Assembly (NCBI GenBank): GCA_947377285.1
Contig: CANCFT010000012.1
Coordinates: forward strand, 37,624 to 101,623
DNA from: Bacteriovoracaceae bacterium
GTDB taxonomy: Bacteria; Bdellovibrionota; Bacteriovoracia; Bacteriovoracales; Bacteriovoracaceae
DNA: 64,000 nt
Direction of reading: 5' to 3'
Within the stretch, counting starts at the first letter, position 1; each line of letters begins with the position of its first letter. Below are positions 1-64,000 of the stretch, in pieces. A program made the translations under genes and the position numbers. The notes under the pieces were generated by a model that did not search any database, had not been told where the DNA came from, and saw nothing but the letters and a program-made list of their open reading frames with translations.

Positions 1-1148
1 AAGACGGCAGAGCTGAATTGACTCATAATTTAAGTGAAGGTCTCTCGTCTCATAAAGTCACAAAAGCCTTTAACTTGCAAAAATTTGTCATGGATCGCTA
101 TAAACATTCTCAAGAATATTATTTTCATTTTGTCATGAAAACATGCAAAGTCGAAGAAATAGCTCACCCCTTTGTTGAACTCATTGGCACCATTGCTTTT
201 TCTTGTGTCATCGTTTTTGCTTATTTCAGAATTAAATACGGCGGAATGACCGTTGGAGATTTTATCCAATTCGTGGCCGCCTTAGCACTTTTAATGGATC
301 CAATTAGAAAATTTTCTCAAGCTAATGTTAAAATTGGGCAAGGAATCGCGGCCCTTGAGCGCATTAATGAAATTTTATATTTAGAAGAAGAAGTCGATAA
401 GGGCATCCAAAAGCCCATTCATTTTGATAATGAAATCGTCGTTGATAATGTCACTTTTAGTTATGGTGAAAATAACGTCATCCAAAACTTAAATTTAAAA
501 ATTAAAAAGGGTCAGAAGGTCGCCTTAGTTGGACTTTCTGGATCTGGAAAATCGACACTTATTAATCTGCTTTTAGGATTATATCCAATCGAAAAGGGCC
601 GCATTACGATCGATGGGTGGTCGCTTGACCAAATTCAATTGCACTCATTACGTAAATTATTTGGTCTTGTGTCACAAGATATTTTTCTTTTTCATGACAG
701 TATCAAAGCCAATTTAGCTGTAGGTGGCAACTTCTCAGACGCTGACATAAAAAGAGCACTTGATGTTTCTTATGCGTCAGAATTCGTCGATAAACTTCCT
801 AATGGTCTTGAAACGGTCATTGGTGACAGAGGCGCCAAACTCTCTGGCGGTCAGCAGCAGCGACTTACTATTGCTAGAGCATTCTTGCAAAACACTGATA
901 TCTTGCTTTTTGACGAAGCAACTTCTGCTCTGGATAACGAATCAGAGAAAGTCGTACAGCGTGCTCTTGAAGCCATAGCTGGAAATAAAACTGTTATTGC
1001 TGTGGCCCATAGACTTTCGACTATTCAAGATTACGACCAAATTTTTGTCATGAAAGATGGAAAGTTGGTTGAAAATGGCACTCATTCTGAGCTCATTTCC
1101 AATGCCAGCGAATATAAAAAACTTTATGAACTTTCTTTAAAGTCTTAA
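1..1148 (+). CDS. msbA: ABC exporter, MsbA-like (5' end outside window)
   Basis: Half-size ABC exporter, probably moving lipid A or another lipid across the inner membrane. The listed ORF begins at a TTG at base 18, but the frame stays open to base 3 and the protein starts in the middle of the transmembrane domain, so this is a gene cut by the window edge and not a short protein. Visible: two remaining membrane segments (around FVELIGTIAFSCVIVFAYF and FIQFVAALALLMDPI), the MsbA-like coupling stretch MDPIRKFSQANVKIGQGIAALERI, then a complete ATPase domain with Walker A GLSGSGKST, signature LSGGQQQR, Walker B ILLFDEATSALD and H-loop VAHRLS. The family is sure; the substrate is inferred from resemblance to MsbA. 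Confidence 0.8.
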   Translation, partial: DGRAELTHNLSEGLSSHKVTKAFNLQKFVMDRYKHSQEYYFHFVMKTCKVEEIAHPFVELIGTIAFSCVIVFAYFRIKYGGMTVGDFIQFVAALALLMDPIRKFSQANVKIGQGIAALERINEILYLEEEVDKGIQKPIHFDNEIVVDNVTFSYGENNVIQNLNLKIKKGQKVALVGLSGSGKSTLINLLLGLYPIEKGRITIDGWSLDQIQLHSLRKLFGLVSQDIFLFHDSIKANLAVGGNFSDADIKRALDVSYASEFVDKLPNGLETVIGDRGAKLSGGQQQRLTIARAFLQNTDILLFDEATSALDNESEKVVQRALEAIAGNKTVIAVAHRLSTIQDYDQIFVMKDGKLVENGTHSELISNASEYKKLYELSLKS

Positions 1149-1211
1149 ACTTTCCTTGTACAATCCCACTATATTTTTCAATATTTCCTAACGGAATTGA
1201 GGAGCTTCATC

Positions 1212-2555
1212 GTGACCCAAGAAACAAATGAAACAAAAGAAACAAATTTAAAATCAATGAGTGAGCTAGTGGCCCTTTGTAAACAAAGGGGTTTTATTTT
1301 TCAATCTTCTGAAGTTTATGGTGGATTAAATTCTTGCTGGGATATGGGCCCTTATGGAGTCGAGTTAAAAAATAATTTAAAATCTCGATGGTGGAAATCG
1401 ATGACTCTTCGTCAAGATGTTGTTGGAATTGATGCTTCAATTCTTATGCACCCATTAGTTTGGAAGGCATCAGGGCATATCGATGGGTTTTCGGATCCAC
1501 TAGTTGACTGTAAAGTTTGTAAAGAAAGATTCCGCGCCGATAACATCGACATCACTAAGCCTTGTGCAAAATGTGGATCGAAAGATTCATTCACCGATAT
1601 TCGCCAATTCAACTTGATGTTTAAAACTCAAATGGGAGCGATGGAAGATACGGCTTCAACTGTTTATTTAAGACCAGAAACAGCTCAAGGGATTTTTGTC
1701 AATTTCTTGAATGTGCAAACGACCATGAGAAAAAAACTTCCGTTTGGGATTGCCCAAATTGGAAAAGCTTTTAGAAATGAGATTACTCCAGGAAATTTTA
1801 TTTTTAGAACTCGCGAGTTTGAACAAATGGAAATGCAATATTTTGTTAAGCCTGGAACGCAAATGCCTTCAATGGAAGAGTGGAAAGAAACTCGTTGGAA
1901 ATGGCATATTGAAAATGGACTTCGACCTGAAAAATTAAAATGGGCACCACACGGACCAGATAGTCTTGCTCATTACGCTGATGCAGCAACTGATATTGAA
2001 TACGAATTCCCAATGGGATGGGGAGAGATGGAAGGGATTCACTCTCGAACTGATTTCGATTTAAAACAACACCAGGAATTTTCTGGCAAGAATATGCAAT
2101 ACGTTGATCAAGTGAACAATGAAAAATATCTTCCTTACGTTATTGAAACGTCAGTAGGAGCAGACAGATGTTTACTCGCGATCATGTGCGATGCTTACCG
2201 ATTGGAAAATGCAGGAGATGCTGAAAAAGAGCGCTCAGTGATGAAATTTCACCCGGCCTTAGCTCCAATTAAAGCAGCTGTTATGCCACTTTCAAAAAAA
2301 TCAGAACTCGAAGAAGTTTCTAATAAATTGTTCAACGATATTATTGTCGATTATAAAGCAGAATATGATGTCGCTGGATCAATTGGTAAACGTTACCGCC
2401 GCCAAGATGAAATCGGAACACCGTATTGTTTAACTGTCGATTTCGATACGCTAAATGATCATGCCGTGACAATTAGAGACCGAGATACGATGGTGCAAGA
2501 GCGCATTGCTCTTTCTCAAGTTCCCAATTATTTGAAAGATAAGTTTAAGTTTTAA
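1212..2555 (+). CDS. glyQS: glycyl-tRNA synthetase, dimeric class II type
   Basis: Charges tRNA-Gly with glycine; this is the alpha2 (GlyQS) type found in eukaryotes, archaea and some bacteria, not the alpha2-beta2 GlyQ/GlyS type. The N-terminus ([20 protein letters not shown]) and motif 2 region ([25 protein letters not shown]) are typical. A zinc-ribbon-like insertion with two CxxC pairs (CKVC and CAKC) is present, and the C-terminus carries the anticodon-binding domain. The ORF track opens at TTG 1197, but the GTG at 1212 has AGGAG seven bases upstream (1200-1204), so I take 1212, giving 447 aa. It follows the ABC exporter by about 60 bases and may share its transcript. Confidence 0.93.
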
Positions 2556-2613
2556 AAAACAATTTTCTCATACTAACAAAACCTCAATTAATCGAGGTAG
2601 GAGTAAAGAAACA

Positions 2614-5283
2614 ATGACTACGAATCAATGGGTATATCTCTTCAGTGCAGAAAAGACGGAAGGGAACAAAGACATGAAAGATCTTTTGGGTGGTAAAGGG
2701 GCCAATCTCGCTGAGATGTGCGCTCTGAAGCTTGCAGTTCCTCCCGGATTTACAGTGACAACTCAAGCCTGTCTTGATTATGAAAAAAATAGCAAACAAA
2801 TCAATCCTGATATTCGCTCTCAAGTCTTGAAAGCCATTTCTGAGTCAGAAAGGCTGACGGGGAAAAAGTTTGGCGATAATGCTAATCCACTTTTATTTTC
2901 TGTTCGTTCGGGAGCTAGAGCTTCGATGCCAGGAATGATGGATACAGTTTTAAATTTAGGACTCAACGATAATTCAGTTTTAGGACTTGCGAAATTAACA
3001 AATAACGACCGCTTTGCTTGGGACTCATACCGACGATTTATTCAAATGTACGCCAATGTCGTTATGGACTTCAATGTTTCATTACTCGAAGCTACTTTGG
3101 AAGATTTAAAAGAAGCCCGTGGAGTTCATGAAGATACAAAATTAACGGCCAACGATTTAAAAGAATTAGTTGTTGTTTATAAAAAAATTATTCTTGAAGA
3201 AACTGGAGAGTCATTTCCAACTGAGCCGATGGAGCAATTATGGAGGGCCATCGCAGCTGTCTTTAATTCATGGAATAACCCTCGAGCGATTAAATACCGC
3301 GAAATTTACGATATTCCTCATAGCTGGGGAACTGCAGTTAATGTGCAATCAATGGTCTTTGGAAATATGGGAGACGATTGTGCGACTGGAGTATGTTTCA
3401 CAAGAGACCCCTCAACAGGAGAAAGAAAATTCTTTGGTGAATACCTAATCAATGCTCAAGGGGAAGATGTTGTTGCAGGAATCAGAACTCCACAACCTAT
3501 CAATGAGTTTTCTAAAAATGATTCTAATAAAAACTTTAAAACTCTTGAAGCTGCTATGCCAGAAGCATTTGCAGAATTAACTTCTGTTTATAAAAAATTG
3601 GAAGGTCACTATAAAGATATGCAGGATATCGAGTTTACAATTGAAAATAAAAAACTTTATATTCTTCAAACGAGAAATGGGAAAAGAACTGCAGCTGCAG
3701 GAATTAAAATTGCTGTTGATTTAGTCAGTGAAGGAATTCTTACAAAACAAGAAGCACTTTTAAGAGTAAACCCAGAAGATTTAAACCAATTACTTCACCC
3801 GCGCCTAGACCCTAAAGCAACTAAAAAAATTATTGCCAAAGGTCTTCCTGCAAGTCCAGGAGCTGGAGCTGGGATTATCGCTTTTACTTCTGAGCGCGCT
3901 CATTTACTAAACGAAGCAGGCAAAAAAGTTATTTTAGTCAGACAAGAAACTTCTCCTGAAGATATTGCAGGAATGGTAGCGAGTCAGGGAATTTTAACTG
4001 CACGCGGAGGAATGACTAGTCATGCAGCCGTTGTTGCTCGTGGAATGGGTAAACCTTGTGTGGCCGGATGTTCTTCTCTTATTATTGATCACAGCGCAGG
4101 AACTCTAACCGTCGCAGGTGTTCGGTATAAAGAAGGGGATTCCCTAACAATTGATGGAGCAACAGGTGAAGTCATTGAAGGTGTCGTTCCCACAATCGAT
4201 GCGGCAATTACAAATGATTTTGCCACTTTTATGAATTGGTCTGATGAATTTAAAAGACTGGGCGTAAGAACAAATGCCGATACTCCAGAAGACGCAAAAG
4301 TTGCAGTAAAATTTGGAGCCCATGGTATTGGGTTATGCCGAACCGAACATATGTTTTTTGAGAAAGATAGAATTCTCGCTGTTAGAGAAATGATTTTTGC
4401 TAATAATGTAAAAGAGCGTGAACTAGCACTTGCAAAAATTCTTCCCTTTCAACGTGAAGACTTTATCGGAATTTTTACTGTATTAGATGGATTACCAGTA
4501 AATATTCGTCTCCTTGATCCTCCACTTCATGAATTCCTTCCTCACTCATTAGAAGATAAAAAAGAACTAGCTGATAGTTTACACCTCGATATGAAAACGA
4601 TCGAAACAAGAGGGGAGCAGCTTCATGAGTTTAACCCAATGCTTGGTCACAGAGGTTGCCGCTTAGGTATCACTTTTCCAGAAATCTACCGTATGCAAGT
4701 GCAGGCCATTATTGAGGCAGCATTAATTTGTGCAGATAAAGGAATAAATGTTATTCCAGAAATTATGATTCCTTTGGTTGCGGTAGAAGGTGAATTGACT
4801 GTTTTAAAAGTTGAAGCCATTAAAGAAATTGAAAGAGTCTTCAAGCTAAAAGGGAAAAGCATAAAGTATAAAATCGGAACAATGATTGAGTTGCCTAGAG
4901 CTGCTATCATGGCCGGATCAATTGCAAAACATGCAGAATTTTTCTCATTTGGAACAAACGATTTAACTCAAACAACTTTTGGATTATCTCGAGACGATGC
5001 TGGTAAGTTTTTACCAGAGTATGTTTCTAAAGGCTTAATGCTGACAGACCCATTCGTTTCCATTGACCAGGATGGAGTTGGTTTCTTAATGAAACATGCA
5101 GTGACAGAAGGAAGAAAATCAAACCCAGGTATGCATTTTGGTATCTGTGGAGAGCACGGCGGAGAAGCTCGCTCAATTGAATTTTGTCACAAAATTGGTC
5201 TAGATTATGTAAGTTGTTCTCCTTACCGTGTACCAATTGCACGTTTATCAGCGGCCCAGGCGGCCATTCGCAATTCAAAATAA
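2614..5283 (+). CDS. ppdK: pyruvate, phosphate dikinase
   Basis: Interconverts pyruvate + ATP + Pi and phosphoenolpyruvate + AMP + PPi, linking glycolysis and gluconeogenesis. The 889 aa length matches bacterial PPDK. Domains in order: N-terminal ATP-grasp nucleotide-binding domain (LLGGKGANLAEM near residue 25, FSVRSGARASMPGMMDT near 95-110), the swivelling phosphohistidine domain with GGMTSHAAVVARG (catalytic His about residue 470), and the C-terminal PEP-binding barrel with FGTNDLTQTTFG and GICGEHGG. GGTAGGAG lies upstream of the ATG. Part of the leader (ACCTC...GAGGT, 2581-2598) could pair with the ribosome-binding site. It is convergent with the histidine kinase two bases downstream. Confidence 0.96.
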   Translation: MTTNQWVYLFSAEKTEGNKDMKDLLGGKGANLAEMCALKLAVPPGFTVTTQACLDYEKNSKQINPDIRSQVLKAISESERLTGKKFGDNANPLLFSVRSGARASMPGMMDTVLNLGLNDNSVLGLAKLTNNDRFAWDSYRRFIQMYANVVMDFNVSLLEATLEDLKEARGVHEDTKLTANDLKELVVVYKKIILEETGESFPTEPMEQLWRAIAAVFNSWNNPRAIKYREIYDIPHSWGTAVNVQSMVFGNMGDDCATGVCFTRDPSTGERKFFGEYLINAQGEDVVAGIRTPQPINEFSKNDSNKNFKTLEAAMPEAFAELTSVYKKLEGHYKDMQDIEFTIENKKLYILQTRNGKRTAAAGIKIAVDLVSEGILTKQEALLRVNPEDLNQLLHPRLDPKATKKIIAKGLPASPGAGAGIIAFTSERAHLLNEAGKKVILVRQETSPEDIAGMVASQGILTARGGMTSHAAVVARGMGKPCVAGCSSLIIDHSAGTLTVAGVRYKEGDSLTIDGATGEVIEGVVPTIDAAITNDFATFMNWSDEFKRLGVRTNADTPEDAKVAVKFGAHGIGLCRTEHMFFEKDRILAVREMIFANNVKERELALAKILPFQREDFIGIFTVLDGLPVNIRLLDPPLHEFLPHSLEDKKELADSLHLDMKTIETRGEQLHEFNPMLGHRGCRLGITFPEIYRMQVQAIIEAALICADKGINVIPEIMIPLVAVEGELTVLKVEAIKEIERVFKLKGKSIKYKIGTMIELPRAAIMAGSIAKHAEFFSFGTNDLTQTTFGLSRDDAGKFLPEYVSKGLMLTDPFVSIDQDGVGFLMKHAVTEGRKSNPGMHFGICGEHGGEARSIEFCHKIGLDYVSCSPYRVPIARLSAAQAAIRNSK

Positions 5284-5285
5284 TT

Positions 5286-7040
5286 TTATATATTGGCCCC
5301 ATTGAAATTTGGGGCCAGTTTATTTTCCTCTATTATTGGTAATATAATAACAAATTTCGTGTTTGGTGAATCTTCTTCAAGTTCAAGTTTTCCGTGGTGC
5401 TCATCAATTATTCCTTTCGAAATACTTAAACCTAATCCAGTTCCTTTACCAACATCTTTGGTCGTAAAAAAGGGTTCCATTAGGCGTTTAGAAATTTCAG
5501 GAGCGATTCCACGGCCACTGTCTATGATTTCAATATGAATTTCTGGCTTAACTACAGACAAGTGAAATTGAAGCTTTACCCATTTCTCGGATAAATTTTC
5601 AACTGCATCAATTGAATTAAGAAGTAGATTCAATATGACTTGAGAAATTTGTGAGGGCCTGCATTGAATTAATACATTAGGAATTGTTGTGACTTCTAAA
5701 GGAATGCGGTGATCTTTAAATTTTTCAGTACAAAGCTCTAGCGTTTCAGTAATTAATTTTTCTAACGGATAGAGCGTTAATGGATCTTTTTCGCCAGACC
5801 TAGAAAAGGTTCTCAACCCATCAATAATTTTTTTTATTCGATCTGCCGTTGAAACTATTTGTTTAATTTTGTTTTCTATATCTTCATTTACGATTTGAGC
5901 TTTATCTAATTGCATTTTAATTTGCTGTGCTTTACCAACAATTATAGTAAGCGGATTATTAATTTCGTGTGCCACCCCACTTGCCATTTCACCAAGGGCG
6001 GCCATTTTAGAAGCTTGAACGAGTTGCGTTTTTCCAAGTTCAATCAGACTTTCATCTTTTGCTTTTTCTTTTGCAATAAATTGTAAAACTTGCCAAATTA
6101 TAAATAGCAAGATCCATAGTGAAATATCGATAAAGATAAGGAATTTTTTTAATTGATTCAAACCTTTAAGTAAATAATTTGGTGAGCTTTTAACAACGAT
6201 CGTCCACTTAAATTGTTCTTGAGTCACTGTTGATTGAATCCAATCTGTTTGTTTCTGCCCTAGAGCAAGATTTACGTCAGAGACTTTGAAATTGAGCAAG
6301 CTTTGATTATCCTTACCATCAATTATATTTTTAGTTTTAAAAAATTGGTCTTTCAAAGGATGGGCCAATAGCATTCCATTTTGATCGGCAATATAAATTA
6401 ATTCTTGGTCTGATAGGCTAGAAGTCTTTATGATATTTTGTAGTTGAGGCAATACTAAGTCGACAGAGATGACACCGATTGGCTTACGATTAATATCGAA
6501 AAAAACATTTGAATTAGTAATATAAACTAATCCATTATCAAAGTAAGGTGGACTGAAAAAATTTGTTCCTACTTTTTCATATGCCCCCGTAAACCAAGGT
6601 TGAGCAGGATAATTATAGGCTTCAGTATTCCATTCATAAGTTAAGACATTTATATTTTTATTATTTTCGATGCTAGAGCGATGGACATAAGGGCCAAAGA
6701 ACTTTTTATTTCTTTCGAATGAATAAGGTTCAAACCAAAGCCCAATTCCAAAAATAATATCAGGAGGACTACTACGTAAATACTGTTCAAGTTTTTTTTC
6801 TATTTCAAGTTGAGTTAGTTTTTTATCTGATAAATCTGCAGAGATGTCTTCTTGAATAAAATGACTTAATAAATCTGACACTATGGCGAATTGGTCAATT
6901 TTTTTTCTTATGATATCAGCTCGGGCAATTTGCTCTTTTGTTCCAATTTCCAACTCAATTGATTGGGTATTGAAATAAAAAGCAACTATAAGTGAACTCA
7001 CAATAATGCCAAATGCAGTAAGTAAAAATTTTGAGCTCAA
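5286..7040 (-). CDS. membrane sensor histidine kinase with periplasmic Cache domain
   Basis: Predicted two-component sensor that detects a periplasmic ligand and autophosphorylates. Layout: membrane segment about residues 5-23, a roughly 260-residue periplasmic part with Cache-like features (NYPAQPWFTGAYE, PIGVISVDLVLPQLQ), second membrane segment about 299-322, dimerisation/phosphoacceptor domain with MAALGEMASGVAHEINNPLT (phosphorylated His 358), then an HATPase domain with G1 DSGRGIAPEI and G2 GTGLGLSISKG. The start is TTG at 7040 with AGGA a few bases upstream; no better start exists near the N-terminal helix. No response regulator is adjacent, so its partner is unknown. It is divergent from the serine hydrolase gene and its 3' end contains a hairpin that may end transcription. 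Confidence 0.88.
   Translation of the reverse strand: MSSKFLLTAFGIIVSSLIVAFYFNTQSIELEIGTKEQIARADIIRKKIDQFAIVSDLLSHFIQEDISADLSDKKLTQLEIEKKLEQYLRSSPPDIIFGIGLWFEPYSFERNKKFFGPYVHRSSIENNKNINVLTYEWNTEAYNYPAQPWFTGAYEKVGTNFFSPPYFDNGLVYITNSNVFFDINRKPIGVISVDLVLPQLQNIIKTSSLSDQELIYIADQNGMLLAHPLKDQFFKTKNIIDGKDNQSLLNFKVSDVNLALGQKQTDWIQSTVTQEQFKWTIVVKSSPNYLLKGLNQLKKFLIFIDISLWILLFIIWQVLQFIAKEKAKDESLIELGKTQLVQASKMAALGEMASGVAHEINNPLTIIVGKAQQIKMQLDKAQIVNEDIENKIKQIVSTADRIKKIIDGLRTFSRSGEKDPLTLYPLEKLITETLELCTEKFKDHRIPLEVTTIPNVLIQCRPSQISQVILNLLLNSIDAVENLSEKWVKLQFHLSVVKPEIHIEIIDSGRGIAPEISKRLMEPFFTTKDVGKGTGLGLSISKGIIDEHHGKLELEEDSPNTKFVIILPIIEENKLAPNFNGANI
5294..5317. terminator. stem-loop at the ppdK / histidine kinase convergent junction
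   Basis: TGGCCCC and GGGGCCA pair perfectly across a ten-base loop, followed on the plus strand by GTTTATTTT. It lies inside the last codons of the minus-strand kinase gene, eleven bases past the ppdK stop. It could terminate ppdK; the U-tract is imperfect, so this is only likely. Confidence 0.5.
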
Positions 7041-7159
7041 ATAATTATCCTGTGTAAAAACTTTTCAAACTTACTGAGTTTATATCATTTAATATTTTAA
7101 TCCATATTTTAAATAGTTTCACAGTTTTTTAATTCTAAGATTTTAGGTAAGATAAACCT

Positions 7160-8068
7160 ATGGATGAAATAAAAAAACTGGCAAAACAATTAATGGACAA
7201 TCAACACTTTGACACGCTAGCAGTTGGAGTTATTGATTTTAAAACAAAAAAATATGAATCTTTTGAACTTTCTGCAGAGGTCTTTAGTCCAAAACCATAC
7301 CTTTATTTTGACCTAGCGAGTTTGACAAAACCATTAACAAACTCAGCTATTTGTTTAAAATATCCTGAATTATTTGATCCAAATATAATGCTATTATTAA
7401 ATCATAAAGCAGGTCTTCCGGTTGGAGGATTATTATCCAAAAAAACGTGGAAGGAAGAAATATTCAGTTATACTATTGCAGAGTCAGAAACAGCTTATTC
7501 AGATTATTCCTCACTAAGATGTATGCTTGAAATTGAAAAAAAATCAAAAAAATCGATAGAAGAATTATGTTCCTATTATTTTGATAAAAACTTAATGCAT
7601 TGGACGAAACTTCCGGAAAATTCCTTTTCACCAGAATATGGCATTAGAAATAAAAAAATTGTCTGTGGCGAAGTACATGATAATAATTGTTTTAATATTG
7701 GAACATTTATCACGCATGCAGGACTGTTTGCTACTATCGATGGTCTTTGTCAGTCTTTATTGAATCTCGATGAATTGGGCAGAATGTGTGAACAAGTTCA
7801 AAAAATATTCTCTACAAATCCAAAATCAACTGATCGATTTATTTTAGGGTTTGATCGAGTATTAGACCCTGAAAATACTCTTGCTGGAAAAGGTTGCTCA
7901 CCAAATACCTTTGGGCACTTGGGATTTACTGGTACCTCATTTTGGATTGATCTGAATTCGATGATAGGATCTGTCATACTCACAAATGCAACACAAACAT
8001 ATTGGTACGAAAGATCAGGTCTTAATCAACTTCGAAGAAATTTAGGGGAAGCCATTTGGCAATCCTAA
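7160..8068 (+). CDS. beta-lactamase-fold serine hydrolase (class C / PBP4*-like)
   Basis: Member of the serine beta-lactamase/DD-peptidase-like family acting on peptides, esters or wall fragments. Visible catalytic motifs: DLASLTKP with the SxxK pair at about Ser54 and Lys57, YSDYSS near residue 113 in the position of the YxN motif, and GHLGFTGTSFWID near the C-terminus in place of the KTG box, as in many esterase-like relatives. There is no signal peptide, so it is probably cytoplasmic. It lies 73 bases upstream of mpl, which suggests a role in handling muropeptides, but that is inferred from position only. The exact substrate cannot be read from sequence. Confidence 0.78.
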   Translation: MDEIKKLAKQLMDNQHFDTLAVGVIDFKTKKYESFELSAEVFSPKPYLYFDLASLTKPLTNSAICLKYPELFDPNIMLLLNHKAGLPVGGLLSKKTWKEEIFSYTIAESETAYSDYSSLRCMLEIEKKSKKSIEELCSYYFDKNLMHWTKLPENSFSPEYGIRNKKIVCGEVHDNNCFNIGTFITHAGLFATIDGLCQSLLNLDELGRMCEQVQKIFSTNPKSTDRFILGFDRVLDPENTLAGKGCSPNTFGHLGFTGTSFWIDLNSMIGSVILTNATQTYWYERSGLNQLRRNLGEAIWQS

Positions 8069-8075
8069 ATTTAGG

Positions 8076-8105
8076 TTAACTTTTTAAACTTTAATGTGTT
8101 AAAAT
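8076..8105 (+). promoter_or_regulatory. possible sigma-70 promoter for mpl
   Basis: TTAACT and TAAAAT are separated by 18 bases, ending 36 bases before the mpl start. A 12-base palindrome CCTAAATTTAGG (8064-8075) overlaps the stop codon of the upstream gene just before it. AT-rich DNA gives such matches easily. Confidence 0.3.
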
Positions 8106-8141
8106 ATTGAGAACTCCCAATCATATCCGACAGGAAAGCTC

Positions 8142-9587
8142 ATGAATTTAATCAACAAGCAAGATTTTAATGGTTTGAAGAAATTTCAAAAAAATATCAA
8201 GAAGATTTTTTTCTATCGCGTATGCGGGACAGGAATGGGGGCCGCGGCATGTTTGCTCAAAGAAAAGGGCTATGATGTTCAAGGCGGAGACACTAATTTT
8301 TATCCTCCTATGAGTACATATTTAGAATCAACTGGAATTCCACTTTTTAAGCTCGATCAAATTACGCAAGATTTTTTAAAAACATTTGACCTCATTGTTG
8401 TTGGAAATGTCATTCCCAATGGCGGTCCTGATGCACTATTGATCGAAGAATTAGGTGTTAAGTTTTCTTCTTTTCCAACTGCAATTGGAGCTTTAGTTTT
8501 AAGCGATGTAAACGTAATTGGAATTGCAGGTACTCACGGAAAAACAACCACAACATTTCTTGCAACTCAGATTTTTGAAAAACTCGGCACCAATCCAGGC
8601 TATTTAATTGGTGGGGTAATGGATGATAGGCCTTCGTCAAAACTTGGGAGTGGGAAATATTTTTTTATTGAATCAGATGAATATGATAGTGCCTATTTTG
8701 AAAAAATATCTAAGTTTAGATCTTACTCATTGGATAATTTAATTTTAACTTCACTTGAGTTTGACCACGCTGATATTTTTAACTCTGTAGAAGATATTAA
8801 AGCTCAGTTTAGAGCTGCAATGCCATATATTAGTAAAACTTTTATCATGTCGTTTGATTATATTTCTTCAATCGAACTTTTTAATGAATTTACAGACGGC
8901 GATAAAGCTCGTTGGATTAAATATGGCGAAAAATCTGAAACGGGTCCAAAAATTTTAGAATCAAATGAATTGGGAACACGTTTTGAAATCCATTTCAATA
9001 AAGAAGATATGGTTTATGAAACAAATCTGATTGGCCGACATAATATTATGAATCTCACTTCCGTTATACTCTATGCTTTAAGTGAAGGGTTTCAACATTC
9101 TGAAATCCTACGGGCCATTAAAAATCTTCAAATGGTTAAGAGACGCCAAGAGGTTCGAGGAAGTTATAATGGTGCATTAATTATCGATGATTTTGCTCAT
9201 CACCCGCGAGCAGTTGAACTTACTTTAGATGGAATAATTACTCAATATCCAAATCGGAATGTTCACGTGATCATGGAGCCGAACTCTGCAACGGCCCGAA
9301 GTGCGATTTTTCAAAAAGAATTTACCGAAGCATTAAGTCGAGCAGCTTCAGTTATCTTTACAAAACCAACTCGACCGACCAGCGTTAAAAATGTTGGAGA
9401 CCTTGATATTTATAAAATTATTGAAGCCGTCAAGGCCAGCGGAAGACCAGGAAGTGTTGTTGGTGATTTGTCGGAATTAATGACTGAAATTGATCGAATC
9501 GCTCGCCCAGAAAATTTAATTCTTATTTTGAGTAATGGTACATGTCTAGGTTTATGGGAATCAGGATTTATAAAACATCTTACATAA
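8142..9587 (+). CDS. mpl: UDP-MurNAc:L-Ala-gamma-D-Glu-meso-DAP ligase
   Basis: Joins the recycled tripeptide L-Ala-gamma-D-Glu-meso-DAP to UDP-MurNAc, returning wall fragments to peptidoglycan synthesis. It belongs to the Mur ligase family and looks like Mpl, not MurC: N-terminal VCGTGMGAAACLLKEKGYDVQGGD with YPPMSTYLE, ATP loop GIAGTHGKTTTT, ESDEYDSAYFEKISKF, then DDFAHHPRAVELTL and MEPNSATARS. 481 aa is close to the family norm. AGGAAAGCTC precedes the ATG. The stop overlaps the start of the next gene (TAATG), so the two are translationally coupled. For a predator of bacteria this enzyme would salvage prey wall peptides; that use is speculation. Confidence 0.92.
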   Translation: MNLINKQDFNGLKKFQKNIKKIFFYRVCGTGMGAAACLLKEKGYDVQGGDTNFYPPMSTYLESTGIPLFKLDQITQDFLKTFDLIVVGNVIPNGGPDALLIEELGVKFSSFPTAIGALVLSDVNVIGIAGTHGKTTTTFLATQIFEKLGTNPGYLIGGVMDDRPSSKLGSGKYFFIESDEYDSAYFEKISKFRSYSLDNLILTSLEFDHADIFNSVEDIKAQFRAAMPYISKTFIMSFDYISSIELFNEFTDGDKARWIKYGEKSETGPKILESNELGTRFEIHFNKEDMVYETNLIGRHNIMNLTSVILYALSEGFQHSEILRAIKNLQMVKRRQEVRGSYNGALIIDDFAHHPRAVELTLDGIITQYPNRNVHVIMEPNSATARSAIFQKEFTEALSRAASVIFTKPTRPTSVKNVGDLDIYKIIEAVKASGRPGSVVGDLSELMTEIDRIARPENLILILSNGTCLGLWESGFIKHLT

Positions 9588-11284
9588 TGAAAATTTTATT
9601 ATTGATTTCAATTCTTTTTTTAGAGCTTAATTCACCACTGCTTTTTGCGAAAAGTCAGTTGGATGAAAAAATTCTAAATGAATATCTGAAAATTCAAAAA
9701 GAATTTTCAGCTGAGTCTTGCAAACCAGGACTCGAATCAACATTTCAAGAAAATGATAAAAATTATAGAGGCGATGGTAACTTTATTCCCATTTCTCTGG
9801 ATGAAAAAGTTGACCTAAAGACTGTTAAAAATCTCATTCCATTAATGAGAGAGAAAAGTCTATGGATACAATCACAAATTGATTTTATAAAATCTGTAAA
9901 AGACTTAAAAGGTCTAAAGTTTGAAATTGATCGACTCGAAAATGATGTGAATTTATTATTAGAGGCCAAAAAAGAATTTTATTTTTCAAAAGACAAACTA
10001 AAAAAAGCTGGCATAGAGGCTAAAGCAACGATTCAATTTCAGCAGCTATTGAGAGAAATTGAGCAATTTAAAAACCAAATTCCTTTTTTATTAAGTTTTA
10101 AATTTCCAGTCAATCATCTTTCCCTTCGAACTGAATATGAAAAGTATAAAAATCAAACATTAAAAGAATCTCGTGCAAGAGCAAATTCTATTTATTTATT
10201 TAGAAAAATTGTTCAAGATGGAACCTATGATGAAGAACTCTCTAGGAATGATGCGGTCATTCGTTCTGCATTTGATACTTTATACTTATCTCTCAACGGC
10301 CTTCCCAATCGTACCTTTTTAACTGACAATGAAAGAGTGGATTTTCATTATGTTTTAAGTAATTTTGATAAATTGCTTTCTCTTAAGTCAGAAGCAATCC
10401 TAGAGAGATTCACTGAATGGAAAGCTCGAAATGACCGGACTCTAACTTTTTATCAAGACTTAGTTGAAGGTAAAAAAATCAAACTTTCAGAAGATAGTCA
10501 GATTAAAGATGTAACGTCACTACTGGAAGCTCGGGCGCGTTCTCTGTATACTTTAAAAGATTTTGTACTCTCTCGTGAAGCGAGTACATATGAATTTTGG
10601 TCTCAACGTTCTGAATTGTTTCAATCTTTGTTTGCGATTGAAACAATACTTTATAGTGAAGTAGGAAGAATGGACGCACCTGATGCGCTTGAGAGACGTG
10701 ATGTTGCTCAAGTGGTAATCAATCGCTCTGAAAACTTAAATTATAACAGTTTAAGTGCCAAAGATTCTTTGACAAAATTTCTTTCACCAAAAATTTCAGT
10801 AAAAGATAATAAATGGCTCAATGTTCTTTTTAAAGAAGGTGAATTCTCATTTACTTATTTTTATATTCCTGGAAATTTTCATATCTACTGCCCAGACATG
10901 TCTCGAGTAGGTCAATTTTTAAGAAGAGAAAATGTTCGTATTGCTCTTGAGCTTTTGAATAAGCCTCGAACCAATTTCACGGCCTTAAGATATTTTTCTC
11001 GAACTGGAATGTTTGGCCGTATTGAAATGGATTCACTATGGGATGAATTTAAGGCTCTTCCTGAAGTCCCCGGTAAAGCAGTCCGCCACCCTAAAAAGAT
11101 TTATGATCTCTTTAGACGAGACCGATATAAATTTCTCTATGATTTTACCAATGAAAATTTGAAAAAAAGCTATTTAGTTGTCGATTTAGGTGGAAAAATT
11201 TATGTTGTCGACGCCAAAAATACCAAGCAAATCTATTATTATCGGAATCCTCAGCAATTTAAGTATTTCACACTGCTAAAATAA
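9587..11284 (+). CDS. secreted protein of unknown function, faint SleB-like hydrolase core
   Basis: 565 aa with an N-terminal signal peptide (MKILLLISILFLELNSPLLFAKS). The ORF track opens 45 bases earlier, but the ATG at 9587 overlaps the mpl stop as TAATG and starts right at the signal peptide. Residues about 15-350 look helical and charged. Near residue 360 there is TILYSEVGRMDAP...RRDVAQVVINRSENLNYNS, then FSFTYFYIPGNFHIYCPD, which resembles the E...AVAxVVLNR pattern of SleB/CwlJ-type wall hydrolases (Hydrolase_2). That resemblance is weak and only by eye. Coupling to mpl supports a wall-related job in the periplasm. It could equally be an unrelated export or envelope factor. Confidence 0.7.
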   Translation: MKILLLISILFLELNSPLLFAKSQLDEKILNEYLKIQKEFSAESCKPGLESTFQENDKNYRGDGNFIPISLDEKVDLKTVKNLIPLMREKSLWIQSQIDFIKSVKDLKGLKFEIDRLENDVNLLLEAKKEFYFSKDKLKKAGIEAKATIQFQQLLREIEQFKNQIPFLLSFKFPVNHLSLRTEYEKYKNQTLKESRARANSIYLFRKIVQDGTYDEELSRNDAVIRSAFDTLYLSLNGLPNRTFLTDNERVDFHYVLSNFDKLLSLKSEAILERFTEWKARNDRTLTFYQDLVEGKKIKLSEDSQIKDVTSLLEARARSLYTLKDFVLSREASTYEFWSQRSELFQSLFAIETILYSEVGRMDAPDALERRDVAQVVINRSENLNYNSLSAKDSLTKFLSPKISVKDNKWLNVLFKEGEFSFTYFYIPGNFHIYCPDMSRVGQFLRRENVRIALELLNKPRTNFTALRYFSRTGMFGRIEMDSLWDEFKALPEVPGKAVRHPKKIYDLFRRDRYKFLYDFTNENLKKSYLVVDLGGKIYVVDAKNTKQIYYYRNPQQFKYFTLLK

Positions 11285-11338
11285 ATTGCCCTCATTAATC
11301 TTCAAGTGTATATTTCGCTCTAGTGTATTATTTATTTA

Positions 11339-11358
11339 GATGGTTTTTATTTACCATC
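11339..11358 (+). promoter_or_regulatory. small hairpin in the metK leader
   Basis: GATGGT pairs with ACCATC across an eight-base loop, ten bases before the GGAG ribosome-binding site of metK. It may modulate translation. I could not match it to any SAM riboswitch class. Confidence 0.25.
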
Positions 11359-11377
11359 CCTCTTTGTGGAGTATCCT

Positions 11378-12532
11378 ATGTTGAAAGATTACATCTTTAC
11401 ATCTGAGTCAGTGACTGAGGGTCACCCAGATAAAATGGCCGATCAAATTTCCGATGCAGTATTGGATGCAATGCTGGCCCAAGATCCAAAAGCACGCGTT
11501 GCTTGTGAAACTTTAATTACAACTGGCCTAGTTGTTCTTGCTGGTGAAATCACAACGACAGCTAGTGTTGATTTTCAAGCAATCGTTAGAAATACTATTA
11601 AGAATATAGGTTACGATGATTCAAGAAAAGGCTTTGATGCTACTACTTGTGGTGTTTCAGTTGTTCTTGGAAAGCAATCTCCTGACATCGCTCAAGGAGT
11701 GAACGAAGGTGCTGGAACATTCACTGAACAAGGAGCAGGGGACCAAGGTTTAATGTTTGGTTACGCTTGTAACGAAACAGCTAACTTTATGCCTTTAACA
11801 ATCGATCTTTCTCACCAATTAGCTAAAAAGCTTTCTGAAGTTCGTAAAAATGGACCACTTCCACTTCTTCGCGCTGACGGTAAAACGCAAGTTTCTGCTC
11901 AGTATGTTGACGGTAAAATCACAAGATTAGACGCCATTGTTATTTCATCTCAGCACGCTGAAGAAATGACTTTAAAACAAATCGAAGAAGGAATTCGCGC
12001 TGAAGTTATCAACAAAGTTGTCCCTGCAAACCTTATCGATAATAAGACAAAAATTTATATCAACCCAACTGGAAGATTCGTTATTGGTGGACCAATGGGA
12101 GACTGTGGTCTTACAGGAAGAAAAATCATCGTAGATACTTACGGTGGTCATGGTGCTCACGGTGGTGGGGCTTTCTCTGGTAAAGATCCTTCGAAAGTTG
12201 ATAGATCTGCAGCCTATGCTGCTCGTCACGTAGCGAAGCATATCGTAGCAGCGGGCCTTGCTGAAAAAGCATTGGTTCAAGTTGCTTACGCCATTGGTGT
12301 GGCTCAACCAGTTTCATTTCTAGTTGAAACATACGGAACGGAAAAAGTCGAAATCAAAAAACTTACTGAAGTAATCAATAAAATGTTTGATATGAAGCCA
12401 AGAGCAATCATTGAAAGATTAGATTTATTAAAACCAATCTATTCTCAAACTGCAGCTTATGGTCACTTTGGTCGCGATCTTTTCCCTTGGGAAAAATTAG
12501 ACCGCTTAGAAGAACTTAAATCTCATTTTTAA
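11378..12532 (+). CDS. metK: S-adenosylmethionine synthetase
   Basis: Makes S-adenosylmethionine from methionine and ATP, the cell's methyl donor. The sequence is a standard MetK of 384 aa: [24 protein letters not shown] at the N-terminus, [16 protein letters not shown], and [28 protein letters not shown] near residue 255. The ORF track starts at GTG 11366, but the ATG at 11378 has GGAG (11368-11371) six bases upstream and fits the conserved N-terminus, so I use it. It appears to be transcribed alone: a leader of about 90 bases precedes it and a strong terminator follows. Confidence 0.97.
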
Positions 12533-12539
12533 TATTTAG

Positions 12540-12572
12540 ATTGAAGATCCGTTAATAAGACGGATCTTCAAT
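12540..12572 (+). terminator. rho-independent terminator after metK
   Basis: ATTGAAGATCCGT and ACGGATCTTCAAT form a perfect 13-bp stem with a seven-base loop, followed by CATTTTGATTTGT. It begins eight bases after the metK stop. Confidence 0.9.
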
Positions 12573-12854
12573 CATTTTGATTTGTACACCGGAAACTCTC
12601 GATCTGTTCTTATTTTGTCTTCACTATATAATTCTAAAATTCGATCAAACTTAATATTCTTTAAACCTCTGTAGCATTAAGAATTTTTTTATCAAAAAAC
12701 CAAATGGACTAATTATAGAAAAATATTGGATGGAATTAGTCAGCGATAAGGCCAACTTTACCACTAAGAGAGAGTAGTGATTTAAATATGGATATATGAC
12801 AAAATCTAAATTGTAAGTTTCTTTGCAAATAGTGCCATTTTTTATGGAAAATTT
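12573..12854. other. 282-base stretch without a recognised gene
   Basis: AT-rich sequence between the metK terminator and the next secreted protein. It should hold the promoter for that gene, but I see no convincing pair of promoter boxes and no RNA gene. The 79-aa minus-strand ORF crossing it overlaps the next gene's start and has no family signal, so I left it out. Confidence 0.5.
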
Positions 12855-13619
12855 ATGAGAATATTCACTTTTATTATATTCATTTTGCAATCTAATTTTT
12901 TATTTGCTGGTGTAAGCCGGGCTCCCGCAGTTGTCAATGAACAATGTGATCTTAATATAGCAACCAATAAAATTTTGGAAGGTAGTGAGAAAACATTTTC
13001 AAGTAAAGTTACACATTTTGTAACAATTCGATCTTCAGATCAGTATGGATGTTCGACTTTAGAAAAAAAGAGATACCCTGATACGTTTTATGAAGAAAAT
13101 GTTAAGAATGAAATGCAAGTTTTATTTTTAAAATACCCAGAAAAATTCTCGCAAACTTGCGTTGATCATTTTAAGAAACTTGGATTAAAAGCTTTTGAAT
13201 ATTCATGCGATCAAGCTGAAATTGAATCTATCTATTTATCAAATTATCATTGTGAAAAAAATAATGAAGAAGACACTCAAAAAATAACTTATTCCGCGAC
13301 GGCAGAGGCGACGGTTTCCTATAAACAAACCGGCAAAAAATATATTGAGAAAGCTGTAGATGTTGTCCAAAAAGAACAATGCACTAGAGTCAATGAATGT
13401 ATTGAGCAAGCATCTGACAAAGAACTTCCAGAGCTTCGAAAATTAGCAGCAGTGGCCTGCAGAGTAGACCTCGTTCCTGTTAATACAGCTCGGGCACCTG
13501 CCCTAGAAAAAGATACAAGTTTTGATGGCAACCGGCAGCCAAAAAACAATGATCCTTCTAATTCAAATAAAGAAGAGCAAAATAAGACGCCTACCGAATC
13601 TGGAGCAGTGTTAAAATAA
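12855..13619 (+). CDS. secreted cysteine-rich protein of unknown function
   Basis: 254 aa; I do not recognise a family. An N-terminal signal peptide (MRIFTFIIFILQSNFLFAG) is clear, so the product is exported. The mature part has eight cysteines, an even number compatible with four disulfides in the periplasm or outside. A short RAPA motif occurs right after the signal peptide (VSRAPAVV) and again near residue 210 (NTARAPAL). The last 40 residues are hydrophilic and rich in Asn, Asp, Glu and Lys, probably disordered. The ribosome-binding site is weak. The next gene starts four bases after its stop and is likely co-translated. Confidence 0.65.
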   Translation: MRIFTFIIFILQSNFLFAGVSRAPAVVNEQCDLNIATNKILEGSEKTFSSKVTHFVTIRSSDQYGCSTLEKKRYPDTFYEENVKNEMQVLFLKYPEKFSQTCVDHFKKLGLKAFEYSCDQAEIESIYLSNYHCEKNNEEDTQKITYSATAEATVSYKQTGKKYIEKAVDVVQKEQCTRVNECIEQASDKELPELRKLAAVACRVDLVPVNTARAPALEKDTSFDGNRQPKNNDPSNSNKEEQNKTPTESGAVLK

Positions 13620-13623
13620 ATTT

Positions 13624-13854
13624 ATGAACTATTTTGATATATTTCTTTTTATTCTTAAATATATCCCGTTCTGGGCAGTGCCAATGGGTTTAATGAGTGC
13701 CAATTTTGGTTATCTCTATTGGCTGAAAGATTATAGAGAAATGGCCTATGTCTGGGGTGCTATTACCTTATTTTGTCTTACATCAACTGCCGTCTATTTT
13801 GTCATTGGCGGGCCTGATCAGATTATCCAAACGTTTACTCATGTTTTTCATTAG
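13624..13854 (+). CDS. small two-helix membrane protein, unknown
   Basis: 76 aa with two predicted membrane helices (about residues 5-33 and 40-62) and a short KDYRE loop between them. It starts four bases after the secreted protein's stop and has no ribosome-binding site of its own, which suggests coupling to the upstream gene. No family recognised. The pairing of a cysteine-rich exported protein with a tiny membrane protein is the only functional hint. Confidence 0.55.
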   Translation: MNYFDIFLFILKYIPFWAVPMGLMSANFGYLYWLKDYREMAYVWGAITLFCLTSTAVYFVIGGPDQIIQTFTHVFH

Positions 13855-13914
13855 TTATTCAATTAGTAATGATTGCGGAAATTGTTGCCGTGTTCTAAAT
13901 ACTATGTTGAGAAA

Positions 13915-13969
13915 TTGACACCGGCCTAGTTCTATTGCTAGCATTTTTCTATAGGTCATAGGATTGACC
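13915..13969 (+). promoter_or_regulatory. possible promoter and hairpin before the response regulator
   Basis: TTGACA (13915-13920) and TAGCAT (13939-13944) are 18 bases apart, a fair sigma-70 match. Just downstream, GGTCA-TAGGAT-TGACC (13954-13969) is an inverted repeat followed by ATTTTTCT. It could be an operator or a weak attenuator in the leader. The -10 box matches only partly. Confidence 0.4.
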
Positions 13970-14008
13970 ATTTTTCTACGGCAATAGCTTTTTCAAGGAC
14001 GCAAAAAA

Positions 14009-15592
14009 GTGAACGAATTTCAATTTTTACACACATCATTTGAATCTCAAGAGCTTGCCAGCTCTACGAATTTAGTCAACTTCAAACTACCGGATATTTA
14101 TCTTGTGGAAGACGACCGCGTTTTAGGAATGACAATCAAAAAATATTTGGAAAAAAAATTAGCTCTTAATGTGCATTTTTTCTTAACTCCAACAGAATGT
14201 CTCTTAGAATTAGATAAAAAAATTAAAGCTGAAACTGTAGTTAATCAAACATCTTTTTGTCTTATTACAGATATAAGTTTTGAAGTTGGTGGCTCTGATG
14301 GATTACTTCTCATTGATTTATTAAAAGAACGTGGCCATCAATTTGTTTCCATTGTGATGACAGGATTTGCCTCGATAGAAACTGCAATCAATGCTACTAA
14401 AAAAGGTGTCTTTCATTATTTAACTAAACCTTTTGAATTAGAAATTTTAAGTGAATTAGTTACAAAAGCTTTCACTAAAAAATTAAATGTCCCCGAAAGT
14501 GCATTCACTGGTCATGAGGCTTTTATTAATAAAGCTAATTTAGCTAATATTTCAAATTCAAATACTTCGCATTTATTTCAGAGTAAAATAAGAATTGAAG
14601 CTCCGGGTCCAGACGATATTTTTTGTGGAATGGTCGGAAGATCAAAGCAAATGAAACAAGTTTTTGAACGCATCAAAAAAGTAGCGGCTTCAGATTCTAC
14701 TATTTTTATTTCAGGTCCTTCTGGGACAGGTAAAGAGCTTGTTGCAAATGCACTTCATAAACTTTCAAATCGTAAATCTCACAATATGGTCTCTGTGAAT
14801 TGCGGTGCTATACCTTCTGAGCTTTTAGAAAGTGAATTATTTGGTCATGAAAAGGGTGCATTCACTGGAGCAATCTCATCGCGAAAAGGTCGATTTGAAA
14901 TGGCCCATCGTGGATCAATTTTTTTAGATGAAATTGGCGATATGCCTCTTCTTTTACAAGTGAAAATACTTCGAGTACTTCAAAATAGGGTCATTGAAAG
15001 AGTAGGGAGTACAGAAACTACAGAAATAGATGTTCGTATCGTAACGGCAACGCATAGAAATTTAGAAGAAGCTGTACAACTTGGAAATTTTCGAGAAGAT
15101 CTCTATTACCGACTTAACGTAATTCCTATCAAAATTCCTGCTCTTAAAGAACGACGTGAAGATATCCCTTTAATGATTTCTTATTTTCTTTCAAAATTTG
15201 TCAGTGCTGATCTTCGTAATAATGTTGAATTTGATGATGAATCTTTGGAGCTGTTAATTTCATATGATTGGCCAGGAAATGTCCGTGAACTTGAAAATTT
15301 AATTGAACGTTTAGTCATTTTAAAAGGTGGGAGCTTAATCAAAGTGGCCGACTTGCCAGCTAAATTTTTAAAAGCTAGCCCAGTACATGTTGATTCATAT
15401 AAGAGCCTTATAAATCTTCCAGATGCAGGCGTTGATTTAAAGCAATTGCTATCAGATATAGAGGATTCACTTATCAATCAAGCACTAGATGTAACAGGTG
15501 GAAATAAGAATCAAGCATCTAAGCTGCTTTCTATGAATAGAACGACTTTGATCGAAAAAATGAAAAAGAAAGGCTTTTTACAGTTAAACTAA
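14009..15592 (+). CDS. sigma-54-dependent response regulator (NtrC family)
   Basis: Transcription activator for RNA polymerase with sigma-54. Domains: receiver about residues 28-160 with acidic pair in YLVEDD, phospho-acceptor Asp88 (LITDIS), MTGFAS near 117 and Lys140 (YLTKPFE); AAA+ domain about 205-435 with Walker A GPSGTGKE (236-243), intact GAFTGA loop (283-288) and Walker B IFLDEIG (304-310); and a Fis-type helix-turn-helix at the C-terminus ([25 protein letters not shown]). All motifs needed for activity are present. GTG start with AAGGAC eight bases upstream. No kinase is adjacent; the flagellar operon of this window is a plausible target because many flagellar genes use sigma-54, but this is unproven. 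Confidence 0.93.
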
Positions 15593-15595
15593 CCC

Positions 15596-15610
15596 ATAGT
15601 TTTTATCTAT
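15596..15610. promoter_or_regulatory. possible OxyR-like half site upstream of ahpC
   Basis: ATAG-N7-CTAT matches one half of the OxyR recognition pattern exactly. The second half that the full OxyR consensus requires is not seen at the right spacing. It is about 100 bases before ahpC. May be chance. Confidence 0.2.
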
Positions 15611-15710
15611 CTCTTCATAAAATCAATTGATTTCTATAGATGTCTCTTTTCGGCGATACTGAATCAGTGTTGAGTATTCAACTCGATTCAAATATTTAAA
15701 AGGAGTCTCT

Positions 15711-16280
15711 ATGTCAGCAACATTGATTAACACAAAAGTACCAGATTTTAGTGTCCAAGCTTACGTCAACAACAATTTCAAAACAGTAACTCAAGAAGAA
15801 TTAAAAGGTAAATGGTCGATTTTCTTTTTTTACCCGGCCGATTTTACTTTTGTTTGTCCAACTGAATTAGGAGACATGGCCGATAAGTATCAAGCCTTCC
15901 AAAAAATGGGCGTTGAGATTTATTCAGTGAGTACTGACACTCATTTTGTTCACAAAGCATGGCATGATGCTTCCGATACAATCAAAAAAATTAAATACCC
16001 AATGTTAGCAGATCCAACTGGGCATTTAACGAGAGCTTTCGGTGTGCACATCGAAGAAGAAGGACTTGCTTACCGAGGTACATTTTTAGTGAATCCAGAA
16101 GGTTTAATTAAACTTGCTGAAATCAATGATAACGGAATTGGAAGAAATGCAGATGAGCTAATGAGAAAAGTTCAAGCAGCTCAGTTCATTGCTGCTCATC
16201 CTAATGAAGTTTGTCCAGCTAAGTGGACTCCAGGGGGAGATACACTTAAGCCAGGTTTAGATTTAATTGGAAAAATCTAA
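15711..16280 (+). CDS. ahpC: alkyl hydroperoxide reductase subunit C (2-Cys peroxiredoxin)
   Basis: Reduces hydrogen peroxide, organic peroxides and peroxynitrite in the cytoplasm. 189 aa, typical AhpC/Prx1. Peroxidatic Cys49 lies in YPADFTFVCPTEL and resolving Cys168 in NEVCPAKW. The C-terminal extension that follows (TPGGDTLKPGLDLIGKI) is the usual AhpC tail. AAAGGAG precedes the ATG. Forms an operon with ahpF 40 bases downstream, its dedicated reductase. Confidence 0.97.
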   Translation: MSATLINTKVPDFSVQAYVNNNFKTVTQEELKGKWSIFFFYPADFTFVCPTELGDMADKYQAFQKMGVEIYSVSTDTHFVHKAWHDASDTIKKIKYPMLADPTGHLTRAFGVHIEEEGLAYRGTFLVNPEGLIKLAEINDNGIGRNADELMRKVQAAQFIAAHPNEVCPAKWTPGGDTLKPGLDLIGKI

Positions 16281-16320
16281 AAACTAATAACTGAGTTTTA
16301 ATTAAGAAAGTGAGGAATGT

Positions 16321-17886
16321 ATGTTGGACAATAATATAATAGAGCAATTGAAATCTGTCTTTTTAAAACTAACAAATACAGTAGAGTTAGTTTATGAAGA
16401 ATCAGATCATGCTGACCAAAAAAAATTATTAGAAATGTTAGAGGAGATTGCTGCTACTTCTGAATACATTCAGATGCGCCCCTCTACAATAATGTCTCCA
16501 AAAATGTCTCCAGCAGACATTCCTCAATTTCATCTTGAGTATCAAGGTATTGCTAATGGAATTTCTTTTAAAGGAATTCCATCAGGTCATGAATTTACTT
16601 CCCTTGTACTTGCAATCTTGAATTCAGATGGACACGGAAAATTTCCTGACGACAAAATCATAGAGAGAATTAAAAAATTAAAAGGTCCTATTCATTTGAG
16701 AACTTTTATTTCACTGACATGTGATAATTGTCCTGAAGTAGTTCAAATATTAAATCAAATGGCAATTATTCATAGTGACTTCAATCATCAAATGATTGAT
16801 GGAGCTTATGTTCAAGAAGAAATTAAAGAATTAGGAATACAAGGTGTTCCAAGTGTTATTCATGATTCAAAATTAATTTATTCAGGTAAATTAAATTTAA
16901 TTGATCTGTTAATCACTCTAGAAGTAACTTTTGGTATGTCTGAATCAACAGGTATTACACACGCTGACTTAGGTCAGTTTGACGTAGTGGTTATCGGTGG
17001 AGGTCCTGCAGGATCTTCTGCAGCTATTTATAGTGCAAGAAAAGGACTAAAAACAGCAATCTTAGCAGAGAAAATGGGGGGCCAGGTTCAAGACACTAAG
17101 GGAATTGAAAATCTTATTGGTGTTAAATACACTGAAGGACCAAAACTAGTTGCTCAACTTAATCAGCATATTGCTGAATATCCTATTACTGTATTTGAAC
17201 ATAGAAGAGTAAGTGCAGTCTTAGAAGAACCGATAAAGCGAATTGAGCTTGTAGGGGGGGAATTCATAACAGCAAAAGCTATCATTGTTACGACAGGAGC
17301 AAAGTGGAAAGAGTTGGGTATTCCAGGTGAAAAAGAATATATCGGAAGAGGTGTCGCTTTTTGTCCTCATTGTGATGGTCCTTATTATAAAGGAAAAAAA
17401 ATAGCAGTAGTCGGTGGCGGAAACTCTGGAGTTGAAGCCGCGATTGATTTAGCAGGTATTGTCAAAGAAGTAGTCTTATTCGAATTTATGGATCAATTAA
17501 AAGCTGATAAAGTTTTAGTAGATAAATTAAAATCACTTCCGAATGTTTCAATTTTAACCGATGCTCGAACTTCACAAATTATTGGTGATGGTCAGAAAGT
17601 CATTTCATTAGAATATGAAAATCGCAAAACAAAAAAAATGGAAAAAGTTGATCTAGATGGAATTTTTGTACAAATAGGACTTTTGCCAAACAGTGGATTT
17701 ATTAAAAACTTAGTTGAGACGACAAAGTTTGGAGAAATTGTCATTGATCCTAAAGGGCGAACTACAGTCAAAGGAATTTACGCTGCAGGAGACGTTACTA
17801 CTATACCTTTTAAACAGATTGTAATTGCCATGGGAGAAGGGGCGAAAGCGGCACTTACTGCTTTTGAAGATCAGATGTTGTCCTAA
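16321..17886 (+). CDS. ahpF: alkyl hydroperoxide reductase subunit F
   Basis: NADH-dependent flavoprotein that reduces AhpC. 521 aa, normal length. The N-terminal tandem thioredoxin-like domain carries CxxC at Cys134-Cys137 (TCDNCPEV). It is followed by a thioredoxin-reductase-like part with the FAD loop VVIGGGPAGSSAA, the redox CPHC (FCPHCDGPYYKG), the nucleotide loop VVGGGNSGVEAA, and a C-terminal FAD motif GIYAAGDVTT. The stop is eight bases from the end of the convergent ROK kinase gene. Confidence 0.97.
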   Translation: MLDNNIIEQLKSVFLKLTNTVELVYEESDHADQKKLLEMLEEIAATSEYIQMRPSTIMSPKMSPADIPQFHLEYQGIANGISFKGIPSGHEFTSLVLAILNSDGHGKFPDDKIIERIKKLKGPIHLRTFISLTCDNCPEVVQILNQMAIIHSDFNHQMIDGAYVQEEIKELGIQGVPSVIHDSKLIYSGKLNLIDLLITLEVTFGMSESTGITHADLGQFDVVVIGGGPAGSSAAIYSARKGLKTAILAEKMGGQVQDTKGIENLIGVKYTEGPKLVAQLNQHIAEYPITVFEHRRVSAVLEEPIKRIELVGGEFITAKAIIVTTGAKWKELGIPGEKEYIGRGVAFCPHCDGPYYKGKKIAVVGGGNSGVEAAIDLAGIVKEVVLFEFMDQLKADKVLVDKLKSLPNVSILTDARTSQIIGDGQKVISLEYENRKTKKMEKVDLDGIFVQIGLLPNSGFIKNLVETTKFGEIVIDPKGRTTVKGIYAAGDVTTIPFKQIVIAMGEGAKAALTAFEDQMLS

Positions 17887-17894
17887 TTTATATT

Positions 17895-18869
17895 TTATAG
17901 ATAAGGTAAATAACCAGCTCCGATAACTCCAGCTTGATTTTGAGTTTTTGCTAATTGGATAGTTGTTTTAAATTGAGGATTGAATTCATTTATCAACGTT
18001 GAATAATGCTTTTTCATATTATCAAAATAGAGGTCTTTGATTTTAATCAAACCACCAGAGATAAAGATTCCTTCTAAGTGAAAGCCAATAGAAAGGTCAT
18101 AACAAATAATGGCCAAGGCAAAAGCCATTTCATCAAAAAGGATTTGGTATTTTTTTTCTCCGGTCTTGTAATCATGAACGAGTTCTTCAACAGATTCTCC
18201 GGTGAATCCAAGGGCCTTTCCTCGTCTAAGTAAAGCTGTTCCTGAAGCAATTCCTTCAATCGTATATTTTTTTAAATCTTTAGGGTTTTTCATCAATGAG
18301 TTCATGTCAGCTATGATATGACCAAATTCAGACCCCATGCCATTAGAATGGCAAGGTCGAGAGTTAAAAATCACACCTGTGCCAATGCCGGTTCCAACTG
18401 TAACAACGGCATAACTTTGCTTATTTTGAGCTCCTCCAATCCAACCTTCAGCTAATGCAGCAGCAATAGCATCGTTTTGAAAACTTACGCTTGTCTTCAT
18501 TTTTGATTTAAGTAATGAATCAAATAATAAGTCCTTTATTGCAACAGTCTTCCATCCAGGAAAATTCACGGGATTTATTAGTTGCCCTTTTAAGGTATCG
18601 AGTGGACCTGCACTCGCAAGGCCTACTCCTCTGAAATGTTTTTTATCACATTCCTGTGGAAAACGTTTTTTGAAATCATGGCAGATGTCAGTCATTAGAC
18701 TTATAATTCTTTTTTGAGTTTTTAAGGGAGTAGAATCTTTACTCATTTCTACTGGGAATTTAATACTGTCAATCAATTCACCCTTTTGATTCAAAAGAGC
18801 TCCTGCGAGTTTTGTTCCACCTAAGTCTAAACCAATCGTAAAAGAATTTTTTACAGTTAACTTTTTCAT
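17895..18869 (-). CDS. ROK-family sugar kinase, probable glucokinase
   Basis: Predicted cytoplasmic glucose kinase, last gene of the maltodextrin operon, where it would phosphorylate glucose released by MalQ. N-terminal phosphate loop IGLDLGGTKLAGALL, catalytic-base region FQNDAIAAALAEGWIGG and EFGHIIAD are ROK features. The zinc-binding CxCGxxGCxE motif that normally follows the GH motif is absent: the stretch up to IEGIASGTALL has no cysteine. The ATG at 18869 is preferred to 18905 because the longer start overlaps the amylase gene and lacks a ribosome-binding site, while GGATG sits before 18869. Substrate is inferred from context. Confidence 0.82.
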   Translation of the reverse strand: MKKLTVKNSFTIGLDLGGTKLAGALLNQKGELIDSIKFPVEMSKDSTPLKTQKRIISLMTDICHDFKKRFPQECDKKHFRGVGLASAGPLDTLKGQLINPVNFPGWKTVAIKDLLFDSLLKSKMKTSVSFQNDAIAAALAEGWIGGAQNKQSYAVVTVGTGIGTGVIFNSRPCHSNGMGSEFGHIIADMNSLMKNPKDLKKYTIEGIASGTALLRRGKALGFTGESVEELVHDYKTGEKKYQILFDEMAFALAIICYDLSIGFHLEGIFISGGLIKIKDLYFDNMKKHYSTLINEFNPQFKTTIQLAKTQNQAGVIGAGYLPYL

Positions 18870-18885
18870 GACATCATCCGCTTTT

Positions 18886-20280
18886 TTATTGAAGTACAAT
18901 TGCACTCATCTTATTAATTTGAATTTTAGCAATTCCACTTTGGTTAACATGGATTTGTTGAGAACAGTTCTGATTTAAAAGATTGCAGTAAAATCCAGCA
19001 GGTAATCCAGTTTGAAAATCTTTCAAAACAATATGATCACTATTGTTAATGGCAACAAAGCCTAAGTTTCCTCTTGAGAAAGATAGAATATCCTGGCCAT
19101 TAGTCCACCAGTTTTGAACGTAAAAATTTTTGTCAGCAATATTTCTAAACTTAACAAGTGAATTTACATAACTTCTTTTATGTTCACACATAAACGGCGC
19201 GATACACTCAGTGTTACTGTTGAGCATAGGCTTAGTCATTAAGTTTTGATCAACAGGAGGACCGTCATTATAATCTTGAAAATGATAACTTGAATAAAGT
19301 TGTGGGTAACCAAAAGGATAAGTAAGCATGAAGATTTGTGCGAGATCAAATATTTCTTGGTCGTATTGAGCACTTAAAAGCATTGAGCGATCAACATTCC
19401 GTTGAAGGTCATGATTATCAATAAACACAACACTGTCTTCACTATTAGGTAAATAATCGGTCATGGATGTTATAAGATTGAAGTTTTTATTTTTGAAAGC
19501 TTGGCCGATAATAAAAGGATAAGCATATGCCGAAACATCGCCAATTTTTGTATAATCACTAACAATAATTGGGTCACCCGAACTAGTAATTAATTCTTGA
19601 ACGATATAAACTTTTTTTGATAAATTTTCCGTTATGGCCGAAATATCCTTTGCTGGAATATGTTTGGCTGCATCGATCCTAAAACCATTGACTCCCATTC
19701 CAATTAATCTATTGAGGTAATTTTTAATAGTTTGTTGTACGGACTCTGATTCTGTTTTTAAATCAGCTAAATTTACTAATTCACAGTTTTGAAGTTCATA
19801 GAGATCTTGAAAGTTTTTAATGTCATCATTGCCATTTCTATTGCAATGATGAAAATCATTAAAACTATACAATTGATCATATTGGTAATGAGTAAAAGTA
19901 GAGCCACCAATTCCATGACCTTCTTCTATACCGGCCATATGATTAAAAACAACATCAACATAAACATCGACGCCTGAAAGATTGCATCGTTTAACCATGT
20001 CTCTAAATTGGACTTCATTGCCTGATCGAGAATAAATATTATAACTTACAGGTTGATACCTCTCCCACCAAGGACTGTTTTTCCAAACCATATGCTCTTG
20101 TGGAGGGGAGACTTGAACCGCGGAGTAGCCATTTGGGCCTAAATTGTTTTCGCATTCTTTAGCAATATCAGACCAAGGCCATTCAAATAATTGTACAAAA
20201 ACAGTGCGAGGAGTGCTTGCAAAGCTAAAGTTTAAAAGGGTCAAGGTAATTACAAGAACGTAAAAAATTGTTTTTTTCAT
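18886..20280 (-). CDS. secreted alpha-amylase, animal-like GH13
   Basis: Hydrolyses internal alpha-1,4 bonds of starch or glycogen. The ATG at 20280 starts directly at a signal peptide (MKKTIFYVLVITLTLLNFSFAS); the ORF track start 69 bases earlier overlaps malK. 464 aa. The sequence closely follows animal amylases: QLFEWPWSDIAKECENNLGPNGYSAVQVSPP, WWERYQPVSYNIYSRSGNE. Catalytic residues: Asp203 (GFRIDAAKH), Glu229 (IVQELI), Asp291 (FIDNHD). Of the three chloride ligands, Arg201 and Asn289 are kept, but the third (human Arg337) is Gln327 (FGYPQLYSS), which points to a chloride-independent enzyme. Lies ten bases after malK in the operon. Confidence 0.92.
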   Translation of the reverse strand: MKKTIFYVLVITLTLLNFSFASTPRTVFVQLFEWPWSDIAKECENNLGPNGYSAVQVSPPQEHMVWKNSPWWERYQPVSYNIYSRSGNEVQFRDMVKRCNLSGVDVYVDVVFNHMAGIEEGHGIGGSTFTHYQYDQLYSFNDFHHCNRNGNDDIKNFQDLYELQNCELVNLADLKTESESVQQTIKNYLNRLIGMGVNGFRIDAAKHIPAKDISAITENLSKKVYIVQELITSSGDPIIVSDYTKIGDVSAYAYPFIIGQAFKNKNFNLITSMTDYLPNSEDSVVFIDNHDLQRNVDRSMLLSAQYDQEIFDLAQIFMLTYPFGYPQLYSSYHFQDYNDGPPVDQNLMTKPMLNSNTECIAPFMCEHKRSYVNSLVKFRNIADKNFYVQNWWTNGQDILSFSRGNLGFVAINNSDHIVLKDFQTGLPAGFYCNLLNQNCSQQIHVNQSGIAKIQINKMSAIVLQ

Positions 20281-20290
20281 AAGTATTATT

Positions 20291-21337
20291 TTATTGGATA
20301 AGACTGCCCGATTTTTTGTCAAAAAGTTTAAGTTTACTTTGATCGACATTTAAAAAAACTTTATCGTTTATTTTTGGAATATTTTGTCCTTGAATAAAGA
20401 GTTTAATGACTTCATTACCAGTGTGAACATGGAGTAAACCATTTGGACCTAAGTTTTCAAAAAATTGGACAGTACCCGCAATTCCTTGGTTTTCACTTAG
20501 AGTAATATTTTCTGGTCTTATGCCTAGGACTACGTCGTGAGACGAAATGTCTTTAGAAATATTAAAATCAAAATCTTTATGAACAAAATAATTATTTCTC
20601 ATTTCACCATTTAATAAATTCATTTCGGGAGTACCGATAAAATTTGCGACAAAAATATTTTTAGGAGAATGATAAATATTAAATGGAGAATCAATTTGTT
20701 CAATTTGACCTTTATTTAATACTGCAATTCGGTCTCCCATCGTCATCGCTTCAGTTTGATCATGGGTGACATAGATGATTGTACTTTTAAAAATTTGGTG
20801 AATTTTTTTTATTTCGATTCGCATTTGTTGTCTTAAATGAGCATCTAAATTAGATAGTGGTTCATCAAATAAAATGACAGGTGCTCTTCTTGCCAAGGCT
20901 CTTCCTAAAGAAACTCGTTGGCGCTGCCCCCCAGAAAGGTCTTTGGGTTTACGTTGAAGTAAGGGAGTCATTTGGAGCAGGTCTGCAATCTCATGTATTC
21001 GATTGCGGATTTCAACAGGTGGCAGTTTTCGTATTTTTAAAGAAAATTCCATGTTTTCATAAACGGACATATGGGGATATAAGGCATAACTTTGAAATAC
21101 CATCGCAATATCTCTATTTTGTGGTTCAACCAAAGTTATATTTTTTCCACCTATGAAGACTTCACCAGTCGAAGAGCTTTCAAGACCTGAAATAATTCTT
21201 AGTAATGTTGATTTTCCACAACCAGAAGGTCCAACTAGAACTAAGAATTCACCAAGGTTAACTTCTAGTGAAACATTTTTCAAGATTGTATTGAAACCAA
21301 AGCTTTTAGTAATATTTTTTAATTCGAGAGCATTCAT
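20291..21337 (-). CDS. malK: maltodextrin ABC transporter ATPase
   Basis: Energises import of maltodextrins through the MalEF-MalG pore. Walker A GPSGCGKST, Q-loop region MVFQSYALYPHMSVYENM, signature DLSGGQRQR, Walker B VILFDEPLSNLDAHLR and H-loop YVTHDQTEAM are present, followed by the MalK-type regulatory OB domain (GIRPENITL). About 348 aa, a little shorter than E. coli MalK. The ORF track start at 21454 runs into malG; the ATG at 21337 has AAGGGA upstream and starts two bases after the malG stop. ATPases of this type sometimes serve several sugar transporters, but the operon fixes the likely one. Confidence 0.93.
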   Translation of the reverse strand: MNALELKNITKSFGFNTILKNVSLEVNLGEFLVLVGPSGCGKSTLLRIISGLESSSTGEVFIGGKNITLVEPQNRDIAMVFQSYALYPHMSVYENMEFSLKIRKLPPVEIRNRIHEIADLLQMTPLLQRKPKDLSGGQRQRVSLGRALARRAPVILFDEPLSNLDAHLRQQMRIEIKKIHQIFKSTIIYVTHDQTEAMTMGDRIAVLNKGQIEQIDSPFNIYHSPKNIFVANFIGTPEMNLLNGEMRNNYFVHKDFDFNISKDISSHDVVLGIRPENITLSENQGIAGTVQFFENLGPNGLLHVHTGNEVIKLFIQGQNIPKINDKVFLNVDQSKLKLFDKKSGSLIQ

Positions 21338-21339
21338 AA

Positions 21340-22155
21340 TTATCCCTTCACACTGCCGACCGTGAGGCCTGAAACTAAATATTTTGAAATCATAATAAAT
21401 AACACAACAACAGGTATACTGACGACTAAAGCTCCGGCAGCATAAAGTCCCCACTGAGTCGCTAAGCTTGCTTGGAAAGATTTTAATCCTAGAGGGAGCG
21501 TATACAGTTCAGGATCCTGGAGAGTGATCGCTGCGACTAGGTATTCACTCCAGCTGCTCATGAAGCTGAAGAGACCAGTGATAACCAAGGCCGGTGTCGA
21601 CATTGGTAAAATGATTTTATAAAAGGCTTGAAAAGAAGAACATCCATCGAGCTTTGCAGCTTCTTCTAATTCTTTTGGGACTGTATCGAAATACCCTTTC
21701 ATCTGCCAAATACAAAAAGGAAGTGCAGTGGAAGAATAAATAATAATGAGTCCTAAAAATTTATTAATGAGATGCAGTTTAGATAAGACTATAAAGAAAG
21801 GAAGCATGAGCATCGTCGCTGGAAACATTTGGGTAGTTAGCAAAGACATTAACATGATTTTTTTGCCTTTAAATTCATAGCGAGAAATTGCATACCCACT
21901 TGTAGCAGCTAGGATGACTCCAGATAAAGTGACAACTGTACTAACGTATAAAGAATTCATCATCCATTTTAAAAATGGGGTATGTAAAAATAATTCAGAG
22001 AAGTTTTTCAAAGTCGATTGCGAGTTAAACAGTGCAAGGGATCGAGATCCAAAAGCATTGTCACCTCTGAGAGAGATAGAGACGACGTATAACATTGGAA
22101 AAAGCGAAAAAAGGCAAAATAATAAAATGGTAAACCAAGATAGAGATTTTTTCAT
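21340..22155 (-). CDS. malG: maltodextrin ABC transporter permease
   Basis: Inner-membrane permease of the MalG family, 271 aa, with six predicted helices. The cytoplasmic EAA loop that docks MalK is clear: EEAAKLDGCSSFQAFYKIILPMSTPAL. It ends in VSGLTVGSVKG, typical for MalG. The start overlaps the end of the upstream fusion gene by four bases (ATGA). Confidence 0.93.
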   Translation of the reverse strand: MKKSLSWFTILLFCLFSLFPMLYVVSISLRGDNAFGSRSLALFNSQSTLKNFSELFLHTPFLKWMMNSLYVSTVVTLSGVILAATSGYAISRYEFKGKKIMLMSLLTTQMFPATMLMLPFFIVLSKLHLINKFLGLIIIYSSTALPFCIWQMKGYFDTVPKELEEAAKLDGCSSFQAFYKIILPMSTPALVITGLFSFMSSWSEYLVAAITLQDPELYTLPLGLKSFQASLATQWGLYAAGALVVSIPVVVLFIMISKYLVSGLTVGSVKG

Positions 22156-24377
22156 GAATTGCTCTCCTTGCTTTCTTTGTTGATTTTATTTACCACTAAA
22201 CTCATGACAATTAAGATAATAAAAATAATCATTGATAAAGCGGCAGCATATCCATAGCGGTATAAATTAAAGGCTGCCTTATAAACATAACTTACTAAGA
22301 TATGTGTTTGGTCAGCAGGCTCTCCTGAGTTACTCACGAGCCAAATAACATTAAGAGTGTTAAAGGTCCAAATTGCTCCTAATAAAGCTGCTGGGCGAAT
22401 TACAGGTTGAAGCATTGGCCAAGTGATATGTTTAAATCTTTGCCATGCGTTTGCACCATCCATTTTGGCCGATTCATAAAGATCCGGTGAAATAGATTGA
22501 AGGCCACCGAGAGCGACAATCATCATAAAAGGAAAACCAAGCCAAACGTTGGTGATTACACAGGCACTGAACGTGGTCCATGGTTGAGAAAGCCATTGAA
22601 TGGGAGAGAGTTTTAAATACTCTTGAAGAAAAATATTAATTGGACCATATTCTTGGTTGAACATGCCTCGCCAAGTGAGTGCCGTAATATATTGAGGTAC
22701 TGCCCACGGAATAATAAGCAACGTTCGCCATAAGTTTTTCTTTGGCATCACTTGTTCAATAATGACTGCTAACAAAACACCAATACTGACATGAAAAAAG
22801 ACATTACTAATTGTCCAAATGATAGTTTTTAAAAAGACCTCATAAAATTTTGGGTCAACGATAACCGATTGATAGTGATGCAATCCAATGAGTGTCCAAT
22901 TATTAAAAGTTTTTAAACTGAAATTAGAAAACGATAATGCGAGGTTGTAAAAAAATGGATATATAATAACTGAAAAAATTGAAATAAAAGCAGGAGCCAT
23001 CATGAGATAGGGAAATTTATTGGCGCCTTTAAAATCTTTTAAAAATTTTTTTATTCTGGTTGCGATATAAAAAAGTAAAAACCCCAAAATTGCAGCAAAT
23101 AAAAGCCATACTAAATATAAAGTTGGTCCTGGAGTAAGTTCTTCATTCATACTTTGAATTTGCTTTAAGGCTTCTTCTTGAGCTTTTTGAGCCGCTTGTT
23201 CGGGAGTTGCCGAACCTGCTAATACAGATTGGTATTGACCTCTTAATGAATCCCAAACAGCACGAACTTCTGGAACTACTGGCATTGGTTTTCCAACTTC
23301 CATAATTTTAGAAGCTTCTTTTAATATGTCGTTGTTGATTACGAGTGGATCTAGTCGAGCTTCGAATCGAGATGGATAAGTTGAAACTTCTTTTGTAAAT
23401 ATGAGCTGAGTCTCTTTACTAGTTAAAAAATTGAGTAATTCTAAAGTGTCTTTTAACTTAAGTGGATCTTCGATGTTGGCGTTTACTGAATATCCAGTTG
23501 TCCCTACCAGTGGTGCGGGCCATAGATTGGTTGAATTAATAAGTGGAAAACGAGCAATCCCAAAATCAATTTTAGCTGATTTATAATCTCCCCAAGACCA
23601 GTCGCCATTAATAATCATTCCGGCCTTACCTTCTTTGAAAAGTGAATTGGCCATTTCGTAGTCACATTCTTTTGGAATAATTTTATATTTATCTCTGAAA
23701 TCTCTCATTAATCCAAATGCACTAATCATGGCTTTGGAGTTGAGGTTTGGTTGATTCTTTTCGGTCATAAAATGATCCCCGAATCCATCGATCCAAGGTA
23801 CAAAAAAGAAAGGTTCAGTAAAATTAAAAGCAAACCCAAATTGATCGATCTTCCCATCTCCATTGAAATCTTTAGTGAGGCTTTGGCCAATTTTAATTAA
23901 TTCTTCAAGTGTTTTAGGAGGATTTGGAACAAGTTTCTTATTGTAAATGAGCATTAGGAAATTCCCGACGGTATTTCCAATCATATATGTTTTTTGATTA
24001 AACTTAACTAATGCAAGTGGGTCGAATTTTTTTTGTTCTTCGATAGGGATTAAATTATCTAGAGGACGAATGAGGTTCATCGTTGCAAATGGACCAACTT
24101 GATCACTTGGCCCATAAATTAATTCCGGCCCACTTCCACCCATAGATGAAGATTGAAATGCAGATCTTAGTTCTTCAGTTTCGCGATAGGTAACTTGTAC
24201 TTTTATAGTAGGATGTTTAGCTTCAAAATCATCAACAACTTTTTTTAATACTTCCCTGTGGGAATAAATCATTTGATGCCATAACTGAATTGTTGTGTTG
24301 GCCATTGCATTGTTTGAGAAAATAATCATTGAAACGCATAGAAAGACAAAAGTATGTAGTTTTTTAAATAGAATCAT
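22152..24377 (-). CDS. fused maltodextrin-binding protein and MalF-type permease
   Basis: One 741-aa polypeptide combines two subunits that are usually separate. Residues 1-26 are a signal peptide, about 27-400 are a family 1 solute-binding protein (LWHQMIYSHREVLKKVVDDFEAKHPTIKVQV, FNGDGKIDQFGFAFN, MIINGDWSWGDYK), about 395-418 a charged linker, 419-440 a membrane helix, and 455-741 a MalF-like permease with the EAA loop SPDLYESAKMDGANAWQRFKHITWPML. The binding domain is thus tethered on the periplasmic side of the pore. The frame is open throughout with no sign of a recent frameshift. It overlaps both neighbours by four bases. Substrate is inferred from the surrounding pulA, malQ and amylase genes. 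Confidence 0.9.
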   Translation of the reverse strand: MILFKKLHTFVFLCVSMIIFSNNAMANTTIQLWHQMIYSHREVLKKVVDDFEAKHPTIKVQVTYRETEELRSAFQSSSMGGSGPELIYGPSDQVGPFATMNLIRPLDNLIPIEEQKKFDPLALVKFNQKTYMIGNTVGNFLMLIYNKKLVPNPPKTLEELIKIGQSLTKDFNGDGKIDQFGFAFNFTEPFFFVPWIDGFGDHFMTEKNQPNLNSKAMISAFGLMRDFRDKYKIIPKECDYEMANSLFKEGKAGMIINGDWSWGDYKSAKIDFGIARFPLINSTNLWPAPLVGTTGYSVNANIEDPLKLKDTLELLNFLTSKETQLIFTKEVSTYPSRFEARLDPLVINNDILKEASKIMEVGKPMPVVPEVRAVWDSLRGQYQSVLAGSATPEQAAQKAQEEALKQIQSMNEELTPGPTLYLVWLLFAAILGFLLFYIATRIKKFLKDFKGANKFPYLMMAPAFISIFSVIIYPFFYNLALSFSNFSLKTFNNWTLIGLHHYQSVIVDPKFYEVFLKTIIWTISNVFFHVSIGVLLAVIIEQVMPKKNLWRTLLIIPWAVPQYITALTWRGMFNQEYGPINIFLQEYLKLSPIQWLSQPWTTFSACVITNVWLGFPFMMIVALGGLQSISPDLYESAKMDGANAWQRFKHITWPMLQPVIRPAALLGAIWTFNTLNVIWLVSNSGEPADQTHILVSYVYKAAFNLYRYGYAAALSMIIFIILIVMSLVVNKINKESKESNS

Positions 24378-27028
24378 TTTAATTTTTTCCCTATAGAATT
24401 TGGGACGAGTACCATAATAGAGCGAGCAGGAATGAGTACATTGTCTGGTAAAATGCGAGCATTAATTAATTCTTGGTCGACTTTTGCAGTAAGGCCCGGA
24501 TGGAGTTTCCAGCCTTTATTAAAAATTGGATGATTGAATTGAACTTGATTTTTATTGACATTAAAAAGGATGAGCATTTCCTCTTTGTTGTTAATTAACT
24601 CAAAGGCAATGATTCCTGTGTTAGGTGAAATATCGTTGTCGATAAAGTTAATTGTTTGACTTACCTCTAATGAGTTTTTTGGATTAAATAAAGTTGAACT
24701 TGTTCGAATTTTTAACAACGATTTAAAGACTTCTAAGTTTGCAAGAATGTCTGTTCGTGTTGGTTTCATTAATTGTTCATTAAGTCTTGGAAACCAAAAA
24801 CTCCAATCATTGTAATTTTTAAAACTAGGAGGAAGCCCTTTACCCCAATTATTGTCTTGTAAATCAAAACTTAAATGATTGAACCAATCACCTGAGTCAT
24901 AGCTGTCAACGTCTCCAGATTTTGATCGCAAAATTTCTGAACCACCTTCTATAAATGGAATTCCTTGTGATAAAAGAGTGAAACCCAATGCTAATTGTTG
25001 CATCCTTTGTTTATCAAAACTACTCGTGAGGGTAGGTATTCTATCAGGAGTATAAAAAGGCGCTTTGGCCGATATAGCATCCCATAAACAATATCCATCA
25101 TGAGCAGAGACATAATTGATCGTTTCATCAGTTGTAGCCGCATATCCTGTTGGTACACCTCTAAAATAATAATCTTTAGCGGTGACGATATCTCCAACGA
25201 AATTTTTAAATCTAAAATCGCGAAGATTTCCCGCTAGGCCTATTTTTACAATGTCGCCCAAAATATTGAGTTTTGTTTTTTGATCATTTAAATTGGTAGA
25301 GGTATTTCTATTGGCAATTTCTTTGTTGAAATCTGTAAAAAGCCCAGTGGCAAAGCCTTGATCTGATTTTTCACTTGAGTCAGTCGTTCCACCTCGAATA
25401 GCATCGCGGAAACGGTCATTAAAAAATCCTATTCCAGCTCCGTAAGAATTTAATTGAGTGAAGGCATGCCTAGGATCTGTTTCAACAAGTGAGCCAAAGT
25501 TCCACCCTTCACCATAAAGATAAATATCAGGACCGTTTACCCCGTCTGCAGACATAGTTAATTGAGAGAGAGCGCTTTTTATTTTTAATAGATTTTCCCG
25601 TGTGTGAAAAGACATGAGGTCAAATCTAAATCCATCAACTTTATAAACTTTCGCCCAAAAAAGGATCGAGTCAATCATTAATTTTTCCATCATTTTATGT
25701 TCACTGGCCGTATCTGAACAACATGATGAATTGTAAATATTTCCAGATTCATTAAGACGGTAATAATAAAGCGGGACAATCTTATTTAAGACAGAGTAAG
25801 AGTCAGTACCACTTGAGTACGTATGGTTAAAAACGACATCGACAATAGTTTTTAATCCAATTTGATTTAATGAAAGTACTAATGTTCTTAGCTCCTTAAT
25901 TCTCGCCGAACCATTTGGGTTTTTAGAATAACTTCCATCTGGAACAAAGTAGTGGTAAGGGTCATAACCCCAATTATAACTATCATTATTTCTAATTCTA
26001 TTTAATTGAGATTGAGGCTTGTCAGAACCACTTGGGTAATTAGTCGTTAAGTCCATAGTCTGCCAAAGTGATCTATCTTCATTTACGCTGGCAAAATCAT
26101 TAAGTGGCAAAAAGTGGATATGTGTTAAACCACTGTCGGCTAAAGTTTTTAAATGCTGATAGGCCAATGATGATGGCTTAGACAATCCAATGAAAGTTCC
26201 GCGGTCATCTTCACTTAAGCCTTGGTCATCGGCAGTGAGGTCTCGAAGATGAGTTTCATAGATAATTTTATTGAGAGTCTGTTTTTTTACAAGTGAATTC
26301 CAGCCGGCAGGTTTCAAGTTATTGTCATAAACATCCACCAATTGAGATTTTTGAGAATTTATTGAAAGACTATAAGAGTAGGGATCAGTGACAAAATTAT
26401 TTTCAATTGTTTTTGAATTCGGAGAATAGACACTTATTCTGTAGAGGTAGTAATAATTTTTATAATTGATAGATAATTGATTTACCCAAGTTCCAAATTC
26501 TTCTTTGTTCAAGTTTAGAATAATTTCTGGAGTTTGATCGTCACTGTTTTTAAAAAGATAGACTTGAACCGCACTAGCTGTAGGTGACCAAATTTTTAAT
26601 GAAATAGTATTTATATGAAATTGAGCACCCAAATCATTTGAACCATAAAAAAAGCGTTGGTCTAAAATACCGGCCAACTGAACAGAGGTTTCATCAAGGA
26701 TTTCCCCATCTAGAGTAGTTGCAATTAAACTAAGTGGTCCAGAGATCAAATTAGTCAATTCTGCTTGGTTAAAAGACTTAACCTCTAACTCAACAGTTCG
26801 GTCGTGCGAATTGTTTACATAAAGCGGAACTCTTGCATGAGCAGTATCATTTTTTAAAAAATAGAGTTGAACGCCATTTACATTTAAATTATTGGGAAGC
26901 AGAAGTTTGAGTTTATTTTCTTCAAGCCATTGCGCTCTCGCTGGCGAATCTGTGAAAGCAACTCTAGCTGCACTAACTGAGAAAGAGCTAAATAGAAAAA
27001 TGAAAATAAAGAAATAATAGTTTTTCAT
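24374..27028 (-). CDS. pulA: secreted pullulanase (GH13, type I-like)
   Basis: Cleaves alpha-1,6 branches in pullulan, amylopectin or glycogen. 884 aa with a signal peptide (MKNYYFFIFIFLFSSFSVSAA). The N-terminal third contains beta domains including a CBM48-like part (FHINTISLKIWSPTASAVQVYLF). The catalytic barrel shows the pullulanase signature YNWGYDPYHYFVPDGSY, nucleophile region DGFRFDLMSFH, acid/base region YLYGEGWNFG and NYVSAHDGYCLWDAI. The C-terminus has a beta-sandwich. Overlaps malQ and the transporter fusion by four bases each. With the amylase it would produce linear maltodextrins for import. Whether it stays periplasmic or is released cannot be seen. Confidence 0.92.
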   Translation of the reverse strand: MKNYYFFIFIFLFSSFSVSAARVAFTDSPARAQWLEENKLKLLLPNNLNVNGVQLYFLKNDTAHARVPLYVNNSHDRTVELEVKSFNQAELTNLISGPLSLIATTLDGEILDETSVQLAGILDQRFFYGSNDLGAQFHINTISLKIWSPTASAVQVYLFKNSDDQTPEIILNLNKEEFGTWVNQLSINYKNYYYLYRISVYSPNSKTIENNFVTDPYSYSLSINSQKSQLVDVYDNNLKPAGWNSLVKKQTLNKIIYETHLRDLTADDQGLSEDDRGTFIGLSKPSSLAYQHLKTLADSGLTHIHFLPLNDFASVNEDRSLWQTMDLTTNYPSGSDKPQSQLNRIRNNDSYNWGYDPYHYFVPDGSYSKNPNGSARIKELRTLVLSLNQIGLKTIVDVVFNHTYSSGTDSYSVLNKIVPLYYYRLNESGNIYNSSCCSDTASEHKMMEKLMIDSILFWAKVYKVDGFRFDLMSFHTRENLLKIKSALSQLTMSADGVNGPDIYLYGEGWNFGSLVETDPRHAFTQLNSYGAGIGFFNDRFRDAIRGGTTDSSEKSDQGFATGLFTDFNKEIANRNTSTNLNDQKTKLNILGDIVKIGLAGNLRDFRFKNFVGDIVTAKDYYFRGVPTGYAATTDETINYVSAHDGYCLWDAISAKAPFYTPDRIPTLTSSFDKQRMQQLALGFTLLSQGIPFIEGGSEILRSKSGDVDSYDSGDWFNHLSFDLQDNNWGKGLPPSFKNYNDWSFWFPRLNEQLMKPTRTDILANLEVFKSLLKIRTSSTLFNPKNSLEVSQTINFIDNDISPNTGIIAFELINNKEEMLILFNVNKNQVQFNHPIFNKGWKLHPGLTAKVDQELINARILPDNVLIPARSIMVLVPNSIGKKLK

Positions 27029-28983
27029 GAATTTCTAAACTCTTTTAAAATTGAAAGTGTCTTGAGGATTTTAGGATTTTTACTGATCTCGTTAAGTTCT
27101 AAAGAAAATTTCTTTCGCCAGTTAGGGTACTCTTTCCAAGTACCAGGAATATTCTGAGGCATTTCTTCGCCCCAAAGATCTTCCAAGTTTACAACAAAAT
27201 ATTTGGCTGATGATTGAGCTATTTTTTCTATAGCTAAATTTAACATGTCACTGCCAAGTTTAGATTCCCAGTTTGCCAGTTGCGCTTTTCGCTCCTGTTG
27301 GAATTGAGTTTTGTAGTGATCAGATAAAATATTAAGTGAAGAAATAAGATCCAAGTCAGATCCCTTTTTAAATGAATTAAACATGGGCATATCATGAGTA
27401 TTAATACAAACAAGCATATTTTCTTTTATAGCTTGAAAGGCAATCTCTGGGTCTCGCCATGTTTCACATTGCATTACCCACATACCGCTCATATTTCTTT
27501 CATTAAGAATTTTATCAACGGCCAAAGGAACAGTGCCTAAGTTCTCTCCGATGAGATCGGCCCCCGCACGGTGAGCTTCTAGAATGACAACTGCAAATAA
27601 TTCTTCTGGTGCAAATCGGAGATAGGCCCCTTCATTACCTTTGAACCCTTTAGGAACACTGTATATTCTGTGAAGGCCCATGATGTGATCGAGCCTTAAA
27701 ATTTTACAAAATTTTAAATGGTGTTGAAGTGATTTTCTAAAATATTGATAGTGATCTTTTTGCATTCCAGCTGGATGAAAAGCAGGAAATCCCCAGTCTT
27801 GTCCGAGCGCAAATACCGGTTCTGGTGGTGCTCCAACTGAGACTTCACCGAAAAAAACCGAACGAAATTCTTGATAATCAAATCCAGAATCGTTCACTCC
27901 TACGGGGTAATCCATATAGAGCCCAAAATTATTATTTTTTGAAAAATTTCTAAGGGTGCAGTCCATTTCAAATTGAACAAATTTATGAAAATTTTGTTCT
28001 CTTTGTTCTTTTGATCGAAATTTAACATAAGAGCTTAGAGTGTCATTTTGTTTTTCAAATTCTAAGTAGTCAGCGTGTTGGTCATATTTTTTTGCAAAAA
28101 ATTCATCTGATAACAAAAGAAGTATTTCTTTTTTAGTTTGATAAACACCAAAATAATCTACGTGGGTTTTTAGCCGTAAAATTTCCAACCTTTTTTGAAA
28201 AGTAGCAGATGAGATAATTTCTTTGGCAGAGGAAAGATTGTATTTTTCCACGAGTTGATCAACATCGAGATAAATTTCGTTCCAAAACAATCGAGAAAGG
28301 GAAGAGTAGGGACTTGGATCGCAGTCTTGATGATCAAAATTCCCTGCCAGCATAGGAAGAAGCCCCATCCAGTTTCCACCAAATGGTCGAAGTGTTTTGG
28401 CGAGGGTCGCCGCTTCTTTGAAACTACCAATTCCCCAATCTTCAGGGCTTTTTAAAGCGTAAAGAGGCACAAATGGTCCCCAGGCTTTTTGAGTTTTGGG
28501 CTCTAGTTTTTCAGGCGGACAAATAAGAAATGAGGAACAAGTTTTTTGATCAATATTTATAATTAACTTGTGATAACCAACTGATAATTGAGTTTTTAAA
28601 TGAAAATATGATTTAAATCCTATACTGGTTTTTTTTGAATAGATAAAATTGAGAAAATCATGAAGCTTTAAACCTTCTTCCGTTACAATCTCGCAATTAA
28701 TATTTTCTTCTACGATTTTTAGAGAATTTATTTGAATAAGCTGACTCGCTCCACCCCAAAAGACATGGCATGGTTTTATTTTTTCTTCGTAAGCAAAGTT
28801 TAGTTTCTTTGAATATAATTCTGCGAGATCATTATTTGTTTGAATCTTTTGGCGAGTTAATTCTTCGAGAATTTTGACTAATGTTTTTTCTGGCGACCAA
28901 ACAATTGTCCCTTCGACATTTTTATATGAACACTGGATGCCATGTGCTCTGGCGGCTGCCCGCAATAAATTTTTTTCAAACAT
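27025..28983 (-). CDS. malQ: 4-alpha-glucanotransferase (amylomaltase, GH77)
   Basis: Cytoplasmic enzyme that transfers glucan segments between maltodextrins and releases glucose. 652 aa, like E. coli MalQ in carrying an extra N-terminal region. Catalytic motifs: nucleophile in ILRLDHIMGLHRIYSVPKG, acid/base in LIGENLGTVP, third acid in INTHDMPMF; also PSPYSSLSRLFWNEIYLD and DYPVGVNDSGFDYQEFRSVFFG. It is the first gene of the minus-strand maltodextrin operon and divergent from lamB. No maltodextrin phosphorylase is in the window, so MalQ plus the ROK kinase may be the main local route. Confidence 0.95.
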   Translation of the reverse strand: MFEKNLLRAAARAHGIQCSYKNVEGTIVWSPEKTLVKILEELTRQKIQTNNDLAELYSKKLNFAYEEKIKPCHVFWGGASQLIQINSLKIVEENINCEIVTEEGLKLHDFLNFIYSKKTSIGFKSYFHLKTQLSVGYHKLIINIDQKTCSSFLICPPEKLEPKTQKAWGPFVPLYALKSPEDWGIGSFKEAATLAKTLRPFGGNWMGLLPMLAGNFDHQDCDPSPYSSLSRLFWNEIYLDVDQLVEKYNLSSAKEIISSATFQKRLEILRLKTHVDYFGVYQTKKEILLLLSDEFFAKKYDQHADYLEFEKQNDTLSSYVKFRSKEQREQNFHKFVQFEMDCTLRNFSKNNNFGLYMDYPVGVNDSGFDYQEFRSVFFGEVSVGAPPEPVFALGQDWGFPAFHPAGMQKDHYQYFRKSLQHHLKFCKILRLDHIMGLHRIYSVPKGFKGNEGAYLRFAPEELFAVVILEAHRAGADLIGENLGTVPLAVDKILNERNMSGMWVMQCETWRDPEIAFQAIKENMLVCINTHDMPMFNSFKKGSDLDLISSLNILSDHYKTQFQQERKAQLANWESKLGSDMLNLAIEKIAQSSAKYFVVNLEDLWGEEMPQNIPGTWKEYPNWRKKFSLELNEISKNPKILKTLSILKEFRNS

Positions 28984-29012
28984 AAATTCCCTCTACAGGT
29001 CAAAAAGTGGTG

Positions 29013-29026
29013 GTTCATTTCTGAAC
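29013..29026. promoter_or_regulatory. 14-base palindrome in the malQ-lamB control region
   Basis: GTTCA-TTTC-TGAAC lies between malQ and lamB, four bases from the larger inverted repeat. It may be part of the same operator region or a promoter element. Confidence 0.35.
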
Positions 29027-29030
29027 TTTA

Positions 29031-29049
29031 TTGTAAACAGTGTCCACAA
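29031..29049. promoter_or_regulatory. candidate operator of the maltodextrin locus
   Basis: TTGTAAACAGTGTCCACAA is an inverted repeat with fourteen of eighteen arm positions symmetric (TTGTnnACA-G-TGTnnACAA). It sits in the 92-base gap between divergent malQ and lamB, where one regulator could control both. No regulator gene is nearby. Confidence 0.5.
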
Positions 29050-29075
29050 ATAGACCGCCAACATTGGACCAAGTT

Positions 29076-30311
29076 ATGAAAATAATGACTTCTCTTTTTT
29101 TATGCCTTTTATCATTAAATGCCATCGCTATGCCAGTGGATTTTCACGGTTATTTACGATCTGGAGTCGGAAATAATCTCTCAGGCCAAAAGTTGGGTTG
29201 TTTTAATAATCCAGGTAGCGAAGGTAATGAATTTAGGTTGGGAAATGAGTGCAGTATTTACGGTGAATCAACTTTCACTTTAGAATTTCTTGAGAAATCA
29301 AAGACATCTTCAAGTTTCAAAGTTCAAACAACTTTGGCTTTTTTTCCTAACGCAAATACTCAATACGGAGACGAATCTAATCAAAATGATGTTGATATTG
29401 TAGAAGCTTTTTTTGAAGCAAAAAATATAGATGGCATTCCATATACTTACTGGGCAGGTAAACGCTTTTATCGCGATGTCGATATACATATGAATGATTT
29501 TTACTATTTTGCTGCAATGAATGGAGTTGGGGCCGGAGTTAAAGACATACCCTTGTTTAATGGAAGTTTTTCTGCTGCCTATATTCAAGAAGTAATGACT
29601 TCTTCAAGCACTTCAGACCAATTGGTTAAGTCTTATTTTGATTTTAGATTATTTGGAGTAAAAGTTGATCCGATTGGAGAGCTGAATTTTTGGTCAACTC
29701 TTTCAAATGCACCTAAAGGTTCTATAGGTTCAAAAGATTCTTCGACAGGAGTTACTAGTTATAAAAATTACCAAAAAGTTGACGGAGAAGCTGTAGGGGT
29801 TAGACTTCGAAATTCTTTAACGGGTGGATTTAATGATTTTGCTGTTATATATGGACGCAATTTAATGTCTTCACTTAGTGTGTATGGAAATGGTGAAATC
29901 GCAACTAATGCAGACAATAATAAACGTTACAAAATAAGAATAGTTGAGCATTTAACAAAAAAATTAAATGATAAATTAGAGTTTCATTCGGCACTAACTT
30001 TTGAACAAAGAAATTCAGGTTTAAAAGATTCACGATGGGTCAGTATTGGAGCACGTCCAGTTTATAGTCTTAAAGAAAATCTTCACTTTGTTACAGAAGT
30101 TGGTCACTCTGAAGTTATAAACTCAGAAAAATCATTGCAATTAACTCGCTTAACGGCAGCATTAGAAATAGCAATCAATCAATCAATTTGGGCCCGTCCC
30201 GTAATTCGCTTATTTGCTACTGAAACATTTTGGAATAAAGAAAACCGAACAAACTTTCAAGGCAAAAAAGAAGGTCATTCAGTTGGTGTTCAAGGCGAAG
30301 CTTGGTTTTAA
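29076..30311 (+). CDS. lamB: LamB-like maltoporin
   Basis: Outer-membrane beta-barrel porin for maltodextrins. About 411 aa, close to LamB. After a signal peptide (MKIMTSLFLCLLSLNAIAM) the mature N-terminus is classic maltoporin: VDFHGYLRSGVGNN, then CFNNPGSEGNEFRLGNECSIYGE with the two cysteines of LamB. Later strands include YWAGKRFYRDVDIHMNDFYYF, and the chain ends with an aromatic residue (GVQGEAWF), the usual barrel assembly signal. I chose the ATG at 29076 as it starts at the signal peptide; the GTG at 29040 falls inside the candidate operator. The gene is convergent with mlaD, three bases apart. Confidence 0.93.
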   Translation: MKIMTSLFLCLLSLNAIAMPVDFHGYLRSGVGNNLSGQKLGCFNNPGSEGNEFRLGNECSIYGESTFTLEFLEKSKTSSSFKVQTTLAFFPNANTQYGDESNQNDVDIVEAFFEAKNIDGIPYTYWAGKRFYRDVDIHMNDFYYFAAMNGVGAGVKDIPLFNGSFSAAYIQEVMTSSSTSDQLVKSYFDFRLFGVKVDPIGELNFWSTLSNAPKGSIGSKDSSTGVTSYKNYQKVDGEAVGVRLRNSLTGGFNDFAVIYGRNLMSSLSVYGNGEIATNADNNKRYKIRIVEHLTKKLNDKLEFHSALTFEQRNSGLKDSRWVSIGARPVYSLKENLHFVTEVGHSEVINSEKSLQLTRLTAALEIAINQSIWARPVIRLFATETFWNKENRTNFQGKKEGHSVGVQGEAWF

Positions 30312-30314
30312 GTC

Positions 30315-31112
30315 TCACTCGCCTTTTTTAATTGATTCACGGATAAAATATTTTAACACTTTACTGCGATTTGCACCTCCGACAAGTGTTCGAAGGTCTT
30401 CATGAAGACCTTGGTCATATATAATTGCATGCAGTGATCCGGGACCTACTTCGATTTGTTTTGTAATTTTACTCATTGATTCCGATGATTGTTTAAAATT
30501 GGCCAAAGACTGAGTAATACTCTTATCTGTTAAACTACTCATTACTTTATTTGTATTCGCTGAAAGTGACTCAAGGTTCACGAGAATTTTTTCCAATCGA
30601 TTATTTTCTACTGAAGATAATATTTTATCAAATTTAGTTAAAATACTTCCAGCTACGACCATCAAGTCTTCACTCTTTGTAATTATATGTTCAAATTGAT
30701 TAGATTCATTTGTAATAAGAAAATCACCTTCATTTACGGAGCCAGAAGATTCAGTTCCACCAGTAATTTCCAAAAATTTATCACCAAGCACACCTTGAGT
30801 TTTAAAAGTCATTGTTGCATCTTTTTTTACCCAAGTTTTGTAACCGGAACTTATTCCTAATGTGATAACGAGTGTATTCACATCTTTAAAATCTATTGAA
30901 GTGACACTACCAACTTTTATACCTCGCAATTGAATGGCCGCACCATCTTTGAGGTTTTGAGCATTGCTTACTTCTGTTTTAATATAAAGGCGTCTGGAAA
31001 ATAAAGGGTTTTCTTTGTTGAGCATAAAAACAGTAATACTGACAATAATAAGTAAAACTGAAATAAATATTCCAGAGATAAGATAATTTTTTTTATCGTT
31101 TGGTTTAATCAT
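30315..31112 (-). CDS. mlaD: MCE-domain lipid-binding protein (MlaD-like)
   Basis: Periplasmic-facing subunit that binds phospholipid as part of an ABC lipid transporter. 265 aa: one N-terminal membrane anchor (LISGIFISVLLIIVSITVFML), a single MCE domain about residues 40-115 (NAQNLKDGAAIQLRGIKVGSVTSIDF), then a helical tail with many Ser and Asn that probably forms the multimer pore or reaches across the periplasm. Last of the four-gene minus-strand operon. Such transporters may carry phospholipid in either direction; direction is not evident. Confidence 0.88.
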   Translation of the reverse strand: MIKPNDKKNYLISGIFISVLLIIVSITVFMLNKENPLFSRRLYIKTEVSNAQNLKDGAAIQLRGIKVGSVTSIDFKDVNTLVITLGISSGYKTWVKKDATMTFKTQGVLGDKFLEITGGTESSGSVNEGDFLITNESNQFEHIITKSEDLMVVAGSILTKFDKILSSVENNRLEKILVNLESLSANTNKVMSSLTDKSITQSLANFKQSSESMSKITKQIEVGPGSLHAIIYDQGLHEDLRTLVGGANRSKVLKYFIRESIKKGE

Positions 31113-31115
31113 ATT

Positions 31116-31853
31116 TTATTCCTTGAAACTCGTTAAAAATTTTTGAACGATAGGATTTTCCGAGTTTTGAAATTCTTCAGGATTGCCATTAAAAGCAATG
31201 ATCCCTTGATTTAAGACGACAATCCTATCACATAAAGAAACGGCCGCTGGAATATCGTGTGTAACAAAAATGGAAGCTAGACCTTTCTTTTTAAGTTTCT
31301 GCATAAGAGAAATGACATTTAATGTGTTGGCCGGATCAAGACCAGCCGTTGGTTCATCATAAAGAATAATTTCAGGGTTTAAAATCATAGATCGCGCCAT
31401 TCCGACACGTTTTTGCATTCCACCTGATAAATCGGAAGGCATAAGTTCTTGCTTGCCTTCTAGGTCTATGAGTTTAAGCATGTCTGCTACTTTATCCTGA
31501 ATTTGTAGATAACTAAATTTTGTATGTTCAAATAGTGGGTAGGCGATATTTTCAAATACGTTGATTGAATCAAAGAGTGCACCACTTTGAAATGAATATG
31601 AGATTTTAATTCGATAAGGAGTAAGTGCATTTTCAGATAGGTTATCAATGCGTTGTCCTTTAAAAAGGATTTCACCTTGATCTACTCTTTCGAGTCCTAT
31701 GATTGATCTGAGAAGTGCTGATTTCCCACTACCCGAGCCACCGAGTAGACCTAAACTTTCACCTGGGTGTAACGTTAGGTTTACACCTTTGTGAATTTGA
31801 TTTTTATCAAAGGATTTATGAATGTTTTTTAATTCTAATATTATTTGTTCCAT
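31116..31853 (-). CDS. mlaF: MCE transporter ATPase (MlaF-like)
   Basis: Cytoplasmic ATPase of the lipid transporter. 245 aa with Walker A LLGGSGSGKSALLR, signature DLSGGMQKRVGMARSM (the GGMQKR form typical of MlaF), Walker B IILYDEPTAGLDP and H-loop IFVTHDIPAAV. Three bases separate it from mlaD and the mlaE gene stops just upstream. Confidence 0.93.
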   Translation of the reverse strand: MEQIILELKNIHKSFDKNQIHKGVNLTLHPGESLGLLGGSGSGKSALLRSIIGLERVDQGEILFKGQRIDNLSENALTPYRIKISYSFQSGALFDSINVFENIAYPLFEHTKFSYLQIQDKVADMLKLIDLEGKQELMPSDLSGGMQKRVGMARSMILNPEIILYDEPTAGLDPANTLNVISLMQKLKKKGLASIFVTHDIPAAVSLCDRIVVLNQGIIAFNGNPEEFQNSENPIVQKFLTSFKE

Positions 31854-31856
31854 TTA

Positions 31857-32648
31857 TTACCAAATAACCAAAAATATTTTACTAATAAAAAAATCTGTAA
31901 CTAGAATTAAAATTGATGCTGTTACAACTACCCAAGTGGTAGTGAGTCCAACACCTTTAGTTCCATCTTTGGTTTTAAGTCCTTTGTAACAAGCAAAAAT
32001 AGTAATAATACATGCAAAAACAACAGACTTTATTAAGCCTGACATATAATCGTAGAACTTCACTGTTGAAAATACTTTATAAAGATAAAAACCAGGTCCA
32101 ATATCGAATTCAGTTTTACAGACTATCATTCCACCTAATATTCCTACGGCAAAAGATAGTGCAGAAAGAAGTGGAAGTGAAATAACTAATGACCAAAATC
32201 TTGGAACGACTAAAACCCGAACTGGAGAAGTGCCCAAGGCCCTAATTGCATCAACTTGTTGTGTGACATTCATTGCTCCTAATTCTGCAGCAATTCCAGA
32301 ACCTACTCTGCCGGCCACTAATAATGAAGTAAAAAGTGGAGCCATTTCTCTCGCCAACGAAAGGGAAACAACAGCAGGAACATAGAGTGTTCCACCGAAT
32401 TTCACCAGACCATAGCCAAAATTAAGTGTCATGACTAAGCCCATAGTTAGTCCAATCACAACAGTAATCGAAGTTGATCCATATCCAATATGGTTAATTT
32501 GTTCCATCAATCTTGAAAAGTAAAATGGTCCAGAGACTGAACACTTAAGAGTTTCAAAAAAAAGTCCAAAGATTTCGCCTACGAAAATAAAAAATTCTCG
32601 AGATGAAGTTATGTATTGTTCTATTTTTTCTTCTATCAGTTTAATCAA
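31857..32648 (-). CDS. mlaE: MCE transporter permease (MlaE-like)
   Basis: Inner-membrane permease of the MlaE/YrbE family, 263 aa. Conserved MlaE stretch: LAREMAPLFTSLLVAGRVGSGIAAELGAMNVTQQVDAIRALGTSPVRVLVVPRFWSL. Five to six predicted helices. The start codon is TTG, overlapping the stop of the upstream lipoprotein gene by four bases, which implies translational coupling. Confidence 0.92.
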   Translation of the reverse strand: MIKLIEEKIEQYITSSREFFIFVGEIFGLFFETLKCSVSGPFYFSRLMEQINHIGYGSTSITVVIGLTMGLVMTLNFGYGLVKFGGTLYVPAVVSLSLAREMAPLFTSLLVAGRVGSGIAAELGAMNVTQQVDAIRALGTSPVRVLVVPRFWSLVISLPLLSALSFAVGILGGMIVCKTEFDIGPGFYLYKVFSTVKFYDYMSGLIKSVVFACIITIFACYKGLKTKDGTKGVGLTTTWVVVTASILILVTDFFISKIFLVIW

Positions 32649-33133
32649 TTGAGAATAATCCTCTGTAGGAATAGTTTGAGATCATTTGAATCGTTATCTA
32701 AGTTTTTTTGATTTGTAGAAATCAAAACAAAATCATAAATGCAATTGTTCTTTTGAAAAGTGACAATTCTAAAAAATCGTTGGACACCATCTAGCTTACC
32801 AGTTGCTGCTATCTCTATAGCTTCGCGTCCTTGATAGGGAACAGATTTATTTTCTAATTCCTTAAACTCTTCTAGGCCTGAAAAAAGAGAAGTTGTTAAA
32901 TTATTAAGTGAGCTTGCTTCATATTTTCTACAAGCACTGTTAAATAAAAAAAGTGACTTTGTTTTAGTGTTTTGAAGAGCATAATCAGAGCCTTCATTAT
33001 TAATTTCGCTCCATGGTTTAGGAGTATTTTTTAATAATAGATTTTCTACATTATTGCTTTTTTTATATGCACCACTCTCAGTTGAGCAGGAAATAAAGAT
33101 TGTGAATAGGGATAAAAATAATAGGTTTTTCAT
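32645..33133 (-). CDS. lipoprotein of the MCE transporter operon, unknown family
   Basis: 162 aa with a lipoprotein signal (MKNLLFLSLFTIFISCST; acylated Cys at 16). The mature part has two further cysteines and reads as a small mixed alpha/beta domain (GLEEFKELENKSVPYQGREAIEIAATGKLDGVQRFFRIVTF). It is the first gene of the operon, where classic systems would have MlaC, MlaA or a PqiC-like lipoprotein; I do not recognise it as any of these. An accessory role in lipid transport at the outer or inner membrane is inferred from position. Confidence 0.75.
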   Translation of the reverse strand: MKNLLFLSLFTIFISCSTESGAYKKSNNVENLLLKNTPKPWSEINNEGSDYALQNTKTKSLFLFNSACRKYEASSLNNLTTSLFSGLEEFKELENKSVPYQGREAIEIAATGKLDGVQRFFRIVTFQKNNCIYDFVLISTNQKNLDNDSNDLKLFLQRIILN

Positions 33134-33382
33134 ATACTCATCTAAATTAGTAAGGTTTTCACCTCTAAATTCGTTAAACGTTTATCATTATTAGAATATC
33201 GATCTAAATTGTTGTAAACAGAGTAAAATTTCCACATGTCATATTAATGACGAGAAAATATTGCCGCTCGGAAAAATATTCCTTTTAAAAAATTCAATTC
33301 CGGTTAAACTTAGTCTTGAGTCAGGGGTTTATTCAGGATGAATCAAACTCTTTTTTAACAGGCTCCCGTAAGGACAAATTTG
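33134..33382. other. 249-base divergent intergenic region before the flagellar cluster
   Basis: Lies between the MCE lipoprotein gene and the TPR gene that heads the flagellar cluster, so it should hold two promoters. It includes a perfect ten-base palindrome TAAACGTTTA (33175-33184), about 40 bases from the lipoprotein start, resembling LacI-type operators. I found no good sigma-54 or sigma-28 promoter match. Confidence 0.4.
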
Positions 33383-36259
33383 ATGCGAACAGGATGTTTC
33401 GTGAAAATGTGCCCAGTAAAAAAAATCTTCAATTTTTTGACGATTTTATTTATTTCACTTTTTATTCTGGAAAATATTTCCTATGCACAATCTCTTATAG
33501 ATCAAGAGAAAGCGTCTACTTATCTTCGTTGGAATTTTTTCACTGGACGGGATCAATTACAGTTTAATAAAAAAGGAAATGTCGTTGTCATTAGAACGCT
33601 CAATTCTGATTTATATAAAAAAATTAAGAATGAACTAGAAACATTTAAGCTTGATCAGACTTATGTAAAAGGAATTCACTTTAAGGATTCAGATAATGAG
33701 TCTAATTCAGTCAATGCCATGGCCGTTGAAATTGAATTAAAAAATGATAGTGTTGAAATGTTTAGCTTTTACCGGGAAAGAGAGAAAAAGTATGTTGTCG
33801 ATTTTTGGATGGATGGCGATACGGTTTCATTTAGTAAATCAGCTATAAAAAAAGATTCTAATGTGGCCAATGAGGAAGCCGAGAGTACTCAGGAAGCGGA
33901 AGTTTCAACTCAAGAAAAAGCAGTTTCTCCTAAAATTGTTAAACAAGTAAAAACGCCTAAAATCGTTAAGAATAAAACTAAGTCTAAAAATGCTGCTTTG
34001 GCCGTTGGCAGTGATGAAATTGTAGAAAAAGTTAAAGAAGATAAAATTTTATCAAGTTTTATCGTTGATCCAAATAAAGAAGTCATTAAGACTGCTGAGG
34101 AAATTCAAGCGATAGATGCGGAAGCTAAAAAGCCATATAGAGATTTTCGTTATGGTGCGACTTTTATTTGGGATTATGATCCAATTGCTCCTGCCTATAA
34201 AGAAGTTGTTAATTTAAAAACTAAAATTCCTGAAATTTTTTATCCAATTGCCAATCGTTCTTTCAAGAAAAGTGAAACAGAAGCTCATTTGCAGTTAACG
34301 ATTAATCTTTATAGAAAAAGAAAATGGGGCTTAATGTATAAGTCTATAAAACTTTTTCAGCAAAAGTATGGAATGAATAAAGAATGGGAGCTGATAGAAT
34401 TTATAAAGGCGAATGCTATTTTAAGAGAGAATATAGATACACCGAACCCTGAACTTTTTAAAAATGCATTTGCAATGTTGTCTAATCTTTCAGAAAAAAG
34501 TGATAACTATGAACTTAAAAAAGCTATTTATAAATATCTTCTTACTTTTTACATGAGCAAAGGTGAACACTTAAAAACACTTCAATTAGCAAAAAACTAT
34601 TACGCAGGGACTCGCGATAATTTTGACTTTGAAGAATCTATTATTCCTGCTGAGGCCATGCTCAATTCTTTAGCAAAATTAGGACAAATTGAAAAAATAA
34701 AAGAGTTGTCTCAAGAGAAGTCGATCAAAAAAATACTTCCCTCTCAATTGATCATGGCGTATCAAACATTTAGTTATCTTCGCTCTGGGGATCTTCTAGG
34801 ATTAATTAGTCTTTATGAAAAAAATAAAGCTTCCCTGGCCAAGCCTATTGATCCAGTTATTATGTACAATACAGCAGAAGCTTATTTTAGAGTTGGCCGA
34901 TTCGCAGAAGCAATGGCCATGTTTGAAGAATTTGTAAAAAATTATTCTCATGAGTTTGTAGCTTCAAATGCGAATTTAAGGATTGCGCTTTGTTCCGATA
35001 TCCTAGATCACAATTATGCTGACACATTAGAGCTTTATAAAAAAGCAATTGATCAATCAATTGATAGCAATGTAAGTTACGAAGCTCGAGTCCGTTATGT
35101 TGCTTTTAGAAGTGTACGGAAAATTGCTTTAGATGATAGGGATCATGAAATTAGAATTTTTCTTGAACAAGATAAGAATCTAAAAACACAACCTGACAAA
35201 AATTTAGTGAAACTACTTCAGCAAGTACGACTTAGAACTTTAATCGTCGATGAAAAATATAAAGAAGCCCTTGCCTATTTAAGTCTTATTCCAATGGTTT
35301 CAATGTCTAAAATTGATGCAAGAGAATTTGATGGAGACGGTGCTGAAATTATCTATGGAATTATTTCTGATTTTTATAAAAAATCTGAGTACTCACAAGT
35401 CATAAAAACATGGCAAACTTATAAAGACAAATATCTTGATAAAGTCGCACTTGATCCATTTATCAATTTTGTTGTTGGAAGCAGCTATATAAAGCTTGGA
35501 TTGTATAAAGGATTTGATGAGGTGTATGCCAGCTTTGAAAAGTTAAAAGATACTCCCAATAAAACATTTCCTATTTGGGTAACAAGAGGAAATTTTCTTA
35601 AAGCAAGTGACCTGCTTTTTGAATTAGTATTAATAAAAGACATTAAATTAAAGAATTGGGATTTGGTTCAAAAAAATATAGCCGATTTTGATAAACGACT
35701 ACCGACTTATAATAAAACCAACTATTACAAGGGCATGGTTGCTTTTAATCAAAAAAATTATGTTGATGCCGTTAAGCAGTTTGAAAATTTCTTCTCAAAG
35801 CAAGACCAACGAATTATTTATGATCCCTCAGATGTGGCAGATATGATTCGGGCCTATACTGACTCCATCTATGAACAAGGGCAAACTGATAAATTCTTGA
35901 AAGTTAGTGAAGCCATCTTAAATGACACCAATAGCTTCGGCACAAATAATGCTTATATACAGAATGTTCGTGAAAGAATTGCCTATCTTGGCATTGAAAT
36001 AACGGCAGGAAAAGGGAAGAAGGAAAACTTCATGCTTTTTGAAAAGAAGATCACCGATTTTAAAAAAGCAAACCTAAAATCTATTTACACTGGTAGGGTT
36101 AACTATCTATTGGGGCAGGCGTTGGTTAATAATCAAAAAATTAAAGAAGGGCGAGAAATTTTTACAAGTTTGATGAACGATAAAGAAACATCAGACTATA
36201 TAAAAGAGTTAGCAAAAAGTGAATTAAGTTTATTGAATTTGAAAGAAAAAACAATATAA
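33383..36259 (+). CDS. exported TPR-repeat protein at the head of the flagellar operon
   Basis: About 958 aa, probably periplasmic and possibly part of the motor or of its assembly. A signal peptide follows a short lead (KKIFNFLTILFISLFILENISYAQ). The ATG at 33383 has AAGGA upstream; 33407 is an alternative that starts closer to the signal. Residues about 30-140 look like a small beta domain resembling AMIN-type domains (YLRWNFFTGRDQLQFNKKGNVVVI). Residues 145-200 are a Lys/Glu/Ala-rich linker. From about 270 the chain is all-helical with TPR-like units (IMYNTAEAYFRVGRFAEAMAMFEEFVKNY; NYYKGMVAFNQKNYVDAVKQFENFF). The stop abuts the next gene. No enzyme motif seen. Confidence 0.78.
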   Translation: MRTGCFVKMCPVKKIFNFLTILFISLFILENISYAQSLIDQEKASTYLRWNFFTGRDQLQFNKKGNVVVIRTLNSDLYKKIKNELETFKLDQTYVKGIHFKDSDNESNSVNAMAVEIELKNDSVEMFSFYREREKKYVVDFWMDGDTVSFSKSAIKKDSNVANEEAESTQEAEVSTQEKAVSPKIVKQVKTPKIVKNKTKSKNAALAVGSDEIVEKVKEDKILSSFIVDPNKEVIKTAEEIQAIDAEAKKPYRDFRYGATFIWDYDPIAPAYKEVVNLKTKIPEIFYPIANRSFKKSETEAHLQLTINLYRKRKWGLMYKSIKLFQQKYGMNKEWELIEFIKANAILRENIDTPNPELFKNAFAMLSNLSEKSDNYELKKAIYKYLLTFYMSKGEHLKTLQLAKNYYAGTRDNFDFEESIIPAEAMLNSLAKLGQIEKIKELSQEKSIKKILPSQLIMAYQTFSYLRSGDLLGLISLYEKNKASLAKPIDPVIMYNTAEAYFRVGRFAEAMAMFEEFVKNYSHEFVASNANLRIALCSDILDHNYADTLELYKKAIDQSIDSNVSYEARVRYVAFRSVRKIALDDRDHEIRIFLEQDKNLKTQPDKNLVKLLQQVRLRTLIVDEKYKEALAYLSLIPMVSMSKIDAREFDGDGAEIIYGIISDFYKKSEYSQVIKTWQTYKDKYLDKVALDPFINFVVGSSYIKLGLYKGFDEVYASFEKLKDTPNKTFPIWVTRGNFLKASDLLFELVLIKDIKLKNWDLVQKNIADFDKRLPTYNKTNYYKGMVAFNQKNYVDAVKQFENFFSKQDQRIIYDPSDVADMIRAYTDSIYEQGQTDKFLKVSEAILNDTNSFGTNNAYIQNVRERIAYLGIEITAGKGKKENFMLFEKKITDFKKANLKSIYTGRVNYLLGQALVNNQKIKEGREIFTSLMNDKETSDYIKELAKSELSLLNLKEKTI

Positions 36260-36286
36260 ATGAGTCTCAGGACGGAGGCGATTCGT

Positions 36287-37237
36287 ATGACAGGAGGTCA
36301 GATGGAAGCGATTATAGTAGAACTTTTTGGAACTGATGTAAGAGTTGAGAAAGCTCTACAACAAGCGAGAAACTTGTCTGTAAGTAAAGCCTCAGTATTA
36401 GTAGTTGGGGAAAATGGAGTAGGTAAGCGAACTCTTGGTCGCTACATTCATGAAAATTCTGGTCGATCTATTCACCCATTTGAACTTGTTGACTGCTCAT
36501 TGCCTGCGCAAGATGTAGAAAACAAAATTCTTGGTCATAGAGACAATGTTACAGGAAGATTCAATAAAGGCATCCTAGAAGTTGCCAACAAGGGTACTGT
36601 CGTCTTCGCTAATATCGATTGCTTAGAAGAAGAATTCCAAAAACGATTAACAAAAATAATCAATGAACTTGAAGATTATGAAATTGATGTTCGCTTAATC
36701 GCAACAACAACTAAAAATCTTTCAAAGCTTGTTGGTGCAGGAAGATTCTATCGTGGATTGTTTACAATCTTTGCTAACAACTCAGTTAGTATTCCGGCCT
36801 TAAGAGAAAGACAAGAAGATCTTCAAAGACTTGCTCGTCACTTTATGAATGAAGCAACTGATACAAATGAAATATCTACTGAAATCGATTCAGTTGCTAT
36901 GAGTAGAATCACGTCTCATTATTGGGCAAATAATATTCATGAACTTAAGCAAGTTATCTCGAGCTCAGTGAATAATAATTCATCTCTATTAGACGAAAGT
37001 GCCTTTGAAGTGAATGATAAAAAATCAGTAAACTTTATGAGTGATGATGACTCTGAAGGTGTAAGATTAATGTCTCTTAAAGATGCAGAAAAACTTCTCA
37101 TTAAAAAAGCATTAATTCATACAACTGAAAATAGAACTCAAGCAGCAAAAATCCTTGGCGTATCAATTAGAACATTGAGAAATAAAATCAATGAATATAG
37201 AAACGACGGATCATCTTATTTTGTAAATTTAAGATAG
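36287..37237 (+). CDS. FlbD/FlrC-like regulator with degenerate sigma-54-activator domain
   Basis: About 316 aa, no receiver domain, an AAA+ domain (about residues 10-225) and a Fis-type helix-turn-helix (ENRTQAAKILGVSIRTLRNKINEYR, about 281-305) like that of flagellar regulators FlbD/FlrC. Walker A is present (GENGVGKRT), but the GAFTGA loop that contacts sigma-54 is replaced by HRDNVTGRF and the Walker B acidic pair (FLDEIG in relatives) reads FANID, so ATP hydrolysis and sigma-54 remodelling are unlikely. I infer a DNA-binding modulator or repressor of flagellar genes. Of three in-frame ATGs I prefer 36287, with GGAGG eight bases upstream; 36260 and 36302 are alternatives. It lies directly before flgB. 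Confidence 0.82.
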   Translation: MTGGQMEAIIVELFGTDVRVEKALQQARNLSVSKASVLVVGENGVGKRTLGRYIHENSGRSIHPFELVDCSLPAQDVENKILGHRDNVTGRFNKGILEVANKGTVVFANIDCLEEEFQKRLTKIINELEDYEIDVRLIATTTKNLSKLVGAGRFYRGLFTIFANNSVSIPALRERQEDLQRLARHFMNEATDTNEISTEIDSVAMSRITSHYWANNIHELKQVISSSVNNNSSLLDESAFEVNDKKSVNFMSDDDSEGVRLMSLKDAEKLLIKKALIHTTENRTQAAKILGVSIRTLRNKINEYRNDGSSYFVNLR

Positions 37238-37264
37238 TTTAGATTTTTTAAAGAGGAGAATGCC

Positions 37265-37672
37265 ATGAATATTGATGATAAAACAACTCAGGCCTTAGCT
37301 GCTTCATTGAAGTACCGACAAATGCGCCAGGAATTGATCGCATCTAATATAGCCAATGCAGAAACTCCAGGTTACAAAGCAAAAAAAATTGATTTTGAAG
37401 ATGCTTTGGCCCGTGCTTTAGATACTGATGAACAACAAACTTTAAAAACCACTGACTCCAAACATTTCAATGTTGGAGGCGGTGGTTTTAATAATTTGAA
37501 TCCGGAAATTTATGAAGAGTCTAACGGAATCGTTAGCCCTGATGGCAATACGGTTGACCGTGATGCTGAAATGGCCGATATGGCCGAGAATAAAATTATG
37601 TACGATGCTTCAGTTCAATTGCTGAATAAAAAATTGGGTTTGATGAAATATGTCGTTGGTTCTGACCGCTAG
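37265..37672 (+). CDS. flgB: flagellar proximal rod protein FlgB
   Basis: Structural protein of the proximal rod, exported by the flagellar type III system. 135 aa. The N-terminal rod motif ASLKYRQMRQELIASNIANAETPGYKAKKIDFEDAL is characteristic, and the C-terminal helix (LLNKKLGLMKYVVGSDR) pairs with it in the rod. AGAGGAGA ribosome-binding site. First of the flgB-flgC-fliE trio. Confidence 0.95.
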   Translation: MNIDDKTTQALAASLKYRQMRQELIASNIANAETPGYKAKKIDFEDALARALDTDEQQTLKTTDSKHFNVGGGGFNNLNPEIYEESNGIVSPDGNTVDRDAEMADMAENKIMYDASVQLLNKKLGLMKYVVGSDR

Positions 37673-37697
37673 GTTAAACAATTTGAGGAGTGAGTAA

Positions 37698-38138
37698 ATG
37701 GATTTACTAACAAGTTTAAAAATTAGTTCTTCTGGATTAACTGCTAATAAAAAAAGAATGGCAGCCATTTCCTCAAATATTGCAAACGCGCAGACAACGA
37801 GAACTGCTGAAGGTGGAGCTTATCAACCAAAAGAAGTAGTCTTTGGATCAGAACCAGCCAAAGAATCTTTTTCTGAAATTTTAAGTGGTGAGATGGAAGA
37901 GAATGCTCAAACTGTTATTGCTAAAGAAGTTGGTAAAAGTAATAAACCACCTGTTTTAAAATATGAACCAAATCATCCTGATGCAAACTCAGAAGGGTAT
38001 GTGGCCTATCCTAACATTAATACGATGGAAGAGATGGCCAATATGATTGAAGCTTCTAGGGCCTATGAAGCTAATATCAATGCAATGAATACAGCAAAAA
38101 GTATGGCCATGAAAGATTTAGAAATTGGTAAAAACTAA
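37698..38138 (+). CDS. flgC: flagellar proximal rod protein FlgC
   Basis: Proximal rod subunit, 146 aa. N-terminal motif LKISSSGLTANKKRMAAISSNIANAQTTRT and C-terminal EEMANMIEASRAYEANINAMNTAKSMAMKDLEIGK are typical. The variable middle is short. GAGGAGTGAG precedes the ATG. Follows flgB by 25 bases. Confidence 0.96.
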   Translation: MDLLTSLKISSSGLTANKKRMAAISSNIANAQTTRTAEGGAYQPKEVVFGSEPAKESFSEILSGEMEENAQTVIAKEVGKSNKPPVLKYEPNHPDANSEGYVAYPNINTMEEMANMIEASRAYEANINAMNTAKSMAMKDLEIGKN

Positions 38139-38161
38139 TTTAATTAAAAAAGGATAATAAT

Positions 38162-38527
38162 ATGGCCATTGAAAATGTTGGAAATATGAATAAGTTACTA
38201 AATGGATACAATACGCAAGATTGGATGAAGAGTGCTTCAATCGAGCAAGGGGCGTTGCCACAATTTAACGAATTGGCAGCAAATCCAAATATCGGTGCAA
38301 AACCACCGCAAAGTTTCAGCGAAATGCTCGCGACTTCACTTACTGATGTAAACAATATGCAAGTTGAAGCTAATAAAGCAATTCAGAAACTAGCTTCAGG
38401 GCAGACAAAAAATATTCATGAAACAATGCTTGCTGTAGAAAATGCAGAAATTGCATTTAAAACAATGAACCAAGTTAGAATGAAAGTTATTGAAGCATAT
38501 AAAGAGATTATGAGAATGCAAATGTAA
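38162..38527 (+). CDS. fliE: flagellar hook-basal body protein FliE
   Basis: Adapter between the MS ring and the rod. 121 aa, with the conserved C-terminal half SFSEMLATSLTDVNNMQVEANKAIQKLASGQTKNIHETMLAVENAEIAFKTMNQVRMKVIEAYKEIMRMQM. The N-terminal 40 residues are not conserved in this family. Confidence 0.95.
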   Translation: MAIENVGNMNKLLNGYNTQDWMKSASIEQGALPQFNELAANPNIGAKPPQSFSEMLATSLTDVNNMQVEANKAIQKLASGQTKNIHETMLAVENAEIAFKTMNQVRMKVIEAYKEIMRMQM

Positions 38528-38570
38528 TTGATTGCAATTGGCTTCAAGTCAATTGTTGAGAGTTAGGAAT

Positions 38571-38593
38571 TGATTTCATAGGATGTGAAATTA
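38571..38593 (+). promoter_or_regulatory. hairpin just before the fliF ribosome-binding site
   Basis: TGATTTCA pairs with TGAAATTA (one G-U) around a seven-base loop, ending eight bases before AGGAGG. Another repeat, CAATTG-N9-CAATTG (38535-38555), precedes it in the same 85-base gap. May tune fliF translation or message stability. Confidence 0.3.
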
Positions 38594-38612
38594 AGAGTTC
38601 AGGAGGAAGGCC

Positions 38613-40301
38613 TTGCAAGATATATTAGAGAAAATTTTTAGAAACTTTAAAGAGTTCTTTAGTGGTCTCGATTCAACGAAGAAATTGGGCTTCATCATCG
38701 TCTCTTGCATGATAATTGCTGCTATGGCCGGAATAGTTGTTTGGGCATCTAAAACTCGTTATGACACACTTTATACTGATCTCAACAAAGATGATGCACG
38801 CAAGATAGCGATTCTTCTCGAAGAAAAAAAGATTCCATACCAAGCTTCAAATGATGGAAAAACAATTTCAATTCCCGAAGACTTAGTTGGTGTTTGGAGA
38901 TTAGAAATTGCAAAACTAGGAACAAGTTTTTCTGGAACAGTTGGGTATGAAGTTTTTGATAAACAATCTTTTGGAACAACAAGTTTTGTACAAAAAGTAA
39001 ATAAGCAAAGGGCACTCGAAGGGGAGATGGTTAAAACCATTATGTACATCCAAGGTGTCAAACGTGCAAGAGTGCATATTTCTATTCCTGAATCATCTCC
39101 ATTTGTAGCAGAGAAAAAAGCTCCATCCGCTTCTGTTGTCCTTGAGCTCAATAATGGTGTTTCGTTAACTCCTGCCGAAATTAAAGGGATTGGTTCTCTT
39201 GTTGCTTCTTCAGTTGAAGAGATGAGACCTGAGAATGTTGTTATTTTAGATGACCGAGGAAAAAAACTTTCTGAAAATATTGGCGATGCAATGACTGCAA
39301 CTACGGCCAATAGATTAGCTCTTGAAGCTCAATTAAATCAAAAATATGAAAAGCAAATTGAAGACATTTTAACGAAAGTTGTTGGTGACGGAAAAGTTGT
39401 CGCTAAAGTGACGGTAGATTTAGATTTTACAGAGTCAGTTGCCACTGAAACGAAATATGACAACGAAAACTCCGCTGTCGTGTCTGAAGTTAAAAATGTT
39501 CAAAATGTTAATGGTTCAAGACCTTCTCCACAAGGAGTTGCAGGTGCTCAGTCAAACCTACCTGGCGAAGTTCCTCAACCGGGTGTAGCTGAAACGAAAA
39601 ATAACGTCACTAAAGAACTTACGACTAGAAATTTAAATGTTCCGACAACTGTAACCCAATCAAGAAAGCCATCGGCCAATGTAAAGGCCATTTCAGCAGC
39701 AGTTATGATTGATGGAAAAAGGATAGCCGTCGTAGGTGAAGATGGAGTTCCTCAGTTAGATAAAAATGGCAATGCCATAATGAAATATGAAAAATGGAGT
39801 GAAGCTGACTTGCAGAATTTTGCACAAATTGTTGCTTCAACTCTTGGAACTTCAGACAAGCGCGGTGATAAACTTGTTATAAAAAATATGGAATTTGCAC
39901 GTGAAGACATGAGTGTTGCAGATGCTATGCTTAAAGAGCAAGCTAATAGAGAGTTAATTAAAAATATCGTCAAATACCTGGCCGTTGGGTTAACGATTTC
40001 ATTATTCTTCTTCTTGGTTGTTCGACCATTTATCCAATGGGTGACAGACAATACAATCGAAACAGTGGAAGACTTTTTACCTAGAACATTAGAAGAATTA
40101 GAAAAAGTTCAGGCGAATCAGCGCTTACCTGGATTAGAAGATGCTCTTCCACAAATTGAAGAGAAATTAAATCCAGAAAAAATTGAAGGAAATATGTTGC
40201 GGGAAAAAATTATTGCATTGGTTGAAAATAACCCAGGCAAGGCCGCACAAATTATTCATGAAATGATTCATGCGAGTGAATCAGATAAACAAATTGCCTA
40301 A
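38613..40301 (+). CDS. fliF: flagellar MS-ring protein FliF
   Basis: Forms the inner-membrane MS ring that the motor and export gate are built on. 562 aa, usual length. Helix 1 about residues 26-46 (LGFIIVSCMIIAAMAGIVVWA), periplasmic ring-building motifs (YTDLNKDDARKIAILLEEKKIPY; RARVHISIPESSPFVAEKKAPSASVVLEL), helix 2 about 449-468 (YLAVGLTISLFFFLVVRPF), and a cytoplasmic tail that binds FliG. The start is TTG with AGGAGG six bases upstream (38601-38606); no ATG competes. Confidence 0.96.
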   Translation: MQDILEKIFRNFKEFFSGLDSTKKLGFIIVSCMIIAAMAGIVVWASKTRYDTLYTDLNKDDARKIAILLEEKKIPYQASNDGKTISIPEDLVGVWRLEIAKLGTSFSGTVGYEVFDKQSFGTTSFVQKVNKQRALEGEMVKTIMYIQGVKRARVHISIPESSPFVAEKKAPSASVVLELNNGVSLTPAEIKGIGSLVASSVEEMRPENVVILDDRGKKLSENIGDAMTATTANRLALEAQLNQKYEKQIEDILTKVVGDGKVVAKVTVDLDFTESVATETKYDNENSAVVSEVKNVQNVNGSRPSPQGVAGAQSNLPGEVPQPGVAETKNNVTKELTTRNLNVPTTVTQSRKPSANVKAISAAVMIDGKRIAVVGEDGVPQLDKNGNAIMKYEKWSEADLQNFAQIVASTLGTSDKRGDKLVIKNMEFAREDMSVADAMLKEQANRELIKNIVKYLAVGLTISLFFFLVVRPFIQWVTDNTIETVEDFLPRTLEELEKVQANQRLPGLEDALPQIEEKLNPEKIEGNMLREKIIALVENNPGKAAQIIHEMIHASESDKQIA

Positions 40302-40335
40302 GAGTTTAGAGTAAGTAAAATTAGAGGATTTGATT

Positions 40336-41376
40336 ATGGCCGCAATTGATGACAATGTCCTAGATCCCGACACCGAGTATGGTTTACTCAATGGTTCGGA
40401 TAGAGCAGGGCTACTTTTAAGTTCATTAGGAATGAATATTACACAACTTATTTTTCAAAATATGAAAGATAATGATGTAAAAAGAATGATCAATGCCATG
40501 TCGAATGTTAAAAGAGCTCCCATTTGGATGGTCAAGCGAGTACTAGAAGATTTTTATAAACAATTGAATGAAGAAAATGATTTATTATTTGCTGAAAACC
40601 GCGGTCGCGACTTTATCATTAATACATTAGGTGAAGACCGCGCAAAACAACTCCTTGGACAAATTGTTGAAGTTGGACAATCTAACACACTAGAGTCCCT
40701 AGAACTTGTAGATACACGTACACTTTCTAACTTCTTAATCAATGAACATCCACAAACAATTGCTCTGATTGTTGCTCATTTAAATGCAGAAAGAAAAGTA
40801 GATGTCTTAAGAAGACTTCCTGATGGTTTACAAGCTGAAGTTGTTCTTCGTGTGGCCAATCTTGACTATGTTTCACCGGAACTTATTTCTCAACTTGACG
40901 ATGTTCTTAAAACAGAACTTAGTACCCTTGGATCAATTGACACAAATCAACTTGGTGGAGTTGAGCCAATTGCAGAAATGCTTAACCTTATGGATAAAAA
41001 CACTGAGAAAAATATTATGTCTCGAGTGGAAGAAAAAGATCCAGAGTTGGCTGAAGAAATCAGAAAACTCATGTTTACATTTGAAGACCTTATGTACGTT
41101 GACGACAAAGGGATTCAGAACCTTCTTCGAGAAGTGGACAACAACAAACTTGTTATTGCAATGAAAACTGCTCCTGATGAAATTAAGCAAAAACTTTTCA
41201 AAAATATGTCAAATAGAGCAGCGACCTTACTCAAAGAAGATCTTGAGGCACTTGGACCTACAAAACTTTCAGATGTTGAAAAAGCTCAAGCTGAAATGGT
41301 TCAAAAAACTAAAGAACTTGAATCTCAAGGTAAAGCGTTTATTGCACGTGGATCTGATGGCGATTCGTTGGTTTAA
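40336..41376 (+). CDS. fliG: flagellar motor switch protein FliG
   Basis: C-ring subunit that contacts the stator and converts ion flow into torque. About 346 aa. Typical regions: NGSDRAGLLLSSLG, the EHPQTIALIVAHLNAERKVDVLRRLP middle motif, and the charged C-terminal torque helix region MFTFEDLMYVDDKGIQNLLREVDNNKLVIAMK. The ORF track opens at TTG 40330, but the ATG at 40336 has AGAGGA seven bases upstream and fits better. Confidence 0.96.
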   Translation: MAAIDDNVLDPDTEYGLLNGSDRAGLLLSSLGMNITQLIFQNMKDNDVKRMINAMSNVKRAPIWMVKRVLEDFYKQLNEENDLLFAENRGRDFIINTLGEDRAKQLLGQIVEVGQSNTLESLELVDTRTLSNFLINEHPQTIALIVAHLNAERKVDVLRRLPDGLQAEVVLRVANLDYVSPELISQLDDVLKTELSTLGSIDTNQLGGVEPIAEMLNLMDKNTEKNIMSRVEEKDPELAEEIRKLMFTFEDLMYVDDKGIQNLLREVDNNKLVIAMKTAPDEIKQKLFKNMSNRAATLLKEDLEALGPTKLSDVEKAQAEMVQKTKELESQGKAFIARGSDGDSLV

Positions 41377-41396
41377 TGAAATTGGAGTTCTAGTTT

Positions 41397-42200
41397 ATGG
41401 TTAAGGAATATTCAGGCGTAGAAGAGTATAAATTCAAAAACTTTACGGACACTGATTCAAAAGCAGATGAAGTGACACTTTTTGAATTTAAACCACTTCT
41501 ACGTTCTGGAATGACAGTAGAGAGAAATGAATTTCAAAAAATTATTAAGGAAGAGCGTAATCACGCGAAAAATAATCAGTTTAAAATTAATCCAATTGTA
41601 GAAAAACATAGAGGACTTAAGGATCAAGAAGAGCAAGAGTATGAAGCAGCAGTTGAAAAAGAAGTCGCAAGAAGAGTTGCAATTATTCAAGATGATGCTT
41701 TTAAAATTGGATTTGACGAAGGGGTTAATCAAGGACGAGAAGAAATCTTTAACGAGATGCGGAGTGTAGTTGATCAAAAGCTCGATAATTTTTCTCAAAT
41801 GGTTACTGAGGTTTTAAAAACTCAAGATGAAATTCTTTCAGTTCAAAAAAAAGAAATTTATCAATTACTTAGAAATTTAACTAAGTGGATTATTATTAGA
41901 GAACTTAAAGAAGATGGAAAATATATTGAGCGCTTGTTGGAAAAATTATTGCTTGAAATTCAAGCTCGAAATAATCTTTTAATCCAAGTAAATCCGACAG
42001 ATTTTAATGGTATGCCTGAAATACTCTCACATGTGCAAATGCGATTGGGAGAGTTAAAAAATGTAAGAGTGGAAATTGACTCTGCTGTATTAACTTCTGG
42101 AATGATTGTAGAGTCTGACAATGGAATCATCAACGCTACAATGGAAGAGCAATTTAAAAGTTTAGATAAATTATTCGAAGATGTTTTAGTTGAATCTTAA
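41397..42200 (+). CDS. fliH: flagellar assembly protein FliH
   Basis: Soluble regulator and stalk of the FliI export ATPase. 267 aa; N-terminal part is charged, a Gln/Glu/Arg-rich coiled region spans about residues 70-125 with GFDEGVNQGREEIFNEMRSVV, and the C-terminal domain (LLEKLLLEIQARNNLLIQVNPTDF...GMIVESDNGIINATMEEQFKSLDKLFEDVL) is the conserved FliH/V-ATPase E-like fold. Identified from this domain and its place between fliG and fliI. Confidence 0.9.
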   Translation: MVKEYSGVEEYKFKNFTDTDSKADEVTLFEFKPLLRSGMTVERNEFQKIIKEERNHAKNNQFKINPIVEKHRGLKDQEEQEYEAAVEKEVARRVAIIQDDAFKIGFDEGVNQGREEIFNEMRSVVDQKLDNFSQMVTEVLKTQDEILSVQKKEIYQLLRNLTKWIIIRELKEDGKYIERLLEKLLLEIQARNNLLIQVNPTDFNGMPEILSHVQMRLGELKNVRVEIDSAVLTSGMIVESDNGIINATMEEQFKSLDKLFEDVLVES

Positions 42201-42220
42201 TTTTATAAGGTGAATAGTTA

Positions 42221-43567
42221 ATGGAAAAGATACTTGACCTCAGTTCTATTCACAACAACTATGAGTACTCTTCACCGTACCAAAAAATTGGTAAAGTCTT
42301 TGCTAATAAAGGTATGGTTTTTGAAATCAATCTTTCTCGAGCACCAATTGGATCGAACGTAGAATTTGTGACTGAGTTTGGGGATCGATCCCTTGGTGAA
42401 GTCGTAGGGATTAATGGAACTCGTTGTATGGCAATGCCCTATGATGAATTATCTGGAATTAATTCTGAAACTCGTGTTTATTTAAAAGACCTAACAACAA
42501 CAATTAAAATTTCTGAAGCCATGCTTGGGCGAGTAATCGACTTTCAAGGAAATCCTATTGATGGTAAAGGACCAATTGAACCTATCAATGTTGAAGCAAG
42601 AAGTATTTATGGACATGCACTAAATCCATTAGAGCGTCCAGCCATTAGAGAACCACTTGATACTGGAATCCATGCTATCAATTGTTTTATGACTGCAGGT
42701 AAAGGCCAGCGATTTGCTATTATGGCAGGTTCAGGGGTTGGTAAGTCTGTTACTCTAGGTATGATTGCTGAAAATTCAAGTTCAGATGTAAATGTTATTG
42801 CACTTATTGGAGAACGGGGAAGAGAGGTTTTAGAATTCATTGAAACGGATCTTGGGCCTGAAGGATTAAAGCGTTCAGTTGTTGTTGTCGCTACATCTGA
42901 TTCTTCCGCACTTATAAGAATGAAAGCAGCGTATGTTGCAACTACTATTGCAGAATTTTTTCGAGATAGAAATCAAGACGTACTTTTGATGATGGATTCT
43001 ATTACTCGATTTGCAATGGCAAATCGTGAAATTTCGTTATCTGCAGGTGAGCCACCTGGACAAAAAGGATATACTCCCTCGGTATTTGCCCGACTTCCTA
43101 AATTAATGGAACGAGCAGGAACAAAAGCAGGGGCTGGTTCAATTACGGGAATTTATACAGTGCTTGTTGAAGGGGGCGATATGGATGAGCCCATTGCCGA
43201 TGCAGTCCGAGCGATTGCCGATGGTCACATTATTCTATCGAGAGAATTAGCTTCAAGAAATCAATTCCCGGCCATAGATATACTTGCAAGTCTTTCGCGG
43301 GTTATGTCAAAAGTTGCGACAAAAGAACATAAAATAGTGGCAAGCCATTTACGTGATCTGCTTGCCTCTTATAAGGCCAATGAAGATTTGATAAACGTTG
43401 GAGCTTATGCCAAAGGATCCAATCCGAAAGTAGATAAAGCGATTTTAATTTATGACGATTTGATGAGTTTACTACAACAAACTCAAGGTATGACTGAGTA
43501 TTTATCGATAGAAACTCTCTTCGATAGAATGGTTGAAATAGCAAGAAAAGCAGAAAGTATTAAATAG
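42221..43567 (+). CDS. fliI: flagellar export ATPase FliI
   Basis: Hexameric ATPase that supports substrate unfolding and delivery at the flagellar export gate. 448 aa. Walker A is AGSGVGKSVTLGM, Walker B region QDVLLMMDSITRFAMANREISL, and the type III ATPase signature PSVFARLPKLMERAG follows. C-terminal helical domain complete. The P-loop reads SVTLGM where relatives have STLLGM, a mild variation. Confidence 0.96.
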   Translation: MEKILDLSSIHNNYEYSSPYQKIGKVFANKGMVFEINLSRAPIGSNVEFVTEFGDRSLGEVVGINGTRCMAMPYDELSGINSETRVYLKDLTTTIKISEAMLGRVIDFQGNPIDGKGPIEPINVEARSIYGHALNPLERPAIREPLDTGIHAINCFMTAGKGQRFAIMAGSGVGKSVTLGMIAENSSSDVNVIALIGERGREVLEFIETDLGPEGLKRSVVVVATSDSSALIRMKAAYVATTIAEFFRDRNQDVLLMMDSITRFAMANREISLSAGEPPGQKGYTPSVFARLPKLMERAGTKAGAGSITGIYTVLVEGGDMDEPIADAVRAIADGHIILSRELASRNQFPAIDILASLSRVMSKVATKEHKIVASHLRDLLASYKANEDLINVGAYAKGSNPKVDKAILIYDDLMSLLQQTQGMTEYLSIETLFDRMVEIARKAESIK

Positions 43568-43581
43568 AGATTTATAAATAA

Positions 43582-44037
43582 ATGCAAAAATTTAAATTCA
43601 AACTTGATGGACTTTTAAAAGTCAGAGAGTTTAAAGAGAAAAAAATAAAAATTGAACTAGGGGAAATCCTTAGAGAGATTGGTGACGTTGAAGAAAAAAT
43701 AAGAAGTGCAAACACGGCAATTGATGAAACCTATGAAGCTCAAGAAACTTTTATGAGAGACCCATCCTTAGGTCAAATGCTTCAGTTTTTTCCTTATTTT
43801 ATTCAAGGTAAAAAAGAAGAAATTAAAAACAGAGAAAATCTTTTATGGGCTTTAAAGAAAAAATATGACACCAAAATTACTGAGCTTGCAACAGCAAGAG
43901 GTCAAGTTAAAGTGATGGAAAATTTTAAAGAAAAAAAATTAACAGAATGGACAAAGCAGAGAAATAAAAAGGAACTTGAATCAATTGAAGAAATATTAAT
44001 GATGAGAAGAAATGGCAGTGATGCTGTTAATGAATGA
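43582..44037 (+). CDS. fliJ: flagellar export chaperone FliJ
   Basis: Coiled-coil protein that fits into the FliI ring and links it to FlhA. 151 aa, nearly all helical and charged: FKFKLDGLLKVREFKEKKIKIELGEILREI at the start and KVMENFKEKKLTEWTKQRNKKELESIEEILMMRR near the end, typical for FliJ. Position after fliI settles the call. Its stop overlaps the next start by four bases. Confidence 0.92.
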   Translation: MQKFKFKLDGLLKVREFKEKKIKIELGEILREIGDVEEKIRSANTAIDETYEAQETFMRDPSLGQMLQFFPYFIQGKKEEIKNRENLLWALKKKYDTKITELATARGQVKVMENFKEKKLTEWTKQRNKKELESIEEILMMRRNGSDAVNE

Positions 44038-44630
44038 GACTTGATTTTATGAGAAAAATTGTATGTTTAATTGTTTTTGTGGTTTTTAATAGTTTTGCTT
44101 TTGCGGCAAATGCTCCAGCTAAAACATCGGCCAAAGAAGCTACACCAGTAGCTCCTGAAAAAAGAAATTACACTGAAGAAGAATTTAAAAAAGCAGTTCT
44201 GCTTGAAGCTGAAAAATTAATGAAGAAAGTTGGGAGTGGTCATTTAGTAGATTTTTCAAAAGAACTCTTGGAAAAAGAAGATGTCAACAAAGTTAAAGAA
44301 TTAGGACTTCAAAAAGAAAATGAACAATTAAAAATGAATATGAACGACTTTCAAAAAAAAGTGGTTGAGTTCGAAGAATCACAAAAAAAATTTTTAGGCT
44401 GTATTGATTCACAAAACGAAAAAGCAGAAAAGAGAGTGAGTCAAATGGTTGAAGTTGTTTCTTTGATGAAGCCCCAGAATGCAGCGGATGTTTTATCTGT
44501 TCAAGATCCTGACCTTTCTGTTCGGATAATGGGACAATTAGAGCCGCAAAAAGCTTCTAAGATTTTTAACCTGATGGATAAGGAAGTTTCTGCCCGACTT
44601 CAAAAACAATTTCTTCAGATGAAAAAATAA
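44034..44630 (+). CDS. exported MotE-like flagellar protein
   Basis: 198 aa with an N-terminal signal peptide or anchor (RKIVCLIVFVVFNSFAFAAN). A coiled coil spans about residues 85-145 and a C-terminal MgtE-N-like domain reads VSLMKPQNAADVLSVQDPDLSVRIMGQLEPQKASKIFNLMDKEVSARLQ. This layout matches MotE, a periplasmic chaperone for the stator protein MotC in epsilonproteobacteria, and similar genes follow fliJ in many genomes. The start at 44034 overlaps fliJ (ATGA); 44049 is an alternative that lies closer to the signal peptide. Stator role is by analogy. Confidence 0.8.
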   Translation: MRLDFMRKIVCLIVFVVFNSFAFAANAPAKTSAKEATPVAPEKRNYTEEEFKKAVLLEAEKLMKKVGSGHLVDFSKELLEKEDVNKVKELGLQKENEQLKMNMNDFQKKVVEFEESQKKFLGCIDSQNEKAEKRVSQMVEVVSLMKPQNAADVLSVQDPDLSVRIMGQLEPQKASKIFNLMDKEVSARLQKQFLQMKK

Positions 44631-44681
44631 GTTACACTAGATCGTAGTACGCAAGGCGTCGAACGTTTAATTAAGGAAACT

Positions 44682-46229
44682 ATGCAAGGATTGCCAAGAC
44701 AAATACTTCCCAAATCAACAAAGGTAGAGGCCTTTGCTGAGAAGAAATCATCAGTGAAAACTGATGTTGGAAGTCTTGTAGAAAGTGGGCCACAAGTCGA
44801 TTCATCAAAAGGTGATAATTCGGGATTTGCATCTCTGCTTTCTAAGATTACAGGCAAAGCAAGCGTTGAGGGTAAATCAGCTAGCAAAGTAGATGGCAAA
44901 GAAAGTGAAGTTAAATCAGAACTTGGCGATACGCTAAAAAACCTTTTAGCTGAAAAAAATAAAATAAAAACTGATGGAGTTGAGGTTGATACTACGGCTA
45001 ATGCTGGAGTTACTAATTCTTCATTACAATTAAATGAAAAAGCTAATATTCTTAGCAAGGTAGCGACTAATAATTCAGGCGAATCATTAGACAATAAATT
45101 AGATAAAAAAATCGCCAACACTTCTAACAATCTCGATCAGCTGTTAAGCAGATTGAAAAATTCAGATCAATCCGTTGACGTTGAAGAAAATGAAGAATCA
45201 GTTAAAGTAGAGAAGTCTCAAAATCATCAAGATTTGCGATTGAAGAAAACAGAATCTAAATTAGAGAGTCCACTTGACTTTTTAATGAACGCTTCAAAAA
45301 ATAAAAATGTTTCTGAAACTTCCAAAGAACTTGAAACATCTGCAGTGCCTAGAAAAGTGATGACTGGTGAAGACTATATTAAAAATTTAGAGTCTTCAGA
45401 AAAAAAGACTCCAGTAAAACTTTCTCTGTTAAATAACTTGTCTGACATCCAAAAAAATACACCTCAAAATGTAAAAGGATATGGACAAGGTCTTTCACTT
45501 CTATCTGACCCGCTAATTAAGAATACAAAAGACCTCGCCTCAAAAGACACAAAAAAGCAAAGTTTAATTAGCGGAGTTGATGAACTTAAAAATCCAGAGA
45601 CAAAAGTTGGAGCAGAGCTAGCTTCGATAAAGCAAGATATTATTCCTGGAATCCAAAACGCTAAAAATAACCATGGTCAACAAGCTGAATCACAAACGCA
45701 AGCAAGTCAAAAAGTTTTAGACTTAAGTAAAATTGATACAGCAAACACCAATGAAATTATTAAAAGAATTTCAGATTATGTTGAACAAAGTCAAGTGGCC
45801 AATAAAAGTAGCCTAGATTTAGTTGTTAAGCATGAGTCACTTGGAGAATTTAAAATTCAAGTAAGTAAGTTGCCAAATCAGTCTGCAAGTATGGGACAAA
45901 ATTTAATTGATATGCAAATCACGACTTCAAATAAAGAAGGTCATGACTTCTTTGTGAAAAATGAAGTTAGCTTAATGAAAAATTTAAGTCAGGCCGGTAT
46001 TCAATTATCAGATTTGCGAATCATTTCTTCAATGACAGAATCAACTCCATTTGGCCAAAGTGATTCAAAACAATCGAGTTCTTTTTCTCAAAATCCTGAT
46101 GGAACAGATAAAAAGTTTATGAACTTTGAATCAAGTAATTTTTCAAGTCAAACTTCAGGGGATTCAGGTAATGGATCTCAAAGAAGAAAAGAATTATGGG
46201 AAGAATATCAACAACGTTATGGAGCTTAA
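44682..46229 (+). CDS. fliK: flagellar hook-length control protein FliK
   Basis: Measures hook length and switches export specificity. 515 aa. The N-terminal 340 residues are low-complexity, rich in Ser, Lys, Asn and Glu, as expected of the unfolded ruler part. The conserved C-terminal domain about residues 375-450 (SSLDLVVKHESLGEFKIQVSKLPNQSASMGQNLIDMQITTSNKEGHDFFVKNEVSLMKNLSQAGIQLSDLRI) identifies it. AAGGAAACT precedes the ATG. Located before flgD and flgE as in many operons. Confidence 0.9.
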   Translation: MQGLPRQILPKSTKVEAFAEKKSSVKTDVGSLVESGPQVDSSKGDNSGFASLLSKITGKASVEGKSASKVDGKESEVKSELGDTLKNLLAEKNKIKTDGVEVDTTANAGVTNSSLQLNEKANILSKVATNNSGESLDNKLDKKIANTSNNLDQLLSRLKNSDQSVDVEENEESVKVEKSQNHQDLRLKKTESKLESPLDFLMNASKNKNVSETSKELETSAVPRKVMTGEDYIKNLESSEKKTPVKLSLLNNLSDIQKNTPQNVKGYGQGLSLLSDPLIKNTKDLASKDTKKQSLISGVDELKNPETKVGAELASIKQDIIPGIQNAKNNHGQQAESQTQASQKVLDLSKIDTANTNEIIKRISDYVEQSQVANKSSLDLVVKHESLGEFKIQVSKLPNQSASMGQNLIDMQITTSNKEGHDFFVKNEVSLMKNLSQAGIQLSDLRIISSMTESTPFGQSDSKQSSSFSQNPDGTDKKFMNFESSNFSSQTSGDSGNGSQRRKELWEEYQQRYGA

Positions 46230-46232
46230 TCC

Positions 46233-47099
46233 ATGCCAATGATCGGTAAACCCGGTAATGTAAGCCGGAATTCATATTCAGATATCGCCATCAAAAGAGC
46301 AGAAATACAAGGTAATCCTCAAGCTGTTGATCCTAAGATCGGAGACGAACTCAATAAAATGGTAGGTGTAAAACCTGATCAAAGATTTGTCGATAGAAAA
46401 GCTCATGAAACATTGGGTCCGGATGGATTCATGAAACTTTTAGCTCACCAATTAAAAAACCAAGATCCAATGAAGCCGATGGATCAAAAAGATTTTTCTT
46501 CTAATTTGGCGCAGTTTTCACAGTTAGAACAACTAACGGCCATGAATAAAAAAATGGATGGCATGAACGCGAACAATGATAATGAAAAAAGATTCCAAGG
46601 GGCAAGTTACCTAGGGAAGAAAGTTGTGACTTCTGGTACGACTGTTGATTACAATGGAGAAGGAAAAGATATTGAACTTCCTTTTTATCTCGATAAATCT
46701 GCAAAAAATGTGATCATTCGCATTTATGATAATAAAAATCAAATGATCGGCAAAGTCGATAAAGAAGATCTTGGGAAAGGACAACAAGGTGTGACTTGGG
46801 ATGGAGTAGGTCTTGATGGTCAAATTGCACCTAAAGAGCAATACCACTTTGATGTTATAGCTTTTGATGACAAGAATGAAAAATTCATGGGTGTAACAAG
46901 AGCAGAAGGAACTGTCACAGGTGTTCGCTTTGAAAATGGTGAAACAATTTTAGATGTCAGTGGTGGACGAAAAGTTTATTTAAAAGATGTTGAAAGTTTT
47001 TCTTTACCGGAAAAAGATTTAGCGAGTAAAAAAATGCCTGCGTTGCAAAAACAAGCTGCGTCGACATATAATCAAGTAGAGAACCAAACAAGTAACTAA
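46233..47099 (+). CDS. flgD: flagellar hook scaffold protein FlgD
   Basis: Hook cap that guides FlgE assembly. 288 aa. The conserved N-terminal motif FMKLLAHQLKNQDPMKPMDQKDFSSNLAQFSQLEQLTAMN lies about residues 68-107, followed by the FlgD beta domains (IRIYDNKNQMIGKVDKEDLGKGQQGVTWDGVGLDGQIAPKEQYHFDVIAFDD). The ribosome-binding site GGAG is inside the end of fliK. Confidence 0.95.
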   Translation: MPMIGKPGNVSRNSYSDIAIKRAEIQGNPQAVDPKIGDELNKMVGVKPDQRFVDRKAHETLGPDGFMKLLAHQLKNQDPMKPMDQKDFSSNLAQFSQLEQLTAMNKKMDGMNANNDNEKRFQGASYLGKKVVTSGTTVDYNGEGKDIELPFYLDKSAKNVIIRIYDNKNQMIGKVDKEDLGKGQQGVTWDGVGLDGQIAPKEQYHFDVIAFDDKNEKFMGVTRAEGTVTGVRFENGETILDVSGGRKVYLKDVESFSLPEKDLASKKMPALQKQAASTYNQVENQTSN

Positions 47100-47129
47100 A
47101 AAGTTTAAGTGGAAAAAAGTATTTAATAA

Positions 47130-47558
47130 ATGGCGAATCCTAAAATAAATAATATTCTCATTCCTAACGTTACGAAGCTTACGCCAAAGCCAAGCGTTGA
47201 TACTACAAATAAATTAGGCAAAGGTGAAACATCCGAATTCAAAAGCCTTCTCGATAATAATTTAGAACAATCAGAAAAATCCCCGATAGCAGATGCCCCA
47301 AAAGGTTTACATCTTTCAACTCATGCCATGAGAAGACTTCAAGAAAGAAATTTATCTCTTGATAAAGAAGAATATGCAAAGCTTCAGAGTGCAATTGATA
47401 AATTGAAGCTTAAGGGTGGTCAAGATTCTTTAGTTATAACAAGTAAAGCCGCGTATATCATTGACGTGCCAAAAAATACAATCGTTACGGCGATTGATAA
47501 AGACAGTATAGGAGATAATGTATTTACGAAAATTGATTCGACGATATTAATGAATTAA
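47130..47558 (+). CDS. conserved flagellar operon protein (TIGR02530-like)
   Basis: 142 aa. The C-terminal half (LHLSTHAMRRLQERNLSLDKEEYAKLQSAIDKLKLKGGQDSLVITSKAAYIIDVPKNTIVTAID) matches my knowledge of a short uncharacterised family found between flgD and flgE in many bacteria. The N-terminal 50 residues are disordered and Ser/Thr/Lys-rich, perhaps an export signal. Function unknown; hook assembly is the natural guess from position. Confidence 0.78.
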   Translation: MANPKINNILIPNVTKLTPKPSVDTTNKLGKGETSEFKSLLDNNLEQSEKSPIADAPKGLHLSTHAMRRLQERNLSLDKEEYAKLQSAIDKLKLKGGQDSLVITSKAAYIIDVPKNTIVTAIDKDSIGDNVFTKIDSTILMN

Positions 47559-47569
47559 ACATTTTAAAA

Positions 47570-47644
47570 TCTCAAAAAAAACGGAGCTGGTCCTTTCCGG
47601 AAGCCCTAGTTTTTAGTCAGTAGTACTAAAAAACGTTTTTGAGA
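47570..47644 (+). promoter_or_regulatory. structured leader between the flgD group and flgE
   Basis: TCTCAAAAA (47570-47578) can pair with TTTTTGAGA (47636-47644), closing a domain with two possible inner hairpins: a GC-rich one around GGAGCTGGTCCTTTCCGGAAGCCC, and GTTTTTAGT / ACTAAAAAAC, which is followed by GTTTTTG like a terminator. The closing stem would use the T-run, so the two states exclude each other. The flgE ribosome-binding site follows at once. Could be an attenuator, a weak terminator or a processing site. Confidence 0.45.
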
Positions 47645-47666
47645 AAATTAGGTCTAGGAGGGACAC

Positions 47667-48947
47667 ATGGGTATTTTACGTTCATTCACGATTGGTGTAT
47701 CTGGTTTAAATGCAAGTGGGCAAGGGATGGGAGTCATCGGTGACAACATCGCCAACGCTGGTACTAACGGATTCAAATCTTCAAGAGCAGAATTTCAAGA
47801 CGTCCTCGCAGTATCGCTAAAAGGTATTGAAGGTGGAGATCAGTTTGGTGCTGGTACAAAACTAGGCCATATTAAACCAATCATGACCCAAGGTGATATC
47901 ACCAGAACTGAATCAGTAACTGATTTAGCACTTTCAGGTGACGGTATGTTTGTTATTGATGCACCAGCTGGAAGATCATTTTCACGTGATGGTTCATTCC
48001 ACTTTGATAAAGAAGGTGCTCTTACAACTATGGATGGTTATAAGGTCATGGGCTTTCAAGGTGATGAAAGTGGAAAAATGATGAATAAGATTGATGCCAT
48101 TAAGCTTGGAAATACAACAATCGCGGCTAAAGGTTCAAAAGAAGTTATCATGTCGATGAACTTAGATTCACGAATGAATAAAACTGAATTTAAAATTGAG
48201 AACCCAGAGAAAACAGCAAACTTTTCTAACTCAATGACTATTTACGATAATATTGGAACAGCAAGAACTGTAACTGCTTACTATAATAAAACGGATAATA
48301 ATACTTGGGAGTATCATATTGCTGCCGATGGAAAAGACGTTGAAGGTGGGAAAGTTGATACTATGTATGAACAAGCTTCAGGGACTTTGGTATTTAATGA
48401 TAAAGGGCAACTTCAAGAGAAAAAAGAAGGTAAAAATTCTTTTAACTTCAATAAAGGTGCAGCTAAAGATCAAAAAATTAATTTCAATTGGGGGCAATCA
48501 ATTAAAGATGGTGGAACTGGTTTAGATGCATCAACTCAATATGGATCTGATTCGGCAATTGCTCGCCATACTCAAGATGGTTCGAGTGCAGCGACATTAA
48601 CTTCTTTGTCATTTAACGATAAAGGGATTTTAACAGCGAACTACAACAATGGTGAGACTCGAGATATTGCTCAAATTGCTGTCGCTAAATTTGAAAACAA
48701 CGAAGGACTTTTTAAAATAGGAAAAAACTTATTTAAAGAATCAAAAGCTTCGGGACAAGCCGCAATGGGAAAACCAGGAGAGTCAGGACGAGCAGAAGTT
48801 CTATCAAAATCAATCGAACTTTCTAACGTTGATATTGCCAATGAGTTTGTTAACTTGATGACAGCGCAAAGAAACTTTCAAGCCAATGCTAAAACATTGA
48901 CTACTGCAGACCAAATGTTACAAGAAGTTTTACAAATTAAGAGATAA
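47667..48947 (+). CDS. flgE: flagellar hook protein FlgE
   Basis: Builds the hook that joins rod and filament. 426 aa. N-terminal motif ILRSFTIGVSGLNASGQGMGVIGDNIANAGTNGFKSSRAEFQDVL and C-terminal LSNVDIANEFVNLMTAQRNFQANAKTLTTADQMLQEVLQIKR form the core; residues about 75-330 are the exposed domains (GAGTKLGHIKPIMTQGDITRTESVTDLALSGDGMFVI). AGGAGGG precedes the ATG. A strong terminator follows, closing the operon. Confidence 0.96.
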   Translation: MGILRSFTIGVSGLNASGQGMGVIGDNIANAGTNGFKSSRAEFQDVLAVSLKGIEGGDQFGAGTKLGHIKPIMTQGDITRTESVTDLALSGDGMFVIDAPAGRSFSRDGSFHFDKEGALTTMDGYKVMGFQGDESGKMMNKIDAIKLGNTTIAAKGSKEVIMSMNLDSRMNKTEFKIENPEKTANFSNSMTIYDNIGTARTVTAYYNKTDNNTWEYHIAADGKDVEGGKVDTMYEQASGTLVFNDKGQLQEKKEGKNSFNFNKGAAKDQKINFNWGQSIKDGGTGLDASTQYGSDSAIARHTQDGSSAATLTSLSFNDKGILTANYNNGETRDIAQIAVAKFENNEGLFKIGKNLFKESKASGQAAMGKPGESGRAEVLSKSIELSNVDIANEFVNLMTAQRNFQANAKTLTTADQMLQEVLQIKR

Positions 48948-48962
48948 TTTATTAAACTTAAT

Positions 48963-48983
48963 GAGGGGCCTTATGGGCCCCTT
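48963..48983 (+). terminator. rho-independent terminator after flgE
   Basis: AGGGGCC and GGCCCCT form a perfect stem with loop TTATG, followed by TTCCTATTTTTT. It lies about 15 bases after the flgE stop. Confidence 0.9.
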
Positions 48984-49004
48984 TCCTATTTTTTCAGGAT
49001 GACT

Positions 49005-50483
49005 ATGAAAATGAGACTTTCAATAATAATTATTATTTCCTTAGTTTGTATTGGTACTTCTTGTTCATTAACAGCACCAATAATGAAACCAGTCAGAGGA
49101 ATTTCAAGTACCTCACAAAGTGGGCTTGATTTATTAGTTGAAGCGAGAACGATCGTTGAAATGGTTGCCACAAGAGAAATTAATCAAGATTCTTGTGATC
49201 ATGAATTGGGAAATTTAATAAGTGATTATCAATTATTATCTCCCCAGAATTTAGATTTAAACGAAATGAAAACAAATGGTCAGTTAATTCTGGATGCTAG
49301 TTTTGAAGCTAGACTTGCCTTGCATTCAATTCTGACTATTCTTCCGTTAAATTGTAAAATTAAAATTAAAGAACTCAATCAACTGATTCGCCTGAGTGAT
49401 GATTATGTAGGGACACACTTTTATCAAGATCCTCAAGTGAATTCTGGCTCGATTGATTTTCCCAATGAGAAAATTCCCGTTTATGAGCCAGAAAGTTATC
49501 ATCCTTATCACGTTGGTGCGGGGATAGATCCAAAAGCAAAATTTCAATTTCAAAATGGTGATATCATGATCACTAAAGGCGTGAGTTTTGTTTCTTCAAC
49601 AATTTCAGAAATTGCACATCCACGTTCACTTTTTAGCCATATCGTTTTTGTTCATGTCGACAGCACAACAAAAGAAGTAACAACTATTGAATCCTATGTT
49701 GGAAAAGGTGTTAGTATCTTCCCAATAGAAGAAGCACTTAAAAATGAAAATGCTCGTATTTTAGTCTTAAGATCAAAAGACAGCGAACTTGCCAGTAGAG
49801 CTGCCGATTATATGTTTAATAAAGTAGTAGCTCTAAAAAAGCAAAATAAATTTATTCCTTACGATTATGAATTAGATTTTTCTGATAATTCAAAAATGTC
49901 ATGTGAAGAGGTTGCTTATGATTCATATAAACATGAGTCTGAAGGAAAGATAATATTACCTGAATTGATGTCCGATATAACTATGAATGATGCTAGTTTT
50001 TTAAAAAGAATTGGTATTAAAAAAGGGAAGATGATGGTTCCCACCGATATGGAAACTGATTCTCGATTTAATATTGTATTAGATTGGACAGATTATCGAT
50101 TAATGCGTGAATCATGGAAAAAAGATGTAGTGTTAGGAGAAATGTTCCGTTGGATAAATGAGCATGATTATAAAATACATGAAAACTTAACTTCTATTGC
50201 GGCAAAGGTAATTTGGTCAACTCGTAACATTCCTCTTGTTTGGAATATGATGTCTAGGGTCTCAGGAATACCGAAAAATTTCACTAAAGATGTACCATCA
50301 CTGACAATTACAACTTTAGCTAGTTTAAAGACAATAGGTGGAATACTTCTAGATGAGTTAACAAAAGCAGATATTGATTATTTTACAAAAAATGGGAAAT
50401 GGATGTCTTCTGAAATGCTTAGAGATTCACTTGAGAGATTTAGAGAATCGGATCCTAAGAATTTAAAAAAGGTTTTTAGGTAA
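49005..50483 (+). CDS. YiiX-like permuted papain-fold lipoprotein
   Basis: About 492 aa with a lipoprotein signal (MRLSIIIIISLVCIGTSCS). Residues about 180-320 resemble the YiiX/DUF830 permuted papain-like amidase family: FQNGDIMITKGVSFVSSTISEIAHPRSLFSHIVFVHVD with a candidate catalytic His in FSH, and SKMSCEEVAYDSYK with the candidate nucleophile Cys. Such enzymes cleave amide or ester bonds in wall peptides or lipids. The remaining C-terminal 160 residues are unassigned. The ATG at 49005 has AGGA five bases upstream; 48999 and 49011 are alternatives. The stop abuts the ferredoxin stop with no spacer. Confidence 0.75.
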   Translation: MKMRLSIIIIISLVCIGTSCSLTAPIMKPVRGISSTSQSGLDLLVEARTIVEMVATREINQDSCDHELGNLISDYQLLSPQNLDLNEMKTNGQLILDASFEARLALHSILTILPLNCKIKIKELNQLIRLSDDYVGTHFYQDPQVNSGSIDFPNEKIPVYEPESYHPYHVGAGIDPKAKFQFQNGDIMITKGVSFVSSTISEIAHPRSLFSHIVFVHVDSTTKEVTTIESYVGKGVSIFPIEEALKNENARILVLRSKDSELASRAADYMFNKVVALKKQNKFIPYDYELDFSDNSKMSCEEVAYDSYKHESEGKIILPELMSDITMNDASFLKRIGIKKGKMMVPTDMETDSRFNIVLDWTDYRLMRESWKKDVVLGEMFRWINEHDYKIHENLTSIAAKVIWSTRNIPLVWNMMSRVSGIPKNFTKDVPSLTITTLASLKTIGGILLDELTKADIDYFTKNGKWMSSEMLRDSLERFRESDPKNLKKVFR

Positions 50484-50720
50484 TTACGAATCCCCATCAC
50501 TACCGATAGCTTCCACAGGGCAAGATTCGAGAGCAATGAGGCATTCTTTAATTTCACTTTCAGTTTTAGGCTGTAATTTGACATAAGCGTGGCCTTCAAT
50601 ATCATTGATGATAAAAAATCTTCCGGCCTCTACTACACAAGCATCACAAGTAATACATTGATCATCAACGTAAAATTTTCCGCTTATATTTTCAGACCAT
50701 TTTGATTTTTTATCGGCCAC
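50484..50720 (-). CDS. small ferredoxin, one [4Fe-4S] cluster
   Basis: 78-aa electron carrier. Cysteines are arranged as CxxCxxC (QCITCDAC) with the fourth ligand in SCPVEAIG, so a single cluster is expected. The second half of the chain keeps only that one ligand, as in the Fer4_13-like monocluster group. Start is GTG at 50720 with AGGT eight bases upstream. It follows ppiD by 12 bases. Partner proteins are not evident. Confidence 0.88.
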   Translation of the reverse strand: MADKKSKWSENISGKFYVDDQCITCDACVVEAGRFFIINDIEGHAYVKLQPKTESEIKECLIALESCPVEAIGSDGDS

Positions 50721-50732
50721 GATTAATACCTA

Positions 50733-52235
50733 TTATTCTTGTAACATATTCGAGTAAATTTTCACTTTAGTATCTTCTTCAAGTTTTTTAAGGATTGAAT
50801 CCATCATTTTCTTTGAAAGTGCATTTTTTAATCCAGTATTTTCAGAAGCTAATTTTGCCGGATCTTTTGTTTCAGTTGTACCAGTTGCTGAAGTCGTTTT
50901 CATCATGATCATTGAAGTTCCGTCATCAAATAAATGAATTTGAGACTTTGTTATATCTCCTGAAAAAATTTCTTTCATATTTTCAGGCGACAGGTTAGCT
51001 CCATTTGAAGCCCCATCAAGTGGATTGATAGTACCTTTTGCATATTGAAGCTTATACTTTTCTGTAATTGATTTTACTTCGTTGGCATTCCCAGCTTCAA
51101 GAGCTTTTTTTAAGTTGTTAGATATATCAACTGAGAGTTTTTTAATTTCTTCAACTTTGTCTTTTTGGATTAATTCTGTTGCAAATTTTTCTTTATACTC
51201 AGCAAAGACCGCTTGTTGCCCTTCAGTTTTCTTTTCTACTAATAATAAGTGATATCCAAATTGTGTTTTAATCGGGCTTGAAACTGTACCTGGCTTTTGT
51301 GTAAATGCCACTTGGTCAAATTCAGGAACCATTCTTCCACGTCCAAATGATCCCAAGTCTCCGCCTTTACCTTTTCCAGATGGATCTTCAGTATATTTGT
51401 CGGCAAGTTTAGTAAAATTAGCTGGAGTTACTTCTTTAGCAATTTTTTCTATGGCCGCTTTTACGTCAGCCTCTTTTTTACCTTCAGTTGTTAAAAGTAT
51501 ATGGCGAGCTTTAACTTCTTCTGGTTTATCCAGTGATTGTTTTCTTTCTTTAAACATCGATTCGAGGCGTTTTACGTTTGTATCAACAGTTAAAAATTTT
51601 GCTAATTCGTCTTTTGAAACGGCAACAAAATTTCTTAAATTATTTTTTGAAACAGTAATGATTTCTGCATTGAGTTTTTGTTCTCTAATTTTTTGTAAAT
51701 CATTTAAATAACCTTTAGAAAGTGGGAAAGCTTGAGTAAGCGTCTGAGTATTTTTCATTTTCAACTGATTAACGACATCAGCTTCAAATTCAGATGGGGT
51801 GAGTTTATTTGCTGCAAGAATTGATTTATAACGATTTATGTCGAATTGACCATTTGTTAAGAAATATGAAAGTGTTTTAATTTCAGTTTTCACTTCTTCT
51901 TCAGATGGGTAAGCACCAATATCATTGGCAAATTTCACCATTAATTTTCTTTGAACAATATTTTTTAAAGTACTTTCCTTTATTTTCATCGCTTCTATTT
52001 GTTTTGCACTTATTTCTCCGCCCATCATTTGTTTATAAAATTCGATTTGGCGGTTATATTCTTGCTGGTACTCTTCGCTTTTAATAGGAAGATCTCCGAC
52101 TTTCCCAATGGCATTCGGAGAACCCCCACCTTGTTGCAGTGATTGATACCCTGTGAACATAAATGAAAGTACGATAATTCCGATTAAGACTGTGGCAAAA
52201 GTATTTGCCGTTTTGTTTTTGGTAAATTCCGACAT
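50733..52235 (-). CDS. ppiD: membrane-anchored parvulin-type prolyl isomerase (PpiD-like)
   Basis: Periplasmic folding helper held by one N-terminal helix (FATVLIGIIVLSFMFTGY). 500 aa: SurA/PpiD-like N-terminal chaperone domain (KVGDLPIKSEEYQQEYNRQIEFYKQMMGG; ESTLKNIVQRKLMVKFANDIG), then a parvulin domain about residues 245-345 (VKARHILLTTEGKKEADVKAAIEKIAKE...FTKLADKYTEDPSGKGKGGDLGSFGRGRMVPEFDQVAF). E. coli PpiD is longer and its parvulin domain is inactive; here the parvulin core looks complete. AAGGA precedes the ATG. Divergent from mreC. Confidence 0.9.
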   Translation of the reverse strand: MSEFTKNKTANTFATVLIGIIVLSFMFTGYQSLQQGGGSPNAIGKVGDLPIKSEEYQQEYNRQIEFYKQMMGGEISAKQIEAMKIKESTLKNIVQRKLMVKFANDIGAYPSEEEVKTEIKTLSYFLTNGQFDINRYKSILAANKLTPSEFEADVVNQLKMKNTQTLTQAFPLSKGYLNDLQKIREQKLNAEIITVSKNNLRNFVAVSKDELAKFLTVDTNVKRLESMFKERKQSLDKPEEVKARHILLTTEGKKEADVKAAIEKIAKEVTPANFTKLADKYTEDPSGKGKGGDLGSFGRGRMVPEFDQVAFTQKPGTVSSPIKTQFGYHLLLVEKKTEGQQAVFAEYKEKFATELIQKDKVEEIKKLSVDISNNLKKALEAGNANEVKSITEKYKLQYAKGTINPLDGASNGANLSPENMKEIFSGDITKSQIHLFDDGTSMIMMKTTSATGTTETKDPAKLASENTGLKNALSKKMMDSILKKLEEDTKVKIYSNMLQE

Positions 52236-52378
52236 TGGTCATTCCTTCGTTGCTATTAAAAGTAGGATTATTGTAACGAGAATAAAGTTACTTCGTAAAG
52301 TTTATTGGCTTTTTAAAATAGATTGCTTAAGCTTACTGAGTTACATTTAATTTCAAAATCTTTTTCGGAGTATTAAAC

Positions 52379-53269
52379 TTGAGGCTTTCTGATACAGAAG
52401 AGAGACGGACCAAGATCATCATCAACAGCGTAATTCTGGCAATTGCTTTGTATGGGATGTCGCAGCGCGACTATGTGTTTCAAAAAACATCAATCGCCGA
52501 AAGGGTCATCATTGACCTTATGGCGCCAGTTCAAAGTATTATTACTTCTGGTCAAAGAGGAATTTCCTCTTATATCGAGCACTATGTTGCGAATTTAAAT
52601 GCAAGCAAAGAAAATGTTGGTTTGAAGAGCAAAATTGCAGATCTTCAAAACGAAATGTTCAGTTATCAAGAAGCTATTAAAGAAAGTGACCGACTGAGAG
52701 AGTTGATTAAATATGGTGAACAAATTGACCGCAAAAAAATTGTGGCCAGAGTTGTTTCTTGGGATTCGGCCGATGATTATAAAGTTGTCCGAATCAATCG
52801 CGGTTTAAAAGACGGTGTTCGACTTCAATCTGTTGTTACTAGTTCTGAAGGACTTGTAGGGTATGTATATCGTCTCACTGATCATTTTGCAGATGTCATC
52901 ACAATACTTGATGCAAACAATAGGGTAGATGGCGTTGTTGAACGGTTGCGTTCTCATGGGATCGTTGAAGGTTATAGCCGTGGCCGCTGTATTATGAAAT
53001 ACGTCAATAGAACTGAGCCCATTATTCTTAATGATTTAGTTTTAACAGCAGGTCTCGGAAATGTTTATCCCAAGGGTTTAAAGATCGGATATATCTCTCG
53101 AATTGAACGAGAAAGTTACGGTATCACTCAGCATATAGAAATTACTCCTTTAGTAAATTTTTCAAAACTAGAGGAAGTACTCGTGTTGGTTTACGAACAA
53201 GAAGAGCATAAACAATTAGAATGGAAAGCTCTAGAAGAACAACTCAATAGCAATGAGGTCAAGCGATGA
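52379..53269 (+). CDS. mreC: rod shape-determining protein MreC
   Basis: Periplasmic scaffold of the elongation machinery, activating PBP2-RodA. 296 aa: N-terminal cytoplasmic tail and membrane helix (IIINSVILAIALYGM), coiled coil about residues 75-115 (GLKSKIADLQNEMFSYQEAIKESDRLRELI), then the two beta domains (VARVVSWDSADDYKVVRINRGLKDGVRLQSVVTSSEGLVGYV). TTG start with GGAG eight bases before it. First gene of the operon; mreB is not in this window. Confidence 0.94.
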   Translation: MRLSDTEERRTKIIINSVILAIALYGMSQRDYVFQKTSIAERVIIDLMAPVQSIITSGQRGISSYIEHYVANLNASKENVGLKSKIADLQNEMFSYQEAIKESDRLRELIKYGEQIDRKKIVARVVSWDSADDYKVVRINRGLKDGVRLQSVVTSSEGLVGYVYRLTDHFADVITILDANNRVDGVVERLRSHGIVEGYSRGRCIMKYVNRTEPIILNDLVLTAGLGNVYPKGLKIGYISRIERESYGITQHIEITPLVNFSKLEEVLVLVYEQEEHKQLEWKALEEQLNSNEVKR

Positions 53270-53799
53270 AAACGAGCCTAAAAGACATCGTATTTCCTTT
53301 AATTAAAACACTAATACTCCTTTTTGTTTTAGAAATAATAACGACTGCCATATTTCCAATGATAGGTTTGTTAAATTTTAGAGTCCCATTTAATATACTT
53401 CTCGTTCTCTTTTTGGGACTTCGATTGGAGACACCGTACCTCGCAATTTTAATTATGATGGTGCAATATTTTCACGCCTTCTTTTCAGTTGAAGGTTGGG
53501 AAATGGGAACAGTAACTGGAATTGTCATATGTGTTGTCGTCTCTTACGTTAGAGAAATGATCCATTTTTCTTCTTGGGGAATGACAATTTTAATCACTCA
53601 AGTTTTTCAACTATTATGGTTTTTTGTACAATCGATTCTTATTTATATTCAATTGGGAAATCTTGATTATATTTTTGATAAAGGATGGCGTTTTCTTCCT
53701 CAGAGTGTAATTATCGCTATACTGTCACCCTTATTCTTTTTTATTTTAAACAAAATTTGGGATGTCGATGACCGCGGAATGCTAGGAGATAAGGTTTAA
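53266..53799 (+). CDS. mreD: rod shape-determining protein MreD
   Basis: Small inner-membrane partner of MreC, 177 aa, five to six predicted helices and few charged residues. Sequence is weakly conserved in this family, so the call rests on length, topology and position. It overlaps mreC by four bases and mrdA by one. Confidence 0.87.
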   Translation: MKTSLKDIVFPLIKTLILLFVLEIITTAIFPMIGLLNFRVPFNILLVLFLGLRLETPYLAILIMMVQYFHAFFSVEGWEMGTVTGIVICVVVSYVREMIHFSSWGMTILITQVFQLLWFFVQSILIYIQLGNLDYIFDKGWRFLPQSVIIAILSPLFFFILNKIWDVDDRGMLGDKV

Positions 53800-55850
53800 T
53801 GTTTGGAGAAGACGATCTCGTCAGGTCTCACCAAGAAAGAGCAGATATTATACTCAATATCATTGTAATATCTTTTGCACTTTTATTAGCGCGACTTTGG
53901 TATTTACAAATTTATCATGGAAAAATGTTTTTTAATTATTCATTAGAAAATCGTCTAAGAAAAGACGTAGTCCGCGCTCCACGTGGGATGATTTTTAGCC
54001 GAAACAATGTTCTCTTAACCCATAATGTCCCTCGTTTCGATGCTATTATTACCCCTCAATATTTGGAAGGTGATTCAGAAACAATTGGATATTTGGCAAA
54101 GGTTTTAGAAACAACCCCAGATTCAATTATTAAAATTCTTAAAAAATATCAGGGCCAAGCTAAATATATCCCTGTAGTTGTAAAGAAAAATATTTCACGC
54201 AGAGAAGTAGCTATCTTAGAAACTGAATCATCAAAGCTTCCAGGTGTTTCGGTCGAAACATTTATCAGTAGAGAGTATACAGATAAGGATTCAGGGGCCC
54301 ATTTATTAGGCTATATTTCAGAAATTTCACAAGAAAAAATTCCACGCTTTAGAGACCGCGACAAGTATGATTACAAACAAGGTGATTTCATCGGGCAAGG
54401 TGGAATAGAGTTACAATATGATTTAGAAATCCGCGGACAAGACGGCTATCAATTTATGGAAGTTGATGCTCGCGGTAGAGCACGAAGACACGTTACTAGT
54501 GACGATCTTTATTCTGGAATTGATAATAAAGCAGCTGAGCCTGGAAAAAATGTCCGTTTAACAATTGACCGAGATGTTCAATTGGCCGCATATCATGCAT
54601 TAGAAGGAAAAGATGGAGCTGCGGTCGCAGTTGATATTGAATCTGGTGAAGTCATCGCAATGGTTTCATTACCAGGATATGATCCTTCAAATTTTTCGAC
54701 AGGACTTTCTAGTAATTATTGGGGCCAATTAGTGATGGATGAAAAACGTCCACTTCGCGATCGAACAATTCAAGAGCATTATTCTCCTGGATCGACTTTT
54801 AAACCTCTCACAGCAATTGCTGCACTTGAAGAAGGTATTGTTAATGAAAATACAAAAGTAGTTTGTAATGGTGGTTACCGAATGGGTGGTCGCGTTTTCC
54901 ATTGTTGGAAAAAAGAAGGACATGGAGTTGTTGATGTTCTCAGAGCATTAAAAGAATCGTGTGATGTTTATTTTTATAGTATCGGAAATAAAATTGATAT
55001 TGATGTCCTTTATAAATACGCCACTCTTTTTGGAATGGGACAACGATTAGGGATTGTACTTCCTAGAGAAACAAAAGGCTTAATTCCCAACAAGGAATGG
55101 AAAAAAGAACAAACGGGAATTGAATGGCAGAAGGGGGAAACACTTTCATGTGTAATTGGGCAATCATTTGTAAACGTTACTCCAATTCAATTGGCGATGT
55201 TTTATGCAACAATTGCCAATGAAGGAAAGTTATGGAGACCTCATGTTGTAAAAGAAGTTTTTTCAAATTCAGGCCAAGTCTTAAAGCGATTTGAGCCAGA
55301 ATTAATTCATCAATTCCAAATAAAAAGAAAAACTCTCGACCTCGTACATGAAGCATTATTTGATACGGCAAACAGTCAGGGTGGTACGGCCGGTGGATCT
55401 AAAGGTGTTGGTATTCAAATGGCCGCAAAAACTGGAACGGCCCAAGTTATTAGTTTTTCTGCGGATAAAATTTTTAATAAATGCGAAAATCAAGAATACA
55501 AATACCGAAATAACGGATTATTTGCGGCGTATGCACCTGCCGGGAATCCAAAAATTGCTGTCAGTGTTGTAGTCGAGCATGGTTGTCATGGAGCTAGTGC
55601 GGGCGGCCCAGTTGCTAAGGCCATTATTTCAGCTTACATGAATAAGTATTACCCCGCTTATCAGAAAAAAATTATGGCCCAAGAAAATGCCAAAATGACT
55701 TGGACTCAAATCCAAGAAGACAATCGCTTGAATCCTGTTCCGATGGTTATGGAAAACGATACAAAAGATTATTACGATGAAACTGGAAAATTAATTAGAA
55801 GTTTTACCTTAGAAAAAGGTGGACAAGTTCAAGCCGGACCGTTGGAGTAA
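53799..55850 (+). CDS. mrdA: penicillin-binding protein 2 (elongasome transpeptidase)
   Basis: Cross-links peptidoglycan during cell elongation, paired with the RodA polymerase. 683 aa. One membrane helix near residue 25 (IILNIIVISFALLLARLWYLQIYHG), dimerisation/pedestal domain, then the transpeptidase domain with SxxK in HYSPGSTFKPLTA, the SxN-like SCDVYF, and KTGTAQV. The pedestal motif RGMIFSRNNVLL is also present. Starts as TAATG with the mreD stop. Confidence 0.95.
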   Translation: MFGEDDLVRSHQERADIILNIIVISFALLLARLWYLQIYHGKMFFNYSLENRLRKDVVRAPRGMIFSRNNVLLTHNVPRFDAIITPQYLEGDSETIGYLAKVLETTPDSIIKILKKYQGQAKYIPVVVKKNISRREVAILETESSKLPGVSVETFISREYTDKDSGAHLLGYISEISQEKIPRFRDRDKYDYKQGDFIGQGGIELQYDLEIRGQDGYQFMEVDARGRARRHVTSDDLYSGIDNKAAEPGKNVRLTIDRDVQLAAYHALEGKDGAAVAVDIESGEVIAMVSLPGYDPSNFSTGLSSNYWGQLVMDEKRPLRDRTIQEHYSPGSTFKPLTAIAALEEGIVNENTKVVCNGGYRMGGRVFHCWKKEGHGVVDVLRALKESCDVYFYSIGNKIDIDVLYKYATLFGMGQRLGIVLPRETKGLIPNKEWKKEQTGIEWQKGETLSCVIGQSFVNVTPIQLAMFYATIANEGKLWRPHVVKEVFSNSGQVLKRFEPELIHQFQIKRKTLDLVHEALFDTANSQGGTAGGSKGVGIQMAAKTGTAQVISFSADKIFNKCENQEYKYRNNGLFAAYAPAGNPKIAVSVVVEHGCHGASAGGPVAKAIISAYMNKYYPAYQKKIMAQENAKMTWTQIQEDNRLNPVPMVMENDTKDYYDETGKLIRSFTLEKGGQVQAGPLE

Positions 55851-55852
55851 GA

Positions 55853-56959
55853 ATGTTTAATTTCAGAGAAGAGCTAAAAAGATATGATTATTCTTTCTTT
55901 GGAATTTGTTCAGCTATTTTTATAATTGGTATTTTAAACCTTTATTCGGCCACCCACTCTCAAGGAATTGGACCAGAAGAAGGACTTTATAAAAATCAAA
56001 TTGTCTGGTTTATTCTTTCTTGGGTAATAGGAATTGGAATCAGTTTTATTCAACCTAAAAATTTCTATCGTCTCGCTTATCCTTCATATCTTATCAGTGT
56101 CATCATGCTTGCTATGGTTTTAGTCGTCGGACATTCAGCACTTGGTGGCCAGCGATGGATTGGTTTTGGGTCTTTAAAATTTCAGCCTTCAGAAATTACA
56201 AAAATTGGAATGGTCTTGGTACTTTCTCGCTGGTATTCAAAAGCCTCACCAGAGCAAGAAATTGGATTTAGAGAATTAATTATTCCATTTATAATGACTT
56301 TTATTCCTGCCATAATGATTATTATTCAACCCGATCTTGGAACGGGGATGCTTGTTTTTCTTATCTTTTTCATCATAACTTTTTATAGAAAGTTAAAATG
56401 GAAAACGATTGCCATCATTGCGCTCTTTGGAATGATTGGCGCAACTGTAGTTTATAATTTTGGATTGCGAGATTATCAGAAAAAAAGGATTACAACTTTT
56501 ATGGATCCTGAGTTTGATGCTAAAGGTTCTGGTTATAATGCGATTCAATCGAAAATTGCTATCGGTTCAGGCCAGTTTTTTGGAAAGGGATTCAGGCGAT
56601 CAAGCCAGGGAGCCCTGAACTATCTTCCTGAGAATCATACGGACTTTATTTTTGCCATTTTTAATGAAGAACATGGTTTTGTGGGATCAGTATTTTTAAT
56701 TGCGCTCTATCTTACACTATTTTATCGCCTGCTTTGGTTGGCTTCAAACGTAAATAAGATTTTTGATTCAGTCGTCGTAGTTGGAGTCTTGGCCATCTTT
56801 TTTTGTCACACCATGATTAATATGAGCATGGTTTCTGGATTAATGCCTATAGTTGGTGTTCCGCTTCCACTTATGTCTTATGGGGGATCAAACCTTCTGA
56901 CTTTTGGAATTTGCTGTGGAATTGTGACATCGATTAGTAATGCTCGTAATCTTTTTTAG
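55853..56959 (+). CDS. rodA: peptidoglycan polymerase RodA (SEDS family)
   Basis: Polymerises lipid II into glycan strands with PBP2. 368 aa, about ten membrane helices. SEDS motifs: LNLYSATHSQG, GGQRWIGFGSLKFQPSEITKIGMVL, IIQPDLGTGMLV, and FRRSSQGALNYLPENHTDFIFAIFNEEHGFVG with the catalytic Asp region. Ends with GVPLPLMSYGGSNLLTFGICCGI. Two bases after mrdA; last gene of the operon. Confidence 0.96.
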   Translation: MFNFREELKRYDYSFFGICSAIFIIGILNLYSATHSQGIGPEEGLYKNQIVWFILSWVIGIGISFIQPKNFYRLAYPSYLISVIMLAMVLVVGHSALGGQRWIGFGSLKFQPSEITKIGMVLVLSRWYSKASPEQEIGFRELIIPFIMTFIPAIMIIIQPDLGTGMLVFLIFFIITFYRKLKWKTIAIIALFGMIGATVVYNFGLRDYQKKRITTFMDPEFDAKGSGYNAIQSKIAIGSGQFFGKGFRRSSQGALNYLPENHTDFIFAIFNEEHGFVGSVFLIALYLTLFYRLLWLASNVNKIFDSVVVVGVLAIFFCHTMINMSMVSGLMPIVGVPLPLMSYGGSNLLTFGICCGIVTSISNARNLF

Positions 56960-57006
56960 TCCTACTATCATACTTGACTAGGGGAATCTCTTCGTGTGAC
57001 ACTTAT

Positions 57007-57027
57007 ATAGTCTTACATAAGGACTAT
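57007..57027. promoter_or_regulatory. inverted repeat upstream of the marR gene
   Basis: ATAGTC and GACTAT flank nine bases that contain a second small repeat (TTA-CA-TAA). It ends 19 bases before the marR start. MarR proteins commonly bind such repeats at their own promoters, so autoregulation is plausible. Confidence 0.4.
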
Positions 57028-57046
57028 GAAGGCCTGGAGTGATTTC

Positions 57047-57511
57047 ATGAAGAAAGTTTCAAATATTGGCAGTTTACTAAAAAAAATCTATCGAACGTAT
57101 TCCGGAGAATTATTAATCCTTTTGCAAGTTAGGGGATTCACCGATTTGCGACCATCTTTTTTGGAAGTTCTTTTATTTATTTGTGAACATGAAGGTTCAA
57201 CAATTAAAGAAATTGGTTCTGGTTGTGGGCTTAAAAAACAAACAATGACTTCTCATCTGAATGAACTAGAAAAGCGTGGCTATATTGAGCGTAAAAATAA
57301 TTTACAAGATAAAAGAGAGCAAAATATTTATTTAACTGAATTCGGATTGAAGTTTAAATTAAATCTTTTCGAATGTATTAATGAAATTGAAAAAAAATAT
57401 ACAGACCTGATAGGGGACTTAGAGCTCAATCGTGTTGAATTAATTTTAAAGAATTTTCATTCAAAACTGCTTATTCAGCCAGGTTTGTTCGAACATTTAT
57501 CAGAAAGTTAA
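57047..57511 (+). CDS. MarR-family transcription regulator
   Basis: About 154 aa, winged-helix DNA-binding protein of the MarR type: FLEVLLFICEHEGSTIKEIGSGCGLKKQTMTSHLNELEKRGYIERKNNLQDKREQNIYLTEFG shows recognition helix and wing, flanked by dimerisation helices. The ORF track start at 57026 has a badly spaced ribosome-binding site, while the ATG at 57047 has GGAG seven bases upstream. The stop overlaps that of the convergent rhodanese-like gene. Ligand and targets unknown. Confidence 0.85.
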   Translation: MKKVSNIGSLLKKIYRTYSGELLILLQVRGFTDLRPSFLEVLLFICEHEGSTIKEIGSGCGLKKQTMTSHLNELEKRGYIERKNNLQDKREQNIYLTEFGLKFKLNLFECINEIEKKYTDLIGDLELNRVELILKNFHSKLLIQPGLFEHLSES

Positions 57512-58038
57512 AAGTCTGTACCTGGATTCCCTTCGCGACCATTATTGTAGCTAATGCTTTCTTCTTTACCTGGCCAAAATTCATAACCACCAGAAATATT
57601 ATTAATATTAAAAAATCCTTTTTTAACTAATAATTCACAAGCAGATATCGAGCGCAAACCATTTTCTGAAATAATCATCACTGGAACCGTTTTACTAGGT
57701 ATCTCGACAAATCTCACGTGTAACTCTTCAAGAGGAATTTGGATGGCTTCTTTCAAACGATTTCCTTGAAAAGATTTTTGTGAAACATCTAATACTAAAA
57801 AATCAATATTGGGATTATTGTAAATACTCCACGCTTTTTGTGGATTGATATCATTGTAAGGTCTACCCATTAAAATCATATTGTCGTCGAGTTCTTCTCC
57901 ATTTTTAATTCGAACTAAATGGTTTCTTTGAAGTGTGATTGAAAAATCGAGTTTTTCATCCATGCGAGTGATATTTTTTTCAATATTATTAAGGCGAGAA
58001 TTGATGAACTCAAGCATTTGAAAAATTTTAAGATCCAT
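57508..58038 (-). CDS. rhodanese-like protein lacking the catalytic cysteine
   Basis: About 176 aa. The N-terminal 45 residues form a helical, probably coiled-coil segment (MLEFINSRLNNIEKNITRMDEKLDF). A rhodanese domain follows: IDFLVLDVSQKSFQGNRLKEAIQIPLEEL and VPVMIISENGLRSISACELLVKKGFFNINNISGGYEFW. The active loop that normally reads CxxGxRS is SENGLRS, so the sulfur-carrying cysteine is a serine. It probably acts as a binding or regulatory domain, not as a sulfurtransferase. The ATG at 58038 with GGGGTGAT upstream is preferred to the GTG at 58047. Confidence 0.82.
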   Translation of the reverse strand: MDLKIFQMLEFINSRLNNIEKNITRMDEKLDFSITLQRNHLVRIKNGEELDDNMILMGRPYNDINPQKAWSIYNNPNIDFLVLDVSQKSFQGNRLKEAIQIPLEELHVRFVEIPSKTVPVMIISENGLRSISACELLVKKGFFNINNISGGYEFWPGKEESISYNNGREGNPGTDF

Positions 58039-58128
58039 TAGTATCACCCCTAATAAAACAAATTCGTTACATATTGATTGTAACGAAAAGCTCGACTTTT
58101 TTGGAGTTCGGCAAAAGCTGCTACTTTA

Positions 58129-59442
58129 TTAAGCTTTATAAGAATGAATGATACTTAAAAGATTTTTATGTTGAGTTGGGGTTAGGTTTTCAACATCACA
58201 ATGCAGGCGATTTACTGCATGGGCCTTTGCAAACTTAGTGAATAAGTCAGTAGCTTCATCAATATTAAAAGTAATAATTGAATCACTGCCATAAAGTTTT
58301 CTGACAACTTTCATCGGGTATTTACTGGTACTCGCTTCATCAATATAATATTTTGAAAGCCGTCCACTTGATCCCGATCGAATATATTCAATCTTTTCTT
58401 TTTCGAGAAATGCTTGAATTGCTTCTAAATGAATTTCTTGGCCTTCATTAAAGGATTCAAATATTTTTTGAGGAACTTGGTTTTTAATAATGGCATCAGC
58501 GTATTTATTTTTACTCTTTTTTAATACTTTCATTAAGTAATGGTCATCGTGTTCAATATATTCTTCTATTGAGGCCGGAATGGTGTATTCCAATGGGGAA
58601 GTTTTAAAATATTTATAGAGCAGTTGCTCTAAACAAACAGCTCGGTAATGAAAATAAACCATGATGAACATATGGTAGCGTGACAATAAAAAATCATCGA
58701 ATGTCACAACTGCACGTTCGTTAATTCCCAAATAGGCAGTATTATTTTCAATGCAAATTTCTAAATTATCTAAAAGCCAATCTAAGTCGTAAGAGCCGTA
58801 GCTAACTCCACAAAAATAACTATCTCGAAGTAGGTAATCCATTCTGTCACAGTCTAGTTCACTCGAAACTAATTGATGAAGAATAGGAAAATAGTTTATC
58901 CCTTTAACTGTAAAATAGCTGGCATCGCTAGTGTGCCCTGTAATTAAATCGGCAATATATTTTCTTTCAAGACCAAATTTTTTTTCTACTAATGAAAATG
59001 AACTGGCAAATGAGCTATCAACAATTGATTTAATCGTATAATCTTCGTGAGTTGCTTGGCGGTCAGTCTTTTGATCTTTAAGAGAAAGAAAATCTTTGGG
59101 AATATTGAGTTCAGAAAGCTTGGGCATTACAGTTTCAGTTGAGTGAGAAAGTGGAGCGTGTCCTACGTCATGAAGTAAACAAGCGAGTTTAAAAGTTTCT
59201 TTTAACCGTTGAATATCTTTTTCAAAAAGAGTGGGTTTAAAAAGTCTATCAAAGGCTTTTTCTGCAACATTCATAACCCCAATTGAATGGATAAACCGAG
59301 TATGGGTGGCACCCGGAAATACATATTCTGAAAATCCAAGTTGTTTAATATTTCTTAAGCGTTGAAAAAAATCATCGCGGATAATTGGAATTTCTTCATC
59401 TAATATATGAATTGAGCCGTGGACTGGATCGCGAATTTCCAT
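58129..59442 (-). CDS. HD-domain phosphohydrolase (COG1078/SAMHD1-like)
   Basis: 437-aa metal-dependent phosphohydrolase related to dNTP triphosphohydrolases. Opening motif DPVHGSIHILDEEIPIIRDDFFQRLRNIKQLGF, metal-binding His in ATHTRFIHSIGVMNVAE, HD motif ACLLHDVGHAPLSHSTE, and the final Asp in SELDCDRMDYLLRDSYFCGVSYG. This arrangement is typical of the COG1078 group, whose members include SAMHD1-like dNTPases. Substrate not proven by sequence. Forms a likely operon with the glutaredoxin gene 14 bases upstream. Confidence 0.88.
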   Translation of the reverse strand: MEIRDPVHGSIHILDEEIPIIRDDFFQRLRNIKQLGFSEYVFPGATHTRFIHSIGVMNVAEKAFDRLFKPTLFEKDIQRLKETFKLACLLHDVGHAPLSHSTETVMPKLSELNIPKDFLSLKDQKTDRQATHEDYTIKSIVDSSFASSFSLVEKKFGLERKYIADLITGHTSDASYFTVKGINYFPILHQLVSSELDCDRMDYLLRDSYFCGVSYGSYDLDWLLDNLEICIENNTAYLGINERAVVTFDDFLLSRYHMFIMVYFHYRAVCLEQLLYKYFKTSPLEYTIPASIEEYIEHDDHYLMKVLKKSKNKYADAIIKNQVPQKIFESFNEGQEIHLEAIQAFLEKEKIEYIRSGSSGRLSKYYIDEASTSKYPMKVVRKLYGSDSIITFNIDEATDLFTKFAKAHAVNRLHCDVENLTPTQHKNLLSIIHSYKA

Positions 59443-59456
59443 GAGAGATTTCCTTA

Positions 59457-59717
59457 TTAAGCTTTTTCGAGAGTGGCTTGATTGGTTTTAAGCCAATTCA
59501 TAATATCGAGGGACTCATGCATTGGAACTCCGTCGATAAAAAGACAGGGAACCATTTTCGTCCCAGTGATTGCGAGTAGCTTTTCCATTTCATTGAGGTT
59601 TGAGTGAATATCTTTATAGACAACCTTCAGCGAGAGTTCTTTGATGACTTTGAGAACTCTTTGGCAATAAGGACAAGCATCGAAGTAGTAGAGTTCAAGT
59701 AGTGGTTTGTTTGACAT
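59457..59717 (-). CDS. glutaredoxin
   Basis: 86-aa dithiol glutaredoxin. Active site CPYC at the N-terminus (YFDACPYCQRV), cis-proline segment TKMVPCLFIDG, and glutathione-binding tail GVPMHESLDIMNWL. Reduces disulfides or glutathionylated proteins in the cytoplasm. GAGAT precedes the ATG on the minus strand. Transcribed toward the HD gene; a terminator separates it from the histone-like gene upstream. Confidence 0.92.
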   Translation of the reverse strand: MSNKPLLELYYFDACPYCQRVLKVIKELSLKVVYKDIHSNLNEMEKLLAITGTKMVPCLFIDGVPMHESLDIMNWLKTNQATLEKA

Positions 59718-59738
59718 TTTTTTATCTCAAAAAAATAT

Positions 59739-59767
59739 AAAAAAGGCTTCCATTGGAAGCCTTTTTT
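59739..59767. terminator. bidirectional rho-independent terminator
   Basis: AAAAAAGGCTTCC and GGAAGCCTTTTTT are perfectly complementary around a three-base loop, with A- and T-runs on both sides. On the minus strand it ends the histone-like gene, whose stop is 12 bases upstream. Confidence 0.92.
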
Positions 59768-59779
59768 AGTTCATTTTCA

Positions 59780-60634
59780 TTAGTATTCTTCGTCATCATC
59801 TTCAAGTGCGTCTTCACTGCTTGCAGTTGATTTTTTTCCAAGTGCGTATTCTTCATCTTCATCAAGGTCGTGATTTTGGTCAACGTCTTCAGGCTTATCA
59901 AAAGCATCGTTATAACCCCACCCGTATGAGTAGGCACCTTCTGATTTTACTTCTTCATCTTCATCAGGGTCAAAAGCCTCTCCAGAGAAACGCGGATCGC
60001 CTCCGCCTTCTTCTTCATCATCGTCAAAATCTTCATCGCCCATAGCTTCGTCGACAGTTTCAACATCATCGTCTTCTAATAAATCTACTTCTAAGTCAAA
60101 ATCTTCTTCATCTTCATCTCTGAGGTGATGAGAATTTTTAGCTGACTTGGCAGTTGGAGAGTGCTTAGCGTTTTTTGCTACAACTTCTTTTGTTTTAGAT
60201 TTTGATTTTAAAGAGGTTGCAGTTGAATTTTTATATTTTAAAATAGCTTCTTCTTTAGAAAGTATTTTAGGCTTAAGATCTTTTTTTAATGGTGCTACTG
60301 CTTTAACTGCTTTTGCAATTGGCTTTTTCGCTGCAACTTTTTTAGAAGTTTCAATTTTTTTTACAGGAGTTGCTTTTTTAGTAACGGCTTTTTTTGCAGC
60401 TGGTTTTTTTGTTGCTTTAAGAGTCGCTTTAATTGCATTTTTAATAACAGCGACTGCTTTTTTTGCTGGACTTTTTTTCGGTGCTGCTTTTTTCGCTGAG
60501 GTTTTGCTTGGAGCTTTTTTCACTGCTTTTTTTGCAGGAGCTTTTGCAACAACTTTAGAAGCTGTTTTAGCTGGCTTTTTTGCTGGTTGGCTTACTACTT
60601 TTTTGGCTGCTTTTTTTGCTGGTTTTTTTGCCAT
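59780..60634 (-). CDS. histone-H1-like basic protein with long acidic tail
   Basis: About 284 aa with two opposite halves. Residues 1 to about 180 are Lys/Ala-rich with repeated PAKKA/KKAA units (MAKKPAKKAAKKVVSQPAKK), as in bacterial H1-like and AlgP-type DNA-binding proteins. From about residue 185 the chain turns strongly acidic (DEDEEDFDLEVDLLEDDD; DEDFDDDEEEGGGD) with one aromatic patch (AYSYGWGYNDAFD). The basic half probably binds DNA or RNA; the acidic half may shield it or act as a histone-chaperone-like tail. Start at 60634 has AGAGGG seven bases upstream; the ORF track start at 60688 lacks a site. Repeats make exact length prone to drift. Confidence 0.85.
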   Translation of the reverse strand: MAKKPAKKAAKKVVSQPAKKPAKTASKVVAKAPAKKAVKKAPSKTSAKKAAPKKSPAKKAVAVIKNAIKATLKATKKPAAKKAVTKKATPVKKIETSKKVAAKKPIAKAVKAVAPLKKDLKPKILSKEEAILKYKNSTATSLKSKSKTKEVVAKNAKHSPTAKSAKNSHHLRDEDEEDFDLEVDLLEDDDVETVDEAMGDEDFDDDEEEGGGDPRFSGEAFDPDEDEEVKSEGAYSYGWGYNDAFDKPEDVDQNHDLDEDEEYALGKKSTASSEDALEDDDEEY

Positions 60635-60704
60635 TTTCATACCCTCTTTTATCAAACGATCAATGGTGGCTAGTATATAACTACTCATTAAAATTTTTCA
60701 AGGA

Positions 60705-63425
60705 TTAAAAATCGAGAAAGTAAGTATTATTGATTCTTGGATCACTGTATTTGAGAGGGTTTTTCAATTCCACTTTACCGAGCAGGTCCCCGGGAGATTC
60801 AGTCCCGGCTTCTCTCAGAATTGGAGTCGTTTTATAATCACTTGAGCCTCTCGTTATATTGTTGGCATCGGGGACAGTATCGAGCACTTTCGCCATGTGA
60901 AAAAATTTTGTTGAATAATAATTGCGTCGAGTTGAATAACTTTCTAGACCAGAAGAGGATAGTTTTAAAGGATGTTCTGCAATACCTTTCTCTTCTTGAC
61001 TCGTTCCTTGACGTTTACCTGGATAATAGGCCGTCATGAGTTTTTCTGGCGCAAGAGTTAAATCAGAGTCACTTGGATCATTGTAGTATTGCCCAATATA
61101 ATAGAGTTTTCGATTAATATTTCCAATATTTGTTGAATGTTCGGCAATGAAGTCAATCATTAGTTTTTTGAGTGGAACTATGTCACAGGCAATTTGTTCT
61201 TTTTTAAAGAAATGAAAAAATTTAGAAGCGATGTCTTTTTTGCATCTCGGATCACTCGCAGGAACACCAACGACTAGATCTGGAGGGTAGATGTTCCCAT
61301 TACTTGGAAAGGCGGCATTAGCATGAATTGAACGAGCAGCGTCAGAGTGATCGGCTTGAGTGTTATTATTTTGTTTAAAAATAGTATCTGCTACACCTAG
61401 AAGTGCTGTTAAATAAGCATCAACAGCTGAACCGTTATTATCAATATATTGATTAATAAACGTTTGCATTTGGTCACAGTTTTTATAGAGCAGAGAAGAG
61501 TCATCGCAAAGTGGAGCAAACAATTGATAAGAAAATCCAATTCCATCAACAGAATTTAATTTCTGAAGAACGGGGGCCGCATTATTGTGGTCATCGACTT
61601 CTCTAAAATCTGGAATGAGGTAATTAATGGCATCATACCTAGTGGGTCTACGCGAACGTAAAATTGCTTTTTGAACTTCAAGTCCCGACATTGAGGTTCC
61701 AGGATTAATTGTACCAAGACTGGCTTTTAATGATTTAAATTGAGGTGCATGATAAAGACCCATTGTTTCATCAGTCGAAGAATTATAAAAAGGTAAAGAT
61801 CCGATAATTTGAACAAAGTCTCCACCTTGAATTTGATGACTAAGATCACTTTCGCTTTTGAAATCATAAATCATATTAGGTATGGCAAAAGTACTTGTTT
61901 GACCTTGACCTGGAACTCCACCGAGACCTCTATTAATAGTTCCTACCCAAAAATCACTACCAGAAGGAATCGGCATACCGGGTGCAAATGCTCCAGAAAT
62001 ACTTAAACCAGAAACATAAGATTTACTGCGGACATTTTTGTCACCGCTTTCACGCGCTTGGACAGTTTGTTCTCCACCGCTAAAAGCAAAGAGTTTTGGA
62101 CCAATTCGTCCGCCAAATGGTTTTGCCGCAGAGTAGGCCGAAAGAGTAATCCCACCTTGAGCACTCCCTGAAGTTATTGGATAAAAAAGTCCTACAAATT
62201 TCGATTCAGCTTTGACTGCATAATAAGTTAGGACTTCAGGATTTTTCACATATCCCATAATATATCCAGGCACAGGCAAAGCTGTTTTGGAAATCCCACA
62301 ACTCGATTCCATGATGACATTACCCATGCTGACGTTAGGCATATTATTATCAACAAAAGTTGAAAACATCGTCGCTAAATTAACCGGCATGAGTTGCAAG
62401 TCAAGGTAGTGTTTATCAAGCGCACTTCCTCCATTGGCCCCTGGGTATTGAAAGGTATCAGGAATTAAAAATTTTGAAACAGGATAAGATCTAGCATCGA
62501 AAGCTTGGGGTGCAAGCTCAGTAAGTTTTAAATTATATGACAGCTCGTCTATACTTCCTGAAGCAGATCCAGAAGTATTATTATCTTTGTAGGCTCCACC
62601 ACTTAAATTTCGATAAGCAGACCAGAAAGCTTTAATTGGTCTTTCATTTAATCCAATCGTTTCACCAACAGTCTGAAGACTCTGAACACTACTTAAAGAA
62701 ATATCACTAACCGGAGGTAAGTTAACGATCATTTCTAAATTTCTAATTCTAAAAGCGAGCTCTAGAGCTTCTGGCCATGCCCCAGGTCTATTGGCAGCGA
62801 CAAGGGGTGCTTCTGGCAAATCACCTTTTCCAGAACCAAAGGCCCAAGTGAGTGCAGTTAAAAAATTCGCGGCACTTCTTCGAGAGCAATCTTCAGCTTT
62901 ACTTTTTGCGAGGGTGTTTACGAATGCTTCATGAATTTCAGAAATTCCCGCAATCCCGATGGCCGGGAATCGAGGGATCCCAGGCAATGAGTAGATCGGA
63001 CAAATATTGGTATTGGAATTATTGTGAATACAAATTGAAGGGATATTATATTTATCAAAATCTGTAGATTTTAATCCTGTCACAGCAGGATCAGGTCGCT
63101 CTAAAATAAATCTGACGTTATTATTTCCTGAGATGTTTGAATCTTTCAAACTATAGGGCATCAGGCCCAATTGCCCGAGCACATAATATTTAAACATCCA
63201 TTCTTTGTAAGTATTCCTTAATTCCCAATTAGCGTAGGCAATATTGGTGAGCTGACGAGATTGTGTCGCTGCTCCAGAAAAAGCGGCGGCATCAGCGGCG
63301 TTTTGCAAGTTAATTTTAGCTTTAACGAATAAACCGACATTGATGATAAATGCCAACATACTCATGACGATTACGAGCGTAATGCCCATAAAGATACTTA
63401 ATTGGCCGCGGTTACTTTTAATCAC
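60705..63425 (-). CDS. large TadE/TadG-like membrane-anchored protein
   Basis: 906 aa. The N-terminus (RGQLSIFMGITLVIVMSMLAFIINVGLFVKAKINLQNAADAAAFSGAATQSRQLTNIAYANWE) has the pattern of the putative Flp pilus-assembly TadE/G-like domain: one hydrophobic helix followed by the NAADAAA stretch. The remaining 830 residues are hydrophilic, with many Ser, Asn, Pro and Gly and scattered cysteines, and match no family I know; they should face the periplasm. No other Tad genes are near. Start is GTG at 63425 with GGGA further upstream than usual. Confidence 0.78.
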   Translation of the reverse strand: MIKSNRGQLSIFMGITLVIVMSMLAFIINVGLFVKAKINLQNAADAAAFSGAATQSRQLTNIAYANWELRNTYKEWMFKYYVLGQLGLMPYSLKDSNISGNNNVRFILERPDPAVTGLKSTDFDKYNIPSICIHNNSNTNICPIYSLPGIPRFPAIGIAGISEIHEAFVNTLAKSKAEDCSRRSAANFLTALTWAFGSGKGDLPEAPLVAANRPGAWPEALELAFRIRNLEMIVNLPPVSDISLSSVQSLQTVGETIGLNERPIKAFWSAYRNLSGGAYKDNNTSGSASGSIDELSYNLKLTELAPQAFDARSYPVSKFLIPDTFQYPGANGGSALDKHYLDLQLMPVNLATMFSTFVDNNMPNVSMGNVIMESSCGISKTALPVPGYIMGYVKNPEVLTYYAVKAESKFVGLFYPITSGSAQGGITLSAYSAAKPFGGRIGPKLFAFSGGEQTVQARESGDKNVRSKSYVSGLSISGAFAPGMPIPSGSDFWVGTINRGLGGVPGQGQTSTFAIPNMIYDFKSESDLSHQIQGGDFVQIIGSLPFYNSSTDETMGLYHAPQFKSLKASLGTINPGTSMSGLEVQKAILRSRRPTRYDAINYLIPDFREVDDHNNAAPVLQKLNSVDGIGFSYQLFAPLCDDSSLLYKNCDQMQTFINQYIDNNGSAVDAYLTALLGVADTIFKQNNNTQADHSDAARSIHANAAFPSNGNIYPPDLVVGVPASDPRCKKDIASKFFHFFKKEQIACDIVPLKKLMIDFIAEHSTNIGNINRKLYYIGQYYNDPSDSDLTLAPEKLMTAYYPGKRQGTSQEEKGIAEHPLKLSSSGLESYSTRRNYYSTKFFHMAKVLDTVPDANNITRGSSDYKTTPILREAGTESPGDLLGKVELKNPLKYSDPRINNTYFLDF

Positions 63426-63464
63426 TAGGTAAATTTTCCCATATATTTAGAAAGAGGTGTCTCA

Positions 63465-63542
63465 ATGCTACCGAAGCCCATTTTCTTGGTCAAACAATAC
63501 CTTGAAAAATGGTTCAGTCCACCTCATGAATTTACCTACTGA
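63465..63542 (+). CDS. possible 25-aa small ORF or gene remnant
   Basis: ATG preceded by AAGAGGTG at six bases and ending with TGA: MLPKPIFLVKQYLEKWFSPPHEFTY. The ribosome-binding site is better than many real genes here. It could be a leader peptide, a small protein or the front of a decayed gene. No family recognised, and a match this short may be chance. Confidence 0.25.
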   Translation: MLPKPIFLVKQYLEKWFSPPHEFTY

Positions 63543-63715
63543 GTTGGTACGTTACTTGAAATAGATTAGCTTAGTTCTAGAGTGTCGAGTCTAGATAAGT
63601 TGAACGTTTGCAGTATTTCGGCAATCCCATCACTACCAACCTCAATGTGCTATGCACTCCACACTGAAAACACCTTATCACCAGGGCCCGCGGGGGTCCT
63701 GGCTCGCCACTATAC
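63543..63715. other. unassigned region with repeats, less AT-rich than its surroundings
   Basis: Between the small ORF and the S24 peptidase gene. It holds a TCTAGA-N8-TCTAGA inverted repeat (63576-63595) and the GC-rich hairpin listed separately. No ORF of note. An RNA gene is possible: I compared it by eye with tRNA, SRP RNA, tmRNA and c-di-GMP riboswitch landmarks and saw none. Confidence 0.35.
63681..63702. repeat. GC-rich hairpin
   Basis: CCAGGGCCC pairs with GGGTCCTGG (one G-U) around GCGG, a nine-pair stem that stands out in AT-rich DNA. It lies 13 bases past the stop of the minus-strand S24 gene and could be its terminator, although no run of U follows closely. Confidence 0.5.
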
Positions 63716-64000
63716 CTATCTCGTTTTTCGAACTAAACCAACCAGCACACCGCATACTTTTACCATTTGCTCTTCACCAATAATCAAACTGGAAAACAGT
63801 GGATTGTCAGGTTGGAGGGTAAAATTTTTATCATTTTTAATAAATCTTTTGACTGTAAAGCTATTATCAATTTGGACCAATACCACATCCTGGTTTTTTG
63901 CTTTTGAACAGATTTCAAAAACCAATGTGTCGTCATGGTTTATTAACGGATTCATCGAGTCACCCGTAGCGTTGATAAAAAAAGTTTTTTTAGGATGTTC
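63716..64000 (-). CDS. S24 peptidase, UmuD/LexA-like (5' end outside window)
   Basis: C-terminal part of a self-cleaving serine peptidase. The ORF track begins at Met in GDSM, but the frame is open to base 64000 and reads EHPKKTFFINATGDSMNPLINHDDTLV, so the real gene starts beyond the window. Ser in GDSM is the catalytic nucleophile and Lys in FTVKRF the general base. LQPDNPLFSSLIIGEEQMVKVCGVLVG completes the UmuD/LexA fold. Resemblance is closest to UmuD, which acts with UmuC in mutagenic DNA repair, but no umuC follows on this strand. A phage-type repressor is the alternative. Confidence 0.82.
   Translation of the reverse strand, partial: EHPKKTFFINATGDSMNPLINHDDTLVFEICSKAKNQDVVLVQIDNSFTVKRFIKNDKNFTLQPDNPLFSSLIIGEEQMVKVCGVLVGLVRKTR

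Follow-up and report, generated by a model that had tools for sequence, protein, structure and literature searches.

The operon that leads from a gene for a TPR protein into flgB in a Bacteriovoracaceae bacterium contains, directly upstream of flgB, an open reading frame, REG, for a protein built like a sigma-54 activator that lacks several of the residues expected of one. This raises the question of what such a protein may do in a flagellar operon. The window analyzed comprises 64,000 nucleotides of assembly GCA_947377285.1 (contig CANCFT010000012.1, positions 37,624 to 101,623, forward strand), and all coordinates are window positions (Table 1). The family of the window is termed f1; f3, f6, f8, and so on are further families of the same phylum. 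Members of the Bacteriovorax-like family f1 are mostly predatory. A first survey covered the genomes of the family, and a second collection comprised 80 loci from organisms partly overlapping with those of the first survey; the genome collection consisted in part of MAGs. No paper on the REG gene in Bdellovibrio or Bacteriovorax was found in the open-licence literature. The best explanation as a whole, with a probability of about 50%, is that a sigma-54 activator was turned into a sigma-70-type autoregulator that works without ATP hydrolysis and is gated by CsrA and FliW.

Table 1. Positions of the features in the window and the evidence used to assign them
Feature	Position	Strand	Evidence
Intact response-regulator EBP (RR14009), conserved syntenic partner	14009..15592	+	Pfam, NCBIfam, alignment, synteny
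Operator site 1 (AGAAAATATTGCC), 17 bp upstream of site 2	33253..33265		CC at end in 49/60 family loci
Operator site 2 (GGAAAAATATTCC), centre near −41, proposed REG site	33270..33282		Palindrome enrichment
Sigma-70-like −10 box TAAACT of the TPR-REG-flg operon	33305..33310	+	Fixed spacing to site 2
TPR leader hairpin A (AUUC-AGGAU-GAAU), GGA in loop	33331..33343	+	Weak R1 match 33327-33382, E 0.61
TPR protein gene, first of the operon; real start probably 33402 or 33407	33380..36259	+	ORF, Pfam, synteny
TPR leader hairpin B (GAAC-AGGAU-GUUU), covering the probable ribosome site	33387..33399	+	Leader comparison, 60 loci
REG open reading frame	36260..37237	+	Open reading frame
REG leader hairpin A (GUCUC-AGGACG-GAGGC)	36264..36279	+	R1 match 36261-36306, E 5.6e-5
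REG leader hairpin B (GAC-AGGAG-GUC), Shine-Dalgarno in loop	36289..36299	+	11-mer in 80/80 loci
REG, degenerate enhancer-binding protein, 311 aa	36302..37237	+	ORF, Pfam, alignment, predicted fold
Walker A GENGVGKR, kept	36407..36430	+	Alignment with RR14009, relatives
L1 loop, shortened, without GAFTGA (GHRDNVTGRFNKG)	36533..36571	+	Alignment, relatives
Walker B, altered to VVFANID	36599..36619	+	Alignment, relatives
Arginine-finger region RFYRGLFTIFA, second R lost	36743..36775	+	Alignment, relatives
Sensor II region NNIHEL, R lost	36929..36946	+	Alignment, relatives
Fis-type HTH domain, with hardly any variation in the family	37067..37201	+	dN/dS, relatives
flgB, 27 bp downstream of REG	37265..37672	+	ORF, neighbourhood comparison
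fliF leader twin hairpins (UUUCAU-AGGAU-GUGAAA; UUC-AGGAG-GAA) before TTG start 38613	38572..38616	+	R1 match, E 2.1e-5

The REG protein most probably starts at position 36302 and not at 36287, the start assumed in a preliminary description of this DNA, because few relatives outside the genus have the ATG at 36287, while nearly all of the 80 relatives keep the 11-mer GACAGGAGGTC followed by an ATG after two bases. The protein contains the Pfam domains Sigma54_activat (78.3 bits), AAA_lid_14, and HTH_8, and Pfam detected no receiver domain. Losses of motifs were read from an alignment with the intact response regulator encoded at 14009 (RR14009). Compared to this protein, FLDEIG of Walker B is changed to FANID (D to A, E to N), loop L1 reads RDNVTGRFN, being six residues shorter and devoid of GAFTGA, and loop L2 is shorter by eight residues. 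The second arginine of DLYYRL is lost, with one finger arginine kept, and the arginine of NVREL in sensor II is missing. Alignment and Pfam confirmed what the preliminary description had read from the letters, a kept Walker A, the change to FANID, the loss of GAFTGA, and the absence of a receiver. An AAA+ core was still predicted in the AlphaFold model (mean pLDDT of 83.8), whose best PDB matches were ZraR and NtrC1, with VpsR (7v2b) also among the fold matches. The missing residues imply that ATP hydrolysis would be lost. The Walker A lysine is invariant in the relatives, which is suggestive of ATP binding without hydrolysis. From the set of features of a functional sigma-54 enhancer-binding protein (EBP), REG has retained the NtrC-type AAA+ domain but not GAFTGA, the DE pair of Walker B, the second finger arginine, or the sensor II arginine, and no adjacent sigma-54 promoter was found; it combines a lost GAFTGA with a kept HTH domain, as EBPs of the GAFTGA-less sigma-70 type do.

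Clear REG orthologues (52 to 100% identity, 34 distinct genomes) were present in all family genomes of the first survey but one; in this survey, G012 (87% complete) yielded a weak match only. The DE pair or GAFTGA occurred in none of the 80 orthologues of the second collection, and Walker A in all of them. The dN/dS of the HTH core was 0.018 within the genus and 0.011 across a family sample. That of the AAA core was 0.059 within the genus, so that the AAA part is constrained too. Conservation of the motif losses, the invariant HTH domain, and the low dN/dS argue that REG is under constraint and presumably a working protein. The missing catalytic motifs may alternatively mark a decaying pseudogene or a sequencing artefact, but a frame open in nearly all genomes, a dN/dS far below 1, and the invariant HTH domain refute this explanation and leave it with next to no probability. 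The check proposed in the preliminary description, an alignment of homologues, thus gave family-wide losses of Walker B and GAFTGA next to strong purifying selection on the HTH domain, in agreement with its view of REG as a protein without the features of a sigma-54 activator but still a regulator of the DNA-binding type that is associated with flagellar genes.

VpsR, TyrR, DhaR, HupR, and the NtrC proteins of Rhodobacter capsulatus and Caulobacter are EBPs without GAFTGA that act at sigma-70 promoters, and the R. capsulatus type of NtrC binds ATP without hydrolysis. REG shares with this group the NtrC-type AAA+ domain, the Fis-type HTH domain, and the loss of the sigma-54 contact loop. It differs from this group by the absence of a receiver, the additional loss of Walker B, of a finger-region arginine and of sensor II, its location in a flagellar operon, and a lineage in which the loss occurred at least twice. 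The existence of GAFTGA-less EBPs at sigma-70 promoters has been documented (PMC10274813, PMC3162934). The flagellar position and the intact flgB-adjacent homologues in sister families link REG to FlbD (NF050807), FleQ, FlrC, and FlgR, from which REG differs by the absence of a receiver, GAFTGA, and Walker B. NF050807 was the best NCBIfam match of REG, but the score of 155 bits is far below the cut-off of 750 bits, and REG was rejected as a FlbD equivalog.

The place that REG holds before flgB is taken by an EBP in other families of the phylum too. It is intact, directly upstream of flgB, and similar to REG in its HTH domain in f3, f8, f9, f11, f14, f15, f18, f19, f21, and f22, and it is degenerate in f1, f6, f12, and partly in f23 and one member of f8. 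In the tree, f12 nests with the intact f8, f15, and f19. A single origin of all degenerate copies was rejected for a clade of f1 and f12 (p = 0.0125), while a clade of f1 and f6 was not. Nesting and rejection together argue that the flgB-adjacent EBP has degenerated at least twice independently. Intact homologues in the same gene order, which the preliminary description would have taken as a sign of recent decay, do exist, but only in other families, which makes the loss in f1 ancient and not a recent event. A sigma-54 promoter is located between the intact EBP and flgB in all seven f3 loci. Several of these loci (L157 to L163) contain beside it in the same gap a reverse sigma-28-like box, TTATCGGC-N11-AAACTTTA, which points antisense into the EBP gene. 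In f6, the flgB-adjacent regulator comprises 257 aa in one locus (L164, G039) and is eroded to 155 aa, mostly HTH, in another (L168, G126); two f6 genomes had no recognisable copy.

The promoter of the operon may indicate which DNA site is used by REG. Palindrome counting first found GGAA-N5-TTCC in the gaps between EBP and flgB of f3, in six of the seven (shuffled maximum, four). In f1, the promoter segment that precedes the TPR gene contains GGAAN5TTCC at 0.44 per kb versus 0.019 per kb elsewhere in the family loci, a 23-fold enrichment with p = 2e-13 if the kinship of the loci is ignored; control palindromes gave 0 to 1 matches. The operator has the form of a tandem GGAAA-N3-TTTCC pair, 17 bp apart with centres near −58 and −41, and the distance between the end of site 2 and a TANNAT-like −10 box is exactly 22 bp in 56 of the 60 f1 loci. 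A search upstream of TPR for a sigma-54 site of the f1 operon found none, and no −35 hexamer was recognisable at the TPR operon promoter. Promoters that need an activator usually have no recognisable −35 hexamer, and a centre near −41 is the usual position of a class II activator. Since the palindrome and the HTH domain are common to f1 and f3, we infer that REG binds the tandem operator. An operator near −41 of a sigma-70-like promoter would fit an activator at least as well as a repressor or an anti-activator, and the “anti-activator” or “ATP-sensing repressor” of the preliminary description found no particular support.

Other candidate sites were discarded. The region upstream of RR14009 has the site in only 4 of 42 loci and was dropped as a second operator target, an apparent sigma-54 promoter before fliO falls inside the fliN coding sequence, and TTGAC-N5-GTCAA at the REG start showed no genome-wide excess and fewer matches than its reversed control. 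Its reading as a DNA operator was also ruled out by the recurrence of this hairpin type at fliF with other stems. A second perfect GGAAAATATTTCC at 33469 to 33481, inside the TPR coding start, is common to several members of the genus and may reflect coding constraint.

A second layer of control may reside in the mRNA leaders. The 11-mer precedes the REG start in all 80 loci, and conservation of the last 20 bases before this start is 23.2 bits, compared to 4.5 to 11.3 bits for the other genes of the operon. An upstream hairpin with an AGGAN loop occurs in many loci, with 43 of 58 GGA-bearing loci beating their own shuffles at p < 0.05, and about a third of the loci are without a GGA upstream hairpin. 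Twin GGA hairpins are present in the TPR leader in 42 of 60 loci, and the fliF leader, with the same two hairpins as the REG leader, emerged from the control genes of the REG hairpin test. When the leaders of REG and fliF were aligned together, in rows that were chosen for having stems and not for covarying between the two mRNAs, 94.8% of the cells were paired versus 58.4% after shuffling, and 147 double changes compared to 49 in the shuffled alignments (0 of 500) and 11 to 39 in slid controls. The GGA stays in the loop while the stems change. A covariance model of the leaders, R1, was built without the genus of the window; its top two window matches were the fliF and REG leaders, with E-values that are rough. 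When genomes were scanned with R1, with 150 candidates scored per genome, further matches in nine genomes were located at the starts of fliD (three genomes), fliM, flagellin, and rod-binding protein genes, and also at genes for a MinD-like ATPase, a secretin-type protein, and DivIC-like proteins, the weaker ones maybe by chance. Those at DivIC-like gene starts (L297, G000:C17; L291, G018) may indicate a link between the RNA element and division. No Rfam match reached the gathering threshold. A possible GGA hairpin (GGTCATAGGATTGACC) is also located upstream of the RR14009 gene at 13954 to 13969.

A gene for CsrA was found in 33 of 35 family genomes, in G000 at G000:C3:23634; no csrA was seen in G013 (84% complete) or G026 (66% complete), and G029 had a fragment only. 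All 17 genomes tested contained fliW, which adjoins csrA in G000. The REG leader has a GGA hairpin loop over the Shine-Dalgarno sequence plus a second site. The full SELEX consensus RUACARGGAUGU was not matched at REG, where GACAGGAGGUC contains ACA, GGA, and GU without the R, and the loop over the Shine-Dalgarno sequence has five bases, one short of the SELEX hexaloop. Natural CsrA sites often deviate from the SELEX consensus. Hexaloops of the form GCC-ANGGAG-GGC over the Shine-Dalgarno sequence are found in f8 and f12, and a six-base loop leader (GAC-AAGGAG-GTC) in the flagella-less G062. As in the glgC leader of Escherichia coli, GGA is located in hairpin loops, at two sites about 20 nt apart with one over the Shine-Dalgarno sequence, and csrA and fliW are present. 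In contrast to glgC-type CsrA/RsmA leaders, the loops are mostly AGGAN pentaloops, the 11-mer at REG is fixed, several motility mRNAs of one family are concerned, and CsrA binding is a prediction. Twin GGA loops, the f8 and f12 hexaloops, the presence of csrA and fliW, and the consensus and glgC precedent (reviewed in PMC7652899) make CsrA the best candidate for the binder of the leader hairpins. Titles and abstracts in the open-licence literature gave no work on CsrA regulation in Bacteriovorax-like bacteria.

Several other explanations need to be considered for the operator. REG may act there as a passive or ATP-sensing repressor that keeps the operon off until it is removed, which would need no ATPase and agrees with the kept Walker A; site 2 covers the −35 position, and repression from an operator at −41 is likewise possible. 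The missing −35 hexamer and the centre near −41, both usual for activation, speak for an activator instead, and a repressor is somewhat unlikely. It is unlikely that RR14009 or an unrelated regulator binds the operator before TPR and REG acts elsewhere: the response regulator is adjacent, and the target of the REG HTH domain is deduced solely from palindrome sharing across families, but the f3 sites adjoin an intact EBP of the REG type together with its sigma-54 promoter for flgB, and sites upstream of RR14009 itself are rare. The motifs of RR14009 are intact, as previously noted, and this was substantiated by Pfam and alignment; it is also a conserved neighbour, with an orthologue, about 55 to 85% identical, immediately before the TPR gene in many family loci. 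In the window, about 17.8 kb (15593 to 33379) separate both genes, which are adjacent in many other family members. From this neighbourhood, and from the joint retention of REG and the orthologue in a flagella-less genome (L216), REG might be regarded as an inactive partner or anti-activator of RR14009 that acts through mixed rings or competition and not as an independent regulator. The HTH domains of the two proteins differ, however, the second finger-region arginine of REG is lost, and a sigma-54 site was not found at the operon, so this is improbable.

The leader hairpins may likewise couple translation to that of the neighbouring gene, or set ribosome access themselves, and not be CsrA sites at all. 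A Shine-Dalgarno sequence inside a hairpin, the nearby upstream stop codon, and the five-base loop at REG agree with this, but twin GGA loops are also found before TPR, which seems to be first in the operon and to have nothing to couple to, the GGA is kept in the loop as the stems vary, and ANGGAN hexaloops form in f8 and f12. Hairpins unrelated to CsrA are quite unlikely.

The preferred mechanism, autoregulation by REG under control of CsrA and FliW, would start from the sigma-54 activator that precedes flgB throughout the phylum. In the f1 ancestor, REG would have lost ATP hydrolysis and the contact to sigma-54 and become a DNA-binding regulator of a sigma-70-type promoter, bound to the tandem GGAAA-N3-TTTCC operator before the TPR-REG-flgB operon and acting most likely as a class-II-like positive autoregulator, with the sign deduced from promoter anatomy. 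Translation of REG, TPR, and fliF would be gated by predicted binding of CsrA to the twin GGA-loop hairpins, and FliW would relieve this gating. The interpretation in the preliminary description stands in part and contained neither the RNA hairpins nor the operator. A broader statement is more tentative, with somewhat less than even chances: two or more lineages of a single phylum may, independently of each other, have turned a flagellar sigma-54 master activator into a regulator dead for ATP hydrolysis, the f1 copy of which would have kept the ancestral operator while its promoter changed from sigma-54 to sigma-70, and would have been wired into a CsrA-FliW motility RNA regulon with twin AGGAN pentaloop hairpins (TPR, REG, fliF, fliD, fliM, and flagellin). 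A change of sigma-factor dependence would thus have been caught with both states at the same locus and, seemingly, the same operator, so that the survival of a regulator after loss of catalysis becomes testable. The leaders indicate an RNA regulon of the CsrA type that comprises motility genes of Bacteriovorax-like bacteria, and operator and leaders suggest a rebuilt circuit for switching swimming on and off in this family.

REG may have a role beyond swimming, as hinted by its retention next to a FliF-like gene in flagella-less members. Neither flgB nor flhA was found in three genomes of genus g51, all of which retain REG, and the R1 leader was also found in g51 genomes. In L216, REG is located beside a gene with weak resemblance to FliF (25.9 bits in Pfam) and beside the orthologue of the response regulator. 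Among L216 and L219 to L222 (G066, G131, G174, and G062), flhA was not found, three were also without flgB, and REG is kept; a FliF-like gene lies beside REG in L216 and L222. The genome of G060, 99% complete and without a detected flhA, contains flgB-flgC-fliE.
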